The notes under the pieces are model-generated. The model did not search any database, was not told the origin of the DNA, and worked only from the letters and a program-made list of their open reading frames with translations. This document shows positions 1 to 64,000 of a stretch of 64,000 bases of DNA, piece by piece. Each line of letters opens with the position of its first letter. Position 1 is the stretch's first letter. The stretch lies in NCBI GenBank assembly GCA_036378175.1, contig DASUWY010000073.1, forward strand, positions 1 through 64,000. The letters are read 5' to 3'. The position numbers and the translations under genes were made by a program. Source of the stretch: Thermoleophilaceae bacterium (GTDB lineage: Bacteria > Actinomycetota > Thermoleophilia > Solirubrobacterales > Thermoleophilaceae).

Positions 1-299
1 GCGTGCTCCAGTTCTTCACCGGCAACATCGGCTTCCACCACGTGCACCACCTCAACGCGCGCATCCCCAACTACAACCTCCAGCGCGCGCACGACGAGAA
101 CCCGATCTTCCTTCAAGTGCCCACGCTGTCGCTCCTGGACGGGCTGCGAGCCGTGCGTCTCAAGCTCTGGGACGAGGGCAGCGGGCGGCTAGTGACCTTC
201 CCGCAGGCACGCAGGCTCACCACCCGCCCCGCCCACGACTCCGTAGCCCGGGTGGCGCAGGTACTCCGCCGGCGGGAAGTCCGTGATGGCGGTCAGTGA
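1..299 (+). CDS. Fatty acid desaturase, C-terminal fragment (gene runs off the left edge)
   Basis: Only the last ~98 residues are visible and the reading frame is open at the left edge. They contain the third histidine box of membrane fatty acid desaturases (GFHHVHHLNARIPNYNL, an HxxHH motif), whose histidines bind the di-iron centre, followed by the usual short hydrophilic tail. By family, the enzyme inserts a double bond into fatty acyl chains at the cytoplasmic face of the membrane using oxygen and an electron donor. Substrate and regiospecificity cannot be read from this piece. The stop codon is TGA at 297-299. Confidence 0.8.
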   Translation, partial: VLQFFTGNIGFHHVHHLNARIPNYNLQRAHDENPIFLQVPTLSLLDGLRAVRLKLWDEGSGRLVTFPQARRLTTRPAHDSVARVAQVLRRREVRDGGQ

Positions 300-310
300 A
301 CCGCGCGTAA

Positions 311-361
311 CTGACTGAAAATCGTGGTGTCGCCGGTTCGATGTTCCAGCACCTGCGTCCA
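311..361 (+). other. Degenerate tRNA 3'-half-like sequence
   Basis: The stretch resembles the anticodon arm to T arm of a tRNA: a CTGAAAA loop at 315-321 (which would carry a GAA, Phe-type anticodon) and GCCGG-TTCGAT at 332-342 followed by an imperfect CCAGC return arm. Only three of five anticodon-stem pairs form, the T loop is too long, and no 5' half is present, so this is not a working tRNA. Its place just upstream of an integrase gene suggests a relic of an attachment site or of a truncated tRNA gene. That is inference and weak. Confidence 0.25.
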
Positions 362-490
362 TCACACGGCAGGCATCTCGGCCACCGACGATGACCGTCG
401 TCCTTGGCGCGGATGCCAGATGCGCGGATCGACATAGCCACGGTCCGATCTGCGTCAAGACAGGGAGCACGAAGCAGACGGCTGGAGGTG

Positions 491-1639
491 ATGACGATCC
501 CACAGCAGGGGCAGGTGTTTCGGCTCGCAGGGCGGGGCAGGGATGGGAAGCAGTGGGCGTATCGGTATCGGGTTGGCGGGCGTGGTTCCAAGCGCGTGCA
601 GCGAGGCGGGTTCGAGTCGGAGCAGGCGGCGACCGAGGCGCTCGAGCGGGTGCTCGAGCAGCTGCGGCGCGAGCAGGGTCTGGTCGAGTCGCCGACATTG
701 GCCGAGCTGGTCGACATCTATCTCGCCCAGCACGAGGGCGAGCCGGAGACGACCGAGAAGCTGCGCTGGCTACTCGCGAAGGCGGTGCTCGTCTTCGGCG
801 AGCGGAGTCTCACCCAACTCCGTTCGCCGGCGATAGCGTCGTGGCGGATGACCATCCCGGCCGGGCACCGGTTCGAAGCGACGCAGGCGCTGCGCCAAGT
901 ACTCGCGCGGGCGGTCAGCTGGGGACTGCTCGACATCAATCCCGCCAAGCTCGGGGTCGAGAACCCCCAACGCCGCTACACCGAGAAACGGAGCTTCGAC
1001 TCGTGGGAACAGCTCTACACGCTCACCGACAAGCTCCCGGGGCGCTACCGGCCGATGGTGCTGTTCGCCGCCGCCACCGGGCTCCGGCCGGGCGAATGGC
1101 TCGCGCTCGAGCACAGAGACATCGACCGCCAGGCCCAGGTCGTATACGTCCGCCGCACGCTCAGAAACGGGCGTGTCAAGCCGCCCAAGACGAAGGCGAG
1201 CGTGCGCGCCGTTCCCCTACAGGCGATCGCGCTCACCGCGCTCGATCAGCTACCCCGCGACAAGGAGTGCGCGCTCCTGTTCCCCTCCCCGCGCGGCGGC
1301 CACCTCGACCTGCATAACTTCCGCAACCGCAGCTGGACAACGGCCCAGAAGGCCGCCAGGATCGCGCCGCTTCGCCGGGTCTACGACCTGCGGCACACCT
1401 TCGCGACCTTCGCGCTCCGCGCCGGCGTCTCCACCTTCGACCTCTCCCGCTACATGGGAACAAGCCTGGCCATGATCGACCGCCACTACGGCCATCTCGC
1501 CCGCGATGGCCGCGAGCACGCGATCAAACTGCTCGACACCTACCGAGCCGCCGAAGCGCTCGACGTCCACCAAGTGGTCACTCCGTGGACACCGAACGAG
1601 CCCTTCGACCTCAATGCCGGCGACGGAAACCCCCGCTGA
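491..1639 (+). CDS. Site-specific tyrosine recombinase / phage-type integrase
   Basis: A 382-residue tyrosine recombinase. The N-terminal ~75 residues are a basic arm-binding-like region (WAYRYRVGGRGSKR), followed by a SAM-like core-binding domain and the catalytic domain. Numbered from the ATG at 491, Arg199 (TGLRPGE), Arg301 (YDLRHT) and nucleophile Tyr333 (DRHYGHL) are in place. The two histidine positions of box II are Tyr298 and Thr324 instead; I believe this variant is common in actinobacterial integrases. The start at 491 is preceded by GGAGG only two bases away; a longer reading from 404 is possible but has no integrase-like sequence. No excisionase, replication or cargo gene accompanies it, so it looks like a solitary integrase or the remnant of an integrated element. 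Confidence 0.85.
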   Translation: MTIPQQGQVFRLAGRGRDGKQWAYRYRVGGRGSKRVQRGGFESEQAATEALERVLEQLRREQGLVESPTLAELVDIYLAQHEGEPETTEKLRWLLAKAVLVFGERSLTQLRSPAIASWRMTIPAGHRFEATQALRQVLARAVSWGLLDINPAKLGVENPQRRYTEKRSFDSWEQLYTLTDKLPGRYRPMVLFAAATGLRPGEWLALEHRDIDRQAQVVYVRRTLRNGRVKPPKTKASVRAVPLQAIALTALDQLPRDKECALLFPSPRGGHLDLHNFRNRSWTTAQKAARIAPLRRVYDLRHTFATFALRAGVSTFDLSRYMGTSLAMIDRHYGHLARDGREHAIKLLDTYRAAEALDVHQVVTPWTPNEPFDLNAGDGNPR

Positions 1640-1656
1640 GCAGGCAAAAAGCTGAA

Positions 1657-1728
1657 GCCGACTATCGGACTCGAACCGATGACCCCCTCCTTACCATGGA
1701 GGTGCTCTACCAACTGAGCTAAGTCGGC
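1657..1728 (-). tRNA. tRNA-Thr (anticodon GGT)
   Basis: The reverse strand folds as a complete cloverleaf: acceptor GCCGACT/AGTCGGC, D arm GCTC/GAGC, anticodon stem CCTCC/GGAGG around the loop ATGGTAA (anticodon GGT), and T arm ATCGG-TTCGAGT-CCGAT. CCA is not encoded. The integrase stop codon lies only 18 bases from the tRNA 3' end, the usual place for an integrated element to sit, but the tRNA itself is intact. Confidence 0.95.
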
Positions 1729-1821
1729 GCGGCCTCCGAGTGTATCGGCCCTCGTGCGGGTATCCAGGGGCGCATGATGAACTGCGTCCACCGTCTCGCG
1801 CGGATGGAATGATTCGCCGCG

Positions 1822-3756
1822 ATGTCGACGGTTGAGGCCAGCAAGGAGGCGACCGGGGCCGCACCCGACCCCGACGCTCTTCGCCGCTTCCTCGACGGCG
1901 AGCACCGCGAGGTGCGCGAGCGCGTGCGCGAGCTCATCTCCACGCCGGAGTTCGCGCCGCCGCACGACGTCACGCGTGACGAATACCGTGACTGGGTCAT
2001 GCAGCGCATGTGCCGCCTCGCGGAAGAGGGCGGTACGTCGCTCGGCTTCCCGATCCAGTACGGCGGGATGGGGAACATCGGCGCATCGATCTCCGGGTTT
2101 GAGACGCTCGGGCTCGGCGACCTGTCGCTGCTCGTCAAGTGCGGCGTGCAGTTCGGCCTGTTCGGTGGCGCGATCCTGCATCTCGGCACCGAGAGACATC
2201 ACGAGAAGTACCTGCCGCAGGTGATCAGCACCGAACTGCCCGGCTGCTTCGCCATGACGGAGACCGGTCACGGCTCGAACGTGCAGGAGGTGGGCACCAC
2301 CGCCACCTACGACCCGCAGACGAGCGAGTTCGTGATCAAGACGCCGGACGAGGAGTCGCGCAAGGACTACATCGGCAACGCGGCGATGCACGGCCGCATG
2401 GCGGCGGTGTTCGCCCAGCTCATCGAGGGCGAGCAGAAGCACGGCGTGCACTGCCTGCTCGTGCCGCTGCGCGACGACGACGGCAACGTCCTCCCCGGCA
2501 TCCGCATCGAGGACTGCGGCGAGAAGCTCGGCCTCGATGGCGTGGACAACGGGCGCATCTGGTTCGACGACGTGCGCGTACCGCGCGAGAACCTGCTGAA
2601 CAAGTACGCAGACGTTGACGAGAGCGGCACCTACGTCAGCCCGATCGAGAACGCCAACCGCCGCTTCTTCACCATGCTCGGCACGCTGATCCAGGGTCGC
2701 GTGAGCGTGGGCGGGGCGTCGATCAGCGCGTCGAAGCTCGCTCTCACGACCGCGATCCGATACGGCCTCACGCGCCGGCAGTTCGGGCCTCCGGGCGGCG
2801 ACTCGGAGGCGCTCCTCATGGACTACCGCGTGCATCAGCGGCGGCTGATGCCGCTGCTGGCGAAGACCTACGCGCTGCACTTCGCGCAGGAGCAGCTCGT
2901 GGCCGAGCTCCACCGCGTGTTCAGCACGGACGCCGCCGACCGCGACCGGCGCAAGCTCGAGGGCCTCGCCGCCGGCGTGAAGGCGATCGCCACCTGGCAC
3001 GCCACCGACACGATCCAGACCTGTCGCGAGGCGTGCGGCGGCGCCGGCTATCTGAGCGAGAACCGCTTTGCCGCGCTCAAGGCCGACACCGACGTGTTCA
3101 CCACCTTCGAGGGCGACAACACCGTGCTCCTCCAGCTCGTGGCCAAGGGGCTGCTCACCGACTACTCCGCCCGCTTCGGCGACCTCAGCCAGCTCGAGAT
3201 GGTGCGCTTCGTGGGCGCGCAGGTGTTCGACACGGTGGTGGAGCGGTCGCTTGCCCGCCAGCTCGTGGGCGCGGTGCTCGGCGCGGTACCCAACAGTGAC
3301 GAGGAGCCCGTGATCGAGGACCGCGAGTTCCAGCTCCAGCTCTTCCGCGGTCGCGAGGAGCACGTGCTCGGCGGCGTGGCGCGACGGCTCAAGCGCGGCA
3401 TCGACGACGGCCAGGACTCCTTCACCGTCTTCAACGAGTGCCAGGACCACGTGCTCGAGGCGGCACGCGCGCACGTGGACCGGATCATTCTCGAGGCGTT
3501 CGTGGCGGCGGTGGGCCGCTGCGACGACGGCCCGATCAAAGACACGCTGTCGGCGCTATGCGACCTCTACGCGCTCTCCACCATCGAGCAGGAGCGAGGC
3601 TGGTACTTCGAGCACAGCCGCATGACCGCGCCGCAGTCGAAGGCGATCACCCGCTGCGTGAACCGGCTCTGCGGTGAATTGCGGCAGCACGCGCGCACGC
3701 TTGTGGACGCGTTCGGGGTTCCCGAGGAGCTTCTCGGGCCCATCGCGAAGGAGTAG
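1822..3756 (+). CDS. Acyl-CoA oxidase-like flavoprotein (ACOX-type acyl-CoA dehydrogenase)
   Basis: A 644-residue FAD enzyme of the acyl-CoA dehydrogenase superfamily, with the length and C-terminal half of acyl-CoA oxidases (about 640-660 residues) rather than of short dehydrogenases. The N-terminal helical domain leads to the flavin-binding segment CFAMTETGHGSNV near residue 150. The oxidase-like block CGGAGYLSENR and TFEGDNTVLLQ follow, with Glu430 as the expected catalytic base. The family oxidises acyl-CoA to trans-2-enoyl-CoA; an oxidase passes electrons to O2, while actinobacterial relatives may use ETF. It is a single gene flanked by tRNA-Thr and a long inverted repeat. The stop codon lies inside a heptanucleotide repeat. 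The ribosome binding site is weak. Chain-length preference is unknown. Confidence 0.85.
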   Translation: MSTVEASKEATGAAPDPDALRRFLDGEHREVRERVRELISTPEFAPPHDVTRDEYRDWVMQRMCRLAEEGGTSLGFPIQYGGMGNIGASISGFETLGLGDLSLLVKCGVQFGLFGGAILHLGTERHHEKYLPQVISTELPGCFAMTETGHGSNVQEVGTTATYDPQTSEFVIKTPDEESRKDYIGNAAMHGRMAAVFAQLIEGEQKHGVHCLLVPLRDDDGNVLPGIRIEDCGEKLGLDGVDNGRIWFDDVRVPRENLLNKYADVDESGTYVSPIENANRRFFTMLGTLIQGRVSVGGASISASKLALTTAIRYGLTRRQFGPPGGDSEALLMDYRVHQRRLMPLLAKTYALHFAQEQLVAELHRVFSTDAADRDRRKLEGLAAGVKAIATWHATDTIQTCREACGGAGYLSENRFAALKADTDVFTTFEGDNTVLLQLVAKGLLTDYSARFGDLSQLEMVRFVGAQVFDTVVERSLARQLVGAVLGAVPNSDEEPVIEDREFQLQLFRGREEHVLGGVARRLKRGIDDGQDSFTVFNECQDHVLEAARAHVDRIILEAFVAAVGRCDDGPIKDTLSALCDLYALSTIEQERGWYFEHSRMTAPQSKAITRCVNRLCGELRQHARTLVDAFGVPEELLGPIAKE

Positions 3757-3777
3757 GGAGTACGGAGCAGGGAGGAC
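3750..3777 (+). repeat. Heptanucleotide tandem repeat (GGAGNAN x4)
   Basis: Four consecutive seven-base units, GGAGTAG, GGAGTAC, GGAGCAG and GGAGGAC, begin in the last codons of the acyl-CoA oxidase gene and include its TAG stop. Similar seven-base arrays occur elsewhere in this window (24170, 45908, 63020 and, degenerate, 27279). Confidence 0.7.
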
Positions 3778-3804
3778 TGTCGTCCTCGTCCGGCGTCCTC
3801 GCTT

Positions 3805-3879
3805 CGTCGCGTTTACAGCAGCAATAAGGGGTGGGCTCCCACGTAGATGCTGCTCTTTATTGCTGCAGTAGACGCCGCG
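3805..3879. repeat. Long imperfect inverted repeat with nested hairpin, between convergent genes
   Basis: Arms of 23 bases (3805-3827 and 3857-3879) match at 19 positions, with a perfect 10-base core GCAGCAATAA/TTATTGCTGC. The 29-base loop holds a second perfect hairpin, GTGGG-CT-CCCAC, at 3831-3842. It lies between the ends of two convergent genes (3756 and 3912), so a bidirectional terminator is the simplest reading. The nested layout and low-GC core also fit a small mobile palindromic repeat. Confidence 0.6.
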
Positions 3880-3911
3880 CGCTACGGCTGCGCGGGAGGA
3901 GAGGGCGCGCC

Positions 3912-4421
3912 TTACGCGTTCGGCAGACTCGACCCGGCGAAGCCGAAGAACCAGATCGCGAAGCCCACGAGGGCGATCGACACCGACACGATCATGGTCA
4001 TCTCGAGCACGGTGAGCCGGCGCGCGACGTTGCGCTCGCCGCGCATGCTCTTCAGCCACGGCGCGCGGAACTGAACCTCGGACTCCTGCCCGGTCACGCG
4101 GGCGTATACGTGGTCGAGCCCGAAGAGCAGCTTGCCGAACACGGCCATCGTCACGGGAATCCCGATGATCAGCAGCACGTACGGGCCGAGCGACGGCTGC
4201 GAGCTGTCGACCATGTGCGACACCGCGTAGATCCAGCCGATCGGGATTCCGATCCAGAGGAACACGCTCCCCACGGCCATGAGGAGGATGAGCACGAGCG
4301 CCACCGGCATGGCGATGATCGTCTGCCACACGGTGCGCCTGGGGCGCTTAGCCGTCCCTGCCTGGTGTACGGCCACGTTTCCCATCTTGACACAATGTTC
4401 CCACGTGGGGAGGCGGGTCAA
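3912..4421 (-). CDS. Small membrane protein of unknown function
   Basis: At most 169 residues; the start at Met13 (4385) is also plausible because it begins nearer the first hydrophobic stretch, and neither start has a clear ribosome binding site. Three membrane segments are visible at about residues 33-68 (long, perhaps two passes), 78-100 and 136-160. A basic stretch (RAPWLKSMRGERNVARR) just before the last one would face the cytoplasm. I do not recognise the family and see no catalytic motif. It is divergent from the acyl-CoA dehydrogenase at 4468, with a palindrome CCCACGTGGG in the shared upstream region. Confidence 0.6.
   Translation of the reverse strand: MTRLPTWEHCVKMGNVAVHQAGTAKRPRRTVWQTIIAMPVALVLILLMAVGSVFLWIGIPIGWIYAVSHMVDSSQPSLGPYVLLIIGIPVTMAVFGKLLFGLDHVYARVTGQESEVQFRAPWLKSMRGERNVARRLTVLEMTMIVSVSIALVGFAIWFFGFAGSSLPNA
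4400..4409. promoter_or_regulatory. Perfect 10-base palindrome CCCACGTGGG in a divergent promoter region
   Basis: The palindrome sits between the divergent starts of the small membrane protein and the acyl-CoA dehydrogenase, 59 bases before the latter's ATG. A TTGACA hexamer lies just upstream on the plus strand (4387-4392) but no good -10 follows. Operator function is a guess based on position and symmetry. Confidence 0.25.
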
Positions 4422-4467
4422 ACGGGGTAAAACACCCGAGCACCGAGTCGAGACGGAGGCTTAACAC

Positions 4468-6426
4468 ATGGCGAATCAGATCAGCGAGCAGGAAGCACGG
4501 CAGGTCGCGGAGTCGGCACGCGAGGCGGAATGGAGCCTCCCGAGCTTCGGCCGCGAACTGTTCCTCGGCAACTTCAAGCTGGATCTGATCCACCCGCAGC
4601 CCAAGCTCGACCCCGCCGCCGTTGAGAAGGGCGAGGCCTTCATCAAGCGCCTGCGCGCGTTCCTCGAGGAGAACGTCGACCCGCTCCAGATCGAGCGCGA
4701 CGCGAAGATCCCCGACGAGGTGATCGAGGGCCTCAAGCAGCTCGGCGCGCTCGGCATGAAGGTGAGCGAGGAGTACGGCGGGCTGGGCCTGTCGCAGGTC
4801 TACTACAACAAGGCGCTGCAGCTCGTGGGCGCGTGGCACTCGGCGCTGTCCGCGCTGCTGTCGGCCCACCAGTCGATCGGCGTGGCTGAGCCGCTGCGCC
4901 TGTTCGGCACCGAGGAGCAGAAGAAGAAGTGGCTCCCGCTCGTGGCGAAGGACCACATCTCGGCCTTCCTGCTCACCGAGCCGGACGTGGGCTCCGACCC
5001 CGCCCGCCTGGCCGCCACCGCCACCCCCACCGAGGACGGCGGCGGCTATGTGCTCAACGGCCGCAAGCTCTGGGCCACAAACGGCGCGGTGGCCGACATC
5101 GTCGTGGTGATGGCGAAGGTGCCGAAGAGCGAGAACTCGCGCGGTGGCATCTCGGCGTTCGTGCTCGATTACCACTCGGACGGCGTCACGGTCGAGCACC
5201 GCAACAAGTTCATGGGGCTCAAGGGCATCGAGAACTCGGTCACGCTGCTCGAGAACGTGTTCGTGCCGAAGGAGAACCTGATCGGCAAGGAGGGCGAAGG
5301 CCTGAAGATCGCGCTCTCCACGCTGAACACCGGCCGCCTCGCGCTGCCCGCGATCTGCGTGGCCGCCGGCAAGTGGTCCACCAAGGTGGCCCGCGAGTTC
5401 GCGCGCGAGCGCGTGCAGTGGGGCCAGCCGGTGGGCAAGCACGACGCCGTGGCGCAGAAGATCGCCTTCATCGCCGGCAGCGCGTTCGGCCTCGAGGCGA
5501 TGCTGGACGTGGCCTCCCGCCTGGCCGACGACAAGCGCCAGGACATTCGCATCGAGGCCGCGCTCGCGAAGCTCTACGCATCGGAGATGGGCTGGAAGAT
5601 CCTCGACGACCTGATGCAGATCCGCGGCGGCCGCGGCTACGAGACCGCCGAGTCGCTGAAGGCGCGCGGCGAGAAGCCGGTGCCCGTGGAGCAGGCGCTG
5701 CGCGACATGCGCATCAACCGCATCTTCGAGGGCTCCACGGAGATCATGCACCTCTTCATCGCGCGCGAGGCGGTGGACCAGCACCTGTCGGTGGCCGGGG
5801 ACATCCTCGACCCGAAGGTTGCCGCGGGCGACAAGGCCAAGGCCGCGATGCAGGCCGGCGCGTTCTACGCCAAGTGGCTCCCGTCCCTCGTGGTCGGCGA
5901 CGGCCAGCGCCCGGGCTCGTACTCAGAGTTCGGCTCGCTCGCTCCGCAGCTGCGCTTTGTGGAGCGGGGCGCGCGCAAGCTCGCCCGCTCCACCTTCTAC
6001 GCGATCGGCCGCTACCAGGCCGGGCTCGAGAAGAAGCAGGCGCTGCTCGGCCGCATCGTGGACATCGGCGCCGAGCTGTTCGCCATGGCCTCCGCGGTGG
6101 TCTACGCGAACACGATCAAGGCGGAGCACCCGGAGCGCGGCGAGAGCGCCTTCGAGCTTGCCGAGCTGTTCTGCACGCAGGCGCAGCGGCGCATCGACGG
6201 CCTCTTCCACGCCCTGTGGGCGAACGACGACGGGCACAACTACAAGGCAGCAATGGGCGTGCTCGACGGACGCTACGAGTGGCTTGAGGAGGGGATTCCG
6301 GATCCGTCAGGCGACGGTCCGATGATCGCCGAGCAGCCCGACGAGGTGAAGGGCGAGCAGTCGGCCGCGCAGGCGCAGAACGGCGGCGAGAAGCACAAGG
6401 AGCCGGTGACGACGAAGGTGCAGTAG
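4468..6426 (+). CDS. Acyl-CoA dehydrogenase, very-long-chain (ACADVL/ACAD9) type
   Basis: A 652-residue flavoprotein. The usual acyl-CoA dehydrogenase core (FAD/substrate segments FLLTEPDVGSDPA near residue 170 and WATNGAVADIVVV near 205) has its expected catalytic base Glu421 in INRIFEGSTEIM. The ~180-residue C-terminal extension is what separates very-long-chain enzymes from ~385-residue short- and medium-chain ones. The reaction is acyl-CoA to trans-2-enoyl-CoA with electrons to ETF, first step of beta-oxidation. The extension probably mediates membrane association and dimerisation, as in VLCAD. A good ribosome binding site (GGAGG, eight bases before ATG) supports the start. The last ~30 residues are charged and low-complexity. 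Confidence 0.88.
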   Translation: MANQISEQEARQVAESAREAEWSLPSFGRELFLGNFKLDLIHPQPKLDPAAVEKGEAFIKRLRAFLEENVDPLQIERDAKIPDEVIEGLKQLGALGMKVSEEYGGLGLSQVYYNKALQLVGAWHSALSALLSAHQSIGVAEPLRLFGTEEQKKKWLPLVAKDHISAFLLTEPDVGSDPARLAATATPTEDGGGYVLNGRKLWATNGAVADIVVVMAKVPKSENSRGGISAFVLDYHSDGVTVEHRNKFMGLKGIENSVTLLENVFVPKENLIGKEGEGLKIALSTLNTGRLALPAICVAAGKWSTKVAREFARERVQWGQPVGKHDAVAQKIAFIAGSAFGLEAMLDVASRLADDKRQDIRIEAALAKLYASEMGWKILDDLMQIRGGRGYETAESLKARGEKPVPVEQALRDMRINRIFEGSTEIMHLFIAREAVDQHLSVAGDILDPKVAAGDKAKAAMQAGAFYAKWLPSLVVGDGQRPGSYSEFGSLAPQLRFVERGARKLARSTFYAIGRYQAGLEKKQALLGRIVDIGAELFAMASAVVYANTIKAEHPERGESAFELAELFCTQAQRRIDGLFHALWANDDGHNYKAAMGVLDGRYEWLEEGIPDPSGDGPMIAEQPDEVKGEQSAAQAQNGGEKHKEPVTTKVQ

Positions 6427-6434
6427 CCGTCGGG

Positions 6435-7388
6435 TCAGGCGGCCACTTCGGCGCGGAGCGCCGGGGCCACCTGCTTCGCCAGCAGCTCCATTGTCTGCCA
6501 GTCGAACGGCGCAGCCGCGCCGAGCAGGAAGTCCGGTGACCCGCCGACCTGCGCCCACGGGATCATCTTCTCCACCAGCTCGTCCGGCGTGCCGACGAAC
6601 CACGAGAAGCGCGACGGCCCCGCCGCCTCGAGCTCGCGGCGGCGCTCCTCCACGCCCGCGGCGTCCTCGGCGAGCATGGCGCGGAGGGTGATCGACTTGC
6701 GGATGTCGGCCGGGTCTCGGCCCACGTCCGCGCAGTGCTGCGCCAGCACGTCGAGCTTGTGCTTGAACACGTCCATGTCGCCGAAGAAGGTGTTCCAGAT
6801 ATCGCCGTGCTCGGCAACGATCCGCAGGGTGCGCTTTTCGCCCGAGCCGCCGATCACGAGCGGCAGGTGCTCCTGCACCGGCTTGGGATCCATCTGCGCG
6901 TCCTTGAGCTGGTAGTGCTTGCCCTCGAAGCTGAACTGGTGGTCCTTCGACCAGAGGCCGCGCATCACGCGGCAGGCCTCGTCGAGCATGTCCATACGCA
7001 CGCCGATGCGCGGGAACGGGATGCCGTACTGGTCGTGCTCCTTCTCGAACCAGGCTGCGCCCACTCCGTACTCGCAGCGGCCGTGCGAGATGTGGTCGAT
7101 CGTGGCCGCCATGTTGGCGGCGACCGCAGGATGCCGGTAGGTCACGCCCGTGACGAGCATGCCCACGCGGATCCTGCTCGTGTGCGCGGCCAGCGCCGCC
7201 ATCAGCGTCACACCCTCGAAGCAGCCACCGTCCGGGTCGCCGAAGATCGGCATGAAGTGGTCGAACACCGACACCCAGTCGTAGTCGAGCTCCTCGGCCC
7301 GCTGCCACATCTCGAGCAGCTGGTCGAAGGTCGCGTTCTGAGGGCCGGCGTGAACTCCGAAGCGGATCGTGTCCCCAAAGACCTGCAC
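6435..7388 (-). CDS. LLM-class (luciferase-like) F420-dependent oxidoreductase
   Basis: A 317-residue TIM-barrel protein of the bacterial luciferase-like monooxygenase superfamily, actinobacterial F420 subgroup. Family segments include WVSVFDHFMPIF near residue 40, GMLVTGVTYRHPAVAANMAATIDH cut by residues typical of the cofactor face, and PLVIGGSGEKRTLRIVAEHG near 175. It likely uses F420 or FMN for a hydride transfer; the substrate cannot be deduced. The gene is divergent from the exonuclease gene, with only 25 bases between starts. It converges on the acyl-CoA dehydrogenase with an eight-base gap. Confidence 0.8.
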   Translation of the reverse strand: MQVFGDTIRFGVHAGPQNATFDQLLEMWQRAEELDYDWVSVFDHFMPIFGDPDGGCFEGVTLMAALAAHTSRIRVGMLVTGVTYRHPAVAANMAATIDHISHGRCEYGVGAAWFEKEHDQYGIPFPRIGVRMDMLDEACRVMRGLWSKDHQFSFEGKHYQLKDAQMDPKPVQEHLPLVIGGSGEKRTLRIVAEHGDIWNTFFGDMDVFKHKLDVLAQHCADVGRDPADIRKSITLRAMLAEDAAGVEERRRELEAAGPSRFSWFVGTPDELVEKMIPWAQVGGSPDFLLGAAAPFDWQTMELLAKQVAPALRAEVAA

Positions 7389-7413
7389 GGCCTGCGAAGG
7401 ATACGCTCCGGCC

Positions 7414-8283
7414 GTGCCCGGCTCGCGGCCCCTCCTGATCGTCGACGCTCCGTCCCTGCTCTACAGGGCCTTCTTCGCGCTGCCGAAATCGATCAAGGGC
7501 AGCGCCGGCACCTCGGTCAACGCACTGCTCGGCACCGCCAATCTCATCCTGCGCGAGGTGGACGAGCACAACCCGCGCGCGGTGGTGCTCTGTTTCGGTC
7601 CTGACGCTGCCGAGTACCGCGTGGAGCTGTACGCGCCCTACCACGCCAAGCGGCCGCCGGTGCCCGACGAGCTCGGACCGCAGTTCGACGCCGCGCCGGA
7701 GTTCTTCTCCGCATTCGGCTGGACCTCCGCGATCTCTGAGGACCACGAGGCCGACGACGTGATGGGCTCCCTCGCTGTGGCCGAGGAGGAGGCGGGCGGC
7801 ACCGCCCTCATCCTCACGGGCGACCGGGACATGTTCCAGTGCGTGACCGATCGCGTGAAGGTGCTCTACCTCAAGACCGGCGTGAAGGGCGGCGAGCTGG
7901 TGGACGCCGCCGAGGTGAAGCGCCGCTACGGCGTGCCGCCCGAGCTCGTGCCCGACTTCATCGCGTTACGCGGGGACCCTTCCGACGGCATCCCGGGAGC
8001 GAAGGGCGTGGGTGAGAAGACCGCGGCCGAGGTGCTCCGGCGCAATGGCTCGCTCGAGGGAGCGATCGAGAACGCCGTGCGCGAGCGCCCGGCGCGACTG
8101 TCCGGCGCGCTTCGCGACAGCGCGGACGAGCTGCGCATGTTCAAGGACCTGGCCACGCTGCGCAGCGTCAAGGTGAAGCGTCCCAGGGACAAGGACACCG
8201 ACTACGCGCGGGCGGCGAAGGCGGCGGCCGAGGCGGGCATGGGAGCGCTGGCCGGCCGGCTCGAGAAGGCCGCCGCCAAATAG
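7414..8283 (+). CDS. 5'-3' exonuclease (Pol I N-terminal / flap-endonuclease-like)
   Basis: A 289-residue protein consisting only of the 5' nuclease domain found at the N terminus of DNA polymerase I. The N-terminal metal-binding aspartate is in LLIVDAPSLLYRAFFALP. Further metal ligands lie in EDHEADDVMG and LILTGDRDMFQCV, followed by the helix-hairpin-helix GDPSDGIPGAKGVGEKTA. These enzymes remove RNA primers and flaps. The GTG at 7414 is chosen because the PGSRPLLIVDA sequence begins there; a longer frame would overlap the divergent gene's start. Actinobacteria often carry such a stand-alone copy besides Pol I. Confidence 0.85.
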   Translation: MPGSRPLLIVDAPSLLYRAFFALPKSIKGSAGTSVNALLGTANLILREVDEHNPRAVVLCFGPDAAEYRVELYAPYHAKRPPVPDELGPQFDAAPEFFSAFGWTSAISEDHEADDVMGSLAVAEEEAGGTALILTGDRDMFQCVTDRVKVLYLKTGVKGGELVDAAEVKRRYGVPPELVPDFIALRGDPSDGIPGAKGVGEKTAAEVLRRNGSLEGAIENAVRERPARLSGALRDSADELRMFKDLATLRSVKVKRPRDKDTDYARAAKAAAEAGMGALAGRLEKAAAK

Positions 8284-8308
8284 CTGGCGCAATAACGCCC
8301 GCACCCTT

Positions 8309-8326
8309 TAACCCGATCGGGGGTTA
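8309..8326 (+). terminator. Short hairpin TAACCC-GATCGG-GGGTTA after the exonuclease gene
   Basis: A perfect six-base stem 25 bases past the exonuclease stop, containing the palindrome CCCGATCGGG at 8312-8321. It has no T-tract, so it could equally be an operator for the downstream copper operon. Confidence 0.3.
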
Positions 8327-8374
8327 GCCGTACCGCCGTTCCCAAGCCCGGCCCATATCTTGCCGGTGGCCCTG

Positions 8375-9307
8375 ATGACTCGCAGTCGGTCCGTAAGCAT
8401 GCTCGCCGCGGCAGCGGCCTTCGTGGTGCTCGCTTTCAGCGCAAGCGCCCATGCCGCCACGCGCGTGTACTGGGTGGCGGCCGTCCCCACGAACTGGAAC
8501 GTCGTCCCGAACGAGAAGGACGCGATGTCGGGAATGACCTATTCCCCGGCGGACACCGTGTTCCCCACCGTGGTCTACCGCCGCTACTCCCCGCACTGGC
8601 GCAAGGCGCTCGCCAACAACCCGCGCTCGGTCACCGACGGCGGCCTCATCCCGGGTCCCCTTCTACACGCCCGCGTGGGAGACCGCATCCTCGTCCACTT
8701 CAAGAACATGGACACGCTGCGGCACGACCCGCACTCGATGCACTTCCACGGCGTGTTCTACCGGCCGAGCTCCGACGGCGCGTATGTCCCGGGGTTCTCG
8801 GGGCGCGATGCCGACGTGAAGGTGGGCCAGACGTGGACCTACCGGCTCCGGGCCGTGAGCGACTCCGCGGGTGTCTGGCCCTACCACGACCACTCGATGT
8901 CGATGCAGGATTCGATCGCCGGCGGCATGTACGGCGCGCTGTCGATCCTCGGCAGGCACGAGCGGCGCCCCGACCGCGAGTTCCTCGTCTACTTCAACAT
9001 GCTCCACGGCTTCATGACGATCGACGGGCGCGCCTTCGTGGGCAACACGCCGATCTTCAGATCCAAGGTGGGGCAGCTCGTGCAGTGGGACGTGCTCACC
9101 CTGGGTGACGACTTCCACACCTTCCACGTGCACGGCCACCGCTGGGTGGGGCCAGGCGGGGTGCCGCAGGACACGAAGACGATCGGTCCTGCCGAGAGCT
9201 TCCGGGTGCACTGGGTGGAGGACAACCCGGGCACCTGGCTCTACCACTGCCACGTGGAGAGCCACATGATGCAGGGGATGATCGGCCTCTACCGGGTGAG
9301 CCGATGA
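8375..9307 (+). CDS. Secreted two-domain multicopper oxidase (small-laccase type)
   Basis: About 310 residues with a signal peptide (basic start, hydrophobic core, SASAHAA cleavage region) and two cupredoxin domains. All four copper-ligand clusters are visible: MHFHG and YHDHS in domain 1, FHTFHVHGH and YHCHVESHMMQGM in domain 2. The last two bring type 1 and trinuclear ligands together. Two-domain enzymes of this length assemble as trimers and oxidise phenols, aromatic amines or metal ions with O2 in the periplasm or cell wall. ATG 8375 is preferred over the upstream TTG/GTG codons because it leads straight into the signal peptide; no clear ribosome binding site is visible. It overlaps the next gene by four bases (ATGA). 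Confidence 0.88.
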   Translation: MTRSRSVSMLAAAAAFVVLAFSASAHAATRVYWVAAVPTNWNVVPNEKDAMSGMTYSPADTVFPTVVYRRYSPHWRKALANNPRSVTDGGLIPGPLLHARVGDRILVHFKNMDTLRHDPHSMHFHGVFYRPSSDGAYVPGFSGRDADVKVGQTWTYRLRAVSDSAGVWPYHDHSMSMQDSIAGGMYGALSILGRHERRPDREFLVYFNMLHGFMTIDGRAFVGNTPIFRSKVGQLVQWDVLTLGDDFHTFHVHGHRWVGPGGVPQDTKTIGPAESFRVHWVEDNPGTWLYHCHVESHMMQGMIGLYRVSR

Positions 9308-10146
9308 TCGTTCGCGTGCTCGCGGCCGCGGGTGCCGTAGCCGCCCTGGCGCTGCCCTCCACCGCTGCCGCCGACGTGCAGGACATCGGGATACAGAACA
9401 GCGCGTTCGGGTTGAACAAGGTTTCCGTGCTGTCCGGCGACACGGTCACCTGGAACAACCAGAGCCTGCGCCAGCACACCGTCACGGCTCGCGACGCGTC
9501 CTTCGCCTCCGGGCCCATCAACGTGAGCGGGAGCTACTCACACAGCTTCCCGGCAGCGGGCACGTACTCGTACTACTGCCAGATCCACCCGTTCATGACC
9601 GGCGAGGTGGATGTGTACGGACTGCTCCTGGAGGGTCCGAGCGATCCGGTGGGTCGCGGCAGCCAGGTGACGCTCGACGGGCGGGCACCGGCAGGAACGA
9701 GCAGCGTGGAGATCCAGGCCGACAGCGGCTCCGGCTACGCCGGCGTGGCCACCGCCGCGGCGGACGGCTCCGGCGCCTTCCACGTGAGCCTGCCCGCCAC
9801 CGCCACGATGACGTACCGAGCGGTGGGTGCGAGCGGCACGAGCCCCGAGGTCAAGGTGCTCGTGATCGACCGCAAGCTGGTGCTGCACGCGTCGCGCGCC
9901 CGTCGCGGGCGCGGCGATCTGCTGCGGGTGCGGACGGTGCCGCCGGAGCCGCACGCGATCGTTGTGCTGCAGCTGGACCTTCGCGAGCGCTTCGGCTGGT
10001 GGCCGCAGAGCCGCCGCAGGCTCGACTCGCGAGGAAGCACCGTCTTCCGCGCACCCCGTGGCGCGCGCGCACGAGTGGCGCTCACGCTGCCCGACGGCTG
10101 GACGCCCGTGATCACGAGCGTGCCGCTGAGGCTGCCGCGGCGGTGA
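9304..10146 (+). CDS. Secreted blue-copper (plastocyanin-like) protein with C-terminal extension
   Basis: A 280-residue exported protein. A signal peptide (ends TAAAD) is followed by a ~100-residue cupredoxin domain with type 1 copper ligands His (RQHTVTARD) and the C-x2-H-x4-M set in YYCQIHPFMTGEV. The remaining ~170 residues look like beta-sandwich repeats that are arginine-rich near the end, with no known function. It is translationally coupled to the multicopper oxidase, which suggests it passes electrons to or from it. A hairpin follows the stop codon. Confidence 0.8.
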   Translation: MIVRVLAAAGAVAALALPSTAAADVQDIGIQNSAFGLNKVSVLSGDTVTWNNQSLRQHTVTARDASFASGPINVSGSYSHSFPAAGTYSYYCQIHPFMTGEVDVYGLLLEGPSDPVGRGSQVTLDGRAPAGTSSVEIQADSGSGYAGVATAAADGSGAFHVSLPATATMTYRAVGASGTSPEVKVLVIDRKLVLHASRARRGRGDLLRVRTVPPEPHAIVVLQLDLRERFGWWPQSRRRLDSRGSTVFRAPRGARARVALTLPDGWTPVITSVPLRLPRR

Positions 10147-10151
10147 CAGGA

Positions 10152-10171
10152 CTTCCCCCCTCAGGGGGAAG
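10152..10171 (+). terminator. Intercistronic hairpin CTTCCCCC-CTCA-GGGGGAAG
   Basis: A perfect eight-base stem with a four-base loop begins six bases after the stop of the first cupredoxin gene. No T-tract follows, so it may be an attenuator or mRNA-processing/stability element separating the first two copper genes from the third. Confidence 0.45.
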
Positions 10172-10220
10172 CAGAGAGAGGCCAACCGCGCCAGAGGGTT
10201 CCGGCGCAGAAAGGAAGTAC

Positions 10221-10784
10221 ATGAGTAGGAACAAGCTCATCGCAGGTGCGGTCACGCTGAGCGTGGCTCTGGGCGTCAGCGGCGTAGCCGTGGCCGCCAA
10301 GGGCGGCTCGGCTCCCACGAAGGCGACCATCAAGGTCAGCCAGAAGCTGGTGATGAAGCCCAACCGCTTCATCCAGGACGGGCTGCGCTGGAACAAGGAC
10401 GTCTACCACGTGCGCTCCGGCGGCACGCTCCGCATCGTGAACACCGTGGCCACCGAAGGCCCGCACACGTTCTCGGTGGTGAAGAAGAACCAGCTGCCGC
10501 GGAACGCGGCTCAGACGTTCAACTGCAGGATCTGCGCAAAGATCGCTCAGGAGCACGGCGCCGATCCGAACAACCAGAACTCGCCGCCGAAGTTCCAGTA
10601 CGTCGAGAACGGCGTGGGAACGAACACCCCGCCGAACGTCGACCGCCCCGGTGACTCCGGCGTGACCGGCGCTGGCAAGAAGGGCGAGTCGATCAGCCTG
10701 AAGGTGACCGCGAAGAAGGGCACCACGCTCTACTTCCTGTGCGCCATCCATCCCTGGATGCAGGCGAAGGTGATCGTCGGCTAG
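10221..10784 (+). CDS. Secreted cupredoxin with CxxC insertion
   Basis: 187 residues with a signal peptide (ends VAVAAKGG) and a single cupredoxin domain. Candidate copper ligands are His in EGPHTFSVV and Cys/His/Met in FLCAIHPWMQA. Between them is an unusual ~65-residue insertion containing NCRICAKIAQEHGADPNN, whose two cysteines could form a disulfide or a second metal site. The start at 10221 has AAAGGAAG upstream. Longer readings in this frame come from non-coding sequence over the previous gene. It probably works with the upstream oxidase and cupredoxin in extracytoplasmic copper-dependent electron transfer. Confidence 0.75.
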   Translation: MSRNKLIAGAVTLSVALGVSGVAVAAKGGSAPTKATIKVSQKLVMKPNRFIQDGLRWNKDVYHVRSGGTLRIVNTVATEGPHTFSVVKKNQLPRNAAQTFNCRICAKIAQEHGADPNNQNSPPKFQYVENGVGTNTPPNVDRPGDSGVTGAGKKGESISLKVTAKKGTTLYFLCAIHPWMQAKVIVG

Positions 10785-10814
10785 CCACGCGCGTTTGCGC
10801 TGAGGTAGCTGGAG

Positions 10815-10844
10815 CGAGGGGCCCGGTTCGCGCCGGGCCCCTCG
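10815..10844 (+). terminator. Strong terminator hairpin after the copper gene cluster
   Basis: A perfect 12-base stem (CGAGGGGCCCGG / CCGGGCCCCTCG) with the six-base loop TTCGCG, 30 bases after the stop. There is no long T-run, which is common for actinobacterial terminators. Confidence 0.8.
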
Positions 10845-10863
10845 TCGTTGCGAGTATCTGCAC

Positions 10864-11496
10864 GTGGCCGCGCTCGAGCTCGACACCCCCCACGGTCCCG
10901 CCCGGGTGCATCTCCAGCGGGTGAAGCGACCGGTGGCGGCACTCGTGCTCGGGCACGGCGCCGGCGGAGGCGTGGCCGCTCCGGATCTGGTCGCGGCCGC
11001 CACCGTTGCGCGCGAGCACGGGCTGAGCGTCGCACTGGTTGAGCAGCCCTATCGAGTGGCTGGACGCCGCAGCCCCGCGCCGGCGCGGCAGCTCGACGCG
11101 GCGTGGCTCGCGGTGGTGGGGCAGCTCCGCGAGAAGGAGCTGCGCAGCCTTTCCCTGATCGTCGGCGGCCGCTCGGCCGGAGCGCGCGTGGCGTGCCGCA
11201 CCGCCGCCGACGTCGAGCCGCTGGCCGTGCTCTGCCTCGCGTTCCCGGTCCATCCGCCGGGCAAGGGCGACGACCCGTCGAAGTCCCGCCTACCCGAGCT
11301 CGACGCCGTGAAGGTGCCCACGCTGGTGGTGCAGGGCGAGCGCGATCCGTTCGGCATGCCGCCGGACGGCCCGAATCGCCAGGTGGTGCACGTGCCGGGC
11401 GATCACTCGCTGAGGAACTCCGAGGCCGTGGCGGCGGCGGTGTCGCAGTGGCTGACCGAGGTCGCCCGCGGGGAGCCCTCCGGCGCGTGGCGGTAG
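10864..11496 (+). CDS. Alpha/beta hydrolase, KANL3/Tex30-like
   Basis: 210 residues from a GTG start. The compact fold shows VLGHGAGGG (oxyanion region, near residue 28), the nucleophile elbow GGRSAGAR near residue 100, an acid in VQGERDPFG near 160 and His in VPGDHSLRN near 175, so the catalytic triad is complete. Relatives are annotated as dienelactone-hydrolase-like or KANL3/Tex30-family hydrolases with unknown substrates. It is ten bases upstream of the GFA protein gene and probably cotranscribed with it. Confidence 0.75.
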   Translation: MAALELDTPHGPARVHLQRVKRPVAALVLGHGAGGGVAAPDLVAAATVAREHGLSVALVEQPYRVAGRRSPAPARQLDAAWLAVVGQLREKELRSLSLIVGGRSAGARVACRTAADVEPLAVLCLAFPVHPPGKGDDPSKSRLPELDAVKVPTLVVQGERDPFGMPPDGPNRQVVHVPGDHSLRNSEAVAAAVSQWLTEVARGEPSGAWR

Positions 11497-11505
11497 AGTC
11501 CGGGC

Positions 11506-11931
11506 GTGGCGGACGTGCCGAGACCCATCACCGGTCGGTGCCTGTGCGGCGGCGTGACCTATAGCGTCGACGCCGAGCCGGTCTGGCAAGCGGTCTGCTA
11601 CTGCTCCAACTGCCAGCGCCAGACCGCCACGGCGTTCTCGGTGATCGTCGGCGTGCCGGCCAAGGCACTCACCGTTGAGGGCGCCACCCTGGCCTCGTTC
11701 AAGACCCCCAGCGAGGGATACCAGAGCACGACCGACCGGCGCTTCTGCTCAGCCTGCGGATCGCCCCTCTTCAGCGTGATCGAGTCGATGCCCGAGATGG
11801 CCTGGCTGAAGGCGGGGACGATCGACGACACGTCTTGGTTCGAGCCGAGCGCCGAGATCTGGACGGCCTCAGCGCAGCCGTGGGCGCCACACTTCGAGCA
11901 CGTGAAGCAATTCGACCGTATCCCGGGCTAG
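11506..11931 (+). CDS. GFA/CENP-V family zinc protein
   Basis: 141 residues from a GTG start, matching the family named after glutathione-dependent formaldehyde-activating enzyme. Zinc-binding cysteines are in CLCGG (near 14), CYCSNCQR (near 37) and FCSACGSPL (near 90). Most bacterial members have no proven activity and glutathione is rare in actinobacteria, so a role with another thiol or in small-molecule detoxification is possible but unproven. Confidence 0.8.
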   Translation: MADVPRPITGRCLCGGVTYSVDAEPVWQAVCYCSNCQRQTATAFSVIVGVPAKALTVEGATLASFKTPSEGYQSTTDRRFCSACGSPLFSVIESMPEMAWLKAGTIDDTSWFEPSAEIWTASAQPWAPHFEHVKQFDRIPG

Positions 11932-11966
11932 CGGTCCTCGGGCGGCTGCGGATCGCGCGAACGTAG

Positions 11967-12048
11967 TGGGGGGAGCAGGATTCGAACCTGCGTAGGCTAA
12001 GCCAACGGGTTTACAGCCCGTCTCCTTTAACCACTCGGACATCCCCCC
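11967..12048 (-). tRNA. tRNA-Tyr (anticodon GTA)
   Basis: The reverse strand gives a class II tRNA with acceptor GGGGGGA/TCCCCCC, an anticodon loop CTGTAAA between GGG and CCC (anticodon GTA), a long variable arm and T arm GCAGG-TTCGAAT-CCTGC. CCA is not encoded. Confidence 0.95.
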
Positions 12049-12091
12049 GAGCGACCCTGGATTGTAGAGAGCGGTGTTCTGACTCAGGACA

Positions 12092-13231
<1,140 letters not shown>

Positions 13232-13451
13232 ACCCTCTCTCCTCAGGTGCGTTGGCAGTGGGGTCGGAGGGCATGACCTCCCAATCAAGCCCGCGACGGT
13301 TCTTCTGTTGTGAATGCGCGACGTCCGCCGCGATTGGCCGAGCCAGTTGTCCTAGGGGGTGCGTAAACCCCGTGCATCGAGCCTTTCGGCCACTATACCT
13401 CCGATTGCGCGGATTGCCACCACCTCCGTGCGACTATCTTGGGGCCTGCCA

Positions 13452-14450
13452 ATGAGCGATCTGAATCGCAGCACAAGCCTCCCTCTGGAGGACGTCCAAG
13501 CGCGGAGGCCGACCGCCCACGTCTCACTTTCGCGGGTGGGCGTGACCGGCGTCGAGAAGGTCGTGCGCATCCGCTCAGACGGCGATGAACAGCTCTATTA
13601 CGCGGAACTCGAGTGCTTTGTCGATCTCGGTCCGCACCAGAAGGGCGCGCACATGTCTCGCTTCGAGGAGACCGCCAACGAGGCAATTGACGAGGTGGTG
13701 CTCGGCGAGGCGTTCAAGGCCGAGACGCTCGCCTCCCACATCGCCGAGCGAGTGCGTGAGCGCCAAGGTGCCGCGCGTGCGGAGGTGTCGATCAGGGCGC
13801 GCTACCCCGAGTACAAGCCGGCGCCCGTGTCCGGTGCGCGTACGCAGGAGATCTACACAATGCTCGGCACGGCAGTTGCGTCGGAGGCCGGAACGCGCCG
13901 CCTCATCGGCGTGCAGGCTCAGGGCATGACCGCGTGCCCCTGCGCGCAGGAGCTCGTGATGGGGCGCGCGAGCGAGCGGCTGGCCGCCGATGGCTTCACG
14001 GATGACGAGATCGAGCGCGTGTTCGAGCACGTGCCGGTGGCCACCCACAACCAGCGCGGGCTCGGAACGTTGTACGTGGGCTGCCCGGAGGCCTGCAGCG
14101 AGTCGATCGAGGCCACGCGCCTGCTCCAGATCGTGGAGGAGTCGATGAGCTCTGAGATCTACGAGCTGATGAAGCGGCCGGACGAGGTGGAGGTGGTCGA
14201 GAAGGCGCACCGGCGCCCGCGCTTCGTGGAGGACTGCGTGCGCGAGATGATCCGCATGGCGGTGGAGGAGTTCCGCGGCTTTGGCGACGACGCCTTCGTC
14301 TTCGCCCGCCAGGAGAACCTCGAGACGATCCACCAGCACAACGTGGTGGCCGAGCGCTACGGGCTCATCGGCGAGCTCGACCGCGAGCTGCGGTCCGAGG
14401 AACCGGCCGCCGCGCACATGACGATGCGCGACTGGCTGCACCGTCCGTAG
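13452..14450 (+). CDS. folE2: GTP cyclohydrolase FolE2 (type IB / MptA-like)
   Basis: 332 residues. FolE2 makes 7,8-dihydroneopterin triphosphate from GTP, the first step of folate synthesis. Metal and catalytic residues are visible: LGPHQKGAHMSRFEE near 60-73, the catalytic cysteine region GMTACPCAQE (Cys162), VATHNQRG near 195 and NLETIHQHNVVAE near 300. The ATG at 13452 starts the conserved protein; upstream in-frame codons have no homologous sequence. FolE2 often replaces or backs up zinc-dependent FolE, and in some bacteria works under zinc limitation; no Zur-like site was recognised here. Confidence 0.9.
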   Translation: MSDLNRSTSLPLEDVQARRPTAHVSLSRVGVTGVEKVVRIRSDGDEQLYYAELECFVDLGPHQKGAHMSRFEETANEAIDEVVLGEAFKAETLASHIAERVRERQGAARAEVSIRARYPEYKPAPVSGARTQEIYTMLGTAVASEAGTRRLIGVQAQGMTACPCAQELVMGRASERLAADGFTDDEIERVFEHVPVATHNQRGLGTLYVGCPEACSESIEATRLLQIVEESMSSEIYELMKRPDEVEVVEKAHRRPRFVEDCVREMIRMAVEEFRGFGDDAFVFARQENLETIHQHNVVAERYGLIGELDRELRSEEPAAAHMTMRDWLHRP

Positions 14451-14546
14451 CCGCCGCTTCTTGATCGAACATCCGTGGACGTTGGCTCCGCGGCTTTCAG
14501 TAAGCCCGCGCGGGCACCGACCCCTTCCCCCAAGGAGGTGGCACAC

Positions 14547-15005
14547 ATGCCCTCTACGACAACCCGCCTCTCGCAGGATGCCGCGATCGTCCTGGGGCTG
14601 GCACGCACGGCCATCCCGTTCGCGGCGAATAAGGAAGACGAGGCCGAGCGCTGGGTGCGCCTGCTGCGCTTGCACGGCCAGGTTGGCATGGCGATGCAGG
14701 GGCTCGGTGTGAGCGAGGCGCCGATCGAGTCCCCCGCCACTCCACGCGCGGTGCGGCTGGGCCAGCGGCGCGATCAGCCGGGCGCGATCGTGGACCAGGT
14801 GGAAGCACGCGCCTTGCAGCTGGCGGCCGAGCGGCGCGCGCAGCTCGTGAGCACGGTCGACATCTTCTTCGCGCTGCTCGACGTGTACAGCCACACGCTC
14901 GAGCGGGCGCTGTACGTGCGCGGGACCACCCGGCTCGAGCTGATCCAGGAGCTGTGCCGCGACGGCTTCCCGGTGCCGGCGCCGTACGGCGGCGTGACGG
15001 CCTAG
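14547..15005 (+). CDS. Clp N-domain-like helical protein
   Basis: 152 residues from ATG 14547, with an excellent AAGGAGGTGG ribosome binding site. The protein is all-helical in appearance, and VSTVDIFFALLDVYSHTLER with LELIQEL resembles the repeats of Clp N-terminal (R) domains that bind substrates or adaptors. No AAA module is attached. The exact family is uncertain; a free-standing Clp adaptor or small-molecule-binding domain is possible. Confidence 0.5.
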   Translation: MPSTTTRLSQDAAIVLGLARTAIPFAANKEDEAERWVRLLRLHGQVGMAMQGLGVSEAPIESPATPRAVRLGQRRDQPGAIVDQVEARALQLAAERRAQLVSTVDIFFALLDVYSHTLERALYVRGTTRLELIQELCRDGFPVPAPYGGVTA

Positions 15006-15008
15006 CCG

Positions 15009-15563
15009 TCAGGTGGTGCGAGCTTCCTCGATCCGGCGGCGGACGTTGAGGAAGTAGTCCACGCCCGATACCACGGTGATCACCACCGCGCTGTAGACCA
15101 GCACCTGCACCCACGCCTCGCTCGTGTGGTCCACCGCGATCAGCGCCAGCACCGCCGCCACCTGCACGATGGTCTTGATCTTCCCGAGGAAGCTGGCCGG
15201 GATCACCACGCCCTGCTGACCTGCAGCGATGCGCAGCCCGGACACCGCGAACTCGCGCGCGATGATCACCATCGCGATCCAGGCCGCCACGCGGTTCAGG
15301 CTCACGAGCGAGATGAGCGCGGCGGCGATCAGGAGCTTGTCGGCCACCGGGTCCATCACCTTCCCGAACGTGGTGATGCTCTGGCGGGAGCGCGCGATGT
15401 AGCCATCGAGGCCGTCCGTGAACGCGGCCACCGCGAACACGATCGCCGCCACCACCGAGCCGTGCGCCGTGTTCACGAGCAGGGCCACCACCAGCACAGG
15501 CACGAGCAGGATCCGGATGACCGTGAGGACGTTCGGAAGGTTGAGCGGGAACACTGCGAGCAC
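15009..15563 (-). CDS. pgsA: CDP-diacylglycerol-glycerol-3-phosphate 3-phosphatidyltransferase
   Basis: 184 residues with about five membrane segments and the CDP-alcohol phosphotransferase signature split over DGLDGYIARSR and FGKVMDPVADK near residues 50-75. It catalyses the committed step to phosphatidylglycerol and cardiolipin in the inner membrane. NLPNVLTVIRILLVPVLV at the N terminus is typical of PgsA. The start is GTG 15563, two bases from the stop of the DUF3817 gene, so translation is probably coupled. The family includes other CDP-alcohol transferases, but the NLPNxLT start and length favour PgsA. Confidence 0.85.
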   Translation of the reverse strand: MLAVFPLNLPNVLTVIRILLVPVLVVALLVNTAHGSVVAAIVFAVAAFTDGLDGYIARSRQSITTFGKVMDPVADKLLIAAALISLVSLNRVAAWIAMVIIAREFAVSGLRIAAGQQGVVIPASFLGKIKTIVQVAAVLALIAVDHTSEAWVQVLVYSAVVITVVSGVDYFLNVRRRIEEARTT

Positions 15564-15564
15564 C

Positions 15565-15855
15565 CTACCCGGAGGCGGGTGAACTCATCCGCTCACGGTT
15601 CAGGATCTCGATGCCGATGCTGCTGCCGATCGGGCCGATCGGAGAGACGGTGGCCGCGAGCAGCCACCAGGGGAACATCCCGCGGCGGCAGCCGATCGCG
15701 ACGGCCGCGCACAGGCACGTCCAGCCGATGCCGTGAATCCAGCCGAGCACGAGCTGCGCGTGCGCCGACATGCCGCCTATCCAGGTGACGAGCAGCGCGG
15801 TGAAGATCAGTGACTCGAACGCCGAGTAGAGGCGAACCGCGCGGAAGTAGGTCAC
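15565..15855 (-). CDS. DUF3817 small integral membrane protein
   Basis: 96 residues, three hydrophobic segments, with the His/Trp pattern GWIHGIGWTCLC near residue 40 typical of actinobacterial DUF3817 proteins. Function is unknown. It lies immediately upstream of pgsA and downstream of a four-segment membrane protein in one minus-strand run, hinting at a membrane or lipid role. Confidence 0.7.
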   Translation of the reverse strand: MTYFRAVRLYSAFESLIFTALLVTWIGGMSAHAQLVLGWIHGIGWTCLCAAVAIGCRRGMFPWWLLAATVSPIGPIGSSIGIEILNRERMSSPASG

Positions 15856-15865
15856 CCGCAGGAGG

Positions 15866-16351
15866 TTAGCTGCGCGCGGGCTGCGTGGAGGCCGGCGGGG
15901 GCGGTGCCGGCTCGGACTCCGCGTGCCTGCCGGCGCGGCCGCCCGGCCCCCGCGCGACGAAGTGCGCGAGGGCGATGATCGCGACTCCGTTGAGCGGATG
16001 GAGCGCGCCCAGCGCGGGCACGCTTTCGCCCACTCCGGCGAGGATGAACTGAATGACCATCAGGACGAAGAGAATCGCGCAGAGCCGCACCTGCTCGCGG
16101 TTGACGATCGCGAGCACGAGGAGGGCGAATGCGACGAGCACGAGAGCGTCGCCCACGCCCTTGTGGACATCGAATGAGCCGGACTTGAACAGCTTGTCGC
16201 CGGGGCCGACCTTGCCGTGGAACACAGCCAATCCGGCAAGGAAGAACTGGAGGGCTGCGCCGAGGACCATGATCCATCCGAGCATCCGCTGGGCCGTTTG
16301 GGCCCTGTCGACCTGTGCTGGTGACCTCTCCATCGCCGGAACCCTAGACAA
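15866..16351 (-). CDS. Four-helix membrane protein (DUF6220-like, cytochrome b561-like pattern)
   Basis: Up to 161 residues; Met7 (16333) is an alternative start. There are four membrane segments (about 22-45, 70-85, 88-108 and 122-137) and a disordered Pro/Ala tail. Histidines sit at the edges of helices in FDVHKGVGDALVLV and ALHPLNGVAIIALAHF, a pattern reminiscent of haem-ligating four-helix membrane proteins. I cannot confirm haem binding. First gene of the run leading to pgsA. Confidence 0.5.
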   Translation of the reverse strand: MSRVPAMERSPAQVDRAQTAQRMLGWIMVLGAALQFFLAGLAVFHGKVGPGDKLFKSGSFDVHKGVGDALVLVAFALLVLAIVNREQVRLCAILFVLMVIQFILAGVGESVPALGALHPLNGVAIIALAHFVARGPGGRAGRHAESEPAPPPPASTQPARS

Positions 16352-16382
16352 CGGCCGGGACGGTGCCCCTTAAGATCGACGC

Positions 16383-17330
16383 ATGGACTTCGCCGGCAGG
16401 CGCGTACGTCTTATGACGCTGCTTGCGGTGGCCCTCTTCATCGGCGCCACCGTGGCGGCCATCGTGTTCGAGGGGCTCGAGCTGAGCTACGACTGGCTCT
16501 TCGTCTGGCTTCTTCTCGGCCTGCTCGCGCTCTCGCTCACGGACGTCAAGCGCTGGGCGCGCGGCGTGGTGTTCGACTGGCTGCCCTTCGCCGCGTTCCT
16601 GCTCGCATATGACCTCGCGCGCGGGGTGGCGGACAACACCGGGCTCGCGCCCCACACCAGCACGGGCATCGACTTCGACCGCGCGCTCTTCGGGCACACG
16701 CTCCCCACCAACTTCCTGCAGGACCGGCTCTTCGACGCGAACGTGGCCCACTGGTACGACTACGTGACCTTCTTCGTCTACCTGTCGCACTTCTTCGTCA
16801 GTCTGCTCGTGGCGGCGTTCCTGTGGCGCTACCGCTATCCGCTGTTCAGGCGCTGGCGGGCGATGGTGATGTGCATAGCCGCCGCGGGCTTCGCCACCTA
16901 CATCCTCTTCCCGGGCACGCCGCCGTGGCTCGCCTCTCAGGAGGGCCATCTCCCGTACATCACGCGGACGATCGGCTACATGTGGCAGCACGTGGGCGTG
17001 TATCCGGCGGCCGCCCTGTTCGAGACGAGCAACCGCTACGTGAACGAGGTGGCTGCGATCCCATCGCTGCACGCGGCCTACACGCTGCTCGTAGTGCTGT
17101 TCTTCTGGTCGCGCGTTCCGCGCTGGGCGCGGGCGCTGCTGGTCTGCTATCCGCTCGCGATGGGTTTCACGCTGGTGTACACCGGCGAGCACTACGTGTT
17201 CGACGTCGTGCTGGGCTGGGCGTACGCGGTTGGCGTGTATTCCGCGGTGCTCGCGTTCGAGCGGTATCGCGCGGGCGCGCGGGAAGAGCTCGCCCCGGCG
17301 CGCCTTGCGCTCGACGAGTCGGGCGCGTAG
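16383..17330 (+). CDS. PAP2-superfamily membrane phosphatase / phosphotransferase
   Basis: 315 residues, six to seven membrane segments. The active-site pieces of the PAP2 fold in its inositolphosphotransferase-like branch are visible: AAIPSLHAAYTLL near residue 225 (SLH) and YTGEHYVFDVVLGW near 260 (H-x3-D). Members dephosphorylate lipid phosphates or transfer phosphoinositol head groups at the outer leaflet. It is divergent from the run containing pgsA, and the proximity supports a role in phospholipid metabolism. The substrate is not determinable. Confidence 0.78.
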   Translation: MDFAGRRVRLMTLLAVALFIGATVAAIVFEGLELSYDWLFVWLLLGLLALSLTDVKRWARGVVFDWLPFAAFLLAYDLARGVADNTGLAPHTSTGIDFDRALFGHTLPTNFLQDRLFDANVAHWYDYVTFFVYLSHFFVSLLVAAFLWRYRYPLFRRWRAMVMCIAAAGFATYILFPGTPPWLASQEGHLPYITRTIGYMWQHVGVYPAAALFETSNRYVNEVAAIPSLHAAYTLLVVLFFWSRVPRWARALLVCYPLAMGFTLVYTGEHYVFDVVLGWAYAVGVYSAVLAFERYRAGAREELAPARLALDESGA

Positions 17331-17430
17331 CCACCCCTTTCTTACGGCATTTTTCGGTTGGTCTTACAGGGTGTTGAGCGGCGCCTGAGAGATTGTCGTG
17401 CGCGGAAGGGTCCCGACGAAGGAGCTGGTT

Positions 17431-18483
17431 GTGGAACGCAGCATGAGGCGAAAGCTGGCCATTGGGGCCACCGGACTCGTGGTCTTGGGCGGCGGCGGTG
17501 CGGCGTATGCCGTGACCAAGGCGAACGACAATCCGCGTCAGGCCTTCCTGGGCGACGTGGCCAAGCGGCTGAACGTCACACCGCAGCAGCTCGACAACGC
17601 GCTCAAGGGCGCGTTCGACGATCGGCTCCAGGCTGCCGTGAAGGCGGGCCGCCTCACGCAGGCTCAGGCGGACGCGATCAAGAAGAAGGTCGCGCAGGGT
17701 GGCGGGCCGCCCATGTTCGGGCCGGGAATCGCGACGGCAGGCCCGGGGCCGGGCTTCATGTTCGGCCGGCGCGTCATGGGTCCCGTGATGGACGGCCTCG
17801 ACGGCGCGGCGAAGTACCTCGGTCTCACCAACCAGCAGCTCGTCCAGAAGCTCAGGTCCGGCAAGTCGCTGGCCGACGTGGCGGGTGAGCAGAACAAGTC
17901 GGTGGACGGGCTGAAGAGCGCGATCACGGCGTCCGTGAAGTCGGATCTCGACCAGGCGGTGAAGGCCGGCAAGCTCACGCAGACGCAGGAGAGCAAGATC
18001 CTGAACGGCCTCGCCACGCGGCTCGACACACTCGTAAACCGCAAGGGCATGGGCCCGATCGGCGTTGGGCCCGGGCCCGGCTTCTTCTTCCATGCGGCAG
18101 GACCGCTCAAGGGCGGGATCGACGCCGCGGCGAAGTACCTCGGGCTGAGCGATCGGCAGCTCATGAACAAGGTCATGTCCGGCAAGTCGCTCGCCGACAT
18201 CGCGGGCGAGCAGAAGAAGTCGGTCGACGGCCTGAAGACGGCAATCCAGAACGCGGTGAAGACGGACATCGACAACGCGGTGAAGAACGGCGACCTCACG
18301 CAGACGCAGGCCAACAAACTGCTCAGCAGGCTCGGCAACCGACTCGACACGCTCGTGAACCGCAAGGGCCTCCTCCCCCGCCCGCGGTTCGTGAAGCCCG
18401 GAGCGCTCGGCGCGAAGCGGCAGTTCCGCTTCGGGGCGGCACCCGCGCCGCCCTCGCCGCCGTCCGGCGTGCCGATCATCTGA
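17431..18483 (+). CDS. Secreted modular repeat protein, function unknown
   Basis: 350 residues from GTG 17431, which has AAGGAG six bases upstream. A signal peptide or anchor (AIGATGLVVLGGGGAAYAV) precedes a first degenerate helical module (LGDVAKRLNVTPQQLDNALKG). Two nearly identical modules with a period of 107 residues follow. Each has KYLGL..QL, GKSLAD(V/I)AGEQ.KSVDGLK, an LTQTQ helix and LDTLVNRKG. Gly/Pro/Phe-rich linkers separate modules and a proline-rich tail ends the protein. The module resembles repeats common in exported proteins of Gram-positive bacteria, but I know no function; an extracytoplasmic binding or structural role is inferred. A strong hairpin follows the stop. Confidence 0.7.
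   Translation: MERSMRRKLAIGATGLVVLGGGGAAYAVTKANDNPRQAFLGDVAKRLNVTPQQLDNALKGAFDDRLQAAVKAGRLTQAQADAIKKKVAQGGGPPMFGPGIATAGPGPGFMFGRRVMGPVMDGLDGAAKYLGLTNQQLVQKLRSGKSLADVAGEQNKSVDGLKSAITASVKSDLDQAVKAGKLTQTQESKILNGLATRLDTLVNRKGMGPIGVGPGPGFFFHAAGPLKGGIDAAAKYLGLSDRQLMNKVMSGKSLADIAGEQKKSVDGLKTAIQNAVKTDIDNAVKNGDLTQTQANKLLSRLGNRLDTLVNRKGLLPRPRFVKPGALGAKRQFRFGAAPAPPSPPSGVPII
17800..18369 (+). repeat. Two direct copies of a 321-base coding repeat
   Basis: Copies at about 17800-18048 and 18121-18369 are offset by exactly 321 bases; for example GAAGTACCTC begins at 17811 and 18132. They encode the two complete modules of the secreted repeat protein, indicating an in-frame tandem duplication followed by divergence. 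Confidence 0.8.
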
Positions 18484-18494
18484 GGGATCAACAG

Positions 18495-18524
18495 CGGGGC
18501 GGGCGCGTGTGAGCGCCCGCCCCG
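18495..18524 (+). terminator. Strong terminator hairpin after the repeat-protein gene
   Basis: A perfect 12-base stem (CGGGGCGGGCGC / GCGCCCGCCCCG) with loop GTGTGA, 11 bases past the stop codon. Confidence 0.8.
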
Positions 18525-18544
18525 TCGCATAGAGTGCGCCCGGC

Positions 18545-19318
18545 ATGGCCGACCGACTCGCGAACAAGGTGGCGCTGATCACCGGTGCCGGATCGGGACT
18601 CGGCCGTGAGATGGCGCTTCTCTTCGCGCGCGAGGGCGCGACGATCGTGATCAACGACATCGACGCCGAGGCCGGGGAGAAGACCGCCTCGGAAATAGGG
18701 GGCGGCACTCGGTTTCTTCCCGGCGACGTGTCGGACGACGCGTCGGTGAAGAGCCTCTTCGACTCGGTACGCGAGGCGCATGGCCGGCTCGACGTGAGCG
18801 TGCACAACGCGGGGATCATGGACCCGCGGGACGAGGGCCCGACGGTCACTCCACTCGACGTGTGGGACCGCGTGATCGCGATCAACCTCACCGGCGTGTT
18901 CCTCTGCTGCCGCCACGCGATCCCGCTGATGCTCGACACGGACGGAAACGGCTCGATCATCAACATCGCGTCGTTCGTGGCGCTCATGGGCGCGGCGTCG
19001 CCGCAGATCGCCTACACGGCGAGCAAGGGCGGCGTGCTCTCGATGACGCGTGAGATCGCGGTGGAGTACGCGCGTAAGGGCATCCGCGCGAACGCCATCT
19101 GCCCGGGTCCGATCCGCACGCCGCTGCTCGAGTACCTCATCGCCGACGAGGAGAAGCGCGAGGCCCGCCTCAACCACATCCCGGCCGGGCGCTTCGGCGA
19201 ACCGGCGGACATCGCCAACGCCGCGGTATATCTCGCGAGTGACGAGAGCGACTGGGTGACGGGCACCGAGTTCAACGTGGACGGCGGGATCACGTCCGCG
19301 TATCTCACCAAGCCATAG
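18545..19318 (+). CDS. Short-chain dehydrogenase/reductase
   Basis: 257 residues of classical SDR type: cofactor motif TGAGSGLG near residue 14, an acidic residue after strand 2 (INDID) that favours NAD, NAG at 88-90, catalytic Ser in NIASF and YTASKGG (Tyr/Lys) near 155. It converts an alcohol to a ketone or the reverse; the substrate is unknown. No operon partner is evident. Confidence 0.85.
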   Translation: MADRLANKVALITGAGSGLGREMALLFAREGATIVINDIDAEAGEKTASEIGGGTRFLPGDVSDDASVKSLFDSVREAHGRLDVSVHNAGIMDPRDEGPTVTPLDVWDRVIAINLTGVFLCCRHAIPLMLDTDGNGSIINIASFVALMGAASPQIAYTASKGGVLSMTREIAVEYARKGIRANAICPGPIRTPLLEYLIADEEKREARLNHIPAGRFGEPADIANAAVYLASDESDWVTGTEFNVDGGITSAYLTKP

Positions 19319-19370
19319 TTTCGGGCGTTGTCCGCCGGGTAGCCGCCGGGGACCAGACGGAAGGACCCCA

Positions 19371-19880
19371 ATGTTCGAGCGGCTCAACACTCCGGAGGAA
19401 GCGTTCAACTTCCAGCTCGGCGCCGCACTCAAGATGGAGCACACGGTGCTCGAAATGCTGGATGACCTGATCGAGGCCTCACAGGACGAGAAGCTGAAGA
19501 AGCTCTTTCAGGAGCACCGGCGGGAGACCGAGCAGCACGTGAAGAACGTGGAGCGCGTGTTCGAGACCTTCGGCTGGGAAGCGGACGACTCCCCTTCGCC
19601 CATCATCCAGGCCCTCGAGAAGGAGGGCAAGTCGAGCATCAAGAAGTCCGACGAGTCCTTCTCCGACGCGATCATCCTCCAGTCCGCCAACGAGACGGAG
19701 CACCACGAGATCGCGGTCTACGAGAACCTGATCATCAACGCCGAGGCGATGGGCAAGGATGACGCCGTGGCGCTGCTCCGGGAGAACCTCGAGCAGGAGC
19801 GCAAGGCGCGCGAGCTCGTGGAGCAGGCGCTGCGCGAGGTCGTGGCCGTCACGCCCAAGCAGCCGGTGGGCCGGGTCTAG
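19371..19880 (+). CDS. Ferritin-like DUF892 (YciE/YciF-type) protein
   Basis: 169 residues predicted as a four-helix bundle, with regularly spaced Glu/His pairs (KMEHTVLEML, ETEQHVKNVERVF, NETEHHEIAVYENL) that match the DUF892 ferritin-like family and could bind a di-iron site. Homologues are stress-induced proteins of unknown biochemical role. The stop overlaps the stop of the convergent VOC gene by four bases. Confidence 0.75.
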   Translation: MFERLNTPEEAFNFQLGAALKMEHTVLEMLDDLIEASQDEKLKKLFQEHRRETEQHVKNVERVFETFGWEADDSPSPIIQALEKEGKSSIKKSDESFSDAIILQSANETEHHEIAVYENLIINAEAMGKDDAVALLRENLEQERKARELVEQALREVVAVTPKQPVGRV

Positions 19881-20314
19881 CCGCCGCGCCCGCGCGGCAT
19901 CTGCTGGATCGCCCAGCCGTTGCCGTCCGGGTCCTCGAAGAAGACGAAGCCGGCGAAGTCGAGCTCGTCATCGTCCCGAGCGTCCCGCGGGCCGCTGCCC
20001 TCGAACACCTGGATCTCGCCGAGCTCGGCGCCGCGCCCCACCAGCTCGGCGCGCGTGGCCCGCAGGTCGTGGGTGACGAGCTGTAGCCCCTTGATCGGGC
20101 TCGCGGATTGCGCCCCGGCGCCGCCACGGGACTGGATCACGATCGAGCACGCCGAGCCGGGCGGCGTGAGCTGGACCACGCGGTAGTCCTCGGTCACCTG
20201 CCTGTCGACGTCGACGTTGAAGCCGAGCTTCTCCGAGTAGAACGCCTTCGCGCGGTCGAGGTCCGCAACCGGCACGACGATCACTTCGAGCCTCAGTTCC
20301 ATCCCTACAACCAT
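19877..20314 (-). CDS. VOC-fold (glyoxalase/bleomycin-resistance) protein, last gene of the carboxylase operon
   Basis: 145 residues with the paired beta-alpha-beta-beta-beta units of the vicinal oxygen chelate fold: VVPVADLDRAKAFYSEKLGF near 15-34 and FVFFEDPDGNGWAIQQM near the end. The first-strand position that usually carries a metal-binding His/Gln appears hydrophobic, so the metal site may be incomplete. It overlaps the HAD gene upstream by ten bases and is the last of seven overlapping genes that include a dikinase-like phosphotransferase and a biotin carboxylase. That places it as a possible isomerase/epimerase, lyase or binding protein in that pathway (inference). Confidence 0.72.
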   Translation of the reverse strand: MVVGMELRLEVIVVPVADLDRAKAFYSEKLGFNVDVDRQVTEDYRVVQLTPPGSACSIVIQSRGGAGAQSASPIKGLQLVTHDLRATRAELVGRGAELGEIQVFEGSGPRDARDDDELDFAGFVFFEDPDGNGWAIQQMPRGRGG

Positions 20315-21114
20315 CCCAGGAGCTCGGACGTATCCGCAACCGTCGCGTGCGGGCGGCGCTTCTCGGGCACCTTGCTCAGGTCGATGTCCGCGCTGATGCC
20401 GCTGCGCACCAGGACGGTTCGAGAGCCGCCGAGGTGGCCGAGGGCGACATCCATGAAGAGATCGTCGCCCACCACGGCGATCTCCTCGGTGGGCACGGCC
20501 AGGCGCTTGTGGATCTCGCGCACCGCCGCCTTCGAGGGCTTGCCGACGATGGTGGGGCGCGCGCTCGACGCCTTCGCGATCGCCGCGGTGACCATCGCGC
20601 CGCGGCTCAGGATCGGTCCGTTGGCGCCCGCGTACGCGGACACATAGCTGCCGGTGAGCAGCCGCGCGCCGGCAATCACAGCGCGAGCAGCCTGCTCAAG
20701 CTCAGGAAGGTCGGCGTGGTCGATGTGGGCCACGAACACCACGTCGGCCCGGTCGGCCTCCTCGGGGCCGACGAGGTTGAGGCCGCAGTCCAGCAGGTAG
20801 CGCCGAGCGGAATCGGTGACGAACGGCAGCACCACCGCGTCGCGCCGGCCGCGGTCGAGGTACGCCTGCACGCTGCACAGCGGGGTGAGCATCTGCTCGT
20901 CCTCCACCGGCAGGCCAACGTCGCGCAGGCCCTTGGCGAACACCGTCGGCGGCACATGGCTGCCGTTGGTGAACACGGCGAAAGGGCGGCCCGACTCCTT
21001 GATCCGCTCGAGCAGCTCCCGGGCGCCCGGCACCACGTGCGCCGTGTCGCCGGCGCGGTGGACGAGCGTGCCATCCACGTCGAACACGAAGCCGCGGACA
21101 TCGTCAAGACGCAC
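20305..21114 (-). CDS. HAD-superfamily subfamily IIA phosphatase (NagD-like) in the carboxylase operon
   Basis: 269 residues with all HAD motifs: FVFDVDGTLVH (nucleophile and acid Asp near 10-12), FTNGS near 49, VGKPSKA near 188 and VGDDLFMDVALG near 212. The large C2 cap is typical of class IIA phosphatases acting on small phosphorylated metabolites. It overlaps the carboxyltransferase gene by 11 bases, so a phosphatase is built into the phosphotransferase-carboxylase operon. A role in removing phosphate from a pathway intermediate or a dead-end product is inferred. A second class IIA phosphatase lies at 40284. Confidence 0.82.
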   Translation of the reverse strand: MRLDDVRGFVFDVDGTLVHRAGDTAHVVPGARELLERIKESGRPFAVFTNGSHVPPTVFAKGLRDVGLPVEDEQMLTPLCSVQAYLDRGRRDAVVLPFVTDSARRYLLDCGLNLVGPEEADRADVVFVAHIDHADLPELEQAARAVIAGARLLTGSYVSAYAGANGPILSRGAMVTAAIAKASSARPTIVGKPSKAAVREIHKRLAVPTEEIAVVGDDLFMDVALGHLGGSRTVLVRSGISADIDLSKVPEKRRPHATVADTSELLGWL

Positions 21115-22582
21115 GGCGCCACACCACCACGTCGTCGCCCTTCTCGAGCCGCATGTAGCTGATCGACTTCCGCCGCTCCACCTCGCGCAGCAGGCGCACG
21201 AGTGGGTCGCGGCCAGGCCGCGCCATGGACGGCGCCCGCTCGGTGGCGGGCGGCGACGCCACCATCGCGTCCACCTGCTCCTCCGGCATGGTCAGGCGCA
21301 GCAGCAGCTCCTCGTCCGAGATGCGCGAGCCGAACCGCTCGCGCGCGCCGTCGAGCGACACTGGCTCAACATGGCGCAGCTTCTCAGCCTGCGGGCGCGC
21401 CAGGACCCTGTCCGCGATCTCCGGATCCACCGGCGCAGCGGGCTCGCCGTAGTGGCCGAGGAAGTAGCGCACCGTCTCGTCGGACACGCTCCGCCAGCGC
21501 TCGCCGTCGATCACGTTCCGCGCCGCCTGGCTGGCCACGAACTGCGACACCGGGGTGACGAGGATCGGGTAGCCCATCTCCGCGCGCACGCGCGTGACTT
21601 CCTCGAGCACCTGGTCGAAGAGCTCGCCCTTGCCGAGCTCCTCGAGCATCCGACGCGTGGTGGTGACCATCCCGCCCGGCAGCTGATGGTGGTAGTAGGC
21701 AGCGTCGTACTCGAGCGGCTGGCCGGGCGGCAGTGCCTTCTCGCGGGCGAGCTCCCGGAAATGATCGGACACGACCGCGAGCGCATTCATGTCCAGCCGG
21801 TGCGAGTAGCCCTCGGCCTCGAGGTTGCGGATGGTCGACTCGGCGGTGGGCTGCGAGGTGCCGTTGCCGAGGGGCCCGCAGGCCGTGTGCAGCACCTGGT
21901 AGCCGGAGCGAAGACCCTCTATGTATACGAGCGGCGCGAGGCCGATCGTGCAGTGGCTGTGCAGCTCGAGCGTGCGCTCGCCCGCCGCGGCGCGCAGGGC
22001 CGGCGCAAGCTCCCGGACGGCATCCACCGTGAGCAGCCCGCCCGGGTCCTTCAGGTAGAGACGGTCCATGTGCTCGCAGTCGGCCATCGCGGCGGCACGC
22101 TCGGCGTAGTACTCGTGCGTGTGCACCGGGCTGATCGAGTACGTGAGGCCCACCACCACCTCCTCCACGCCCTCCTCCTTCGCCATCCGCGCGAGACGGC
22201 GCAGCGCGTCCGGGTTGTTCGACGGCTCGGCGATCTGGAAGCGGCGGATGCCGTTGCGCACCACGCAGCGGAAGGACAGCCTCATGAGCTCCTCATCGCA
22301 CGGTTGCCAGGCGATGAAGCGCATGCCGGTGGTGATGAAGTTGAGGAGCGTGCTCGGCATCGCGGCGCTCACGAGCCGGATGCGCTCCCACGGATCCTCC
22401 TTGTGGAAGCGCACGGACACGGCCATGTGCGTGCTCGAGGTGAAGTCGAGCGCGTGGAAGCCGACGCGCTCCATGGTGGGCGCGATCGACAGCACGTCGG
22501 GCGTGGTGAGGCCAGTGGCGCTCCACAAGCTCTGGTTGCCGTCGCGCGTCGTGGTGTCGACAATGTCGATGATCTGGCTCAT
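21104..22582 (-). CDS. Biotin-dependent carboxyltransferase, divergent relative of PycB/OadA
   Basis: 492 residues: an HMGL-like TIM barrel (1 to ~280), the PYC/OADA conserved domain (~290-430) and a short basic tail (ISYMRLEKGDDVVVWRR) where PycB would carry a biotinyl domain. Visible active-site elements are Asp14 and Gln17 (TRDGNQSLW), the carbamylated-lysine candidate Lys178 (LYLKDPGG) and metal ligands His208/His210 (LHSHCTIG). The His of the usual RDAHQS is Asn16. The pyruvate-binding arginine of pyruvate carboxylase aligns with Thr85 (FITTGMR) in my alignment by eye. So carboxyl transfer chemistry is kept but pyruvate is unlikely to be the acceptor. ATG 22582 overlaps the biotin carboxylase stop as ATGA. 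Confidence 0.8.
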   Translation of the reverse strand: MSQIIDIVDTTTRDGNQSLWSATGLTTPDVLSIAPTMERVGFHALDFTSSTHMAVSVRFHKEDPWERIRLVSAAMPSTLLNFITTGMRFIAWQPCDEELMRLSFRCVVRNGIRRFQIAEPSNNPDALRRLARMAKEEGVEEVVVGLTYSISPVHTHEYYAERAAAMADCEHMDRLYLKDPGGLLTVDAVRELAPALRAAAGERTLELHSHCTIGLAPLVYIEGLRSGYQVLHTACGPLGNGTSQPTAESTIRNLEAEGYSHRLDMNALAVVSDHFRELAREKALPPGQPLEYDAAYYHHQLPGGMVTTTRRMLEELGKGELFDQVLEEVTRVRAEMGYPILVTPVSQFVASQAARNVIDGERWRSVSDETVRYFLGHYGEPAAPVDPEIADRVLARPQAEKLRHVEPVSLDGARERFGSRISDEELLLRLTMPEEQVDAMVASPPATERAPSMARPGRDPLVRLLREVERRKSISYMRLEKGDDVVVWRRAS

Positions 22583-23919
22583 ACGATCGCCTCCTCCAAC
22601 CAGTGCGTAGTGATGCGGCCGTGGACGAAGTCGGGGTGGCCGAGCACCTCCGCGAGCAGGGCGCGGTTGGTGTCCACCCCGTCGGCCTCGAGCCGCTCGA
22701 GCGCCTCGTGAACGATCTCGATCGCCTCGTCGCGGTCGGCTCCGTGACCGATCAGCTTGGCCATCAGCGAGTCGTAGTGCGGTGGGATCAGCGCGCCGTC
22801 GCGGCAGTGGGTGTCCACCCGCAGGCCGGGCAGCTCCGGCACCGCGAAGCGAGCGAGCCGGCCCGGGCTCGGCATGAAGCCGTTGGAGACGTCCTCGGCG
22901 GTGAGGCGGCACTCCACCGCGTGGCCGTCGAACGTCACCTCTTCCTGCGAGAACGAGAGCGCCTGGCCGTCCGCGATCCGCAATTGCTCCGCCACCAGGT
23001 CACGCCCCGTCACCGCCTCCGTCACCGGGTGCTCCACCTGGATGCGGCAGTTCATCTCGAGGAAGAAGAACCCGCCGGTCGCGGCGTCCACGATGAACTC
23101 GACGGTGCCGAGGTTGCGGTAGCCGATGGCGCGCGCGAACGCCACGCCCGCCGCGGTGAGCGCCTCCCGCGTCTGCGCCGGAAGGAACGGCGCGGGCGCC
23201 TCCTCGATCAGCTTCTGGTAGCGCCGCTGCACCGAGCAGTCGCGCTCGCCGAGATGCAGCACCGTGCCGTGATCGTCGGCCGCCACCTGCACCTCCACGT
23301 GCCGGGCGTCGGCCACGTACCGCTCCACGTAGAGCCGCTCGTCGCCGAACGCCGAGCGCGCCTCCGCCACCGCCACGCCGAACAGACGCTGCAGCTCGTC
23401 CGGATCGTGCGCGAGCTTGATGCCGCGGCCGCCACCGCCGCCCGCGGCCTTCAGGAGGACGGGGAAGCCGGACTCCGCCGCGAAGGCCTCCGCCTCCATG
23501 AAGGTGCCGACCTCGCCGCCCGGCACGAGCGGCAGCCCCGCCTCGAGCGCCACCTCGCGCGCGCGCAGCTTGTCTCCCGCCAATTCCATCGCCTCGGGCG
23601 GCGGGCCGACGAAGCGGATGCCGTGCTCGCGCGCGAGCACGGGCAGGCGCGGGTTCTCGGCGAGGAAGCCGTAGCCGGCGTGGATCGCATCGCATCCCGT
23701 GCCGAGCGCCGCCTGCACCACCAGCTCCGGGCGCAGGTAGCTGTCGCTCGCCGGCGCCGGCCCTATGCATACCGCGCGGTCCGCCAGCTCGGCCGCGAGC
23801 CCGTCCATGTCCACCTCCGAGGCGCCCACCACGCATTCGAGCCCGAGTGCGCGGCACGCGCGCACGATGCGCACGGCGATCTCGCCGCGGTTGGCGATGA
23901 ACACCCGCGAGATGTCCAT
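22579..23919 (-). CDS. Biotin carboxylase subunit (AccC-like)
   Basis: 446 residues, the full length of a stand-alone biotin carboxylase. IANRGEIAVRIVRACRALG starts the N domain. The glycine-rich ATP-grasp loop KAAGGGGGRGIKLA lies near residue 160. Later come the conserved glutamate/asparagine set in FFLEMNCRIQVEHPVTE near 280 and the lid and C domain. It uses ATP and bicarbonate to carboxylate biotin on the carrier protein. CRIQVEH replaces the usual TRLQVEH, a small variation beside the active site. The ATG at 23919 overlaps the BCCP stop (TGATG), so expression is coupled; earlier in-frame codons lie over the BCCP gene. Confidence 0.9.
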   Translation of the reverse strand: MDISRVFIANRGEIAVRIVRACRALGLECVVGASEVDMDGLAAELADRAVCIGPAPASDSYLRPELVVQAALGTGCDAIHAGYGFLAENPRLPVLAREHGIRFVGPPPEAMELAGDKLRAREVALEAGLPLVPGGEVGTFMEAEAFAAESGFPVLLKAAGGGGGRGIKLAHDPDELQRLFGVAVAEARSAFGDERLYVERYVADARHVEVQVAADDHGTVLHLGERDCSVQRRYQKLIEEAPAPFLPAQTREALTAAGVAFARAIGYRNLGTVEFIVDAATGGFFFLEMNCRIQVEHPVTEAVTGRDLVAEQLRIADGQALSFSQEEVTFDGHAVECRLTAEDVSNGFMPSPGRLARFAVPELPGLRVDTHCRDGALIPPHYDSLMAKLIGHGADRDEAIEIVHEALERLEADGVDTNRALLAEVLGHPDFVHGRITTHWLEEAIV

Positions 23920-24332
23920 CAAGCCGGCTCGACCCGGAACAGCGGCTGGCCGTACTCCACGAGCGCGGCGTTGTCCGCGCACACCTCGACGATCGTCCCC
24001 TCAACGCCCGCGGGGATCGAGTTCATCATCTTCATCACTTCGATCAGGCAGACGATCGTGTCCGCTTGGACCTTCGCTCCAACGTCGACGAAGGGCGCGG
24101 CCCCGGGGGCCTCGGCCCTGTAGAAGGTGCCCAGCATCGGCGCGTCTATGGTCGCGCCGTTCGGGCTGGGTGACTGGTGACTGGTGACTGGCGACTGGTG
24201 TATGGCCTCCGGCGCCGCACCGCCGCGGAGCACATGCAGCCTGAAGCCGTCGGTCTCGATCAGGAGCTCATCGAGGTCCGACTCGTCGATGAGCCGGAGA
24301 ATCTCCCGCACGTCGTCGTCGCTCAGGGCCAC
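23919..24332 (-). CDS. Biotin carboxyl carrier protein (AccB-like)
   Basis: 137 residues. An N-terminal ~40-residue acidic region (DDDVREILRLIDESDLDELLI) is followed by a short flexible linker (HQSPVTSHQSPSPN). The biotinyl domain has the target lysine Lys101 in EVMKMMN. The linker is written by a seven-base DNA repeat, so its protein sequence also has a seven-residue period. The domain shuttles carboxybiotin between the carboxylase and carboxyltransferase encoded downstream. ATG 24332 directly abuts the stop codon of the ATP-grasp gene at 24333. Confidence 0.88.
   Translation of the reverse strand: MALSDDDVREILRLIDESDLDELLIETDGFRLHVLRGGAAPEAIHQSPVTSHQSPSPNGATIDAPMLGTFYRAEAPGAAPFVDVGAKVQADTIVCLIEVMKMMNSIPAGVEGTIVEVCADNAALVEYGQPLFRVEPA
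24170..24204 (+). repeat. Heptanucleotide repeat GTGACTG inside the BCCP gene
   Basis: Five units on the plus strand: three perfect GTGACTG, one GCGACTG and one GTGTATG. On the coding (minus) strand they encode the Ser/Pro/His linker of BCCP. Three units equal 21 bases, so gain or loss of one or two units would shift the frame. Confidence 0.8.
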
Positions 24333-25364
24333 CTACTGCTTCTTTTCCGCGCCGAAGGTGCTCATCAGGAGGGACATCGCTGAGGTCGGCTTCTTCTCTT
24401 CCTTCGGCTTCGCGATTCCGGTGACCGGGCGGGACTGCACGACGAACAACTCGCCGTCGCCGCGCGCGAAGGCCCACTCGATGTCCTGTCGCGAGCCGAA
24501 GTAGCGCTCCACGCGCTTGCCCACGTCCACGAGCGTGGCGATCCTCGGCTCGTCGAGGCACGGGATGTCCCGCCTCTCCTCGGGAACGTCCAGGAAAACC
24601 GTTCCGGCCTCGCCCGGGACGTACTCCACGGTCTTCGAGCTGATGTTCTCGCGCACGACCTCGCGCGTGACCTTGCTCACCAGGTAGTCGTCGGGAGTCA
24701 CCTCGCCGCCCACCACTGCCAGGCCCAGCCCCCACGACGCGTTGATGGCAACCATGCTCGGATCGCCGCTCACGGGGTTGCAGGTGAACATCACGCCAGA
24801 CACCTCGGCATCCACCATCAGCTGCACCGTCACGCCCATCGCTGGTTCCTCGTCCTTCTCGCCGAGCCGCGCCCGGTAGGCGATCGCGGGCGGGCTGTAG
24901 AGGCTGATCCAGCAATCGCGGATCGCGTCGCACACCTGTCCGGCGCCGCGTATCCAGAGGTAGGTCTCCTGCTGCCCGGCGAAGGTCGCCTCCTGGCTGT
25001 CCTCACCCAGCGCGCTCGAGCGCACGGCAACGGGTACGTCACCGAGCTCGGCGTAGTGCCTCGTCACCTCGTCGCGCACGGCGGCGGGCATTGGCGCTGA
25101 ATGCATCGCCTCGCTGATCGAGTGCGAGGCGCGGTTCACGGCGTCCACGTCGCCGGAGGAGGCGCGTTCGAGCGCATGCGCGATCACGCCGCGCAACCCC
25201 GCCTGCTCGACGAACAGCCGGAACGCCTCGCATGACAGCGCGAAGCCCGGTGGCACCGGGATCTCCGCCGCGATCAGCTCGCCGAGCGTGGAGCTCTTGC
25301 CGCCGAACGAGTCGGTGTCCGCCTGTCTGAGATCGGCGAGCGAACGTGTGAGCTCGGCGGCCAC
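24333..25364 (-). CDS. Stand-alone PEP-synthase/PPDK N-terminal ATP-grasp subunit
   Basis: 343 residues from GTG 25364, equal to the ATP-binding domain of PEP synthase, rifampin phosphotransferase and phenylphosphate synthase subunit 2. Markers include FGGKSSTLGELIAAEIPVPP near the start, VAVRSSALGEDSQEATFAGQ near 115, MTVQLMVDAEVSGVMFTCNP-type sequence near 190 (here GVTVQLM) and EWAFARGDGELFVVQSRPVT near 315. The domain uses ATP to phosphorylate the swivelling histidine, releasing AMP and phosphate. The histidine domain is on the separate upstream gene, with eight bases between its stop and this GTG. A charged tail (PKEEKKPTSAM) follows. The start is uncertain by a few codons. Confidence 0.82.
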   Translation of the reverse strand: MAAELTRSLADLRQADTDSFGGKSSTLGELIAAEIPVPPGFALSCEAFRLFVEQAGLRGVIAHALERASSGDVDAVNRASHSISEAMHSAPMPAAVRDEVTRHYAELGDVPVAVRSSALGEDSQEATFAGQQETYLWIRGAGQVCDAIRDCWISLYSPPAIAYRARLGEKDEEPAMGVTVQLMVDAEVSGVMFTCNPVSGDPSMVAINASWGLGLAVVGGEVTPDDYLVSKVTREVVRENISSKTVEYVPGEAGTVFLDVPEERRDIPCLDEPRIATLVDVGKRVERYFGSRQDIEWAFARGDGELFVVQSRPVTGIAKPKEEKKPTSAMSLLMSTFGAEKKQ

Positions 25365-25372
25365 GAGCTCGT

Positions 25373-27127
25373 TCAGCCCGCCCCGCCGTCGACGATCGAC
25401 ACCACCCCCGCGCTGCCGTCCACGCGGATCATCTGGCCGGTGCGGATCAGGGAGGTGGCCCGGCCCGTGCCCACCACGGCTGGCAGGCCGTACTCGCGGC
25501 ACACGATCGCCGCGTGCGACATCACGCCACCCACGTCCGTGACGGTGGCCTTGATCTTCGAGAAGATCGGCGCCCAGGCGGGCGACGTGGAGCCCGTGAC
25601 GAGTATCTCGCCCTCGCGCACGTCCGCCAGCTCGTCGATCGTGCGGATCACGCGCGCCGGACCCTCGATCGTGCCCGGCGACGCCGGCGCGCCGACCACC
25701 TCGGTGGCGGCGGGATCCTGCGAGCGCGCCCACTCCTGCACGCGCTGCGTGGTCACGCCCCAGAGCATGATCGTCATCGGATCGGTGACCACCTCGGGCG
25801 CCACACCGAGCGCCGGCGGCGGCGTCCAGTCGCCGAGCCTGGCGAGCAGCTCCTTGCGCCGCTCCACGATCGGCGGCCAGAAGCTCGGGCCGCGTGGCGC
25901 GCCGCCGGTGGCCCAGCACAGCACGAGCTCGTCGAGCGCGCTCATCACCTCGTGCCGGCCGAGCTGGAAGATGTCCTCGGCGTCGTTCAGGAAGCCGTTC
26001 CGGGCGAGCAGCTCCCCGAACTCGCGCAGCTTGTTCCACCAGCGCGTGAGGAACCAGTAGTCGCAGAAGAACTTGTGCTCCTCCACGTAGGGGAACACGG
26101 TCCGGGAGAGGCCCAGCAGCTCGTTGAACGTCTGCCGAGCGCCCTCGTCGAGCAGCGAGCCGTATTCCTCCGCGAGCCGGTCGCGCTCGCGTTGGATCTC
26201 CTCCGTGGGACGGTCGATCTGTTCGCCCGCCTTGAGCGCGTTGATGTGCCCGATGAGCGAGGCGTAGGGAATGCTCGGGTCGTCGAGCCAGGAGCGGTAG
26301 TAGTGGTACAGGCCGTCGCCCGTGGCCATGTTGAACCACGGGTCCTTCACCTGCTGGAGATCCTCGAGCCACTTCCTGCCGGCGTCGCTCTGCTCGAGCG
26401 CCGCGTCGATCTCCTCGGGCGTGCGTCCCTCCACGAAGGCGTCGTCGACGCCGGTGTCGATCGCGAGGCGCGCGAGCCGGCGCAGCTCGGCGTCCGGCCT
26501 GAAGAGCAGCACGTCGATGCCCGCGACCATCTGCGCGATGTGCTGGTCCGGGATGTCCGGCAGGTTGGCCTTGCAGTGGTCGGCGAAGGTGGCGTACGCG
26601 CCGTAGCCGAGCAGCAGGAACTCGAAGTGCCGCTGCCACATCAGGTCGCCCAGGCGCAGGCAGCGCTGGTAGGAGTCGAGCACGTCCACGAACGCCGTGT
26701 TGCGCTCGCCCTCCATCACCTCGTCCGGCTCGTACTCGGGAAGGTCCGGCACCGGGAGGTTGGTCACCTCGTCGATCAGCGCGCGCACCCGCGACTTCCA
26801 CTGCTCGTACAGCTCCGACCAGTTCTCGAAGTAGTAGCTCGCGCGGCGCTGGAAGAACTCGGCCCGCTCGGCCATCTTCTCCGGGTCCGTGACCGGATTG
26901 CCCGAGATGTAGACGTAGCCGTTCACGATCCGGTAGTCGATCCCCATGGCCGGCGGCACGGCAAAGACGCGGTTCTGCCAGGCCCCCACAGCCTGGTACG
27001 GGCTGTCGATGCACTGCACGTCGAACGCCGGCATCGGCACCGGGAAGTGCATCGAGTTCCAGAACCAGAAGCGCTTCTCGTCCGCATCGCGCCGCGCCTC
27101 GTCGAACACGGCGTAGTACGGATACAT
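25373..27127 (-). CDS. Substrate/phosphohistidine subunit of a split dikinase-type phosphotransferase
   Basis: 584 residues. The last ~120 are the PEP-utilising mobile domain with the phosphorylated histidine His538 in TDVGGVMSHAAIVCREYG. The first ~430 residues are helical and rich in Trp/Tyr/Phe (FWFWNSMHFPVP, LYHYYRSWLDD, FFCDYWFLTRWW). They resemble the substrate-binding region of rifampin phosphotransferase and phenylphosphate synthase subunit 1. No C-terminal PEP/pyruvate barrel is present, so it is not a normal PEP synthase. With the ATP-grasp subunit it should move the beta-phosphate of ATP to an unknown substrate. It is the first gene of the seven-gene run; GGGAGG sits next to the ATG and can pair with an upstream CCTCCC. 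Confidence 0.78.
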   Translation of the reverse strand: MYPYYAVFDEARRDADEKRFWFWNSMHFPVPMPAFDVQCIDSPYQAVGAWQNRVFAVPPAMGIDYRIVNGYVYISGNPVTDPEKMAERAEFFQRRASYYFENWSELYEQWKSRVRALIDEVTNLPVPDLPEYEPDEVMEGERNTAFVDVLDSYQRCLRLGDLMWQRHFEFLLLGYGAYATFADHCKANLPDIPDQHIAQMVAGIDVLLFRPDAELRRLARLAIDTGVDDAFVEGRTPEEIDAALEQSDAGRKWLEDLQQVKDPWFNMATGDGLYHYYRSWLDDPSIPYASLIGHINALKAGEQIDRPTEEIQRERDRLAEEYGSLLDEGARQTFNELLGLSRTVFPYVEEHKFFCDYWFLTRWWNKLREFGELLARNGFLNDAEDIFQLGRHEVMSALDELVLCWATGGAPRGPSFWPPIVERRKELLARLGDWTPPPALGVAPEVVTDPMTIMLWGVTTQRVQEWARSQDPAATEVVGAPASPGTIEGPARVIRTIDELADVREGEILVTGSTSPAWAPIFSKIKATVTDVGGVMSHAAIVCREYGLPAVVGTGRATSLIRTGQMIRVDGSAGVVSIVDGGAG

Positions 27128-27129
27128 CT

Positions 27130-27154
27130 CCTCCCAGCCCTCACAGCCGGGAGG
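27130..27154 (-). promoter_or_regulatory. Possible Shine-Dalgarno-sequestering hairpin upstream of the carboxylase operon
   Basis: On the minus strand CCTCCC (27154-27149) can pair with GGGAGG (27135-27130), which is the ribosome binding site of the first gene in the operon, across a 13-base loop. Pairing would hide the site. This is a sequence observation; a regulatory role is inferred. Confidence 0.35.
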
Positions 27155-27214
27155 CGTCTCAATCTCGTAAGGACTCGGAAATGCCCCAGCTATGGGTGTC
27201 GACGTGGCCAGAAT

Positions 27215-27278
27215 GGACCCCCTCTCGTCAATTACGCGTTGTATACAGCATCAACCCGGCTTAGACGAGAGGGAGTCC
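27215..27278. terminator. 15-base inverted repeat between the amine operon and the carboxylase operon
   Basis: Arms 27215-27229 and 27264-27278 pair at 14 of 15 positions (GGACCCCCTCTCGTC / GACGAGAGGGAGTCC) around a 34-base loop of low GC containing GTATAC. It lies 27-90 bases past the permease stop on the minus strand, a reasonable place for a terminator, and upstream of the next operon's start, where it could also be regulatory. Confidence 0.5.
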
Positions 27279-27310
27279 ACTCTCCCTACTCCAACTCCTA
27301 CTCCCTACTG
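27279..27310 (+). repeat. Degenerate CTCCCTA-type short repeat at the permease gene end
   Basis: Units CTCCCTA, CTCCAA, CTCCTA and CTCCCTA run into the permease stop codon (TAG on the minus strand, 27307-27305). Spacing is 7, 6, 6 and 7 bases, so it is an irregular relative of the heptamer arrays at 3750 and 63020. Confidence 0.5.
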
Positions 27311-28915
27311 GCTTGCAGGCACCGGCTCCGCGGAATCGAGCCCCTCGTTGATCATCCGCCCCACGCTCTCGTACTTCGCTCTGTCATTCCGCTTGAGGTA
27401 CATGGCGTAGCCGAGACCGAGCAGGAAGATCGCCAGGTCGGCCCAGCAGAGCCACTTGGCGTACTGGTACCCAGAGCCCAGGAACGTCAGGTTCTTGATC
27501 GCCAGGTACAGCACGTATGCCTGCGCGGCTGCGGCAAGCAGCGGCGCGGTGAGCGTGGTCCACCAGTGGTGCTCTGCCTGGTGGTGCGTGCGGAAGTAGT
27601 TGACGATCGCGAGCGACACGATCGCCTGGATCGCGAGGATCGAGACCACTCCCATGAGCGCCATGAGGCCGTACACCTGGATGTACGCGACCGACTGCGC
27701 CGCGCCGGTCTTGGCGTCCACCGCCGCGAACAGCGCGAACACGCCCATGATCGCGGCCGCGATGAACGACTGCGTGGTGGACGCGATGTGCGGGCTGTGG
27801 AAGCGCGCGTGCGTGCGTCCCAGCACCGACGGCAACACGCGCTCGCGTCCCAGCGAGTACATGTAGCGCGCGGTGGTGTTGTGGAACGCCATTCCACAGG
27901 CGAAGGAGCCCGTGATGATGAACCAGCTCAGGCAGTCCTTGAGGAACTGGCCCGAGAACTGCTTGGCCGGGTTGAAGAAGAAGTTGGCCGAATCGTTCTG
28001 CGCCACCACCGCGGCGGCGTCGGTTGAGTGGTACCCGGAGATCGACGCCCACGACGTGACGACGTAGAAGATCCCGAGGCCGATCACCGAGATGTACATC
28101 GCACGCGGAACTGTCTTCTTCGGGTCCCGCGATTCCTCGCCGTAGTTGGGCGCCATTTCAAAGCCCACCCACGACCAGAACGCGAAGAAGATGCCGATGC
28201 CGGCAGCCCCCGCTGCGATCGCCGTGCCTCCCGCATGTCCGGCCGGCAGGCTCTTGAACGCGTTGATGGGATTGATCGCGCTGGCCGTGACGTTGCTCGC
28301 CCCGTCGGTGAACACCGCAAAGTCGAAGACGATCAGGGTCACGACCTCGCACAAGAGCGCGACACCGAGCACGCGAGCCGAGATGCGCACATCCAGGTAC
28401 GCGAGCACGCAGATCAGCGCGATCATGAACAGGCCGCACCAGTACCACTGGACATGCCAGCCGTAGCGCGCCGCCTTCAGTGAGGCGAAGTACGCGAACC
28501 CGCCGACCAGCGAGACCTCGAACACGCTGTACGCCGCGACCATCGAGAATCCGCTCGCCATCCCGAGCTCACGGTTGAGGCCGTGGCTGATGAAGCTGTA
28601 GAAGCCTCCCGCGGCCGTGACCTTTCTCGACATGGCCACGTAGCCGACGCTGAAGATCGTCAGCACGATGGTCGCGACGAGGAAGCCCGCCGGCGCGCCG
28701 ACGCCGTTGCCGAAGCCGACGGCGATAGGCGTGTTGAACAGCATCGCGGAGATCGGGGCCGCACCGGTGACGGTGAGGAACAGAACTCCGAGCAGGCCTA
28801 CAGATCTGCCCCTCAGCTTGAAGACGTCATCACGCTGCGAGACGTCGATGCTCTCGACGACGGGAAGCATCCCCTCACGGTGCTCCCCGAGTCCTGGGTG
28901 CTCAGTTGTGCTCAC
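27305..28915 (-). CDS. APC-superfamily amino acid/amine permease
   Basis: 536 residues with about 12-13 membrane segments. The APC start VGLLGVLFLTVTGAAPISAM (TM1) and a loop EESRDPKKTVPRAM near 265, typical of the amino acid-polyamine-organocation superfamily, are clear. The charged N-terminal tail is ~35 residues. As the last gene of the amine-catabolism operon it probably imports the amine or amino acid that the cluster degrades, by proton symport or exchange. The substrate is inferred only from context. Confidence 0.85.
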   Translation of the reverse strand: MSTTEHPGLGEHREGMLPVVESIDVSQRDDVFKLRGRSVGLLGVLFLTVTGAAPISAMLFNTPIAVGFGNGVGAPAGFLVATIVLTIFSVGYVAMSRKVTAAGGFYSFISHGLNRELGMASGFSMVAAYSVFEVSLVGGFAYFASLKAARYGWHVQWYWCGLFMIALICVLAYLDVRISARVLGVALLCEVVTLIVFDFAVFTDGASNVTASAINPINAFKSLPAGHAGGTAIAAGAAGIGIFFAFWSWVGFEMAPNYGEESRDPKKTVPRAMYISVIGLGIFYVVTSWASISGYHSTDAAAVVAQNDSANFFFNPAKQFSGQFLKDCLSWFIITGSFACGMAFHNTTARYMYSLGRERVLPSVLGRTHARFHSPHIASTTQSFIAAAIMGVFALFAAVDAKTGAAQSVAYIQVYGLMALMGVVSILAIQAIVSLAIVNYFRTHHQAEHHWWTTLTAPLLAAAAQAYVLYLAIKNLTFLGSGYQYAKWLCWADLAIFLLGLGYAMYLKRNDRAKYESVGRMINEGLDSAEPVPASQ

Positions 28916-28953
28916 TTGACCTCTCCTCGTTTGGGCTCATCCCGAAAGCGCAG

Positions 28954-29418
28954 CTACACGCTCGCGCCAACCTCCCGTACTTCGGTCAATGACCTCTCCC
29001 GCGTCTCGTCCAGCACCTCAACCAGCAACCGCTCCACCTCAGCGTTCCAGTCGTCCTGCCTGAGGCGGGTACGCCGCGGCCGGAGCGGCCGCGGGTCGGA
29101 ATCGGAGAAGCTCGACCGAGCCAGCCGGTCGAACGCCTCGATCACGCGGATTACGAGCCCGTAGTCGTGCGGGCCCACGAAGCTGCCGATCCAATCCCCC
29201 GGGCGCCCCTCGTCCGCGAACACGCCCTCGCGAACTCCCTCCCAGTAGACGTGCTGGAAGAGGCAGCCGGCATTGCCGCGCTTCACCCAGCAACCTGCGG
29301 TCACCTCTCGCTCGCCACGGGAGATGCCGCGCAGCCCCAGCTGGAGCAGCTCGCGTCCGCGCTCGGATTCGGCCAGGGCTACCAGGTCCTCGCGCAGCCG
29401 GCGCTCGTCAACGTTCAT
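28954..29418 (-). CDS. Unrecognised 154-residue protein in the amine operon
   Basis: I do not recognise this family. It is a soluble protein: helical start (DERRLREDLVALAESERGRELL), a central Cys/Trp/Phe-rich part (GCWVKRGNAGCLFQHVYWEG, then GDWIGSFVGPHDYG) and an Arg/Glu-rich helical end. Two close cysteines and conserved-looking His/Trp residues could form a small binding or catalytic site. It lies 12 bases after the first GS-like gene and 38 bases before the permease gene, so a role in the same pathway is likely. Confidence 0.6.
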   Translation of the reverse strand: MNVDERRLREDLVALAESERGRELLQLGLRGISRGEREVTAGCWVKRGNAGCLFQHVYWEGVREGVFADEGRPGDWIGSFVGPHDYGLVIRVIEAFDRLARSSFSDSDPRPLRPRRTRLRQDDWNAEVERLLVEVLDETRERSLTEVREVGASV

Positions 29419-29430
29419 GTCTCACCTCGC

Positions 29431-30774
29431 TCAATAGAGCTCCAGGTACTCATCCCGCTCCCAGTCGGTCACGTGGTCGTGGAAGCGCTGCAGCTCGTAG
29501 CGGCGCACAGCCGTGTACGCCTTTACGAACTCCGGACCGAGCAGATTCACAATCGCCATGTCGGACTCGAGCGCGGCAAGCGACTCCTCCACCGTGGTGG
29601 GGAGCTTGGGCTTCGATTCGTCCTCCTCAGCGGGCTGGCGCGCGGGCGGCTCGAGCTCGAGCTGGTCGGCGATCCCGAGGATGCCGGCGCCGAGCAGCGC
29701 GGCGGACGCCAGGTAAGGGTTGGACAGTCCTGTGGGCGCGCGGTTCTCCACGTGCTTCGACTTCGGGTTGCCGCCCTTCACGCGCACGAACGCGCTGCGG
29801 TCCTCGAGGCCCCAGGACACGTTCGTGGGGCTGAACGTGTGCGTGCGACGCCGCTTGAGGCAGTTCACCGTGGGCGCGAGCAGCGTGTAGATCGCGCGAG
29901 CGTGACGAAGCTGGCCCGCCACGAAGCTGCGGCCAACGTCGGAGAGGCCCCACTCGTGGTCGGGATCGAGCATCGCGTTGTCACCCGAGTCCGCGTGCAG
30001 CAGGCCGATGTGGTTGTGCGCGCCGCAGCCGGCGCCGTCCTGGAACGGCTTGGACATGAAGCTCGCGATCAGTCCCTCCTGGTGGGCGAGCTCCTTGGCG
30101 CCGTTCTTGAACGTGAAGGCGGTGTCCGGCCCGGCCATGCCGCTGCTCGGCCCGAACACGATCTCCCACTGGGAGCCGGCGTACTCGCAGTTGGCGGTGA
30201 TGATGTCCACGCCGAACTGGCGCATCTCGCCCACGATGCGCTCGACAACCGGCACCCACGTGTTCCGCACCGTGTTGAAGATGTGGTAGCCGTCGAAGAG
30301 CGGCTGCTTGGTCTCGCCGTCGAGCAGGTAGAACTCGGGCTCGAGGCCGATCAGCGGCTCGTAGCCGAGCGCGCGGCAGCGCTCGAGCACGCGCCGGAAG
30401 ACGTGCCGCGGCGCCGCGCCGAGCGGCTGGCCGTCGTCCCAGAACGTGTCGCAGATCATGCGGCCGGTGGCCTCAACCCATGGCACGATGCGTGCGGTGG
30501 TGGGGTCGGGCTTGAGCCGCTGGTCGGCGTACGCGATCTCCTCGTTGTAGAGGCTGCCCGGCACGACGTCGGAACGGCTGTCGAGCACGATCGTGCCGCC
30601 GTACATGTTCAGGCCCTCGTCGGCATAGCGGCCGGCGTGCTCGATCGGCACGAGCTTCGAGCGGCTCGTGCCGTGCATGTCCGGAAGCTCGAAGCGGACG
30701 TTGCGGATGCCGGCCTCCCGCCAGCCGGCGAGAACGTCCTCGACGGTGATCTGCTGCTCCTCGGCGGTGGCCAT
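29431..30774 (-). CDS. Glutamine-synthetase-like ligase, probable glutamate-amine (gamma-glutamyl) ligase
   Basis: 447 residues with the GS fold: N-terminal beta-grasp (NVRFELPDMHGTSRSK), catalytic domain with LEPEFYLL near 145, CGAHNHIGLLHAD near 250 and NPYLASAALLGAG near 350. True GlnA has NxHxS-type ammonium-site features and a C-terminal adenylylation loop that are not evident here. In operons with PuuD-type hydrolases, aminotransferases and aldehyde dehydrogenases, such proteins attach glutamate to amines or polyamines (PuuA/GlnA2-GlnA3 type). The specific amine is unknown. It lies three bases downstream of the DUF6885-like gene. Confidence 0.8.
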   Translation of the reverse strand: MATAEEQQITVEDVLAGWREAGIRNVRFELPDMHGTSRSKLVPIEHAGRYADEGLNMYGGTIVLDSRSDVVPGSLYNEEIAYADQRLKPDPTTARIVPWVEATGRMICDTFWDDGQPLGAAPRHVFRRVLERCRALGYEPLIGLEPEFYLLDGETKQPLFDGYHIFNTVRNTWVPVVERIVGEMRQFGVDIITANCEYAGSQWEIVFGPSSGMAGPDTAFTFKNGAKELAHQEGLIASFMSKPFQDGAGCGAHNHIGLLHADSGDNAMLDPDHEWGLSDVGRSFVAGQLRHARAIYTLLAPTVNCLKRRRTHTFSPTNVSWGLEDRSAFVRVKGGNPKSKHVENRAPTGLSNPYLASAALLGAGILGIADQLELEPPARQPAEEDESKPKLPTTVEESLAALESDMAIVNLLGPEFVKAYTAVRRYELQRFHDHVTDWERDEYLELY

Positions 30775-30777
30775 GAC

Positions 30778-31614
30778 CTACCTCCTCGTCGTCCCGTTGT
30801 CCCAGAAGCCCACGTCGAGCCCCAGCTCGGTGGCCAGCGCGGTCACCGCCTCGGCGTTTTCCGGCGGTACGACCACGAGCACGCCGCCCTCGCGGCCGTC
30901 GCCGCGCTCGAGCGCGTCCGCCAGCGCGGCCGGCGGCTGGAGGTGCCGTCCCATCCAGCCGAGCGACGGATACGAGTCCACCACGAGCACCAGCGAGCCG
31001 GCGCGCCCGCGCAGGAGCCGCGAGAGCTCCACGAAGTGGCCCACCGTCCAGTCGGACGCCGGCGGGGTGTCCACAGCCTCACCATCGAGATGCGCGAGCA
31101 GCGCCTCGAGCGGCGGGCGGCTTCCCCACAGGGGGGCCGTGCTCACGTTGGCGAGCAGGCGTGCGCTGAGCCCGGGGGCCGCTTCCACCACGCGCTCCAC
31201 GCCGTCCGCGGTCCACTCCCCGCGCAGCGGCACGCAGCGCAGCGCGCCGGCCGCGGCACCTTCGATCGCTTTGGCAAGACCTCCGGCGGAGGTGCCCGAG
31301 CCGGCGGGCGCCGTTCGCGGCAGGTCGAAGCGGTAATCGGTGAAGCTCACGGCGCCCGGCGGCACCGGCGGCCCCTCCTGGACCTCCGGAAGCACCGTGC
31401 CGGACTCGAGCGCGATCAGGTCCTGGTCGAGCTCCTCGCCGTCCCAGCTCACGATCCCCGCCTCGCGGAGCACACGCGCCGCGTGGAAGGGCCCGCAGAG
31501 ATTGTCCTTCTGCTGAAGAGCAGCGCGCTGCCCACCGAGATCGGCCAGAACGCGCGCTCCTGTGAGTGCCTCAGCCACGACTCCCTCGGTCGGGGTTGTG
31601 CGTTGATATCCCAC
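30778..31614 (-). CDS. DUF6885-like protein with Cys/His peptidase-like motif
   Basis: 278 residues from GTG 31614; a later GTG at 31578 (V13), preceded by GGGAG, is a credible alternative that would lie downstream of a TTGACA-containing promoter candidate. The segment QQKDNLCGPFHAARVLREAG near residue 35-55 has a Cys in a papain/C39-like N-terminal helix. DWTVGHFVELSRLL near 195 supplies a His, followed by VLVVDSYPSLGW with Asp, a plausible triad. The family is of unknown function. Its place between two GS-like ligases and a PuuD-type hydrolase suggests hydrolysis or transfer of gamma-glutamyl amides (inference). Confidence 0.55.
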   Translation of the reverse strand: MGYQRTTPTEGVVAEALTGARVLADLGGQRAALQQKDNLCGPFHAARVLREAGIVSWDGEELDQDLIALESGTVLPEVQEGPPVPPGAVSFTDYRFDLPRTAPAGSGTSAGGLAKAIEGAAAGALRCVPLRGEWTADGVERVVEAAPGLSARLLANVSTAPLWGSRPPLEALLAHLDGEAVDTPPASDWTVGHFVELSRLLRGRAGSLVLVVDSYPSLGWMGRHLQPPAALADALERGDGREGGVLVVVPPENAEAVTALATELGLDVGFWDNGTTRR

Positions 31615-32359
31615 TTTCCGCAGTTGGTGTCAAGTCTGGTCCTTTTGACCAATTTCGAGCCGCATCGGCAAAAGCGGACATCATCTGGCTGCGCTCGTCG
31701 GCCTCCGGATGCCACTGCACGCCGAGGAGCCAGCGGCCGTCGTCCGCCTCGATCGCCTCGATCACCCCGTCCACCTCCGCGCGCCCGCTCACCACGAGCC
31801 CCTCGCCCAGCCTGTCCACCGCCTGGTGGTGGTGGCAGCTCGCCAGGTGCTCCACCTCACCGGCCGCCTCGGCGGTGAGGGATCCAGGCTCGAGGGTGAT
31901 CGCGTGCTCGGTTCCCTCGAACGTGCCGAGCGCCCTGCGGTGCGGGTTCGATCCCTCCACCTCCGGCAGGTGCTGCACGAGCGTGCCGCCGAACGCGACG
32001 TTGATGATCTGCATGCCGCGGCAGATCCCGAACACGGGCATGCCGCGGTCCACGGCGCTGAGCAGCAGGGCGATCTCGAAGTCGTCGCGGTCGCGGTAGG
32101 TGGACTCGAGCTCGGGGTCGCGCGGCGCACCGTACGAGGAAGGGTCGATGTCCGCGCCGCCGATCAGCAGCAGGCCGTCGATCCGCTCGAGCAGCTCGAG
32201 CGGCGCCCTCGCGTCCACCGGCAGGAGCATCGCGATGGCGCCGGTGCGCTGCACCGAGGACACGTAGGTGTCCGCCACGAGGTGCGCGGTCTGGTCCCAG
32301 AAGCTCCAGCGCGCGCGTTCGTGCACCGCGCAGATGCCGATCACGGGCTCAGACGGCAC
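31571..32359 (-). CDS. PuuD-type gamma-glutamyl hydrolase (class I amidotransferase fold)
   Basis: 262 residues, peptidase C26 family. The nucleophile is in VFGICRGMQIINVAFGG near residue 110, and the His-x-Glu of the triad in GVQWHPEADE near 220; LLLIGGADIDPSSYG is also typical of PuuD. The enzyme hydrolyses gamma-glutamyl-GABA or similar amides to recover glutamate at the end of the gamma-glutamylated amine pathway. It starts at GTG 32359, overlapping the second GS-like gene by 11 bases, and its 3' end overlaps the DUF6885-like gene by up to 44 bases. Confidence 0.83.
   Translation of the reverse strand: MPSEPVIGICAVHERARWSFWDQTAHLVADTYVSSVQRTGAIAMLLPVDARAPLELLERIDGLLLIGGADIDPSSYGAPRDPELESTYRDRDDFEIALLLSAVDRGMPVFGICRGMQIINVAFGGTLVQHLPEVEGSNPHRRALGTFEGTEHAITLEPGSLTAEAAGEVEHLASCHHHQAVDRLGEGLVVSGRAEVDGVIEAIEADDGRWLLGVQWHPEADERSQMMSAFADAARNWSKGPDLTPTAESGISTHNPDRGSRG
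31605..31651 (-). promoter_or_regulatory. Candidate internal promoter with TGGTC-N5-GACCA operator
   Basis: On the minus strand TTGACA (31633-31628) is 17 bases from GATATC (31610-31605), a usable -35 with a weak -10. Just upstream lies the perfect palindrome TGGTC-CTTTT-GACCA (31637-31651), the dyad type bound by FadR/GntR-family regulators. The same TGGTC half-site appears twice in the promoter region of the operon at 37847-37863. The site falls inside the PuuD-like coding sequence. Confidence 0.45.
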
Positions 32360-33665
32360 GGCCGTAGCGCTCCCTCTCCCAGTCGCTCACAGCCTCGCGC
32401 CACGCCTTCAACTCCCACGCCCGCGAGACGAGGTAGTAGTCGCAGAACGTCTCGCCGAGCACCGCGCGCAGGTCGGCATCGGCGCTGAATGCCGCGATCG
32501 CGCTCTCGAGCGAGCCGGGCAGCGGCGGCAGGTCCTCGCGGTCGGACGCGTCGCCCTCCACGGGCGGGGGCGGCTTGGCTTCGCGCCTGATGCCGTCGGC
32601 GGCCGAGGCCACCAGCGCGGCCAGCGCCAGGTACGGGTTGGCGTCCGCGCCGGGGCGGCGGCACTCGATGCGCCAGCGCTCCGGCTTGTCGCCCCGGATC
32701 GCGCGCACGGCGGCCGAGCGGTTCTCGATGCCCCAGCTCGCGTTCACGGGCGCGAACCAGCCGGGCACGAGCCGCTTGTATGAGTTCACCGTTGGGTTCA
32801 GCATCAGGGACGCTCCCGCCAGGTGGTCGAGCACACCCGCGATGGCCGACTCGAAGAGCGCCTCATCCGAGGCGAACGCGCTCTGCCCATCGCGCCAGCA
32901 CGACAGGTGCACGTGCCCGCTCGAGCCCTCCTCGCCGGGCACCGTCTTGGCGAGGAAGCTGGCGGTCAGCCCCATCGCGCCCGCCACCTCCTTCACCGCG
33001 AGCTTCACGAACGCGGCGTCGTCCGCCGCCCGCATCCCGTCGCGGGCTGCGATGTTCAGCTCGAGGAGCCCGGGCCCGGCCTCGGTGTGCACGGCGGAGA
33101 GCTCAACGCCGAGCGCGTCCAGCGCCGGACCGAGACGGGTCACGAAGGCGTCGAAGCGCGCGATCTCGCCGAGGCTGTAGCTGATGCCGGACGACAGCGG
33201 CTGGTCCTCCGCGTCGCGCAGCCGCACCTCGTACTCGAGCGCGGCGCGGGTCTCGTAGCCGAGCTCGGCCATCTTCTCGAGAGCGCCGCGCAGCACCTCG
33301 CGCGAGGCGAGCTCGCACGGGCGGCCGTCCGGCCAAACGGGAGTGGCGAGGCAGATGCGCCAGCCCGGCAGCCACGACAGCTCGCGCAGGGTGGAGGGAT
33401 CTGGCCGCACCACGAGGTCACCCGCGCCGGAGCGGATGCCGAAGCTCTCGTAGTCGGTGATCGGGGTGTCCGTGGGGTCGAGGGCGAGCAGCAGGTCGGT
33501 CATCACCGCGCCGTCGCGAAGCGCCGCCTCGAAGGCGGCGGGTCGTAGCGCCTTGCCGCGCACCTGCCCGTTCACGTCCGGCAGCCCGAGCAGGACGTAT
33601 TCGCCGGCCGCGCCCTCGGGAGTGGCCGCGCCCGCCGGCAGGTCGCCCAGGCTCACGTCGGTCAC
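32349..33665 (-). CDS. Second glutamine-synthetase-like ligase
   Basis: 438 residues from GTG 33665, which overlaps the aminotransferase stop as GTGA. GS-fold landmarks: LLGLPDVNGQVRGKAL near 30, LEYEVRLRD near 145, GSSGHVHLSCW near 255, SYKRLVPGWFAPVNASWG near 305 and NPYLALAALVASAADGI near 355. It is clearly diverged from the first GS-like protein and lacks ~40 residues of its C-terminal insert, so the two probably act on different amines or amino acids. No adenylylation site is visible. Confidence 0.8.
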   Translation of the reverse strand: MTDVSLGDLPAGAATPEGAAGEYVLLGLPDVNGQVRGKALRPAAFEAALRDGAVMTDLLLALDPTDTPITDYESFGIRSGAGDLVVRPDPSTLRELSWLPGWRICLATPVWPDGRPCELASREVLRGALEKMAELGYETRAALEYEVRLRDAEDQPLSSGISYSLGEIARFDAFVTRLGPALDALGVELSAVHTEAGPGLLELNIAARDGMRAADDAAFVKLAVKEVAGAMGLTASFLAKTVPGEEGSSGHVHLSCWRDGQSAFASDEALFESAIAGVLDHLAGASLMLNPTVNSYKRLVPGWFAPVNASWGIENRSAAVRAIRGDKPERWRIECRRPGADANPYLALAALVASAADGIRREAKPPPPVEGDASDREDLPPLPGSLESAIAAFSADADLRAVLGETFCDYYLVSRAWELKAWREAVSDWERERYGRAV

Positions 33666-34999
33666 GACAGCCGCTCCTTCACGCTCTTCTCCACGTCGGC
33701 GATCGTGGCGGCGAAGCGCTCCACCATCTCGCCAAGCTCCGCGTCCGTCGCGGTGAAGGCGGGCGCGAGCAGCGTCTGGTCGCCCGTGTAGCCATCGGGT
33801 GTGGAGTGGGTGGAGGTGACGAGCAGCCCGTTCTCGAACGCTGTCTGATCCACGAGCGCGGCGGCGTCCAGCTCGTCGGGCAGGAATGACTCGCCGTCGC
33901 GCGGATCCACCAGCTCCACTCCGAGCAGGAAGCCCACGCCGCGCACCTCGCGCACGATGTCGTTCCCGGACAGCGCGGCCCCGAACTCGTCGCGCAGAGA
34001 CGGCCCGCGCTCGCGCACGCGATCCACAAGCCCGCGCTCCACGAGGATCTCGAGCACCGCGAGCCCGGTGGCGCAGGACAGCGGCGCGCCGTCCCAGGTG
34101 TGGCCGTGCTCGAACTCCCGCGAGCCGCCCGCCAGAGCGTCGTACACCTCCTGCGTGCAGAACGTGGCCGATAGCGGGAAGTAGCCGGCGGCAAGGCCCT
34201 TGCCGCCCGTGACGATGTCCGGCTCGATCGGCAGCGGCTGGCCTGCGAACCAGGAGCCGGTGCGGCCCATGCCGGTGACCACCTCGTCGAAGCAGACGAG
34301 GAAGCCGTGCTCCTCGCGGCGCTCTGCCAGCCCTTTCCAGAAGAGCTCTGGCGGCGCGTATCCGGGGAGCGCCGCCGCGCTCACGGGCTCGCAGAAGAAC
34401 GCCGCGATGGAGTCCGGTCCGGCGCCCTCGATCACGCGATCGAGCTCGTCGAGCGCTGCCTGCCCGCTGGGATCGAAGCGCCAGGTGGCGGGCGGCACGT
34501 GCATGTGCCCGGGCAGATACTCCGAGTAGGGCCGCTGGAGGGTGCGGCGGCCCGTGAGCGCGAGCGCTCCCATCAGCGCGCCGTGGTAGGCCTGCGCCTG
34601 CGTGATCACGCGCCACCGGCCTTCCTCACCGCGGTCCACGTGGTACTGACGCGCCAGCCGGAGCGCCGACTCGTTGGCCTCCGAGCCACCGGTGGAGAAG
34701 CGCACGCGCGCCATCTCCGGCGCCGCGATCTCGATCAGGCGCGAGGCGAGCCGCTCCTGCGGCTCGTTCGTGAAGTGGTGGTTGTAGATGTACGCGAGCT
34801 CTTCGGCCTGGCGCAGCCCGGCGTCCACGATCTCGGTGTTGCCGTGCCCGAGACAGACGGCCATAGCGCCGCCCGAGCAGGCGTCGAGCACCTCGAAGCC
34901 GTCCGTGGTCCAGAGGCGGACTCCCTCGCCGCGCTCGATGTTCGGATACGGGAGGTCGAGCAGGCGCGGGAAGACGTTGGTCCGATCGGCGGTGATCAT
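33662..34999 (-). CDS. Class III PLP aminotransferase (first of two)
   Basis: 445 residues, fold type I omega-aminotransferase. Visible are the phosphate-binding FSTGGSEANESALRLAR near 105, the Asp stacking on PLP in LVCFDEVVTGMGRTG near 245 and the Schiff-base lysine in TGGKGLAAGYFPL near 273. It removes the terminal amino group of an amine or omega-amino acid to give the aldehyde used by the dehydrogenase at 37920. ATG 34999 overlaps the stop of the GntR gene (ATGA). About half its residues match the second aminotransferase at 36460, indicating an old duplication. Confidence 0.87.
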   Translation of the reverse strand: MITADRTNVFPRLLDLPYPNIERGEGVRLWTTDGFEVLDACSGGAMAVCLGHGNTEIVDAGLRQAEELAYIYNHHFTNEPQERLASRLIEIAAPEMARVRFSTGGSEANESALRLARQYHVDRGEEGRWRVITQAQAYHGALMGALALTGRRTLQRPYSEYLPGHMHVPPATWRFDPSGQAALDELDRVIEGAGPDSIAAFFCEPVSAAALPGYAPPELFWKGLAERREEHGFLVCFDEVVTGMGRTGSWFAGQPLPIEPDIVTGGKGLAAGYFPLSATFCTQEVYDALAGGSREFEHGHTWDGAPLSCATGLAVLEILVERGLVDRVRERGPSLRDEFGAALSGNDIVREVRGVGFLLGVELVDPRDGESFLPDELDAAALVDQTAFENGLLVTSTHSTPDGYTGDQTLLAPAFTATDAELGEMVERFAATIADVEKSVKERLS

Positions 35000-35784
35000 G
35001 TGGCGAGCCTCCTCCGGATCGCGCTGAGCAGGGCGTGCACGCTCTGCTCGCTGTTTGCGCAGTGCAGGTCCATGGCGGCCTCGGCCGCATCCGCGTCGCG
35101 CGCCTCGATCGCGCGCGCGATCTCCTCGTGCTCTCCTGAGATGCGGCGGTGCCAGGTGTCCGACTCGGGGAGAAGGCTCATCGTGTCGTTCAGCCGCAGC
35201 CGGATGTCCTCGATGGCCGCCTCCATGAAGCGGTTGCGCGTGGCGCCCGCCACGGCGAGGTGGAAGGTGGTGTCGTCACGCATGTAGTCGGGCTCCGTCT
35301 GAGCCTCCTTCATCGCGCGGATCGCGCGCCACATCGCGGTCACGTCCGCCCGCCGGCGAACCCGGGCGGCCTCGGCCGCCACCAGCGGCTCGAACCTTCG
35401 GCGGTACACAAGCAATTCCTCGAGCTCCTTGCGCTGGCGCAGCACGCGCGCCATCAGCTCCTCCATCGCGCCCGCGTCCTCCGCGGGCTCACGCACGAAC
35501 GTGCCGCCGCTGCGGCCGCGGCGAGCCTCCACGAGCTGGTCCGCCTCGAGCAGGCGCATGGCATGCTGGATCGTGGGGCGGCCCACTCCGAACATCGAGG
35601 CCAGCTCGCGCTCGGACGGCAGGGCCTCGCCGGGCCGGATCAGCCTCAGCGCGATGTGGCGGCGGATCTGCTCCGCCACGTACTCGTGAGCCCGCAGCTG
35701 CTGGATCGGCTCGAACTGCGCGAGCTCGGCACCGCTGCCGTTCGCGTGACGCCGCCTGCGAGAGCGGCGGATCTCAACCGCCAC
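34996..35784 (-). CDS. GntR-family transcriptional regulator (FadR/FCD type)
   Basis: 262 residues from GTG 35784. A basic tail (RRSRRRRH) is followed by the winged helix (YVAEQIRRHIALRLIRPGEA, PSERELASMFGVGRPTIQHA) and an all-helical FCD ligand domain with metal-binding-type residues in DDTTFHLAVAGATRNRF and the downstream His residues. Such regulators usually repress and are released by a pathway metabolite. It is embedded in the operon with overlaps on both sides, so autoregulation is expected. The TGGTC/GACCA sites at 31637 and 37847 are its likely targets. Confidence 0.87.
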   Translation of the reverse strand: MAVEIRRSRRRRHANGSGAELAQFEPIQQLRAHEYVAEQIRRHIALRLIRPGEALPSERELASMFGVGRPTIQHAMRLLEADQLVEARRGRSGGTFVREPAEDAGAMEELMARVLRQRKELEELLVYRRRFEPLVAAEAARVRRRADVTAMWRAIRAMKEAQTEPDYMRDDTTFHLAVAGATRNRFMEAAIEDIRLRLNDTMSLLPESDTWHRRISGEHEEIARAIEARDADAAEAAMDLHCANSEQSVHALLSAIRRRLAT

Positions 35785-36463
35785 GCACGGTCTCCTTGGC
35801 GTGGCCTGCCACGCGCGTGAGGAAGGCGTCGAAGAGCCGCCACGCGGTCGCGCGCGTATCCGCCGCCCGCTCGTACGTCTCGTCGAGCAGACCCTGCGGG
35901 TCCACCCCCTCCTGCTCGAGCTCGTGCGGGTACGCGCGCACCCACGACTCCATGATCTCGGGCGTGACCTCCGGGTGGAACTGCGTGCCGAGGCTGCGCC
36001 CGATGATGAACGCCTGAGGGCCCACGTCGCTCTCCGCGATCAGCTTCGCGCCGTCGGGCAGCGTGAAGCTGTCGAAGTGCCACTGGAACCACGGCCCGTG
36101 CGGCACGAGCGACTCGTCGTGCGTGCGCACCGGCAGCCAGCCGATCTCGGACAGGTCGGAGCGGAACGCGTTGCCGCCCAGCACCTTCGCCAGGAGCTGC
36201 CCTCCGAAGCACACGCCCAGCACCGGCACGTCGTGCTCCATCGCCTCGCGCAGGATCACCTCCTCGCGCCTGATCCACGGGAGGTCGTCGAAGGCGGCGA
36301 ACTCGGAGCCGAGCGAGACGATCAGGTCGTAGTCCCGCGCGTCCACCTCGCGACTGTCGATGTCGATGCGGAACACGTCCTGGTCGATGCCGCGCTCCTC
36401 CAGCCACTGGTTCACGTAGCCGCCCGGAGTGGGCTGCTCGTGCTGCAGGATCAGCGCCCTCAC
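35774..36463 (-). CDS. Type 1 glutamine amidotransferase (GMP-synthase-like GATase domain protein)
   Basis: 229 residues: class I GATase with nucleophile Cys in VLGVCFGGQLLAKVLGG near 85 and His/Glu in GTQFHPEVTPE near 170, so the triad is complete. No synthetase domain is attached. Stand-alone members hydrolyse gamma-glutamyl bonds of small molecules. Here it may be a second gamma-glutamyl-amide hydrolase beside the PuuD-type enzyme. The GTG start overlaps the second aminotransferase stop (GTGA). Confidence 0.8.
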   Translation of the reverse strand: MRALILQHEQPTPGGYVNQWLEERGIDQDVFRIDIDSREVDARDYDLIVSLGSEFAAFDDLPWIRREEVILREAMEHDVPVLGVCFGGQLLAKVLGGNAFRSDLSEIGWLPVRTHDESLVPHGPWFQWHFDSFTLPDGAKLIAESDVGPQAFIIGRSLGTQFHPEVTPEIMESWVRAYPHELEQEGVDPQGLLDETYERAADTRATAWRLFDAFLTRVAGHAKETVRGG

Positions 36464-37827
36464 TGGCCCGCCCCCGCCGGCGCCGGCACCTCGAGCTGCC
36501 GCTGCACCTCGTCGGCCACCTGGCGCACGGATGCGGCGAAGCGCTCCACCATCTGCGCGAGCTCCTCATCGGGGGTGGTGAACGGCGGGGCGAACAGGCT
36601 CTGGTCGCCCGCCATGCCGTCGCCGGTGGGCTGCGTGGAGAGCGTGATCAGGCCGTTCTGCATGCACGCGTCGTCCACACGGCCCGCCACCTTCAACTCG
36701 CGCGGCAGGAACGAATCGCGGTCGCGCGGGTCCACGAACTCCACTCCGAGCAGGAACCCGTGCCCGCGCACCTCGCGCACCATGTCGATGCCGGAGAGCG
36801 CCGCCTCCAGCTCGTCGCGCAGGCGCGGCCCGCGCTCGCGCACGCGGTCCACCCAACCCTCGCTGCGCAGCACGTCGATCACCTTCACGCCCACCGCGCA
36901 CAGGAGCGGCGCGCCGTCCCAGGTGTGGCCGAGCGTGAAGCGGCGCGAGCCGTTCGCCACCGCCTCGTACACGTGATCGCGGCAAAGCGTTGCGCCGATG
37001 GCGGCGTAACCCGCGCCGAGGCCCTTCGCCGTGGCGATGATGTCCGGCACGAGCGGCAGGTGATCGGCCGCGAACCACTCGCCGGTGCGGCCCATTCCCG
37101 TGACCACCTCGTCGAAGCAGATGAGGAAGCCGTGCTTCTCGCGGCGTTCAGCGAGCCCCTCCCAGAAGCGCTTGGGAGGCGTGTAGGCGGGCAGCGCGGC
37201 GGCGCTGATCGCCTCGCAGAAGAACGCGGCCACGTTCTCCGGCCCCACCTGCTCGAGCGCCCGGTCGAGCGCGTCGAGCGCCTGCTGACCCGTGGGGTCG
37301 AAGCGCCAGGTGCTGGGCGGGATGTGCGGCTGCTCGAGCAGGTACGGCGTGAGCGGGCCCTGAAGGCCGGGCCGGCCGGTGAGCGCGAGCGTGGCCATGG
37401 TCGGCCCGTGGTAGGCCTGCGCCGGGGAGATCACGCGCCAGCGGCTCGGCTCGCCGCGCTCCACGTGGTAGCTGCGCGCCAGGCGCAGCGCGGCCTCGTT
37501 CGCCTCGGAGCCGCCGGTGACGAAGTGCACGCGCGTGAAACCCTCAGGCGCCACCGACACGAGCTCGCGCGCCAGCTCCTCCTGCGCAGGGTTGGTGAGC
37601 CGCTCGTTGTGGACGAACGCGAGCTTTCGCGCCTGCTCCGCGGCGGCCTCGGCGATGTCGCGCCGGCCGTGGCCGAGCGTGGCGGCCATCGAGCCGCCGC
37701 TCATGGCGTCGAGGTAGCGGCGACCGTCGGAGTCCTCTAGCCAGGATCCCTCGCCCTTGACGACCACCGGGTAGGCGCGGTCGAATTCCGGCGGAAGCAC
37801 CCTCGTGGAAGCGCTGTCTACTTTCAA
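36460..37827 (-). CDS. Class III PLP aminotransferase (second; first gene of the amine operon)
   Basis: 455 residues from TTG 37827, preceded by GGAGGGGGAG. PLP-site features: FVTGGSEANEAALRLAR near 110, LICFDEVVTGMGRTG near 245 and the lysine in ATAKGLGAGYAA near 275. It is paralogous to the aminotransferase at 33662. Being promoter-proximal with good signals, it probably catalyses the main deamination step. The Pro/Ala-rich C-terminal tail is unremarkable. Confidence 0.87.
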   Translation of the reverse strand: MKVDSASTRVLPPEFDRAYPVVVKGEGSWLEDSDGRRYLDAMSGGSMAATLGHGRRDIAEAAAEQARKLAFVHNERLTNPAQEELARELVSVAPEGFTRVHFVTGGSEANEAALRLARSYHVERGEPSRWRVISPAQAYHGPTMATLALTGRPGLQGPLTPYLLEQPHIPPSTWRFDPTGQQALDALDRALEQVGPENVAAFFCEAISAAALPAYTPPKRFWEGLAERREKHGFLICFDEVVTGMGRTGEWFAADHLPLVPDIIATAKGLGAGYAAIGATLCRDHVYEAVANGSRRFTLGHTWDGAPLLCAVGVKVIDVLRSEGWVDRVRERGPRLRDELEAALSGIDMVREVRGHGFLLGVEFVDPRDRDSFLPRELKVAGRVDDACMQNGLITLSTQPTGDGMAGDQSLFAPPFTTPDEELAQMVERFAASVRQVADEVQRQLEVPAPAGAGQ

Positions 37828-37846
37828 GACTCCCCCTCCGCGACAA

Positions 37847-37892
37847 TGGTCTTAGATTTGGTCCTTATAGCAGTAGAGTGCGACGAAGTCGA
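37847..37892 (-). promoter_or_regulatory. Promoter of the amine operon with two TGGTC half-sites
   Basis: On the minus strand TCGACT (37892-37887), a 17-base spacer and TATAAG (37869-37864) form a good -35/-10 pair for the operon starting at 37827. On the plus strand TGGTC occurs at 37847-37851 and 37859-37863, right across the start region. These are the same half-sites as in the palindrome at 31637, so they are probable GntR operators also controlling the divergent aldehyde dehydrogenase gene. Confidence 0.5.
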
Positions 37893-37919
37893 GTCAATCC
37901 CCAAGATCGAGGAGGCGTG

Positions 37920-39293
37920 ATGGCCACCACCACTGACACGTTGCGGGTGCTCGAGCCCGCCACCGAGCAGGTGCTCGCGGAGCTTCCTCACGCCACGGCA
38001 GATGACGCCGACGCGGCAATCGCGCGCGCCAAGGCGGCCTTCGCCGCGTGGCGCGACGTGACGCCGGGTGACCGCGCCACGATCCTGCGGCGCATCGGCA
38101 ACGCCATCGAGGAGCACGCCGAGGAGCTCGCGGTGCTCGAGTCGCGCAACGTCGGCAAGCCGATCTCGGACGCACGCGGCGAGGTGGGGATGGTGGCGGC
38201 CACTTTCCATTACTACTCGGGCGCGCCCGAGCGGCTGATGGGCGAGACGATTCCCGTTGCGGGCGGCGTGGACTTCACCTTCCGCGAGCCGCTGGGCGTC
38301 GTGGGGCTGATCACGCCGTGGAACTTCCCGATCGCGATCGCCTCGTGGAAGATCGCCCCCGCGCTTGCGGCCGGCAACACGATCGTGCTGAAGCCCGCCG
38401 AGCTCACGCCGCTCACCGCGCTCGAGGTGGAGAAGATCGCGCTCGAGGCCGGGCTGCCCGAGGGCGTGCTGAACGTGGTCGTCGGGCCGGGTCGCGTGGT
38501 GGGTGAGCGGATGGTCGAGCACCCCGATGTGGCGAAGATCGCCTTCACCGGCTCCACGGCCGTGGGCCGGCGCATCGGCGCGCTCGCCTCAGAGTCGATC
38601 AAGCGCGTGACGCTCGAGCTGGGCGGCAAGTCCGCGAACGTCGTGTTCGCAGACGCTGACCTCGAGAAGGCCGCCGCGTCCGCGCCGCTCGCCGTGTTCG
38701 GCAACGCCGGCCAGGACTGCTGCGCGCGTTCGCGCATCCTCGTGGAGCGCTCGGCGCTCGACCGTTTCATGGAGGCACTCGAGGAGGCCGTGGACTCCCT
38801 GCGCGTTGGCGACCCGCTCGATCCCGACACTGAGATGGGACCGCTGATCTCCGCCGATCAGCGCGAGAAGGTCGCCTCCTACGCGGACGGGGAGGCACCG
38901 GTGGCGATCCGCGGTCGCGCGCCGGACGGGCCGGGCTTCTGGTTCCCGCCCACGGTTCTCTGCCCCGTGTCGAACGACGATCGCGCCGCCCGCGAGGAGA
39001 TCTTCGGCCCGGTGGCGGCGGTGATCCCGTTCGACACCGAGGAGGAGGCGGTGCGACTCGCCAACGACACGATCTACGGGCTGTCCGGCTCGATCTGGAC
39101 GCGGAACGGCGCGCGCGCGATGCGCATGGCGCGCGCGGTGGAGAGCGGGGCCCTGTCGATCAACTCCAACACGTCGGTGCGCGTGACCACCCCGTTCGGC
39201 GGGTTCAAGCAATCGGGCGTCGGGCGGGAGCTGGGACCGCACGCGCTCGAGGCCTACACCGAGCTCAAGAACGTCTATATGGCGACCGACTAG
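37920..39293 (+). CDS. Aldehyde dehydrogenase (aminoaldehyde-type)
   Basis: 457 residues from ATG 37920 (GGAGG six bases upstream of the GTG/ATG context). The NAD(P)-dependent ALDH fold is complete: TPWNFPIAIASWKIAPALAA near 140, general base Glu233 (TLELGGKS) and nucleophile Cys267 (GNAGQDCCARS). It oxidises the aldehyde produced by the aminotransferases, for example gamma-glutamyl-aminobutyraldehyde or 4-aminobutanal, to the acid. It is divergent from the amine operon and shares its regulatory region. The next gene starts on the last base of its stop codon. Confidence 0.88.
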   Translation: MATTTDTLRVLEPATEQVLAELPHATADDADAAIARAKAAFAAWRDVTPGDRATILRRIGNAIEEHAEELAVLESRNVGKPISDARGEVGMVAATFHYYSGAPERLMGETIPVAGGVDFTFREPLGVVGLITPWNFPIAIASWKIAPALAAGNTIVLKPAELTPLTALEVEKIALEAGLPEGVLNVVVGPGRVVGERMVEHPDVAKIAFTGSTAVGRRIGALASESIKRVTLELGGKSANVVFADADLEKAAASAPLAVFGNAGQDCCARSRILVERSALDRFMEALEEAVDSLRVGDPLDPDTEMGPLISADQREKVASYADGEAPVAIRGRAPDGPGFWFPPTVLCPVSNDDRAAREEIFGPVAAVIPFDTEEEAVRLANDTIYGLSGSIWTRNGARAMRMARAVESGALSINSNTSVRVTTPFGGFKQSGVGRELGPHALEAYTELKNVYMATD

Positions 39294-40177
39294 TGCGCGC
39301 CATACAGGTCACCGAGTTCGGCGGGCCTGAGGTCCTGTCGCTCGTCGAGGTGCCGCGGCCAACGCCGATCTCCACCGAGGTGCTCGTGGAGGTTCATGCC
39401 GCCGGCGTGAACCCGGTGGACTGGAAGACGCGGCGCGGGAGCGGCGTTTCCGGCTGGGCGGGCTCGCCGCCGTTCGGCATCGGCTGGGACGTGGCTGGGG
39501 TGGTGGTGGACAGCGGCTACGGCGTCACCACCTTCGCCCCCGGCGATCGGGTGTTCGGCATGCCGTGGTTCCCGCGCGTGGCGGGCGCGTATTCGGAGTT
39601 CGTGGCCGCGCCCTCGCGCCAGTTCGCCCGCATGCCCGAGGGCATGGCGTTCGAGGAGGCGGCGGCGCTGCCGCTTGCCTCACTCACCGCATGGCAGGCG
39701 CTGGTGGACACCGCGAACGTCGCAGCCGGCACCAGCGTGCTCGTGCACGGCGCGAGCGGCGGCGTGGGCCACCTGGCAGTGCAGATAGCCGAGGCGCGGG
39801 GCGCCAGCGTGATCGCCACCGGACGCGCCGCCCCGGTCCAGGACGTGGACCGTGAGGTGGACGTGGTGCTCGACCTGGTGGGCGGCGAGGAGACGCGTGC
39901 CACGCTCGGCGCGATCCGGGACGGCGGCCTGCTCGTGGCCATCGCGACCGGCTCCGACGACGAGACCAAGGCTGACGCGGACAAGCGCGCCATCCGCGTG
40001 GCGGACCTGCTCGTGGAGCCCGACGGCCACGCCCTCGGGGAGATCGCGGCGCTCGTGAACGAGGGGCGGCTGAAGGTGCGCCTCGCGCGGACTTTCCCGC
40101 TCGAAGAGGCCGCCCGCGCGCACGAGTCGCTCGAGGCAGGCGGCGTGCACGGGAAGATCGTCCTCCGCGTTAAGTGA
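39293..40177 (+). CDS. Zinc-less NADP-dependent alcohol dehydrogenase / quinone oxidoreductase-like MDR protein
   Basis: 294 residues of the medium-chain dehydrogenase/reductase superfamily, quinone oxidoreductase branch. The N-terminal GroES-like domain (AGVNPVDWKTRRG) lacks the cysteine cluster for structural zinc. The Rossmann domain has VHGASGGVGHLAVQIAEARG near 150. It probably reduces an enone or quinone with NADPH; how that fits amine breakdown is unclear. GTG 39293 overlaps the aldehyde dehydrogenase stop by one base. A strong hairpin follows directly. Confidence 0.8.
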   Translation: MRAIQVTEFGGPEVLSLVEVPRPTPISTEVLVEVHAAGVNPVDWKTRRGSGVSGWAGSPPFGIGWDVAGVVVDSGYGVTTFAPGDRVFGMPWFPRVAGAYSEFVAAPSRQFARMPEGMAFEEAAALPLASLTAWQALVDTANVAAGTSVLVHGASGGVGHLAVQIAEARGASVIATGRAAPVQDVDREVDVVLDLVGGEETRATLGAIRDGGLLVAIATGSDDETKADADKRAIRVADLLVEPDGHALGEIAALVNEGRLKVRLARTFPLEEAARAHESLEAGGVHGKIVLRVK

Positions 40178-40178
40178 A

Positions 40179-40208
40179 TGAGCCGGGGCCCCCCGGGGCC
40201 CCGGCTCA
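40179..40208 (+). terminator. Very stable terminator hairpin after the dehydrogenase pair
   Basis: A perfect 14-base stem, TGAGCCGGGGCCCC / GGGGCCCCGGCTCA, with a two-base loop starts right after the stop codon. No T-tract. Confidence 0.85.
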
Positions 40209-40283
40209 GCCGAATGCTCTGACGAATCTGTCTATTTCGCCACACCTCAGTCAGGCTGCTGACTGCCGTACGATGCCCGCGCG

Positions 40284-41063
40284 ATGACCCGGCGCGAAAT
40301 CCGCTCCTGGCTGATGGACATGGATGGTGTGCTGGTGCGCGAGGAGCACGCGATTCCTGGCGCCGCCGACTTCATCGACGCCCTGGGTACGAGCGGCACG
40401 CCGTTCCTCGTGCTTACGAACAACTCCATCTACACGCGGCGCGACCTAGCGGCGCGGCTGCGCGCTTCCGGGCTCGAGGTGCCGGAGGAGTCGATCTGGA
40501 CCTCCGCCCTGGCCACCGCGGGCTTCCTTCAGGACCAGCGGCCCGATGGCAGCGCGTTCGTGATCGGCGAGACCGGCCTCACCACCGCGCTTCACCAAGC
40601 GGGCTACACGCTCACCGACCGCGATCCGGACTACGTGGTCCTCGGCGAGACGCGCACGTACAGCTTCGAGCGCATCACGCAGGCCATCCGGCTGGTGGCG
40701 AACGGTGCCCGCTTCATCGCCACCAATCCCGACCCCACCGGGCCCTCAGCGCAGGGGCCGCTGCCGGCCACCGGCTCGGTCGCCGCCCTGATCAGCCATG
40801 CCACCGGGGTGGCCCCCTATTTCGTCGGCAAGCCCAACCCGCTGATGATGCGCTCGGCGCTCAACGCGATCGACGCGCACTCGGAGTCGACCGCCATGGT
40901 TGGCGACCGCATGGACACGGACATGGTCGCCGGGCTCGAGGCCGGCCTCGAGACGATCCTCGTGCTCACCGGCGTCACCTCGCGCGAGAACGCGGAGCGC
41001 TTCCCTTACCGGGCGTCGCGGATCGTCGACTCGGTGGCCGACCTCGTAGCCGAGCTTCGCTGA
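40284..41063 (+). CDS. HAD subfamily IIA phosphatase (NagD/UmpH-like)
   Basis: 259 residues with MDMDGVLV (Asp12/Asp14), LTNNS near 50, a class IIA cap, VGKPNPLM near 190 and [13 protein letters not shown] near 212. It is likely a nucleotide or sugar-phosphate phosphatase. It is the better match of the two class IIA phosphatases in the window to NagD, with the DMDGV motif. It is transcribed alone and faces the BNR-repeat gene, one base between stops. Confidence 0.83.
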
Positions 41064-41064
41064 T

Positions 41065-42555
41065 TCAGTTCCTTCGGATCGCGTGGTGCGCCGTGCCTGT
41101 TCCGTTGCCGCCGCCCTGAACACCGCTGCTCGTTGCCGCGCGGGTCGCCTTCGCGGACGTCGCCACGCTCAGCGGGGTTGTGGGCGCGTACATCGCCTCG
41201 TTGAACGGACCGTTGTGTGGCAGCCCGACCGCGAACACGGGCACCGCCTTTGTGCCCGAGAACGACGTGGAGATGTAGTCGCCCACCATCGGACCCTGTG
41301 AGGTCGCGGCGATGTCACTCAGGCTCATCGGCCCGGCCAGCTGGGTCGGCGCGCCCCAATGCGCACCGCCGTCAGGCGACGAGATGTAGCCCACGTCCAG
41401 CTGGCAACCGCCGCTGCAGGTGGTGTCGGGATAGAAGTAGTACGTGAGCGCCACGCGGCCGCCCGACTGGGCCGGGTCGACGGCGAGGCCGGGGATGAAG
41501 TGGTCCACGCCGCTCGTCACGTCGTCGATCGGAACTCGCATCACGGGTCCCCATGCGTTGCCGTCCGAGGACGTGCTGAACACGATGTCGTTCGCCGTGC
41601 AGTTCTTCCGGAAGCGGCAGTCCTCCCACGCCACGTAGACCGTGCCCGAGCGGTCGATCTCAGCGGTCGGGAGCGGACTCGTGCGCAGGCCGCCGGCGTT
41701 GTCGTGGAAGCGGATGTCGGAGATCGTCACGGCCCGGCTCCAGGAAACGCCGCCGTCAGTGGAGCGGAACGCCTGCATCTTTCCGTTGAGCGCCTCGAAG
41801 GGCACGATCACGGTTCCGTCCGGCTGCACGAGCGGCTGGCCGCCGAGGCCCTTGTCGTTCCCAGCGGTGGACGCCGGCACGCTCCACGTCTGCCCGCCGT
41901 CGGTCGACGTGCTCATGTACTCGAGGTCGCCCTGTCCGAAGTTGTCGAACTCGGTGTAGCAATGGCCGTAGAACGGGCTGGCGGGCGTGTTGTCGCAGAC
42001 GGTCCAGTTCTTGTCGAGATCCACCTTGGTCGTGGGCACCGCGGGCGGCGGGATCGACGCGGGATCACCCCAGCTCGCGCCGCCGGTGGTGGAGCGGCTG
42101 ACGAAGACGGTCGGGACGTCGAGGCTGCCTGGCACGAGCGGGATGCTCGAGACGAGCCAGGTGCCGTGCTTCGCGTCGAACGCGGTGGAAGCGTCGCTCA
42201 CGCGCTCGAACGGGCCGCCGGTGGAGCTGGGGATCCCGGAAGTTGCCGTTAGGCCGGGCAGCGAGCCGTGTGTCCACGTGGACCCGCCATCGGTCGAGCG
42301 CGCGAAGCCGATGTCGGTGGCGCCGCCGTCGAAGAAGCGGCCCACCTGGAACGCAGACACGACCGTCGAACCGCGTGCGAAGGTGTCGGGTTCCACCTCC
42401 GTGGCGTGCTGACTCGTGCTGTTTGTGAACGGATCGCTGCTGACTTGGGTGAGGGGCACGTTCGCGGCCGCGGGGGCCGCCAGGGCGAGCGTTGCAGCGG
42501 CGGCAATCGCCGCGCCCGTGTGCGAAAACGGCAGATGAGCTCTCATGCCCGCCAT
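41065..42555 (-). CDS. Secreted BNR/Asp-box beta-propeller protein (exo-alpha-sialidase-like)
   Basis: 496 residues (Met4 at 42546 is an alternative start) with a signal peptide ending near ALAAPAAA. At least six Asp-box motifs are visible (RSTDGGSTW, RSTTGGASW, STDGGQTW, RSTDGGVSW, SSDGNAW, SPDGGAHW), indicating a six-bladed propeller of the sialidase/neuraminidase superfamily. Catalytic Arg triads and the Tyr/Glu pair were not identified, so sialidase activity is not assured. Extracellular glycan binding or hydrolysis is likely. The Ser/Thr/Gly-rich tail looks like a linker without anchor. Confidence 0.75.
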   Translation of the reverse strand: MAGMRAHLPFSHTGAAIAAAATLALAAPAAANVPLTQVSSDPFTNSTSQHATEVEPDTFARGSTVVSAFQVGRFFDGGATDIGFARSTDGGSTWTHGSLPGLTATSGIPSSTGGPFERVSDASTAFDAKHGTWLVSSIPLVPGSLDVPTVFVSRSTTGGASWGDPASIPPPAVPTTKVDLDKNWTVCDNTPASPFYGHCYTEFDNFGQGDLEYMSTSTDGGQTWSVPASTAGNDKGLGGQPLVQPDGTVIVPFEALNGKMQAFRSTDGGVSWSRAVTISDIRFHDNAGGLRTSPLPTAEIDRSGTVYVAWEDCRFRKNCTANDIVFSTSSDGNAWGPVMRVPIDDVTSGVDHFIPGLAVDPAQSGGRVALTYYFYPDTTCSGGCQLDVGYISSPDGGAHWGAPTQLAGPMSLSDIAATSQGPMVGDYISTSFSGTKAVPVFAVGLPHNGPFNEAMYAPTTPLSVATSAKATRAATSSGVQGGGNGTGTAHHAIRRN

Positions 42556-42607
42556 TCAACCCGTCTTGACCAATGCCGTTGCGCCAAAAGTGGCTAACCT
42601 CGGGGCA

Positions 42608-43345
42608 ATGGCCCACGACGGCGCGGTACTCGTAGCCCACGGCGTCTCTCGCCGCTACGGCGAGGGCGACGCCGCCGTCGACGCGTTGCGCGACGTGGAC
42701 GTGGCGATCGAGAGCGGCAAGCTCACCGCCGTGATGGGGCCGTCGGGCTCCGGCAAGTCGACCCTCATGCACGTACTCGCGGGACTCGACCGGCCCACGG
42801 CGGGCACGGTCGAGATCGACGGCACCGACATCACGAAGCTGAACGACGACGCGCTCACCAGGCTGCGCCGCGACCACATCGGCTTCGTGTTCCAGTTCTT
42901 CAATCTGCTTCCGATGCTCGATGCCCGCGAGAACATCGAGCTGCCGCTCGCGATCGCGGGCAGGCAGCCTGAGGTGGCCTGGTTCAACCAGGTGATCGAG
43001 CAGACCCACCTCGGCGACCGGCTCACGCACCGCCCCTCGGAGCTGTCCGGCGGCCAGCAGCAGCGCGTGGCGATCGCCCGCGCGCTCATGAGCAGGCCCA
43101 CCGTCCTGTTCGCGGACGAGCCCACAGGAAACCTTGACTCTGCTGCGAGCGGTGAGATCCTCGAGCTGATCCGGCGTTCGGTGGACGAGACGGGACAGAC
43201 GGTGGTGATGGTCACGCACGATCCGTACGCCGCCGCGGTGGCGGACCGGATCCTGTTCCTCGAGGACGGCCGGCTCGTGAAGGAGCTCGTGGGCGCGAAC
43301 GCCGACGACATCATCGGCGCGATGAAGGAGCTGACCGCCTCGTGA
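42608..43345 (+). CDS. ABC transporter ATP-binding protein (MacB/LolD type)
   Basis: 245 residues from ATG 42608: Walker A GPSGSGKST at 44-52, Q-loop QFFNLLPML, signature LSGGQQQR near 140 and Walker B VLFADEPTG near 162. This subfamily pairs with FtsX-type permeases and drives mechanotransmission, for example lipoprotein or peptide export, rather than classical substrate translocation. The permease gene overlaps its stop (GTGA). Confidence 0.92.
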   Translation: MAHDGAVLVAHGVSRRYGEGDAAVDALRDVDVAIESGKLTAVMGPSGSGKSTLMHVLAGLDRPTAGTVEIDGTDITKLNDDALTRLRRDHIGFVFQFFNLLPMLDARENIELPLAIAGRQPEVAWFNQVIEQTHLGDRLTHRPSELSGGQQQRVAIARALMSRPTVLFADEPTGNLDSAASGEILELIRRSVDETGQTVVMVTHDPYAAAVADRILFLEDGRLVKELVGANADDIIGAMKELTAS

Positions 43346-45906
43346 TCCGCTTCTCCCTCCGCGGCCTGTTCGCGCGCAAGCTGCGCTCGGTGCTCACGGC
43401 GGTGGCGATCGTTCTGGGCGTGGCTCTCGTGAGCGGCACGTACGTTCTCACGGACTCGATCACGAAGGCGTTCGACTCGATCTTCCAGACGGTCTACCGC
43501 GGTACAGACGCGACAATCACCGGCCGCAACGCGCTCGACACCGGGGCGAACGACGTGGGCGGCGGCGACACCACCACGCCCTCCTTCGACCAGTCGCTCC
43601 TCGCGCGGGTGCGCGCGCTGCCGGAGGTGAAGGCTGCCATCGGCGGCGTGGCAGGCGAGCCGCACCTCGTGAAGAACGGGAAGGCGATCGGCTTCGGCGG
43701 CGCGCCCAACCTCGGCTTCAGCGTCGATCCGAAGTACCCGCAGTTCTCGTCGCTGAAGCTGTCGAAGGGGTCCTGGCCCGGCCCCAACGAGCTCGTGGTG
43801 GACACCTCCACAGCCGGCAAGAAGAGCATCCACGTGGGGGACACGATCGGCGTGCAGGCGCAGGGGCCGATCCGGCAGATGAAGGTGGCAGGGCTCGTGA
43901 AGTTCGGCTCCTCCGGCTCGCTTGGAGGCGCGACCCTCGCCGGCTTCGACCTCGCCACCGCGCAGTCGCTGTTCGACAAGAAGGGCAAGCTCGACGACAT
44001 CCGCGCGGCGGCCAGACCGGGGATATCGCCGCAGCGGCTGGTGAGTCAGATCCGGCCGATCCTGCCGCCAGGCACGCAGGTGCGGACGGGCGCGGAGCAG
44101 GCGCAGAAGTCGGCGGACTCGACGAACAGCTTCCTCAGCTTCTTCAAGACCTTCCTGCTCGCCTTCGCCGGCATCGCGCTGTTCGTCGGCAGCTTCGTGA
44201 TCGCCAACTCGCTGTCGATCACGATCGCCCAGCGCACCCGCGAGTTCGCCACGCTGCGCACGCTCGGGGCGAACCGGCGCCAGATCCTGCGAAGCGTGCT
44301 GTTCGAGGCGCTCGTCGTCGGCTTGCTCGCGGCGGTCACCGGGCTGTTCGTGGGGTTCCTGCTTGCGAAGGGGCTCTTCTCGCTGTTCGACTCCGTCGGC
44401 TTCACGCTCCCCAACAGCGGCATCGTGTTCCAGACGCGCACCGCGGTGGTCGCGATCCTCGTTGGCGTGCTCGTGACCGTGGTGGCCAGCCTGCGTCCCG
44501 CCATCCGTGCCACCCGCGTGCAGCCGATCGACGCCGTGCGCGAGGGCGCGACCATCCCGGAGACGAGCACTCCACGCCGGCGCACGATCCGCTCCGCGGC
44601 GCTCACGATCCTGGGCTTCGCCGCGCTCTGCTACGGCCTGTTCGCCCCGGGCCTCGGCACGGGCGGCGTGCTCATCTGGATGGGCATCGGGGCACTCATG
44701 ATCTTCATTGGCGTGGCCCTTCTGTCCGCCCGCTGGGTGCCTGGGCTGGCGCAGGTTCTGGGCTGGCCGGCCGTGCGGATCGGCGGCGCCGTGGGCCGCA
44801 TCGCGCGCGAGAACGCGCGCCGCAATCCGCAACGCACAGCCTCCACAGCGTCTGCGCTGATGATCGGCCTCGCGCTCGTCACGCTCGTGGCGATGCTGGC
44901 GGCGGGGATCATCTCCAACTTCAAGGGTGCCGTGGACGCGCTGTTCAAGGGCGACTACGTGATCACCGCGCAGAACAACTTCTCCTCGCTGCCGCGGGTG
45001 GTCGGTCAGACCGTCAAACAAACGCCGGGCCTCACGACAGCCGCGAGCGTGCGCGGCGACCAGGCGCGCATCTTCGGCAGCAAGGACCAGCTCACCGCGG
45101 TGGATCCCACCATCGGCCAAACACTCTCGATGAACTGGAAGGAGGGCTCGCAGGCGGTGCTGGCATCGCTCGGCCCGAACGGCGCGTTCACCGACGACGG
45201 CTACGCGAAGAAGCATCACCTGCACATCGGCTCGCCAGTGTCGTTCGAGACGCCCACCGGCAACACCGTCCACGTGGTGATCAAGGGCGTGTTCAAGCCG
45301 CCGGCCGGCGGTTCGCCGTTCGGCCCGATCACGATCTCGAGCGCGCTGTTCGACCGCTCCTACCAGCAGCCGGAGAACATGTTCACGTTCATCAACATGC
45401 GCGGCGGACAGTCCGACGCAAATCAGGCCTCCCTCGAACGTACCCTCAAGGCCTTCCCGAACGCGAAGGTGCAGGATCGCCAGAAGTTCGTGGACAACCA
45501 GATCTCGGGCTTGAAGAGCACGCTCAACGTCCTCTACGTCCTGCTCGCGTTATCGATCATCGTGAGCCTGTTCGGCATCGTGAACACGCTGGTGCTCTCG
45601 GTGTTCGAGCGAACGCGCGAGATAGGAATGCTTCGCGCCGTGGGGATGACCCGGCGCCAGACGCGCCGGATGATCCGTTACGAGAGCGTAGTCACCGCGC
45701 TGATCGGCACGGTCACCGGCATCGGCCTCGGCGTCGTGCTCGGCGCGCTGCTTGCCGCGCGCGTGAAGGACATCAACTTCACGATCCCTGTCGGCTCGCT
45801 GATCATCTTCATCATCGCCGCCGTGATCGTCGGGCTCCTCGCCGCGATCTTCCCGGCCCGCCGCGCCTCCCGGCTGCGGCCGCTCGAAGCGCTCTCGTAC
45901 GAGTAG
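43342..45906 (+). CDS. ABC transporter permease with two FtsX domains
   Basis: 854 residues: TM1 near 15-35, a large extracytoplasmic domain (~60-245), three membrane segments with FtsX signature (LSITIAQRTREFATLRTLGA) near 255-385, a second membrane helix and extracytoplasmic domain (~480-720), and a second FtsX triplet (NTLVLSVFERTREIGMLRAV) to the end. This two-FtsX-domain layout is typical of actinobacterial MacB-like exporters. It works with the ATPase encoded upstream. The cargo is unknown. A heptamer repeat follows its stop. Confidence 0.88.
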   Translation: MIRFSLRGLFARKLRSVLTAVAIVLGVALVSGTYVLTDSITKAFDSIFQTVYRGTDATITGRNALDTGANDVGGGDTTTPSFDQSLLARVRALPEVKAAIGGVAGEPHLVKNGKAIGFGGAPNLGFSVDPKYPQFSSLKLSKGSWPGPNELVVDTSTAGKKSIHVGDTIGVQAQGPIRQMKVAGLVKFGSSGSLGGATLAGFDLATAQSLFDKKGKLDDIRAAARPGISPQRLVSQIRPILPPGTQVRTGAEQAQKSADSTNSFLSFFKTFLLAFAGIALFVGSFVIANSLSITIAQRTREFATLRTLGANRRQILRSVLFEALVVGLLAAVTGLFVGFLLAKGLFSLFDSVGFTLPNSGIVFQTRTAVVAILVGVLVTVVASLRPAIRATRVQPIDAVREGATIPETSTPRRRTIRSAALTILGFAALCYGLFAPGLGTGGVLIWMGIGALMIFIGVALLSARWVPGLAQVLGWPAVRIGGAVGRIARENARRNPQRTASTASALMIGLALVTLVAMLAAGIISNFKGAVDALFKGDYVITAQNNFSSLPRVVGQTVKQTPGLTTAASVRGDQARIFGSKDQLTAVDPTIGQTLSMNWKEGSQAVLASLGPNGAFTDDGYAKKHHLHIGSPVSFETPTGNTVHVVIKGVFKPPAGGSPFGPITISSALFDRSYQQPENMFTFINMRGGQSDANQASLERTLKAFPNAKVQDRQKFVDNQISGLKSTLNVLYVLLALSIIVSLFGIVNTLVLSVFERTREIGMLRAVGMTRRQTRRMIRYESVVTALIGTVTGIGLGVVLGALLAARVKDINFTIPVGSLIIFIIAAVIVGLLAAIFPARRASRLRPLEALSYE

Positions 45907-45907
45907 C

Positions 45908-45935
45908 GAGGTCGGAGGTCGGAGGTCGGAGGTCC
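45908..45935 (+). repeat. Heptanucleotide tandem repeat GAGGTCG x4
   Basis: Three perfect GAGGTCG units and a fourth GAGGTCC begin two bases after the permease stop codon, in the 43-base gap between convergent genes. Confidence 0.85.
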
Positions 45936-45949
45936 GGCGCGCGGGGCGC

Positions 45950-46939
45950 TCAGTCGGCGGCGACGTCGAGCACCACTTTGCCGAGCGCGCCGCGCTCCTC
46001 GATGAGGCGCATCGCCTCTCCCGCCTGCTCGAGCGGAAAGCGGTTGCCCACGATCGGGCGGACGTGGCCGGCTCGGATCATCTCGTCGAGCTCGTCGGCG
46101 AGCATCCGGGTGAACTCAGGCTTGCTGAGCACGTATGCGCCCCAGCCGGCGCCCACCACCTCGAGGTTGTTCAGCAGCAGCCGGTTGACCTTCACCTCCG
46201 GGATCGAGCCGCCGGTGAACCCGACGACCACGGCGCGGCCCTCCTCGCGCAGGGAGCGGAGGCTGTCGGTGAAGCGGTCGCCGCCCACGGGATCGAGCAC
46301 CACGTCCACGCCGCCGCCCGAGATCTCCTTCGCCTGGTCCTTCCAGTCGGCATCGGAGCGGACCACGTGGTCGGCACCTGCCTCAGCCGCCACGCGCTCC
46401 TTCTCGTCGCTCGACACCACCGCGATCGTCCTGGCGCCCAGCGCCTTCGACACCTGCAGCGAAGCTGTGCCCACACCGCCGGCCGCACCGTGCACGAGCA
46501 CCCAGTCGCCCTCGGCAAGCCGGCCGCGGTACTTCAGCGCGAAGAGCGCGGTGTGGTAGTTGAGGACGAGCGCCGCGCCCTGGGCGAAGTCGAGCTCGTC
46601 CGGCAGGCGGAAGGTCATGGCCACAGGCGCCGCCACGCGCTCGGCCATCGCGCCGAGCAGCGTCATCGCGGCCACGCGATCGCCTGCCGAGAAACCCGGA
46701 TCCGAGCTCTCCACCACCACGCCGGAGACCTCGGCGCCCGGCACGAACGGCAGCTCCGGCTTGAACTGGTAGAGGCCGCGCGACTGCAGCACGTCGGGAA
46801 ACGAGACGGCGGCCGCCTTCACGTCGATGAGCACGCCCTGACCCGGTGTGGAGAAGTGCGATGCGGAAGACGGCTCCGGCGCGTCCACCACCTTCACGGC
46901 GTCCGGACCGCCGAGCTCCTCGATCTGAAGCGCGCGCAT
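45950..46939 (-). CDS. NADPH:quinone oxidoreductase-like MDR protein
   Basis: 329 residues, medium-chain dehydrogenase/reductase, zinc-free quinone oxidoreductase type: AAAVSFPDVLQSRGLYQ near 45, VHGAAGGVGTASLQVSKALG near 150 and GGGVDVVLDPVGGDRF near 210. It likely transfers hydride from NADPH to quinones, enones or acryloyl-type substrates. It is 18 bases downstream of the 2-oxoacid oxidoreductase GltD-like gene and possibly cotranscribed. A distant paralogue is at 39293. Confidence 0.82.
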   Translation of the reverse strand: MRALQIEELGGPDAVKVVDAPEPSSASHFSTPGQGVLIDVKAAAVSFPDVLQSRGLYQFKPELPFVPGAEVSGVVVESSDPGFSAGDRVAAMTLLGAMAERVAAPVAMTFRLPDELDFAQGAALVLNYHTALFALKYRGRLAEGDWVLVHGAAGGVGTASLQVSKALGARTIAVVSSDEKERVAAEAGADHVVRSDADWKDQAKEISGGGVDVVLDPVGGDRFTDSLRSLREEGRAVVVGFTGGSIPEVKVNRLLLNNLEVVGAGWGAYVLSKPEFTRMLADELDEMIRAGHVRPIVGNRFPLEQAGEAMRLIEERGALGKVVLDVAAD

Positions 46940-46957
46940 GCGGCGCGAAACGCTATC

Positions 46958-48589
46958 TCAGATCGGCTCGGGCTCCATCCTGATCGCGCCGCACGGGCAC
47001 TCCTCGGCGCAGATCCCGCAGCCCTTGCAGAAGTCGTAGTCGATCTCGTACTGGTACGAGCCGCCCGGGTCGAGCTTGATCACGGCGTTGTCGGGACACA
47101 CGCCGTAGCAGTTGTCGCAGGCGAAGCAGCTGCCGCACGAGAGGCAGCGCCGAGCCTCGAAGAGAGCGTTGGACTCGTCGAGACCGATCACCACCTCGTC
47201 GAAGGTCGAGCGCCGGCGCACGATGTCGAGCTGCGGGCGGATCGCCTTCGGAGCGTCGGCGTAATACCAGGTGTTGAGCAGGTCGAAGTCGGCGAGCTCG
47301 CGCGGCGCGTCGCTGTACCGGGTGCCGCGCAGCCAGGCGTCGATGTCGCGCGCCGCGGCCTTGCCGTGTCCCACGGCCACCGTGACCGTGCGCTCGGCGG
47401 GCACCATGTCGCCGCCAGCGAAGATGCCGGGGTGGCCGGTCATCATGTTCGGCCCCACCTTCACGACGCCGTCCTCGCGCTCGATGCCCGGCACGTGGTC
47501 GAGCAGCGAGAGGTCTGTCTCCTGGCCGAGCGCGAGCACGAGCGAGTCCGCCTCGAGCTCCTCGTACTCGCCGGTGGGCTGCGGGAAGCCGGTTTCGTCG
47601 AGCTCCATCTTCTCGATCTGGAGGCGTCCCGCGTCCGCGTGCTTGATCGTGGAGAGCCACTTCATCGCCACGCCCTCCTCGAGCGCCTCCTCCACCTCGA
47701 AGTCGTGCGCGGGCATGCGGTCGCGCGTGCGGCGGTAGACGATGATCGAGTCCTCCGCGCCGAGGCGCTTGGCGGTGCGCGCGGCGTCGATGGCGGTGTT
47801 GCCGCCGCCGTAGATCACCACGCGGCGGCCGAGCAGCGGCTTCTCCTCCCCCTCCATGCTGCGCAGCATGGACACGGCGTCGAGCATCTTGGCCGCGCTG
47901 CCCGCGGGGATGTAGGCGCGCTTTCCGATCTGCGCGCCCACGGCGAGGAAGGCGGCGTCGAAGCCGCCGTCCTGCATCGCGTCGAGCACGCTCGTCACGT
48001 TGCTGTTCAGGTGCAGCTCCACGCCCATGTCGACGATGCGCTGCACCTCGGCGTCGAGCACCTCGCGCGGCAGCCGGTAGCGCGGGATGCCGAAGCGCAT
48101 CATGCCGCCGGCCACAGGCCCGGCGTCGTGGATCGCGACGGAGTGGCCGAGAAGGGTGAGGTGGTACGCGGCGGACAGCCCCGATGGCCCGGCGCCCACA
48201 ACAAGCACGTGCTTGCCGGACTGCTCGGCTGGCGGGTCGACCTTCCAGCCCTGCTTGATCGCCTCGTCGCCGAGGAACTGCTCGACCGAGTTGATGCCCA
48301 CCGCCTCGTCGAGCTGCGCGCGGTTGCAGGCGGTCTCGCACGGGTGGTAACACACGCGACCCATCACGGCGGGCAGCGGGTTGTCGAGCATGATCTGACG
48401 CCACGCCTTCTCGTACGCGCCCTCCTCCGCGTGGTAGAGCCACTGCTGCACGTTCTCGCCGGCGGGGCAGGCGTGGCCGCAGGGCGCCTGGCGCTCCACA
48501 TAAACGGGCCGCTCGGTGCGCCACGAGCCGGTCTTGTTGGCGAGGCTCGAGCCAATCTCCAGCGTGATCGCGAACGGCTTGTTGTTCAT
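46958..48589 (-). CDS. GltD-like FAD oxidoreductase fused to a 2x[4Fe-4S] ferredoxin (POR delta-type)
   Basis: 543 residues. The N-terminal Cys-rich domain (APCGHACPAGENVQQW, CYHPCETACNRAQ) and two nucleotide-binding folds (VLVVGAGPSGLSAAYHL near 130; VVIYGGGNTAIDAARTAKRL near 260) match the small subunit of glutamate synthase. The last ~90 residues are a double ferredoxin (CLSCGSCFACDNCYGVCP, CKGCGICAEECPCGAI), the part used as the delta subunit of 2-oxoacid:ferredoxin oxidoreductases. The fusion could link ferredoxin from the oxidoreductase directly to NAD(P). Its start ATG touches the beta-subunit stop. Confidence 0.88.
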   Translation of the reverse strand: MNNKPFAITLEIGSSLANKTGSWRTERPVYVERQAPCGHACPAGENVQQWLYHAEEGAYEKAWRQIMLDNPLPAVMGRVCYHPCETACNRAQLDEAVGINSVEQFLGDEAIKQGWKVDPPAEQSGKHVLVVGAGPSGLSAAYHLTLLGHSVAIHDAGPVAGGMMRFGIPRYRLPREVLDAEVQRIVDMGVELHLNSNVTSVLDAMQDGGFDAAFLAVGAQIGKRAYIPAGSAAKMLDAVSMLRSMEGEEKPLLGRRVVIYGGGNTAIDAARTAKRLGAEDSIIVYRRTRDRMPAHDFEVEEALEEGVAMKWLSTIKHADAGRLQIEKMELDETGFPQPTGEYEELEADSLVLALGQETDLSLLDHVPGIEREDGVVKVGPNMMTGHPGIFAGGDMVPAERTVTVAVGHGKAAARDIDAWLRGTRYSDAPRELADFDLLNTWYYADAPKAIRPQLDIVRRRSTFDEVVIGLDESNALFEARRCLSCGSCFACDNCYGVCPDNAVIKLDPGGSYQYEIDYDFCKGCGICAEECPCGAIRMEPEPI

Positions 48590-49575
48590 CAGAGGAGCCC
48601 GAACCTTTCGATGTTGCGGTCCGCCCGCTGCTGGATGCGCGCGATCACGTCGCTGCGGAGCTCCGGCTTGAAGAGGTGCGCGAAGCGCCTCTGCAGCTTG
48701 AGGTACTCCTCCACCGGCACTCGGCGGCGGATCTTGGACACGGACGTCACGTCGCCGGCCTCGGCCTCGAACACCGGGAAGATGCCGGTCTGGGTGGCGA
48801 GCCGGGCGATCTTGATCGAGTCACACGCCTCGCTCCCCCAGCCGAGCGGGCACGTGACCAGGATGTGGATGTAGCGCGCGCCCCGGAACTCCATGGCGCG
48901 CTCGACCTTGTACTCGAGGTCGCGCAGGTCGGCCACGGTGGCGGTGGCCACGTAGGGGATCTCGTGCGCCATCGCGATGAGCGGGGCGCTCTTCCCCTGG
49001 CCGAACACGTTGCCCGGTTCGCCGCCCACGCTCTGGGTGGTGGCGGTGCGCGCGGCCGGTGGCGTGGCGCCCGAGCGCTGCACGCCGGTGTTCATGTACG
49101 CCTCGTTGTCGTAACAGATGTAGAGCACGTCGTCGTTGCGCTCGAACATCCCCGACAAGCAGGCGAAGCCGATGTCGACCGTGCCGCCGTCGCCGCCCTG
49201 GCCGACGACGCGGATGTCGTCGCGCCCCTTCGCGCGCAGCGCGGCCGCGATGCCGGTGGCGACCGCGGGGGCGTTGCCGAACAGCGAGTGCAGCCACGGC
49301 ATCTGCCACGAGCTCTCGGGATATGGCGTGGAGAACACCTCGAGGCAGCCGGTGGCGTTGGCGGCGATGAGCTTGCCGCGCGTGGCGCGCATCGCCGAGT
49401 CGAGCGCGTAGCGCGCGCCGAGCGCCTCGCCGCAACCCTGGCAGGCGCGGTGGCCTGAGGTGAGCGTGTTCGAGCGCTCCGGATCCGACTGAACCGACCG
49501 CTGCTCGGGATCGAGCAGGCGGTTGCCCACCACGAAGGAGCCGGCTTGGTAGTACTTGAGCGGCGTGTAGCCCAT
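48589..49575 (-). CDS. porB: 2-oxoacid:ferredoxin oxidoreductase beta subunit
   Basis: 328 residues with the thiamine diphosphate motif GQGGDGGTVDIGFACLSG and DNEAYMNTGVQRSGAT near 120-165, and Fe-S cysteines in HRACQGCGEALGARY near 45. It binds thiamine diphosphate and an Fe-S cluster, decarboxylating pyruvate or another 2-oxoacid to acyl-CoA. The gene lies three bases after alpha. The four-part gamma-alpha-beta-delta order is that of archaeal/anaerobe-type POR, here with a GltD-type delta. Confidence 0.88.
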   Translation of the reverse strand: MGYTPLKYYQAGSFVVGNRLLDPEQRSVQSDPERSNTLTSGHRACQGCGEALGARYALDSAMRATRGKLIAANATGCLEVFSTPYPESSWQMPWLHSLFGNAPAVATGIAAALRAKGRDDIRVVGQGGDGGTVDIGFACLSGMFERNDDVLYICYDNEAYMNTGVQRSGATPPAARTATTQSVGGEPGNVFGQGKSAPLIAMAHEIPYVATATVADLRDLEYKVERAMEFRGARYIHILVTCPLGWGSEACDSIKIARLATQTGIFPVFEAEAGDVTSVSKIRRRVPVEEYLKLQRRFAHLFKPELRSDVIARIQQRADRNIERFGLL

Positions 49576-49578
49576 CGC

Positions 49579-50796
49579 CTACACCGGACCCGAAGCCACG
49601 GCGCCGAGGTCGCGCAGCATGTTCTCCGCGTGCGGCCCCTCGCGGCGGTCGAGCTCGCGCTCCACGAGCTCGCGGTTGAGGTCGAGGAACGTGGTGAGCG
49701 GCAGCTCTTCGGCCGTGAACACCGGCCGCAGGGACGCGCGCGTGATCGGGCGGCCGCCGAGCCCGGCTATCACGCTGTGGACCTCCGCCGGCAGGCCCTG
49801 CAGCGAGATCTTCACGTCCAGCGCCACGATCCCGCCGATGCCGATCGCCATCGCCTTCTCGAGCACGATCACGCGACTCGCGCCGGCGAGCGCCTCGCGT
49901 ACCTCGTCGAGCGGCCACGGCCGGAAGGTCTTGATGCTGAGCGCGCCGATGCGCAGGCCCTCGTCCCGCAGCTCGTCGATCGTATCCTCGATCGTGCCGA
50001 GCACCGAGCCGAGCGCCACCACCACCGTCTCGGCGTCCTCGAGCCGGTAGCCGCGGACGAGCCCGCCCGAAGCGCGCCCGAACGAGCCCTCGAACTCGCC
50101 GGCCACCTGAGGGATCAGGTCGAGCGCCTGCATCTGCTTCGCGTGCGCGAGGTACTTCACCTCCGTGAACGCCTCCGGCCCCACCATCGCGCCGATCGTC
50201 ACCGGGTCGGACGGGTCGAGCACCTGGCGTGGAACGAACGGCGGCAGGAACGCGTCCACCTGCTCCTGCGACGGCAGCTCCACCTGCTCGTACGCGTGCG
50301 TGAGGATGAAGCCGTCCATGCACACCATCACCGGCAGGGACAGCTCCTCGGCGATCTGGAACGCCTGGACGTGGAGGTCGAGCGCCTCCTGGTTCGTCTC
50401 GGCGAACAGCTGGATCCAGCCGGAGTCCCGCTGCGACATTGCGTCGCTGTGGTCGTTCCAGATGTTGATCGGAGCGCCGATGGCGCGGTTGGCCACGGTC
50501 ATCACGATCGGCAGACCGAGCCCGGATGCGTTGTAGAGCGCCTCGACCATGTAGAGAAGGCCCTGGCTTGCGGTGGCTGTGTAGGTGCGCGCACCCGTGG
50601 CGCTCGCGCCGATGCACACGGACATTGCGGCGAACTCCGACTCCACGTTGATGAACTCGCACGGGGCGAGCTCGCCGTCCTTCACGAGCGCGGACAGCCG
50701 CTCGACGATGTGAGTCTGCGGCGAGATCGGATACGCGGGGATCACCTCCGGCCGGCAGAGCGCCACCGTCTCGGCCACCGCCGCGGAGCCTTCCAT
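49579..50796 (-). CDS. porA: 2-oxoacid:ferredoxin oxidoreductase alpha subunit
   Basis: 405 residues from ATG 50796, five bases after the gamma stop. MEGSAAVAETVALCRPEVIP and AYPISPQTHIVE are conserved at the alpha-subunit start, then GARTYTATASQGLLYMVEA near 85. The C-terminal transketolase-like domain follows. Alpha carries the domain covering the thiamine site. The set probably makes acetyl-CoA and reduced ferredoxin from pyruvate, though branched or longer 2-oxoacids are possible. Confidence 0.88.
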   Translation of the reverse strand: MEGSAAVAETVALCRPEVIPAYPISPQTHIVERLSALVKDGELAPCEFINVESEFAAMSVCIGASATGARTYTATASQGLLYMVEALYNASGLGLPIVMTVANRAIGAPINIWNDHSDAMSQRDSGWIQLFAETNQEALDLHVQAFQIAEELSLPVMVCMDGFILTHAYEQVELPSQEQVDAFLPPFVPRQVLDPSDPVTIGAMVGPEAFTEVKYLAHAKQMQALDLIPQVAGEFEGSFGRASGGLVRGYRLEDAETVVVALGSVLGTIEDTIDELRDEGLRIGALSIKTFRPWPLDEVREALAGASRVIVLEKAMAIGIGGIVALDVKISLQGLPAEVHSVIAGLGGRPITRASLRPVFTAEELPLTTFLDLNRELVERELDRREGPHAENMLRDLGAVASGPV

Positions 50797-50800
50797 CTGC

Positions 50801-51382
50801 CTAAGCACGGCTGAGCTCCCGCATCTCGTCGCGTACCAGGTCGAAGGCGGCGTGCGCGGCCGCGATGTTCCCCTCCGCCACGGCACCGGAGAACTTCTGG
50901 CGGACGGCCGCGGCCACGGAATCGATCGAGATCAGGCCGCTGAGGGCCGCGAAGCCGCCCAGCAGCGGCGCGCCCGGCAGCGGGCGTCCAAGGTGCTCCC
51001 GCGCGAGCTCTGTGGCGGGGACCGTGAGAAGCCGCTCGCGGCGGAAGTCCGCCACGAACTCGCCAAGGCCGAGCTCCTCGAAGCTGCGGCCGGTGTTGAT
51101 CAGCAGGTAGCCGTCCGCCGCCAGCCCGCTGAACACGTCCACCTGGTGAAGAAGCGTGGGGTCCTGGACGATCAGCACATCCGGGTGTGACACGGGCTCG
51201 CGCGTGCGTATCTCGCGGTCGTCGATGCGGCAGAACGACACCACCGGGGCGCCGGTGCGCTCGGAGCCGAAGCTCGGGAACGCCTGGGCGTGCTTGCCCT
51301 CGAGGAAGGCGGCGATCGAGAGCAGCTCGGCTGACGTGACGACGCCCTGTCCCCCGCGTCCGTGGATGCGCACTTCCAGCAC
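50801..51382 (-). CDS. porG: 2-oxoacid:ferredoxin oxidoreductase gamma subunit
   Basis: 193 residues from GTG 51382, where the family start VLEVRIHGRGGQGVVTSAE begins. Also visible are QAFPSFGSERTGAPV near 45 and the Rossmann-like core. It is first in the operon. The longer upstream frame has no similarity to the family. It is divergent from the NagB-YdcF gene, with 75 bases between starts. Confidence 0.87.
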   Translation of the reverse strand: MLEVRIHGRGGQGVVTSAELLSIAAFLEGKHAQAFPSFGSERTGAPVVSFCRIDDREIRTREPVSHPDVLIVQDPTLLHQVDVFSGLAADGYLLINTGRSFEELGLGEFVADFRRERLLTVPATELAREHLGRPLPGAPLLGGFAALSGLISIDSVAAAVRQKFSGAVAEGNIAAAHAAFDLVRDEMRELSRA

Positions 51383-51457
51383 GCCGCCAACGCTAAGTGC
51401 CCGGCCGCGCCGCGGTATCCGCCCGTCACACCCAACCGCCTCAGTACTTTTCCGCCG

Positions 51458-52705
51458 ATGACGGCTCCGGCGCCGCTCGTGCTCGGCCACTCAGCGCGAG
51501 TTCCCCTGCTCGGCGCCGAGCTCGTGGCCAACCGCCTGCGCGCGCGGCCGGGGCTGCGGCTGATCCTGCCGACGGGACACACCCCCCTTGGCATGTACGA
51601 CGCGCTGCGGGCGCACGCCGCCGACGGCAGCCTGCCGACCGAGCAGGCCACGCTCTTCCAGCTCGACGAGTACGCCGGGCTCGAGCCCGGCGACGACCGG
51701 AGCTACAGCGCGTACCTGCGGCGCGAGCTGCGCGGCATCCGCTTCAAGACATTCCACGAGCTCGAGGCCACGGAGGCCGCGTGCGCGCGTCATCAGGCGC
51801 TGCTCGACGAGGCGCCGATCGACCTCGTGGTGCTCGGGCTCGGCCGCGACGGCCATGTGGCGTTCGACGAGCCCGGCTCGAGCATTGACGCCGGCGTGCG
51901 ACGAGTGGAACTTCATCCGCAGACGCGGGCCGACGCCGCCGCGGACTTCGGCGGGATCGACCGCGTGCCCACGCACGCGGTCACGGTCGGGCTGCGCACG
52001 CTGCTGGCCGCGCGCGAGCTGATCGTGCTCGTCACCGGCGATGCGAAGGCCGAGGCGCTGCGCGGAATGCTCGAGAGCGACCCGACGGCCGACTGCCCCG
52101 CTTCGCTCCTGCGCGACCACCCACGCATCAGTGTGATCTGCGACAGCGACGCGGCTGCCCTGCTCACTCCCGCTCCCGGCGCCACGAGCCACCGCGCGGT
52201 GGTGGTTCTCGGCCACCGAGAGCCGGAGGTGAGCGCGCCGGACGACGTGTCCGAGGAGTCGCGCGTGCGCCTGCGCCGCGCACTGCGCGAGTGCCGCGAG
52301 CACCCGCCGCGCGTTGCGATCTTCACCGGCTACACGCGCACGCCGGAAGGGCTCTCCGAGGCGGAGCAGATGAAGTCGGACTGGCCGCTGCCCGAGGTAC
52401 CGACGCTGCTCGAGGACGCCGGGCGCAACACCGCGGAGAACGCCTCGCGCTCGCTGCCGCTCATCCGCGCGATAGGCGAGGTGAGCAGCGTGACTGTGGT
52501 CACCTCGGCATGGCACATCCGCGCCGCATGGTTCTTCGCCCCCTACCGCACGCTCGGGCTGCGACTCAGATTCGCCCCGGCATTCCACCGGCCATGGCTG
52601 CGGCAGCTGCTGAGCGAGCTGCGCGCGCTTCCCTCCGCGCGCGGGCAGCGGCGCCGGGCGATGGCGGAGATGCGCCTGCCGGCCGAGACAGAGCTCCGTA
52701 GTTAG
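51458..52705 (+). CDS. Fusion of NagB-like sugar-phosphate isomerase domain with DUF218 (YdcF/SanA/ElyC) domain
   Basis: 415 residues. Residues ~1-235 are the glucosamine-6-phosphate deaminase/6-phosphogluconolactonase fold: LPTGHTPLGMYDAL near 40, FQLDEYAGLEPGDDRSY near 70 and VLGLGRDGHVAFDEPGS near 130. The deaminase-specific Asp/His/Glu residues are largely kept. Residues ~245-400 are a DUF218 domain: VVVLGHREPE, IFTGYTRTPEGLSEAEQM, DAGRNTAENA and TVVTSAWHIRAAWFF. DUF218 proteins act in cell-envelope polysaccharide or peptidoglycan maintenance. The fusion suggests a link between amino-sugar catabolism and the envelope; I do not know it as a described pair. Confidence 0.78.
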   Translation: MTAPAPLVLGHSARVPLLGAELVANRLRARPGLRLILPTGHTPLGMYDALRAHAADGSLPTEQATLFQLDEYAGLEPGDDRSYSAYLRRELRGIRFKTFHELEATEAACARHQALLDEAPIDLVVLGLGRDGHVAFDEPGSSIDAGVRRVELHPQTRADAAADFGGIDRVPTHAVTVGLRTLLAARELIVLVTGDAKAEALRGMLESDPTADCPASLLRDHPRISVICDSDAAALLTPAPGATSHRAVVVLGHREPEVSAPDDVSEESRVRLRRALRECREHPPRVAIFTGYTRTPEGLSEAEQMKSDWPLPEVPTLLEDAGRNTAENASRSLPLIRAIGEVSSVTVVTSAWHIRAAWFFAPYRTLGLRLRFAPAFHRPWLRQLLSELRALPSARGQRRRAMAEMRLPAETELRS

Positions 52706-52792
52706 TCCTCACCGAGCGGCAGCCCAGTACCGATGACCGGCTGCCGCCGCCCACTTAGCGTGGACAGCAGAACCGGAACAGGAGGAGCCCCG

Positions 52793-53242
52793 ATGCAATC
52801 CATCCACCATGCACTTGAGCCTCTGCACGGCAGCTACCTCACCCCGCACTTCGAGGACGCGCGCGTGTATGACGCGATGCGCAAGGGGATCTTCACGTGC
52901 GGTCCCGAGACCTCCCTGCGCGACGTCGCGCGGCTGATGGCCACGCACCACATCCACTGCATCGTCGTCACGAGTCCGGAGGGCGACGCGCCATGGGGCC
53001 TCGTAACGGACATCGACCTTGCACGGGCGGCGGGCCCGGACGCGGAGGATCGCACCGCGGGCGAGGTCGCGGCGAGCGAAGTGGTGGCCGTCAAGTCCGA
53101 CGACACGCTCGTGCACGCCGCCCAGCTGATGGCGGAGCATGACGCGGCGCACCTCGTGGTCGTGCACGCCGTCACCGGCAAGCCGACGGGCGTCGTGTCC
53201 ACCCTGGACATAGCCGGGGTGCTCGCATGGGGCGAGGGATAG
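52793..53242 (+). CDS. Two-CBS-domain protein
   Basis: 149 residues from ATG 52793, with a strong AGGAGG eight bases upstream. CBS domains: LRDVARLMATHHIHCIVVTS with GLVTDIDLAR, then LVHAAQLMAEHDAAHLVVVH with GVVSTLDIAG. Such tandem pairs bind adenine nucleotides (AMP/ATP/SAM) and sense energy state. No partner domain or obvious operon partner. Its stop is four bases from the FAH-family stop. Confidence 0.85.
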   Translation: MQSIHHALEPLHGSYLTPHFEDARVYDAMRKGIFTCGPETSLRDVARLMATHHIHCIVVTSPEGDAPWGLVTDIDLARAAGPDAEDRTAGEVAASEVVAVKSDDTLVHAAQLMAEHDAAHLVVVHAVTGKPTGVVSTLDIAGVLAWGEG

Positions 53243-53246
53243 CCGC

Positions 53247-54092
53247 CTAGACCGTCTCGGCCCGGAAGACGTTTCGGAGCGCGCCCACGCGCTCGATCTC
53301 CACCTCGTAAACGTCCCCGTCCGCGAGGAAGCGAGGCGGATCGAGCGCGGCGCCCACGCCTGACGGCGTGCCGGTGAGCACGACGTCGCCCGGCTCCATC
53401 GTCATCGCCGTGGTGATGTAGGCCACGAGCTCGGGGATGCCGAAGATGAAGTCGCTCGTGCGCGCATCCTGCACCACCTCGCCGTTGAGGCGGCCCTGGA
53501 TCGCGAGGTCCGGCGCCACCCCGCCGCACATGTCAGCGGTCACGACGCTCGGGCCGAGCGGAGTAGAGCGGTCCCACGCCTTGCCGGCGGTGAACTGCTG
53601 GGTGTGGCGCTGGAAGTCGCGCATCGTCACGTCGTTCGCGGCGGTGTAGCCGAACACCACGGACTCCGCGTCCGCCGCGCGCACGCGCCGCGCCCCTCGC
53701 CCGAACACGAACGCCAGCTCGCTCTCCCAGTCCACCTCGTTTGACTCGGGCGGCAGGGGAATGTCCGCGTACGGAGCGGTGAGGGACGTCGCCCACTTCG
53801 GGAAGAGCATCGGATGCGACGGCACCTCGGCCCCGCGTTCGGCAGCGTGCGCGCCGTAGTTGCGGCCGATGCAGATGATCTTGCGCGGCCGCCCCACCAC
53901 CGGCAGGAGCTGAGCGTTCTCCGCCGCCACGGGCTCGCCGGGCGCAATGCGCGCCGCGTCCCCGCCGGCTGCTTCGAGCAGCTCGGGCAGGTCCTCGAAC
54001 TCGTTGCCGGACACCGTGGCCAACGCCGCGCCGCCGCCGGCCTCCACGAGCATCCTCGGCACACCGTCCACAGTCGCGCGCGCGAGTCTCAC
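53247..54092 (-). CDS. Fumarylacetoacetate hydrolase-family protein
   Basis: 281 residues. The N-terminal ~70-residue domain precedes the FAH core with IICIGRNYGAHAAERG near 75, metal ligands in EVDWESELAFVFG near 118-126, YTAANDVTMRDFQRH near 148, KAWDRSTPLGPSVV near 170 and VVLTGTPSGVGAALDPPRFL near 240. Members hydrolyse, decarboxylate or isomerise beta-diketo acids in aromatic and sugar-acid degradation. The substrate here is unknown. It is followed on the minus strand by no close partner; upstream is an SDR 20 bases away. Confidence 0.85.
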   Translation of the reverse strand: MRLARATVDGVPRMLVEAGGGAALATVSGNEFEDLPELLEAAGGDAARIAPGEPVAAENAQLLPVVGRPRKIICIGRNYGAHAAERGAEVPSHPMLFPKWATSLTAPYADIPLPPESNEVDWESELAFVFGRGARRVRAADAESVVFGYTAANDVTMRDFQRHTQQFTAGKAWDRSTPLGPSVVTADMCGGVAPDLAIQGRLNGEVVQDARTSDFIFGIPELVAYITTAMTMEPGDVVLTGTPSGVGAALDPPRFLADGDVYEVEIERVGALRNVFRAETV

Positions 54093-54111
54093 GCGCGCAT
54101 TCTCCCCGGTC

Positions 54112-54918
54112 TCAGCGCTTCGCGGAGCCCGGCTCAGCCATCCGCCGGTGCATCTTCGCCTTCACGCTGTCCGGCAGCGCGCGGCTGAAGCGTCCCATCA
54201 GCTTGGTGCTCGGAGATGCGGAGATCACCCGCTCGCGGCCGGCCATCAACGCCTCGAAGCCCTCACGCGCAACGTCGGCGGGATCGTCCTTGCTGTCGTC
54301 CGCGCCGATCTTCGTGTCGAGCATGTGCGCGCGCTCGAAGAACTCGGTGTCTGTGGGCCCGGGCATCAGCGAGGTGATCGTCACGCCGGTGTCCCCCAGC
54401 TCCTCGCGAAGCGCGAGGGCGAACGACTGCACGAACGACTTTGACGCGTTGTAGACGGCCTGGAAGGCGCCCGGCATGGTGGATGCGATCGACGAGGTGA
54501 ACAGGACACGGCCGTGACCGCGGGCGACCATGCCCGGCAAGAGCAGCTTCGCGAGATGCACCGTCGAGCGCACGTTGAGGTCCACGAGCCTGAGCTCCTG
54601 CTGCAGGTCGGTGCCACCGACGAACGCTCCGCCCGCGCCGGTGCCGGTGTTGAGGGCGAGCGAGTCCAGCGGGCGCCCGGAGGATTCCACGGCGGCCTCG
54701 AGCTGCTCGACGCCGAGCGGCGTGGCGAGATCCGCCCGCACCTCCTCGACCTCCACACCAAGCGCCCGCAGGTCCGCGCCGGCAGAGGCGAGCTCCTCGT
54801 CCTCGGCAGCGATGATCAGGTCGAATCCGTTGGTCGCGAACTGCTTGGCGAGCTCGAAGCCGATGCCGCTCGAGGCACCGGTGATCACTGCAAGAGGACG
54901 CGTCTGAGTGCTTTCCAT
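54112..54918 (-). CDS. Short-chain dehydrogenase/reductase (SDR, 268 residues)
   Basis: From ATG 54918 (a second ATG lies two codons upstream at 54924). Cofactor site ITGASSGIGFELAKQF near 13, an acidic tail after strand 2 (AAEDEE), LNTGTGAG instead of NNAG near 95, SSIAS near 145 and YNASKSFVQSF (Tyr/Lys) near 155. The long basic C-terminal tail (SVKAKMHRRMAEPGSAK) may contact membranes. Together with FAH-family genes it may be part of a small degradation pathway; unproven. Confidence 0.82.
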   Translation of the reverse strand: MESTQTRPLAVITGASSGIGFELAKQFATNGFDLIIAAEDEELASAGADLRALGVEVEEVRADLATPLGVEQLEAAVESSGRPLDSLALNTGTGAGGAFVGGTDLQQELRLVDLNVRSTVHLAKLLLPGMVARGHGRVLFTSSIASTMPGAFQAVYNASKSFVQSFALALREELGDTGVTITSLMPGPTDTEFFERAHMLDTKIGADDSKDDPADVAREGFEALMAGRERVISASPSTKLMGRFSRALPDSVKAKMHRRMAEPGSAKR

Positions 54919-54963
54919 GGCCACCCTTCTGTCCGGGTGGCGCGATTGGCTAACGCCGACCGG

Positions 54964-56142
54964 CTAGAGCCGCAGCTCGCGCTCGACGAGCTGGCCGGAT
55001 GGCTCCTCCTGCTCGTCCTGCTTGGCGGTCCCGTGGAGGTACGGAGCCAGGTAGCGGCCGGCGACCTTCGTTGGCGGCCACCAGAGCGCGCGCCGCTTGG
55101 CCTCCGACTCGCCGCCTCCTCCCGCCACGTGCGAGCGAAGCCACGCGCTGCCGCGGCCTGTGAGAAGGATGCCGCGCAGCACCGGGCGGAACTCGTGGGG
55201 CTCCACCGGCGCGCCCGCGAGTGCGGCGATCGCCTCCGCGGCGGCGTCCGCCTGCTGCGCCGCCAGCCCACCCTGCTTGATCGGGAACGCGATGCCGTCG
55301 CCGGCGGCCCATACGCGCTCGCTGCCGAGGACCCTGCATCCACCGTTCACCCGGATGAACCCGTGCTCGTCCGCCGGGAGCCCGCTGAGGTGCGGTCCCA
55401 CTGCGCGCGGCAGTGCGACAACGCGGCGGGCCTCGACCCGGCGATCGCCAGGGTGGATGGCGAAGCCGGGCGGGTCGTCGGTCTCGGTTACGTATGCGTC
55501 GGTCTCCACCGTCACGCCGGCCTCGTCCAGATCCTCCTGCACCGCGGCGGATCCGTTCGCACCGAAGATGTCGAGCGGGGCCGCCTCCGGGGTCACGATG
55601 CTCACGCGCAGGTCCTTCTGGCCCATGTCCGCCGCGGCCCAGGCCGTCATCAGCGCGAGCTCGTAGGCCGGCAGCGGCCAGGCAACGCCGGGCGGCACCA
55701 CGAACGCCACGCTCGACGCGTAGCCCTCCTCGATGTCGCGGCGCAGGCCGCCGAACAGCTCGGGGTCCCCCTCAGGAGTCCATGTGATCGCGCGCCGGAA
55801 GGCAGGCTCCCCGCGCGCGCCCACCGCCACGAGCAGCGCGTCATACGGGACCGGGTCGCCGTCCTCGACCAGGGCGAGGCGCTGATCCTGGTCCACCCCC
55901 GTGAGCCGCGCTCGGATCAGGTTCGCCCCCACGTCGCTCGCGATCCGCTCGGTGGCGATCCGCTGGCCGTGCCCGCGGCCGAACGCCTCGGCCGTGGCCA
56001 TCGGCCGGAACTCGAACTGCCCGGCCGGCTCAATGAGTGTGAGGTCCACGCGGTGACCCGCCAGGTCCCGCAGCGCCAGCAGCGCCTCGAGGCCGGCCAC
56101 GCCGCCGCCCGCCACCACCACGTTCAGAGAAGAACCGCTCAT
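54964..56142 (-). CDS. FAD-dependent pyridine nucleotide-disulfide oxidoreductase (NDH-2/SQR-like)
   Basis: 392 residues from ATG 56142, which overlaps the stop of the trehalose gene (ATGA); an ATG at 56151 is an alternative. FAD site NVVVAGGGVAGLEALLALRD at the start, DALLVAVGARGEP near 105 and the C-terminal FAD contact VWAAGDGIAFPIKQGGLAAQ near 290. It resembles type II NADH dehydrogenases or sulfide:quinone reductases, but lacks the paired cysteines of the latter and a clear C-terminal membrane anchor. The electron acceptor is unknown. Confidence 0.78.
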   Translation of the reverse strand: MSGSSLNVVVAGGGVAGLEALLALRDLAGHRVDLTLIEPAGQFEFRPMATAEAFGRGHGQRIATERIASDVGANLIRARLTGVDQDQRLALVEDGDPVPYDALLVAVGARGEPAFRRAITWTPEGDPELFGGLRRDIEEGYASSVAFVVPPGVAWPLPAYELALMTAWAAADMGQKDLRVSIVTPEAAPLDIFGANGSAAVQEDLDEAGVTVETDAYVTETDDPPGFAIHPGDRRVEARRVVALPRAVGPHLSGLPADEHGFIRVNGGCRVLGSERVWAAGDGIAFPIKQGGLAAQQADAAAEAIAALAGAPVEPHEFRPVLRGILLTGRGSAWLRSHVAGGGGESEAKRRALWWPPTKVAGRYLAPYLHGTAKQDEQEEPSGQLVERELRL

Positions 56143-57608
56143 GTGGACCATCCTCCGATCACACGCTCGAAGAGATCGACGTACTGCCTGAGGTGGCGCG
56201 AGCCCAGGAACTCCTGGCGGACCCGTTCCTGCGCGGACCGGCCGATCTGCTCGGCGCGCTCGGGATCCAGCAGGAGGCCGAGCATCGCCTCGCCGAACGC
56301 ACGCAGATCCTCGGGCGGGACGAGCAGGCCGCTCTCGCCATTCACGATCTGGTCCTGGATGCCCCCCACCGCTCCGGCCACCACCGGCTTACCCTTCCAC
56401 ATCGCCTCCGCGACGGTCAGGCCGAAGCCCTCGGCGAGGCTCTTCTGCACCACCACCGTGGACCAGCGCTGGATCGCGTTGACCATCGCCGCGTTCTCCT
56501 CCGTGTCCGCCATCGGCAACAACGCGAGGTGGATCCGCGGCCGCATCTCGGGCGCGAGGCTGTGCCAGCGCTCTATGCACGCGTTCAGCACGCCGGCGCC
56601 CTCGGGGTCGTCGGCCACGGCGCTCGTCTCGGGGCCGGCGAGCAGGAGGTGCGCGTCGGAATCGTGCGCCACGCCGGTCACGAAGCTTTCGATCAGGCCG
56701 AGCGGGTCCTTCAGCCGGTCCCAGCGCGACACCTGAGTGACGAGCGGCGTGTCATCCGGCAGCCCGACGTTGCCCACAAGCTCCACGTGGCGGTCGATCC
56801 GCCCGGGGGTGCCGTCCTGATGCAGATAGACCGCGGGCCGGCTCGCGCCGTCCGCGAGCATGCCGCTTGCCTCGAGGATCGCCCTCACTGCGGGTGCGTC
56901 GAGCTCTTCGTTCTTCGGCGAGAACGGATCGATGGAGGGCGGGATGATGATCACGCGGTCCGGATCGAGCGGCTCCCATGCGTACGCCTGGCGCGAGAAC
57001 ACGTACGCCTCGGCCGGCTCCACGTAGCGCTGGAGGAACGCCCACGCATCGCGCGCGTAATCGTTCGGCAGGTCGAGCCCGACGTGCGCCCGCCAGATCA
57101 CGTGGGCTCCACGCTGCTTCAGCGCCGCGGTGAGCCCCGCGGTCTGCGGGTCGTGCAGAAGCACGATGTCGCCCGGCTTGACGAGCTCCGCCAGCTGCCG
57201 CGCCGCCCCGGCACACGCGGACTCGTAGATCGCGCGCTCGAGCTCGCCGAGCGGGCCGCCGTCGCCAGCCCAGCCATGGAGGTGGTTGTGGATCCGCTTG
57301 GTCACGCGGAAGAAGTCCGCCTCGCCGCCGATCACGACCCAGCGCGCGTCCACGCCCCCGGCGCGCGCATATGCCATGAGCGAGCGCAAGAGCTCCGCCA
57401 CGCCGCCCCCCTTTGCGGTGGAGTTCACGCTCCACACCACGCGTCCGGCGAGCAGCTCGCGCCCCCGCGAGATCGTCTCCTCGAACTCGGCCTTCTGCTC
57501 GGCCGAGAGAACGTCGAAGAAGCGCTCGATCGCCAGCGGCGCCACGTGCACGTGCTCGATCGGCACGACGTCCGCTTGGCGCGTACGAGGCTTCGTTGCG
57601 CGTGCCAT
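56139..57608 (-). CDS. treT: Trehalose synthase TreT-type GT4 glycosyltransferase
   Basis: 489 residues from ATG 57608. Characteristic parts are VWSVNSTAKGGGVAELLRSL near 55-75 and the UDP/ADP-sugar binding region TQVSRWDRLKDPLGLIESF near 285. The GT-B E-x7-E equivalent lies in SLAEGFGLTVAEAMWKGKP near 395. TreT joins a nucleotide-activated glucose to glucose to give trehalose, reversibly, and relatives include trehalose phosphorylase. A ~30-residue basic N terminus precedes the fold. It supports osmoprotection or storage. Coupled downstream to an FAD oxidoreductase by ATGA. Confidence 0.82.
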   Translation of the reverse strand: MARATKPRTRQADVVPIEHVHVAPLAIERFFDVLSAEQKAEFEETISRGRELLAGRVVWSVNSTAKGGGVAELLRSLMAYARAGGVDARWVVIGGEADFFRVTKRIHNHLHGWAGDGGPLGELERAIYESACAGAARQLAELVKPGDIVLLHDPQTAGLTAALKQRGAHVIWRAHVGLDLPNDYARDAWAFLQRYVEPAEAYVFSRQAYAWEPLDPDRVIIIPPSIDPFSPKNEELDAPAVRAILEASGMLADGASRPAVYLHQDGTPGRIDRHVELVGNVGLPDDTPLVTQVSRWDRLKDPLGLIESFVTGVAHDSDAHLLLAGPETSAVADDPEGAGVLNACIERWHSLAPEMRPRIHLALLPMADTEENAAMVNAIQRWSTVVVQKSLAEGFGLTVAEAMWKGKPVVAGAVGGIQDQIVNGESGLLVPPEDLRAFGEAMLGLLLDPERAEQIGRSAQERVRQEFLGSRHLRQYVDLFERVIGGWST

Positions 57609-57643
57609 TGCGGTGACCGTAGTGGCGGCCCCGCCGGCGCGCA

Positions 57644-58369
57644 TCAGGGTTTGTCCGCAGCCCCCGCACGGGAATTGCGCGTTCGCCGCCGGCGCGGCTC
57701 CCACAGGGGACCGGGGAAGGCGCGCTCCGCCTGCTCCTCCCACTCGGCCACGCGGCTGCGGATGAAGAGGAAGATGCCCACCGCCACGCCGACCGCGATC
57801 ACGATCAGCGCCACGCCGGCCGCGGCGCCCACGCGCGTGAAGACGTCGGCGGCGTAGTAGTAGCCCAAGCCGTAGATCGCGGCCCAGATCACGCCACCCG
57901 ACGCGTTGAAGGCCATGAAGCGCCTGAGCTTCATGTGATTGGCCCCGGCGAGCGCCGCCGAGTAGGTGCGCAGGATGCCAACGAAGCGACCGAAGAACAC
58001 CACTTTCCCGCCGTGTCGCACGAACAGGTAGCGCCCGAGCTTGAGCTTGCTTTCGCCGATTCGAACGTAATGGCCGTAGCGGCGCAGCAGGCGCCAGCCG
58101 CCGATGCGGCCGACGGCGTAGCCGACGTTGTCGCCCACGATCGCTCCGGCGGCCGCGGCCGCCACCACACCGCCTATCGCCAGGTGCCCCGTGCTGCCCG
58201 AGTAGATGGCGGCGAGGATCAGCATCGTCTCCCCCGGCACAGGCACCCCCACGCTCTCTATCGCCACCAGCGCGAACACGGCGGCGTACCCGTAGTCGGC
58301 AAGCCAGCGCGACAGGTCGCTGTGGCTCAGAAAGGCGAACGTGGCCGAGCAGCAGAAGTGCAATCTCAA
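57644..58369 (-). CDS. DedA-family membrane protein
   Basis: 241 residues, about five hydrophobic segments. DedA landmarks: ESVGVPVPGETMLILAAIYS near 38-58 (re-entrant loop), GDNVGYAVGRIGG near 80 and FFGRFVGILRTYSAALAGA near 125-143. DedA/SNARE-associated proteins are lipid scramblase-like and needed for membrane homeostasis; some flip undecaprenyl phosphate or phosphatidylethanolamine. The C-terminal cytoplasmic tail is basic (RRRRTRNS). It lies upstream of treT with a 35-base gap. Confidence 0.85.
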   Translation of the reverse strand: MRLHFCCSATFAFLSHSDLSRWLADYGYAAVFALVAIESVGVPVPGETMLILAAIYSGSTGHLAIGGVVAAAAAGAIVGDNVGYAVGRIGGWRLLRRYGHYVRIGESKLKLGRYLFVRHGGKVVFFGRFVGILRTYSAALAGANHMKLRRFMAFNASGGVIWAAIYGLGYYYAADVFTRVGAAAGVALIVIAVGVAVGIFLFIRSRVAEWEEQAERAFPGPLWEPRRRRTRNSRAGAADKP

Positions 58370-58546
58370 CTCCCTTTCCCGCGGCTCGCGATGGGCACCC
58401 GTGCGGTGTCGGGCGCCTGACCATCAGTGACCGGGTGGGCCGCCGATCGGCACGAACGCGACGATCAGAACGGCGCCGCTCACGGTCCGGTTGGCGAAGG
58501 AGCGGACCCGTGATCAAGGTGGGGTGCAAGTGGGTAAAAAAAAAGA

Positions 58547-59062
58547 GTGACTGAATCGACCGCCTCACAAACACCCACGTCAGGCAACCTGCTCCTTGAC
58601 ATCGCGAACGCGTTCGTGGCGATCCACAAGGAGTTCTACGGCCGCGGTCCGACGAAGGCGCGCGCACACGTAGGGCGTGATCTTGTCGTGGTCCTCCTGC
58701 AGGGCGGCTACTCGCGCGCGGAGCAGACGCTCCACGCGCACGGCCGCGACGACGCGATCCACGAGAGCCGGCTGGCGATGCAGGCCACGATGGAGGACAC
58801 CGCCGTCATCACCATCGAGCGCCTCACCGGCCGGAAGGTCTACTCGTTCATGAGCGCGAACGAGCCGAACCGCGAAATGCAGGCCGAGGTGTTCGTGCTC
58901 GAGCCCGAGGACAGCCCGGCCGAGCCGGAGCAGGCAGGCCTCGCGGCGCGCGCACAGGCGGCGCGCGATGAGAACCGCCAGGTGCGCGAGGACCTGAGGG
59001 CGCTGCGTGCCGAACAGGCGCAGAGCCGCGCGGCATTGCAGCAGAACCGCCGAACCGACTAG
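58547..59062 (+). CDS. DUF2294-family protein
   Basis: 171 residues from GTG 58547. The first ~120 residues match DUF2294: FVAIHKEFYGRGPTKARAHV, LVVVLLQGGYSRAEQTL and RLTGRKVYSFMSANEPN. The C terminus is a charged coiled-coil-like helix (AQAARDENRQVREDLRALR) with repeated Gln/Arg. The family function is not established. A run of nine adenines lies just before the start codon; no normal Shine-Dalgarno sequence is present. Confidence 0.72.
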   Translation: MTESTASQTPTSGNLLLDIANAFVAIHKEFYGRGPTKARAHVGRDLVVVLLQGGYSRAEQTLHAHGRDDAIHESRLAMQATMEDTAVITIERLTGRKVYSFMSANEPNREMQAEVFVLEPEDSPAEPEQAGLAARAQAARDENRQVREDLRALRAEQAQSRAALQQNRRTD

Positions 59063-59111
59063 AGCGTCGAGGACGGTTCAAAGCCCGCATCGCGGGTAAC
59101 CCGGGATCGCA

Positions 59112-59774
59112 ATGCCTGAACCACCCCCCGCGACGATCTTCCTGCGCCCGATCGGATCGCCGTTGACTGTCGGCATGTCGGGTCTGGCAATCGCGTCGCT
59201 GGTGCTGAGCGGGCTCGACCTCGGGTGGATAGAGAAAACACAGGCCGTGCAGGTCGGGCTCGTGATGCTGGCGGTCCCATTCATCCTCCAGCTGGTGGCG
59301 TGTGTCTTCTCCTACCTGGCACGCGACGGCGCCGCAGGCGCCTGCCTCGGGGTGCTCTCCACCACCTGGCTCGCCATCGGGCTGATCCACATCGTCTCGC
59401 CCGGCTCCACGAGCGGCGCGCTCGGACTGCTGCTGCTGTCGGCGAGCGCCGTCCTGGCGATGTCGGCTGGCGCGATCTCGGTAGGGAAGCTGCTGCCTGC
59501 TGCCGTCTTCCTCTTGGCGGCAGTGCGCTTCGCACTCACTGGTATCTACGAGCTGTCGTCCAACGGCACATGGCAGGACGCTTCGGGCATCCTCGGGCTC
59601 GTGGTTTGCGGGCTCGCGGCCTATGCCGTCCTCGCCTTCGAGCTCGAGGGGCAGCAACGGAAGCCGGTGCTGCCAACGTTCCGCCGTGGACGCGGCGCGC
59701 TATCGGTCACCGGCGGCTGGAACGGCCAGCTCGACGGCATCGAGCACGAGGCCGGCGTGCGCCAGACGAGCTGA
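59112..59774 (+). CDS. Six-segment membrane protein, possibly GPR1/FUN34/YaaH-like
   Basis: 220 residues with six evenly spaced hydrophobic segments between residues ~20 and 180 and a hydrophilic tail. Spacing and IFLRPIGSPLTVGMSGLAIA at the start recall acetate/succinate transporters of the GPR1/FUN34/YaaH family, but their NPAPLGL motif is not present, so the match is weak. It sits between the DUF2294 gene and an AT-rich hairpin. Confidence 0.5.
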   Translation: MPEPPPATIFLRPIGSPLTVGMSGLAIASLVLSGLDLGWIEKTQAVQVGLVMLAVPFILQLVACVFSYLARDGAAGACLGVLSTTWLAIGLIHIVSPGSTSGALGLLLLSASAVLAMSAGAISVGKLLPAAVFLLAAVRFALTGIYELSSNGTWQDASGILGLVVCGLAAYAVLAFELEGQQRKPVLPTFRRGRGALSVTGGWNGQLDGIEHEAGVRQTS

Positions 59775-59795
59775 GCGCAAACTCGACCACCTGGC

Positions 59796-59828
59796 CCATA
59801 TTTTCCGTGACATTGCCGGAAAATATGG
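59796..59828. terminator. AT-rich perfect hairpin between convergent genes
   Basis: Arms CCATATTTTCCG and CGGAAAATATGG are perfectly complementary (12 bases) around the nine-base loop TGACATTGC. It lies 22 bases after the membrane-protein stop and 12 bases before the TetR gene's end. It is likely a bidirectional terminator. Its low GC content contrasts with the GC-rich stems elsewhere. Confidence 0.7.
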
Positions 59829-59839
59829 TCCACGTCGCC

Positions 59840-60487
59840 TTAGCCCTTCTTCATCGCGCGTTCGATCTCCGCGCGGGTGAGCGCGCGCGCCGCGAGCGGC
59901 GACGGTTTCCGCCGAGATGAGCGCAATCCGTCGAGCAGGAGATCCAGGTAGCGGCGCCACGTGCCGGGCACCAGCGGGTCCGTGAGATCGATCGCGGCGC
60001 TGAGCATGTAGATGCACGCGCCGAGGTCACTGAGCTCCACGTCCTCGCGCAGGTCGCCCTCGGCGATCGCCCGCTTCACGAGCTCCGTGAGCTTCTTCGT
60101 GATCTGGTCGTGCGCGCGCTGGGCGTGCTCGGCGCCGCGCGAGCGCGACTTCATCAGCGCCCGCAGGCCGGCGTCGGCCGCCTGCATCTCGCCCACGCTC
60201 ACGAGCCACATCACCAGGCCGTCCCACGCCCGCTTCTGCGCGGCCGCCTCCTCCGCCAGCGCCACCGTCTGGGCCATCGCATGCGCGAACACCGCGTCGA
60301 TCAGCTGGTCCTTCTCGGGGAAGTGGCGGTAGGCGGTGGCCACTCCCACACCCGCGTGCCGTGCGATGTCGTCGAGCGAGATGTCGAGTCCGCGCTTCGA
60401 GAACAGCTCGCGCGCGGCCTCCACGATCTTTTCGTGGTTGCGCTGCGCGTCGCGCCGCAGCTTCGGAGTGGCTTCGGTCGCCTCCAT
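59840..60487 (-). CDS. TetR-family repressor
   Basis: 215 residues from ATG 60487. The helix-turn-helix is in SLDDIARHAGVGVATAYRHF near 40-60, and the remainder is an all-helical ligand domain of the type found in multidrug-efflux repressors. It is divergent from the MFS exporter at 60605. Matching dyads in the 117-base intergenic region support repression of the exporter and itself, relieved by drug binding. Longer readings in this frame upstream would cross the promoter. Confidence 0.87.
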   Translation of the reverse strand: MEATEATPKLRRDAQRNHEKIVEAARELFSKRGLDISLDDIARHAGVGVATAYRHFPEKDQLIDAVFAHAMAQTVALAEEAAAQKRAWDGLVMWLVSVGEMQAADAGLRALMKSRSRGAEHAQRAHDQITKKLTELVKRAIAEGDLREDVELSDLGACIYMLSAAIDLTDPLVPGTWRRYLDLLLDGLRSSRRKPSPLAARALTRAEIERAMKKG

Positions 60488-60507
60488 GTTCGCTGAGTGT
60501 AGTGATA

Positions 60508-60573
60508 AAACGGAGGTGCTCACTCCACTTTCTGCTACTGTTGCCGATGAAATGGAGGCGATACCTCCGTTTC
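60508..60573. promoter_or_regulatory. TetR operator region with AAACGGAGGT dyads
   Basis: AAACGGAGGT (60508-60517) and its exact complement ACCTCCGTTT (60563-60572) flank the divergent promoter. The latter is half of a local near-perfect palindrome, GAAATGGAGG-CGATA-CCTCCGTTTC (60549-60573, one mismatch). The former pairs with the imperfect CTCCACTTTC at 60523-60532. Two similar operators, one by each start codon, is the common arrangement for TetR-controlled efflux pairs. Confidence 0.65.
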
Positions 60574-60604
60574 GCAGGCCCCGCCCCCGTCCTTCCGATA
60601 CCTC

Positions 60605-62131
60605 ATGACTTCCTCTCCCACCACTGACAGCGGACTCGACCGCGGCGTCCTGCTCGTCGCCTCCTGTGTCGTGCTCGGCGCGATCATGTCGATCCTCGAC
60701 GTGACGGTGGTCAACGTCGCGATCAACACACTCGCGCGCGACTTCCACACGCAGCTCTCGACGATCCAGTGGGTGGCCACTGGCTACACGCTCGCGCTCG
60801 CCACCGTGATCCCGCTCACGGGCTGGGCGGCCGACCGCTTCGGCACCAAGCGGCTCTACATGCTCTCGATCGCTCTCTTCCTCACCGGGTCCATGCTCTC
60901 GGGTCTCGCCTGGTCCGCCACCTCACTCATCTTCTTCCGGGTGCTTCAGGGCCTGGGCGGCGGCATGATCATGCCGGCGGGCATGACCATCCTCACGCGC
61001 GCGGCCGGACCCCAGCGCGTGGGCCGCGTGATGGCGATCATCGGCGTGCCGATGCTGCTCGGCCCCATCGTCGGCCCGATCCTCGGCGGCTGGCTGGTCG
61101 AGTCCTTCTCCTGGCGCTGGATCTTCTTCATCAACGTGCCGATCGGAATTGCCGCGCTGATCGCCTCGCTGCGCATCCTGCCGCGAGACATTCCGCAGCA
61201 CGAGCACCGCCTCGATTGGCAGGGGCTCCTGATGCTCTCGCCCGGCCTCGCGCTTCTCATCTACGGGCTCGCAAAGACCAACAGCGCCGGCGGCTTCGGC
61301 TCCGCGCAGGTGCTCGTCCCGGCCCTGCTCGGCCTCGCGCTGCTGGCCCTCTTCGTGCGTCACTCGCTGCGCACGCATGACGCGCTGATCGATGTCCGCC
61401 TGTTCGCCAACAAGGTGTTCGCGGCATCGTCGGGCACGCTCGTGCTCGCGATCATCGCGATGTTCGGCGGCATGCTCCTCCTGCCGCTCTACCTGCAGGT
61501 GGTGCGCGGCGAGTCGCCGATGACCACCGGCCTGCTGCTGGCCCCGCAGGGCATCGGGGCGATGATCGCGATGCCCGTGGCCGGCCGGCTCACCGACAAG
61601 ACCGGTGCCGGCCGCATCGTTCCGGTGGGCCTGACCCTCGTTGGCGTCGCCTTCCTTGGCCTCACCCAGCTCGGCGCGCACACGTCCTACGTCCTGTTCG
61701 GCGCGATCCTCTTCGTGATGGGGCTGGGCATGGGCAGCTCGATGATGCCGACCTTCTCCGCGGCGATGCAGACCCTGCGCGAGGCTCAGGTGGCGAAGGC
61801 GAGCACCACGCTCAACATCAACCAGCAGACGGGCGCCTCGATCGGCACCGCCGTGATGAGCGTGCTGCTGGCACACGAGCTGGCGGCGCACCTGCCGGGC
61901 GGGGGCGGCGGCTCCACCGGCATCGGCGCCGCAATTCCACCGGGCGTGCGCGAGCGCATCGCGCCGCTGATGGCGGACGCCTTCGGCACCACGTTCTGGT
62001 ACGCCCTCGGGCTAGTGATCGTCTCGCTCGTCGTGGCCATCGTGTTCCTGCCGAAGAACAAGCCCGAGCCGCTGCCTGACGAGGAGGGAGAGGCCGCCGA
62101 GCAGGCGGCCCCGCCGATGCTCGTGGGCTAG
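60605..62131 (+). CDS. MFS multidrug exporter, DHA2 (EmrB/QacA) family
   Basis: 508 residues, 14 predicted membrane segments. Family features are SILDVTVVNVAINTLARDF in TM1, WAADRFGTKRLYMLS (motif A loop), RVLQGLGGGMIMPAG near 120 and GPIVGPILGGWLVESFSWRW (motif C) near 150. Proton-driven export of drugs or other hydrophobic compounds is the family role. Regulated by the divergent TetR gene. Confidence 0.9.
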   Translation: MTSSPTTDSGLDRGVLLVASCVVLGAIMSILDVTVVNVAINTLARDFHTQLSTIQWVATGYTLALATVIPLTGWAADRFGTKRLYMLSIALFLTGSMLSGLAWSATSLIFFRVLQGLGGGMIMPAGMTILTRAAGPQRVGRVMAIIGVPMLLGPIVGPILGGWLVESFSWRWIFFINVPIGIAALIASLRILPRDIPQHEHRLDWQGLLMLSPGLALLIYGLAKTNSAGGFGSAQVLVPALLGLALLALFVRHSLRTHDALIDVRLFANKVFAASSGTLVLAIIAMFGGMLLLPLYLQVVRGESPMTTGLLLAPQGIGAMIAMPVAGRLTDKTGAGRIVPVGLTLVGVAFLGLTQLGAHTSYVLFGAILFVMGLGMGSSMMPTFSAAMQTLREAQVAKASTTLNINQQTGASIGTAVMSVLLAHELAAHLPGGGGGSTGIGAAIPPGVRERIAPLMADAFGTTFWYALGLVIVSLVVAIVFLPKNKPEPLPDEEGEAAEQAAPPMLVG

Positions 62132-62135
62132 TGCC

Positions 62136-62603
62136 CTAGTGCTCGTACGTTCCGATCACGCGCGCCTGCTCGATCACGTGATCCTCGATCCGGTCGAGTA
62201 GCGCGCGCCGGTCGAGGCCGGGCTCGAGCTGCGGATCCTCGTCCAGCGCGTAGACCCAGAAGTAGTAGTGGTGGGGCCCGTGCCCGGGCGGCGGCGCCGG
62301 ACCGTTGTAGCCCTGGTTGCCAAACGAGTTCGTCCCGTGCGTCACGCCCTCGCCGCCCTCGGGAACGCCGGTCGCGTCACCGGGGATGTTGTAGGCCACC
62401 CAGTGGGTGAAGCCGTCCACGAGCGGTGCATCCGGGTCGTGCACCACCACGGCGAAGGACTTCGTCCCCTCCGGCACGCCGCTCCACTCGAGCGCGGGCG
62501 CGCGATCCTCGCCATCGCCCGTGTGTTCCTCGGGGATGCGCTTGTGGCCGTCGAACGAGCTCGAGCGGATCCTCAGTTCCTTCACGTTGAGCTTCTGGGG
62601 CAT
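62136..62603 (-). CDS. YbhB/YbcL (PEBP, Raf-kinase-inhibitor-like) protein
   Basis: 155 residues from ATG 62603 (GGAGGGCGAG upstream). PEBP ligand-site residues are seen in VVVHDPDAPLVDGFTHWVAYN near 55-75 and GYNGPAPPPGHGPHHYYFWV near 105-124. These proteins bind small anionic ligands such as phosphorylated head groups; their bacterial function is unclear. Convergent with the MFS gene. Confidence 0.85.
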   Translation of the reverse strand: MPQKLNVKELRIRSSSFDGHKRIPEEHTGDGEDRAPALEWSGVPEGTKSFAVVVHDPDAPLVDGFTHWVAYNIPGDATGVPEGGEGVTHGTNSFGNQGYNGPAPPPGHGPHHYYFWVYALDEDPQLEPGLDRRALLDRIEDHVIEQARVIGTYEH

Positions 62604-62697
62604 GCTTACTCGCCCTCCTGATTCGGTTTCCTCGCACAGGATCTGCCCCGGGAGCGAGAACGCGTAACGCGCGTGCTCACCACGGCGACTGACCGGC

Positions 62698-63019
62698 ATG
62701 GAAATCGACTGGCACGCGGGCGAGCGAGACGAGCTGCGTGCTCTGTTCGCGCTCGCGGAGGACTCGCCGCGGCGGCTGGAGACGGCACTCCGCCGCGAGC
62801 ACGTGCTGGTGGCCAGGGACGGCGAGGTGCTGGTGGGCTGCCTTCAGCTCGTTCACGGCCCATCTGCCGGCGAGCGCGAGCTCCTCACGCTGGCCGTCGG
62901 CGGCCAACCGCCAGCGCCAGGGCATCGGCCGCATGCTGGTGGAGCGGGCGATCGCCGAGTGCCGGGCGGATGGCGCCACCATTCTGCTCGTGGCCACCGC
63001 CGGGTTCTGGTCTAGCGCG
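62698..63019 (+). pseudogene. GNAT acetyltransferase gene, frameshifted and truncated
   Basis: The first ~68 codons from ATG 62698 read as a GNAT N-terminal half (HVLVARDGEVLVGCLQLVHG, ERELLTLAV). Near 62898-62904 the frame must shift by one base, apparently an extra G in GTCGGCGG. The core acetyl-CoA site then continues in another frame: NRQRQGIGRMLVERAIAECR and GATILLVATAGF. The similarity stops at about 63010 without the C-terminal strands, right where a heptamer repeat begins. So the gene carries both a frameshift and a 3' deletion. A sequencing error could explain the first but not the second. Confidence 0.7.
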
Positions 63020-63047
63020 CTCCCTACTCCTTACTCTCCCTCTCCTG
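63020..63047 (+). repeat. Heptanucleotide repeat CTCCCTA-type at the GNAT/lutA junction
   Basis: Units CTCCCTA, CTCCTTA, CTCTCCC and TCTCCTG, the complement of the GGAGTAG-type array at 3750. It joins the broken end of the GNAT pseudogene to the start of lutA, and its last bases supply the apparent CTG start of lutA. Confidence 0.65.
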
Positions 63048-63773
63048 CGCGTCTCGCTCTTCATCACCTGCTTCAACGACACGCTGTTCCCGGAGGCGGG
63101 ACAGGCGGTGGTGAAGCTGCTCGAGCGCCTCGGGCACGAGGTGGACTTCCCGCTCGAACAGACGTGCTGCGGGCAGATGCACTTCAACACCGGCTATGCG
63201 GACGAGGCGGTGCCGCTCGCACGGCGTTTCGTGCGCGCGTTCGGGGAGAGCGAGGTGGTGGTGTGCCCGTCCGGATCGTGCACCGGGATGGTGCGCGAGT
63301 TCTACCCGCGCCTCGGCGAGATCTCCGGTGACGCGGGCCTCGCCCGGGAGATCGAGGCGATCCGCGGACGCGTGGTCGAGCTGAGCGAGCTGCTCGTGGA
63401 CCGGCTCGGCGTGGAGGACGTGGGCGCGTACTTTCCCCACCGCGTGACCTACCACCCCACCTGCCACAGCCTGCGCATGCTGCGGGTGGGCGACCGGCCG
63501 TTGCGGCTGCTGCGCGCGGTTCGCGGCATCGATCTGGTGGACCTGCCCGAGGCCGAGGAGTGCTGCGGCTTTGGCGGCACGTTCGCGGTGAAGAACGCCG
63601 AGACCTCGAGCGCCATGCTGGCCGACAAGGTGCGCACGGTGCTCGACACACGCGCCGAGGTGTGCACGGCGGCCGACAACTCGTGCCTGATGCACATCGG
63701 CGGGGCGCTGCGGCGCCAGCGCGCCGGCGTGCGGACCATGCACCTGGCCGAGATCCTGGCGGCGCAGGAATGA
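63045..63773 (+). CDS. lutA: L-lactate dehydrogenase complex subunit LutA (CCG-domain protein)
   Basis: 242 residues if translation begins at CTG 63045, where the family start (M)RVSLFITCFNDTLFPEAG begins. No ATG, GTG or TTG lies in frame between the repeat and the conserved region. Two cysteine-rich CCG domains are intact: QTCCGQMHFNTGY near 48 and ECCGFGGTFAVKNAE near 172, with YHPTCHSLRMLRV near 140. LutABC oxidises L-lactate to pyruvate with Fe-S clusters. The start codon is in doubt. The stop overlaps lutB (ATGA). Confidence 0.85.
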   Translation: MRVSLFITCFNDTLFPEAGQAVVKLLERLGHEVDFPLEQTCCGQMHFNTGYADEAVPLARRFVRAFGESEVVVCPSGSCTGMVREFYPRLGEISGDAGLAREIEAIRGRVVELSELLVDRLGVEDVGAYFPHRVTYHPTCHSLRMLRVGDRPLRLLRAVRGIDLVDLPEAEECCGFGGTFAVKNAETSSAMLADKVRTVLDTRAEVCTAADNSCLMHIGGALRRQRAGVRTMHLAEILAAQE

Positions 63774-64000
63774 CCAAGGGATTTCCCGCCGCGGCGCACG
63801 AGACGCTGGCCAACGCCCAGCTCCGGCGCAACCTCGGCAAGGCGACGACGACGATCCGCGCCAAGCGGCTGCGGGCGGTGGCGGAGCTGCCGGACTGGGA
63901 GGCGCTGCGCGACGCCGGGGCGGCGATCAAGGCGCGCGCGATGGCGACGCTGCCCGAGCAGCTGGAGCGGCTCGAGGCGTCGGTTGAGCGCGCCGGCGGC
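63770..64000 (+). CDS. lutB: LutB, N-terminal fragment (runs off the right edge)
   Basis: The 77 visible codons from ATG 63770 begin TKGFPAAAHETLANAQLRRN and continue with TIRAKRLRAVAELPDWEALR, the typical N terminus of LutB-type iron-sulfur proteins of the lactate-utilisation complex. The frame is open at the window end. The start overlaps the lutA stop by four bases, as expected for lutABC. Confidence 0.85.
   Translation, partial: MTKGFPAAAHETLANAQLRRNLGKATTTIRAKRLRAVAELPDWEALRDAGAAIKARAMATLPEQLERLEASVERAGG

Follow-up and report, generated by a model that had tools for sequence, protein, structure and literature searches.

Which pathway is served by an operon in which a split dikinase-type phosphotransferase stands directly before a biotin-dependent carboxylase and a phosphatase? 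Such an operon lies on the minus strand of a 64,000-nt stretch of DNA from a Thermoleophilaceae bacterium (GCA_036378175.1 DASUWY010000073.1:1-64000), the whole of which we call the window. A first-pass annotation had read seven overlapping genes here; on re-reading the sequence we recovered exactly its gene order and its junctions (8, 0, -1, -4, -11 and -10 bases), and all seven minus-strand ORFs (27127-19877) were confirmed. It had also proposed that phosphorylation by a split dikinase resembling phenylphosphate synthase precedes biotin-dependent carboxylation and dephosphorylation, which matches the published Hpe pathway (PMC9618137; PMC12167813). Three points need correction: the combination had been regarded as not described, and the Hpe pathway was published in 2022 (PMC9618137); the phosphate, placed perhaps on an enol or ketone, is added to a hydroxyphenyl ketone at its phenol oxygen, and it is the ketone methyl that is carboxylated; and the VOC protein does not belong to the conserved system.

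In the hpe pathway of Rhodococcus rhodochrous GD02, a phenol dikinase of two subunits works together with a phosphatase and with a biotin-dependent carboxylase whose substrate is the 4-phospho-aryl ketone (Dexter et al., 2022; PMC9618137). Both 4-hydroxyacetophenone and acetovanillone are phosphorylated by purified GD02 HpeHI; HpeCBA, which spends one ATP per turnover, accepts ketones for carboxylation only in their phosphorylated form, and the carboxylated product is dephosphorylated by HpeD (PMC9618137). HpeHI is a dikinase with AMP as the main product, and its swivel His is essential (PMC12167813, published in 2025). Judged by sequence, the first six genes of the window operon are the hydroxyphenylethanone operon hpeH-I-C-B-A-D, and it is very probable that the window encodes an Hpe catabolic operon, most likely for 4-hydroxyacetophenone, a phenolic ketone of the lignin type.

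Operon Layout and Reading Frames

The operon begins with hpeH (25373..27127), which encodes the kinase alpha subunit of 584 aa with a substrate-binding domain and a phosphohistidine swivel domain (NF006153, PF00391). It is followed by hpeI (24333..25364), the kinase ATP-grasp subunit of 343 aa read from a GTG at 25364 (PF01326, best PDB match 9goj), and by hpeC (23919..24332), a biotin carboxyl carrier protein (BCCP) of 137 aa with PF00364 and the biotinyl-lysine motif EVMKM. The biotin carboxylase (BC) subunit of 446 aa (22579..23919; PF00289/PF02786/PF02785) starts with the ATG at 23919 in a TGATG overlap, and the carboxyltransferase (CT) subunit of 492 aa (21104..22582; PF00682/PF02436) starts with the ATG at 22582 in an ATGA overlap. 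A GTG at 21114 opens hpeD (20305..21114), which encodes an HAD-IIA (NagD/p-nitrophenyl-phosphatase-like) phosphatase of 269 aa (PF13344/PF13242), and the last gene, with ATG at 20314, encodes a VOC/glyoxalase-fold protein (19877..20314; PF00903). Pfam/NCBIfam searches assigned the PEP-utilisers mobile domain to HpeH and PPDK_N to HpeI; the remaining genes gave Biotin_lipoyl, the biotin carboxylase N/ATP/C domains, HMGL-like plus PYC_OADA, HAD-IIA and Glyoxalase/VOC, respectively. GC content by codon position agrees with the annotated frames, the exception being HpeI, whose longer open frame had been removed by filtering. Promoter and terminator scans gave nothing above chance. An inverted repeat, 70% complementary, is located at 27195-27298 between hpeH and the upstream permease gene.

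A Two-Component Dikinase

The window operon contains a two-component dikinase, with HpeH as the swivel/substrate subunit and HpeI as the ATP-grasp subunit. For sequence comparison the Rhodococcus sp. JS3073 plasmid NZ_CP113952 (locus L111) was used as a stand-in for GD02; its HpeI is 97% identical to 9goj, and its gene order is H-I-BCCP-BC-CT-HAD-E-F. HpeH of the window matches NF006153 with E 4e-266, carries PF00391 at residues 504-574 and keeps the swivel His motif TDVGGVMSH intact; it is 50% identical to HpeH of the GD02-type JS3073 locus and 70-81% identical to its Thermoleophilia/Rubrobacter orthologues. HpeI matches PF01326 with E 1e-97, and its top PDB match is 9goj (E 1.7e-78, 42% identity), the crystal structure of GD02 HpeI (PMC12167813). 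The residue before the catalytic His is Ser in the window, whereas GD02 has Cys; the GD02 C580S variant has nearly wild-type activity (PMC9618137, PMC12167813).

Homologous two-component phenol dikinases also occur in other pathways. A phenol system with phenylphosphate synthase and carboxylase would fit the 40-46% identity between the kinase subunits and the PpsAB pair (phenylphosphate synthase) on a plasmid of Azoarcus KH32C (L114). The Azoarcus kinase, however, pairs with UbiD-type ppcABDG genes (phenylphosphate carboxylase, ppcBDAG at this locus) and no biotin enzyme, whereas the genes beside the window kinase encode a biotin-dependent carboxylase and include none of the ppc type. The CreHI kinase of Rhodococcus ruber Y14 (L115), a locus assigned as Cre by gene content and not by a direct match to C. 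glutamicum, belongs to a 4-cresol-type cluster with P450/oxidation genes, again without a biotin carboxylase. A tree of 54 HpeH sequences grouped window HpeH, with 100/100 support, with 11 other Thermoleophilia/Rubrobacter kinases; all 12 adjoin carboxylase genes, a label that carries sampling bias as the loci were gathered via CT. Neither the Cre rows nor the single Pps row belong to this clade. We rejected phenylphosphate synthase as the identity of the pair on the partner genes and the tree, and consider a phenol system very improbable. A second HpeH is encoded beside pobA on contig C61 of the same genome.

Biotin-Dependent Carboxylase and Phosphatase

BCCP, BC and CT are encoded directly downstream of the kinase pair in an order identical to that of the GD02-type JS3073 locus. 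hpeC matches PF00364 with E 1e-19, with its biotinylation motif intact, and BC is 50% identical to its JS3073 counterpart. When 85 CT sequences were aligned, the residues corresponding to the active-site positions R13, D14, Q17, K178, H208 and H210 (R-D-Q, K, HxH) were invariant in 85/85. CT residue 85, Thr85 in the window, is T in 79, S in three and P in three of the 85 Hpe-type family members, and the site aligned with it is Arg (LLRGQN) in the oxaloacetate decarboxylase, PycB and 5S subunits of solved structure. The Arg of LLRGxN is one that we take to be the pyruvate-binding Arg of pyruvate carboxylase. Pyruvate is disfavoured as the predicted CT substrate.

This bears on an anaplerotic pair of PEP synthase and pyruvate carboxylase, with which the operon shares a superficial match of domain names (PPDK_N, PEP-utilisers, PYC_OADA). 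Against it, the Pfam search of HpeH found only PF00391, without the PEP/pyruvate-binding TIM barrel of PEP synthase (PpsA), CT has T, S or P in place of the Arg, and the linkage to a NagD-like phosphatase is conserved. This pairing, which the domain content and the CT residue led us to reject, is hardly credible. The phosphatase itself, HpeD, is encoded directly after the carboxylase genes in the window, and its nearest PDB entries are p-nitrophenyl phosphatases and NagD.

The predicted Hpe operon shares with its GD02 counterpart hpeHICBADEF six genes that follow one another on a single strand, in the same order and with overlapping junctions, and the genome of the window also encodes orthologous HpeE, HpeF, PobA and PcaGH; the differences are a protein identity of 30-50%, unlinked hpeE and hpeF, an extra VOC gene and no VanA-type enzyme found in the genome. 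Compared with JS3073, identity is 50% for HpeH, 41% for HpeI, 50% for BC, 47% for CT and 31% for the HAD protein. The operon also resembles, by description, acvABCDEF of Sphingobium lignivorans SYK-6, a six-gene kinase/carboxylase/phosphatase operon with the last two enzymes encoded elsewhere; SYK-6 differs in being proteobacterial and also grows on acetosyringone (PMC13101465).

Conservation of the Gene Order

When GTDB genomes were scanned with a CT profile, 326 relatives were confirmed, and the best 80 of the 326 were kept; since these loci were gathered via CT, the counts show the companions of the carboxylase and not how frequently the kinase is linked to a carboxylase. Among these best 80 of 326, 56 loci had at least 5 kb of upstream sequence. 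HpeH lay upstream in 37 of the 56, with HpeI also present in 34, and a UPF0261/Tm-1-like protein was found instead of HpeH in 17/56; both were seen in 0/56 and neither in 2/56. An HAD phosphatase gene was directly downstream of CT in 59 of the 69 loci (of the same best 80 of 326) with enough sequence. The six-gene order is therefore not due to chance, as HpeH/HpeI upstream and HAD downstream recur across the CT loci.

In whole-genome searches, relatives of the same genus, family and order carried the cluster or as much of it as short contigs can hold, and five genomes from one other family carried it in full. Thermoleophilia/Rubrobacter relatives keep the gene order. The closest are the clusters of Rubrobacter taiwanensis (L041) and of Solirubrobacterales MAGs (L033-L036), with 54-81% identity for most subunits; in Rubrobacter and other relatives hpeE comes directly after hpeD, and R. 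taiwanensis and L036 differ from the window in this respect. In Rhizobium leguminosarum BT01 (L112), which shares this gene order, the operon continues with a gene annotated as 'acetoacetate--CoA ligase' (hpeE) and one for an amidohydrolase (hpeF). The first-pass annotation had named routinely unlinked genes as a finding that would speak against its reading; in relatives and in CT-collected loci we found the genes routinely linked. Its other such finding, a carboxylase that makes oxaloacetate from pyruvate, is disfavoured by the missing Arg of CT. The first six genes are conserved in order, but the VOC gene is absent from the best 80 of 326 loci.

The mutually exclusive occurrence of HpeHI and UPF0261 suggests that the first step is modular. 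The S. bisphenolicum pBAR1 locus (L116) represents the UPF0261/Tm-1-like variant: it has BCCP-BC-CT-HAD in the same order, but a single UPF0261 protein in place of HpeHI. This variant is possibly MarK-like.

The VOC Gene

The VOC protein matches PF00903 with E 2e-9. Homologues were found in 13 of the 61 relatives searched, mostly genomes without the carboxylase, and a paralogue is present elsewhere in the same genome. No copy was found in the closest clusters (L041 and L033-L036); in a more distant cluster (L030) a VOC homologue (48%) is downstream of its HAD gene, not adjoining it. The 10-base overlap with hpeD and the absence of hpeE/hpeF next to the operon could be taken to mean that the VOC protein adds a real step, such as hydrolysis or isomerisation of the beta-keto acid, replacing HpeE/HpeF in this lineage. 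HpeE and HpeF orthologues are nevertheless encoded elsewhere in the genome, and the distribution of the homologues and the paralogue likewise count against such a step, which is improbable. We treat the VOC gene as a putative lineage-specific passenger or accessory gene, a local addition to the operon.

Predicted Route and Growth Substrate

We infer the kinase, carboxylase and phosphatase steps from orthology and synteny with R. rhodochrous GD02. HpeI would bind ATP and phosphorylate the swivel His of HpeH, and HpeH would hand the phosphate on to the phenol OH; 4-phospho-acetophenone would result, and AMP and Pi would be released as by-products. BCCP/BC/CT, with a second ATP and bicarbonate, would carboxylate the acetyl methyl to 4-phospho-benzoylacetate, from which HpeD would take off the phosphate. 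HpeE (CoA ligase) and HpeF (hydrolase) are predicted to cleave the product to acetyl-CoA and 4-hydroxybenzoate, and the latter would enter ring cleavage via PobA and PcaGH.

Candidates for these later enzymes are encoded in the same genome. The HpeE orthologue (C4:12834-14780; 66% to a Rubrobacter-type protein) and the HpeF orthologue (C6:21116-21976; 66% to a Rhizobium protein) are both unlinked to the operon. PobA, at C61:16156-17316, scores 538.3 bits, just short of its curated cut-off (538.7); PcaH and PcaG, at C61:3432-4660, both exceed theirs. A search limited to the VanA_C type found no VanA-type Rieske O-demethylase in this 95%-complete genome, and control genomes gave matches. With PobA and PcaGH encoded and no match to a VanA-type demethylase, the growth substrate is likely 4-hydroxyacetophenone rather than acetovanillone.

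The moderate identity with the proven enzymes (HpeH 50%, HpeI 42%, BC 50%, CT 47%, HAD 31%) does not fix the exact aryl ketone. The same Hpe chemistry might act on another phenolic ketone, such as acetovanillone, acetosyringone, or a longer-chain or other para-hydroxyaryl ketone: the kinase clade shares about 50% identity with the GD02 enzyme that was tested, and tested homologues vary in preference between acetovanillone and acetosyringone. The set of downstream genes, on the other hand, fits a methoxy-free substrate, and we regard another ketone as possible but clearly the less probable choice. It is rather unlikely that the Thermoleophilia/Rubrobacter clade forms a distinct functional Hpe branch, possibly with another phenolic ketone, a VOC-catalysed step in the lineage of the window and two interchangeable HpeH proteins sharing a single HpeI. 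To our knowledge there is no known biochemistry for any member of Thermoleophilia.

Occurrence Beyond the Described Genomes

The pathway and its logic are already published, and the window operon is a further case in the Thermoleophilia/Rubrobacter lineage. In the papers on the Hpe pathway that the search covered we found no mention of Thermoleophilia or Rubrobacter, and an earlier mention elsewhere is possible. Full synteny is described in these papers for five genomes, GD02 among them, and 52/836 linked cases are cited. Among GTDB species representatives, the linked kinase-carboxylase operon is present in more phyla than those five genomes cover. This case gives deep-branching soil actinobacteria a predicted route that runs complete from 4-hydroxyacetophenone to the cleavage of protocatechuate, and the clusters offer new enzyme sets for lignin-stream engineering, one of them from Rubrobacter.

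Replacement of the HpeHI dikinase at related carboxylase clusters

Among the best 80 of 326 confirmed relatives from a carboxyltransferase profile scan of GTDB genomes, 56 loci had at least 5 kb of upstream sequence. HpeH, the swivel/substrate subunit of the two-component dikinase, was found at 37 of these 56 loci vs. 17 of 56 for a UPF0261/Tm-1-like protein, and the two were mutually exclusive (0/56 loci with both). The UPF0261/Tm-1-like protein replaces HpeHI at BCCP-BC-CT clusters, usually with the HAD gene also present (loci L048, L052, L054, L057, L059, L061, L064, L069, L071, L077-L079, L090-L091, L094-L095, L100, L116, and L117). In the PDB it matches 9mpy, a UPF0261 domain-containing protein that may correspond to the MarK kinase. 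One locus of this type, L116, is a carboxylase-phosphatase cluster carried on plasmid pBAR1 of the bisphenol A degrader Sphingomonas bisphenolicum AO1. Since bisphenol A breakdown yields 4-hydroxyacetophenone, the L116 cluster may serve as a sink for this product.

Clusters with HpeH-BCCP-CT-HAD and no adjoining HpeI (the ATP-grasp subunit) or BC are present in Thermomicrobium and Bacterium HR28 (L050, L053, L058) and at L113. On the T. roseum plasmid, HpeH-HpeI adjoins a convergent accC.

A second HpeH and the neighboring genes

The genome carrying the window (G000) encodes a second HpeH on contig C61 (G000:C61:18393-20135; L021:9304-11142) with 53% identity to the window HpeH, next to pobA and genes for a LysR regulator, an FAD oxidoreductase, and an SDR. 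In the HpeH tree it clusters with the HpeH of the Rhodococcus rhodochrous GD02 type. Despite the two HpeH, this genome encodes a single HpeI, and one ATP-grasp subunit may be common to two substrate subunits. The Sphaerobacter locus L047 has HpeH-HpeI-HpeH within a single cluster.

PMC9618137 (Table 1) lists hpeB as the carboxyltransferase and hpeA as the biotin carboxylase; the reported masses are 57.4 kDa for HpeA and 49.3 kDa for HpeB. The BCCP-BC-CT gene order in the Rhodococcus sp. JS3073 plasmid cluster (L111), together with these masses, suggests the opposite assignment.

Upstream of the operon on the same strand (window 27305-33800, minus) lie genes for an amino-acid permease, a protein with no Pfam match, a glutamine-synthetase-like protein, and DUF6885; two further genes appear by sequence to encode a glutamine-amidotransferase-like protein of class I and another glutamine-synthetase-like protein. 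This region resembles a gamma-glutamylation amine catabolic cluster with no relation to the operon.

Follow-up and report, generated by a model that had tools for sequence, protein, structure and literature searches.

The window analyzed here is a stretch of 64,000 nucleotides from a Thermoleophilaceae bacterium (contig DASUWY010000073.1). It contains an operon of six genes, all on the minus strand, in the order kinase alpha, kinase beta, biotin carboxyl carrier protein (BCCP), biotin carboxylase (BC), carboxyltransferase (CT) and HAD phosphatase, with the genes upstream of CT overlapping or abutting. From first to last, they are as follows.

25373..27127, minus: kinase alpha, with the swivelling phospho-His domain, HpeH/PpsA-like, motif GGVMSHAAIV (NF006153, 884 bits against a cut-off of 578; Pfam PEP-utilizers)
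24333..25376, minus: kinase beta, with the PEP-synthase ATP-binding domain, HpeI/PpsB-like (Pfam PPDK_N, E 1.1e-97)
23919..24332, minus: BCCP, biotin site VMKM (TIGR00531, 117.4 bits against a cut-off of 115.2)
22579..23919, minus: BC, start MDISRV (Pfam Biotin_carb_N / CPSase_L_D2 / Biotin_carb_C)
21104..22582, minus: CT, 492 amino acids, with Thr85 and Arg88; probably belongs to a phospho-hydroxyphenylethanone carboxylase and resembles HpeA in size and in its place in the gene order
20305..21114, minus: HAD-IIA phosphatase, HpeD-like, overlapping the end of the CT gene (Pfam Hydrolase_6 / Hydrolase_like)

The plus strand of 21104-22582 can also be read without stops, yet its translation is meaningless, and the real open reading frame is that of the minus strand. 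The BC is 66-71% identical to the gene occupying the same place in actinobacterial relatives. A second block of minus-strand genes adjoins the operon (29431-37800) and includes two glutamine-synthetase-like genes, a gene of the glutamine amidotransferase class, two aminotransferases and a GntR-like regulator. This looks like a set for amine or polyamine breakdown, and an APC permease encoded at 27305-28915 may belong to either group.

The carboxyltransferase and its substrate site

The CT gene encodes HMGL-like and PYC_OADA domains (Pfam), and the nearest named families and solved structures are PycB, OadA and transcarboxylase 5S. The profile scores fall below every curated cut-off for these proteins (oadA, 280.8 bits of a required 756.5; PRK12331, 257.7 of 718; PRK12330, 194.7 of 827; PRK09282, 304.7 of 402). 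The window CT has in common with them the TIM-barrel CT fold, the metal ligands and a lysine at the carbamylated position; it differs in lacking the arginine that binds the pyruvate carboxylate, in having arginine for the asparagine of LLRGxN, in having its carrier domain on a separate protein and in belonging to a separate clade.

An earlier note on this DNA had read the protein as a metal-dependent CT that had lost its pyruvate-binding arginine, and the residues that it named (R13-D14-G15-N16-Q17-S18, F82-I-T-T85-G86, K178, H208 and H210) all carry the numbers assigned to them. Ungapped alignment with four solved carboxyltransferases (Vibrio cholerae OadA, 2nx9; Methylobacillus flagellatus PycB, 5ks8; and transcarboxylase 5S of Propionibacterium shermanii, 1s3h and 1rqb) bears out its assignment of Thr85 to the position of the LLRG arginine, its reading of the RDAHQS motif as RDGNQS (residues 13-18) and its view that the metal site is kept, with Asp14, His208, His210 and Lys178, the carbamylated position, all in place. 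The alignment also puts Arg88 at the place of the canonical asparagine of LLRGxN. It shows no other arginine at the carboxylate position itself, the placement that would have told against the note, although Arg88, three residues away, may reach the pocket. Superposition of a predicted model, a check that the note had suggested, gave agreement with PycB, OadA and 5S at the level of the whole fold (Z 36-39 over 424-432 residues); the mean pLDDT is 80, falling below 50 in the active-site loops 15-23 and 53-56.

The function of the lost arginine is known from the pyruvate carboxylase of Lactococcus lactis, the metal ligands of which include His732, His734, Asp534 and carboxylated Lys703 (PMC9581989). 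There, Arg606 binds pyruvate or oxaloacetate, and its mutation abolishes activity; when the site is empty, it swings out and contacts Asn609 (PMC9581989). The spacing of R-G-x-N in the alignment suggests that Arg606 and Asn609 correspond to Thr85 and Arg88 of the window CT. Since both partners of the contact are altered, the change appears to involve two linked positions rather than one.

Relatives of the protein were gathered in three ways. A search with the window protein gave 17 loci in Solirubrobacterales/Thermoleophilaceae and Burkholderiales; among 396 genomes searched across the phylum were a further five, forming a family at ~70% identity, and a single one at ~51%; and a plasmid search added CTs from Rhizobium, Pseudomonas, Sphingobium, Sphingomonas, Novosphingobium and Rhodococcus. 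Of these proteins, 29 form one clade with support of 100/99, set apart from the canonical rows by a long branch; its members come from Solirubrobacterales and a second actinobacterial family, from Burkholderiales and Sphingomonadales, and from Rhizobium, Pseudomonas and Rhodococcus. The clade persists when columns 79-93 are removed from the tree (SH-aLRT 99). The phylogeny that the earlier note had proposed as a further check thus separates the window CT from PycB/OadA, and its suggestion of an acceptor other than pyruvate is supported.

Within the clade, position 85 is threonine in 28 of 29 relatives and serine in the other, with arginine in all five canonical rows; position 88 is arginine in every one of the 29 and asparagine in all five canonical rows. 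As judged from these alignments, the loss of arginine at position 85 is a fixed trait of the clade and not a matter of chance. Other residues that are fixed or nearly so, and not found in the canonical rows, include Trp92, Arg114, Tyr176 and Arg311. The CT of Rhodococcus sp. JS3073 lies inside the clade, at 47% identity to the window CT, and the pairing of its row with the window group has support of just 91/79.

Gene neighborhood and the known Hpe pathway

The order and kind of the six window genes are those of hpeH, I, C, B, A and D. In Rhodococcus rhodochrous GD02, the kinase encoded by the eight-gene operon hpeHICBADEF has two parts and is related to phenylphosphate synthase; the biotin carboxylase has three, and the remaining genes encode a phosphatase (nearest nagD), the CoA ligase HpeE (nearest acsA2) and a couO-like hydrolase (PMC9618137). 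Along this route, 4-hydroxyacetophenone and acetovanillone, both substrates of HpeHI, are phosphorylated at the ring hydroxyl and carboxylated at the acetyl methyl group before the phosphate is removed, HpeD acting on the carboxylated products (PMC9618137). HpeCBA carboxylates the phosphorylated ketones only (PMC9618137), and the specificity of the kinase varies among the strains studied (PMC13101465).

The window system resembles that of GD02 in its first six genes, which are of the same kinds and similarly ordered, in its three-part biotin carboxylase and its HAD phosphatase, and in the presence of a ligase and a hydrolase in the genome. It differs in that the latter two are encoded outside the operon, where hpeE- and hpeF-like genes are absent, and in its Thermoleophilia-type actinobacterial host. 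The HpeE-like CoA ligase is found on contig C4 (746 bits, above the TIGR01217 cut-off) and the HpeF-like hydrolase on contig C6 (66% identity to the hydrolase of the Rhizobium cluster). Contig C61 carries pobA (538.3 bits, marginally below the cut-off of 538.7) and pcaH (355 bits, above cut-off). In the region C61:16156-20135 (L068:6148-11782), a second kinase-alpha-like gene (870.9 bits) lies close to this pobA, together with genes for a LysR protein and a CrtO-like FAD oxidoreductase. A kinase-beta gene was not seen next to it, and the kinase-alpha/LysR/oxidoreductase set recurs in a second locus, L021.

Further known systems are related in part. The homologous carboxylases AcvABCDEF of Sphingobium SYK-6 and XccABC of Aromatoleum aromaticum EbN1 are described as clustered with kinase genes, and the likeness is drawn from those descriptions (PMC9618137, PMC13101465); in SYK-6, however, the last two steps are encoded elsewhere by non-homologous genes, and XccABC serves anaerobic p-ethylphenol breakdown (PMC9618137, PMC13101465). 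Phenylphosphate synthase of Thauera aromatica and CreHI of Corynebacterium glutamicum are likewise two-part, PEP-synthase-like kinases acting on a phenol hydroxyl, but a carboxylase of another type, or a different route, comes after them, whereas the window kinase pair adjoins a biotin enzyme.

Solirubrobacterales (L007, L008, L012, L082 and others) retain the six-gene block, as do the five genomes of the second actinobacterial family (L070-L074), where an acetoacetate-CoA-ligase-like gene follows and where, in one case, the kinase alpha frame is split in the gene call. The ligase comes first in the block in genome G084. The HAD phosphatase directly follows CT in Actinobacteria, Burkholderiales, Sphingobium, Pseudomonas putida and Rhizobium, and all eight genes occur in hpeHICBADEF order on the plasmid of Rhodococcus sp. 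JS3073. In two relatives (G020 and G050), the operon stands between pobA and pcaGH, both within 20 kb of it. The Burkholderiales and sphingomonad members have no two-part kinase beside the carboxylase; instead, their clusters contain a gene for a Tm-1-like (UPF0261) ATP-binding protein, placed after the ligase in Burkholderiales. Clusters with this gene and no two-part kinase include those at L015:14348-15604, L090:6874-8121 and L089:4936-6168. The protein may be MarK, the single-component kinase reported for Novosphingobium (PMC13101465).

Several loci encountered in the searches deserve separate mention. Three bisphenol A degraders, Sphingobium yanoikuyae YC-JY1, Pseudomonas putida YC-AE1 and Sphingomonas bisphenolicum AO1, have the carboxylase cluster on plasmids (L089, L090, L099), with transposase genes nearby. 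It may there serve to process the 4-hydroxyacetophenone that arises from bisphenol A; a published account of strain YC-AE1 does not mention it. Plasmids of Caballeronia and Cnuibacter (L095:8980-12392, L098:5926-12610) carry a related CT-BCCP-BC set in which the arginine is kept and which neither a kinase nor a phosphatase adjoins; 3-oxoacid CoA-transferase and thiolase genes follow the Cnuibacter set, and an acetoacetate decarboxylase gene lies upstream of that of Caballeronia. A further type of CT, with glutamate at the Lys178 position of the metal site, occurs on Rhodococcus plasmids (L091:3872-15777, L096:1020-12768) together with PEP-utilizing, PPDK, AMP-binding, OB-fold, thiolase and tyrosine-phosphatase-like genes. 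In the JS3073 operon (L093:7029-10518), the second carboxylase gene encodes a BC of 49.5 kDa and the third a CT of 57.5 kDa, each calculated from one possible start. Table 1 of PMC9618137 labels HpeA (57.4 kDa) as biotin carboxylase and HpeB (49.3 kDa) as carboxyltransferase and, given the order and sizes of the syntenic JS3073 genes, these two labels look swapped.

Acceptor, proposed mechanism and alternatives

With high probability, the window CT belongs to a biotin-dependent carboxylase of three parts that acts on phosphorylated hydroxyphenylethanones and whose genes lie in an operon of the hpeHICBAD/acvABCDEF type; gene order, size and clade link the CT to the tested enzyme. Because the hpe gene order surrounds the CT, the acceptor can be named as a phosphorylated aryl methyl ketone and, by synteny, would be 4-phospho-acetophenone or 4-phospho-acetovanillone. 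The earlier note had offered a possibly uncharged acceptor. This holds for the end facing the metal, which has no carboxylate, but the aryl phosphate that synteny implies would make the molecule as a whole charged.

In the proposed mechanism, the two-part kinase would phosphorylate 4-hydroxyacetophenone or acetovanillone at the ring hydroxyl, and BC would load CO2 onto the biotin carrier. In the CT, where two histidines, an aspartate and a carbamylated lysine would hold a divalent metal, the acetyl methyl group would then lose a proton and receive the CO2. Removal of the phosphate by the HAD phosphatase would free the 3-oxoacid, which the CoA ligase and hydrolase would cut to 4-hydroxybenzoate or vanillate. 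With an aryl ring in place of the pyruvate carboxylate, the arginine that grips the latter would not be needed, and we propose that it became threonine for this reason. Arg88, Arg114 and Arg311, clade-fixed and not canonical, are our guess from the alignment for residues that might bind the aryl phosphate. We suggest, tentatively, a bolder reading, in which the changes Arg85 to Thr and Asn88 to Arg together constitute the specificity switch from a pyruvate-type CT to an aryl methyl ketone CT, with Arg88 (and Arg114 and Arg311) holding the aryl phosphate.

The most serious alternative, although we consider it rather unlikely, is that the acceptor is some other phosphorylated phenolic ketone, for example with a longer chain or different substitution, and not acetovanillone or 4-hydroxyacetophenone. 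The modest identity of the window CT to that of JS3073 and the width of the clade would allow this, as would the differences in kinase specificity between studied strains (PMC13101465); against it stand the many CT residues that are invariant across the clade and the downstream genes pobA and pcaH, which fit 4-hydroxybenzoate.

Acetone was the acceptor favored at first, when an acetoacetate-CoA ligase was seen after CT in two lineages. On that reading, acetone or a similarly small methyl ketone, which the PEP-synthase-like pair might first convert to its enol phosphate, would be carboxylated to acetoacetate, and the neighboring ligase would activate the acetoacetate. Acetone is pyruvate minus its carboxylate, and the ligase encoded after the HAD phosphatase in relatives, Burkholderiales and Solirubrobacterales among them, scores above the equivalog cut-off of 520.9 for acetoacetate-CoA ligase (821 bits in L015, 735 in L008 and 790 in L070). 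The window genome is also without the canonical acetone carboxylase gamma subunit (no match to PF08882; one relative, G050, has a match, and two more have weak ones), and its operon is of another kind from AcxABC. This idea was dropped, since a ligase of this type is also part of the tested hpe operon, which acts on phospho-acetophenones (PMC9618137): the nearest relative of hpeE being acsA2, an acetoacetate-CoA-ligase-like neighbor fits an hpe operon. That the kinase pair is of the phenylphosphate synthase kind, that pobA and pcaGH flank the operon in relatives and that bisphenol A plasmids carry the cluster also speak against acetone, and a literature search for a biotin-dependent acetone carboxylase found none; we regard it as improbable. 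The likelihood that the window CT is an ordinary subunit of pyruvate carboxylase or oxaloacetate decarboxylase, holding pyruvate through Arg88, is very slight indeed, for although its fold and metal site are of the PycB/OadA/5S type and Arg88 is close in sequence to the lost arginine, every cut-off for those families is missed (oadA by the margin given above), a kinase and a phosphatase make no sense for pyruvate and a long branch divides the clade from the canonical rows.

Significance

The preferred assignment, to the phospho-hydroxyphenylethanone carboxylases, adds a member, from an actinobacterial class that has been little studied, to a type of system that has been known since 2022, and the overall surprise is modest. 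The literature on the Hpe pathway that was searched contained no discussion of the CT active site or of the Thr85/Arg88 signature, which therefore has some value of its own. Nor did that literature give a reason for the requirement for a phosphorylated substrate, a question on which the proposed function of Arg88 bears; if the reading of the two changes as a specificity switch is true, it would explain the restriction of the studied enzyme to phosphorylated ketones and provide a means of marking the family in sequence data. The two-residue mark at positions 85 and 88 separates these carboxylases from the look-alike subunits of pyruvate carboxylase and oxaloacetate decarboxylase. A pathway for lignin-type ketones, known from a few strains of Rhodococcus and sphingomonads, would now extend to soil actinobacteria of the Thermoleophilia and to a second actinobacterial family.
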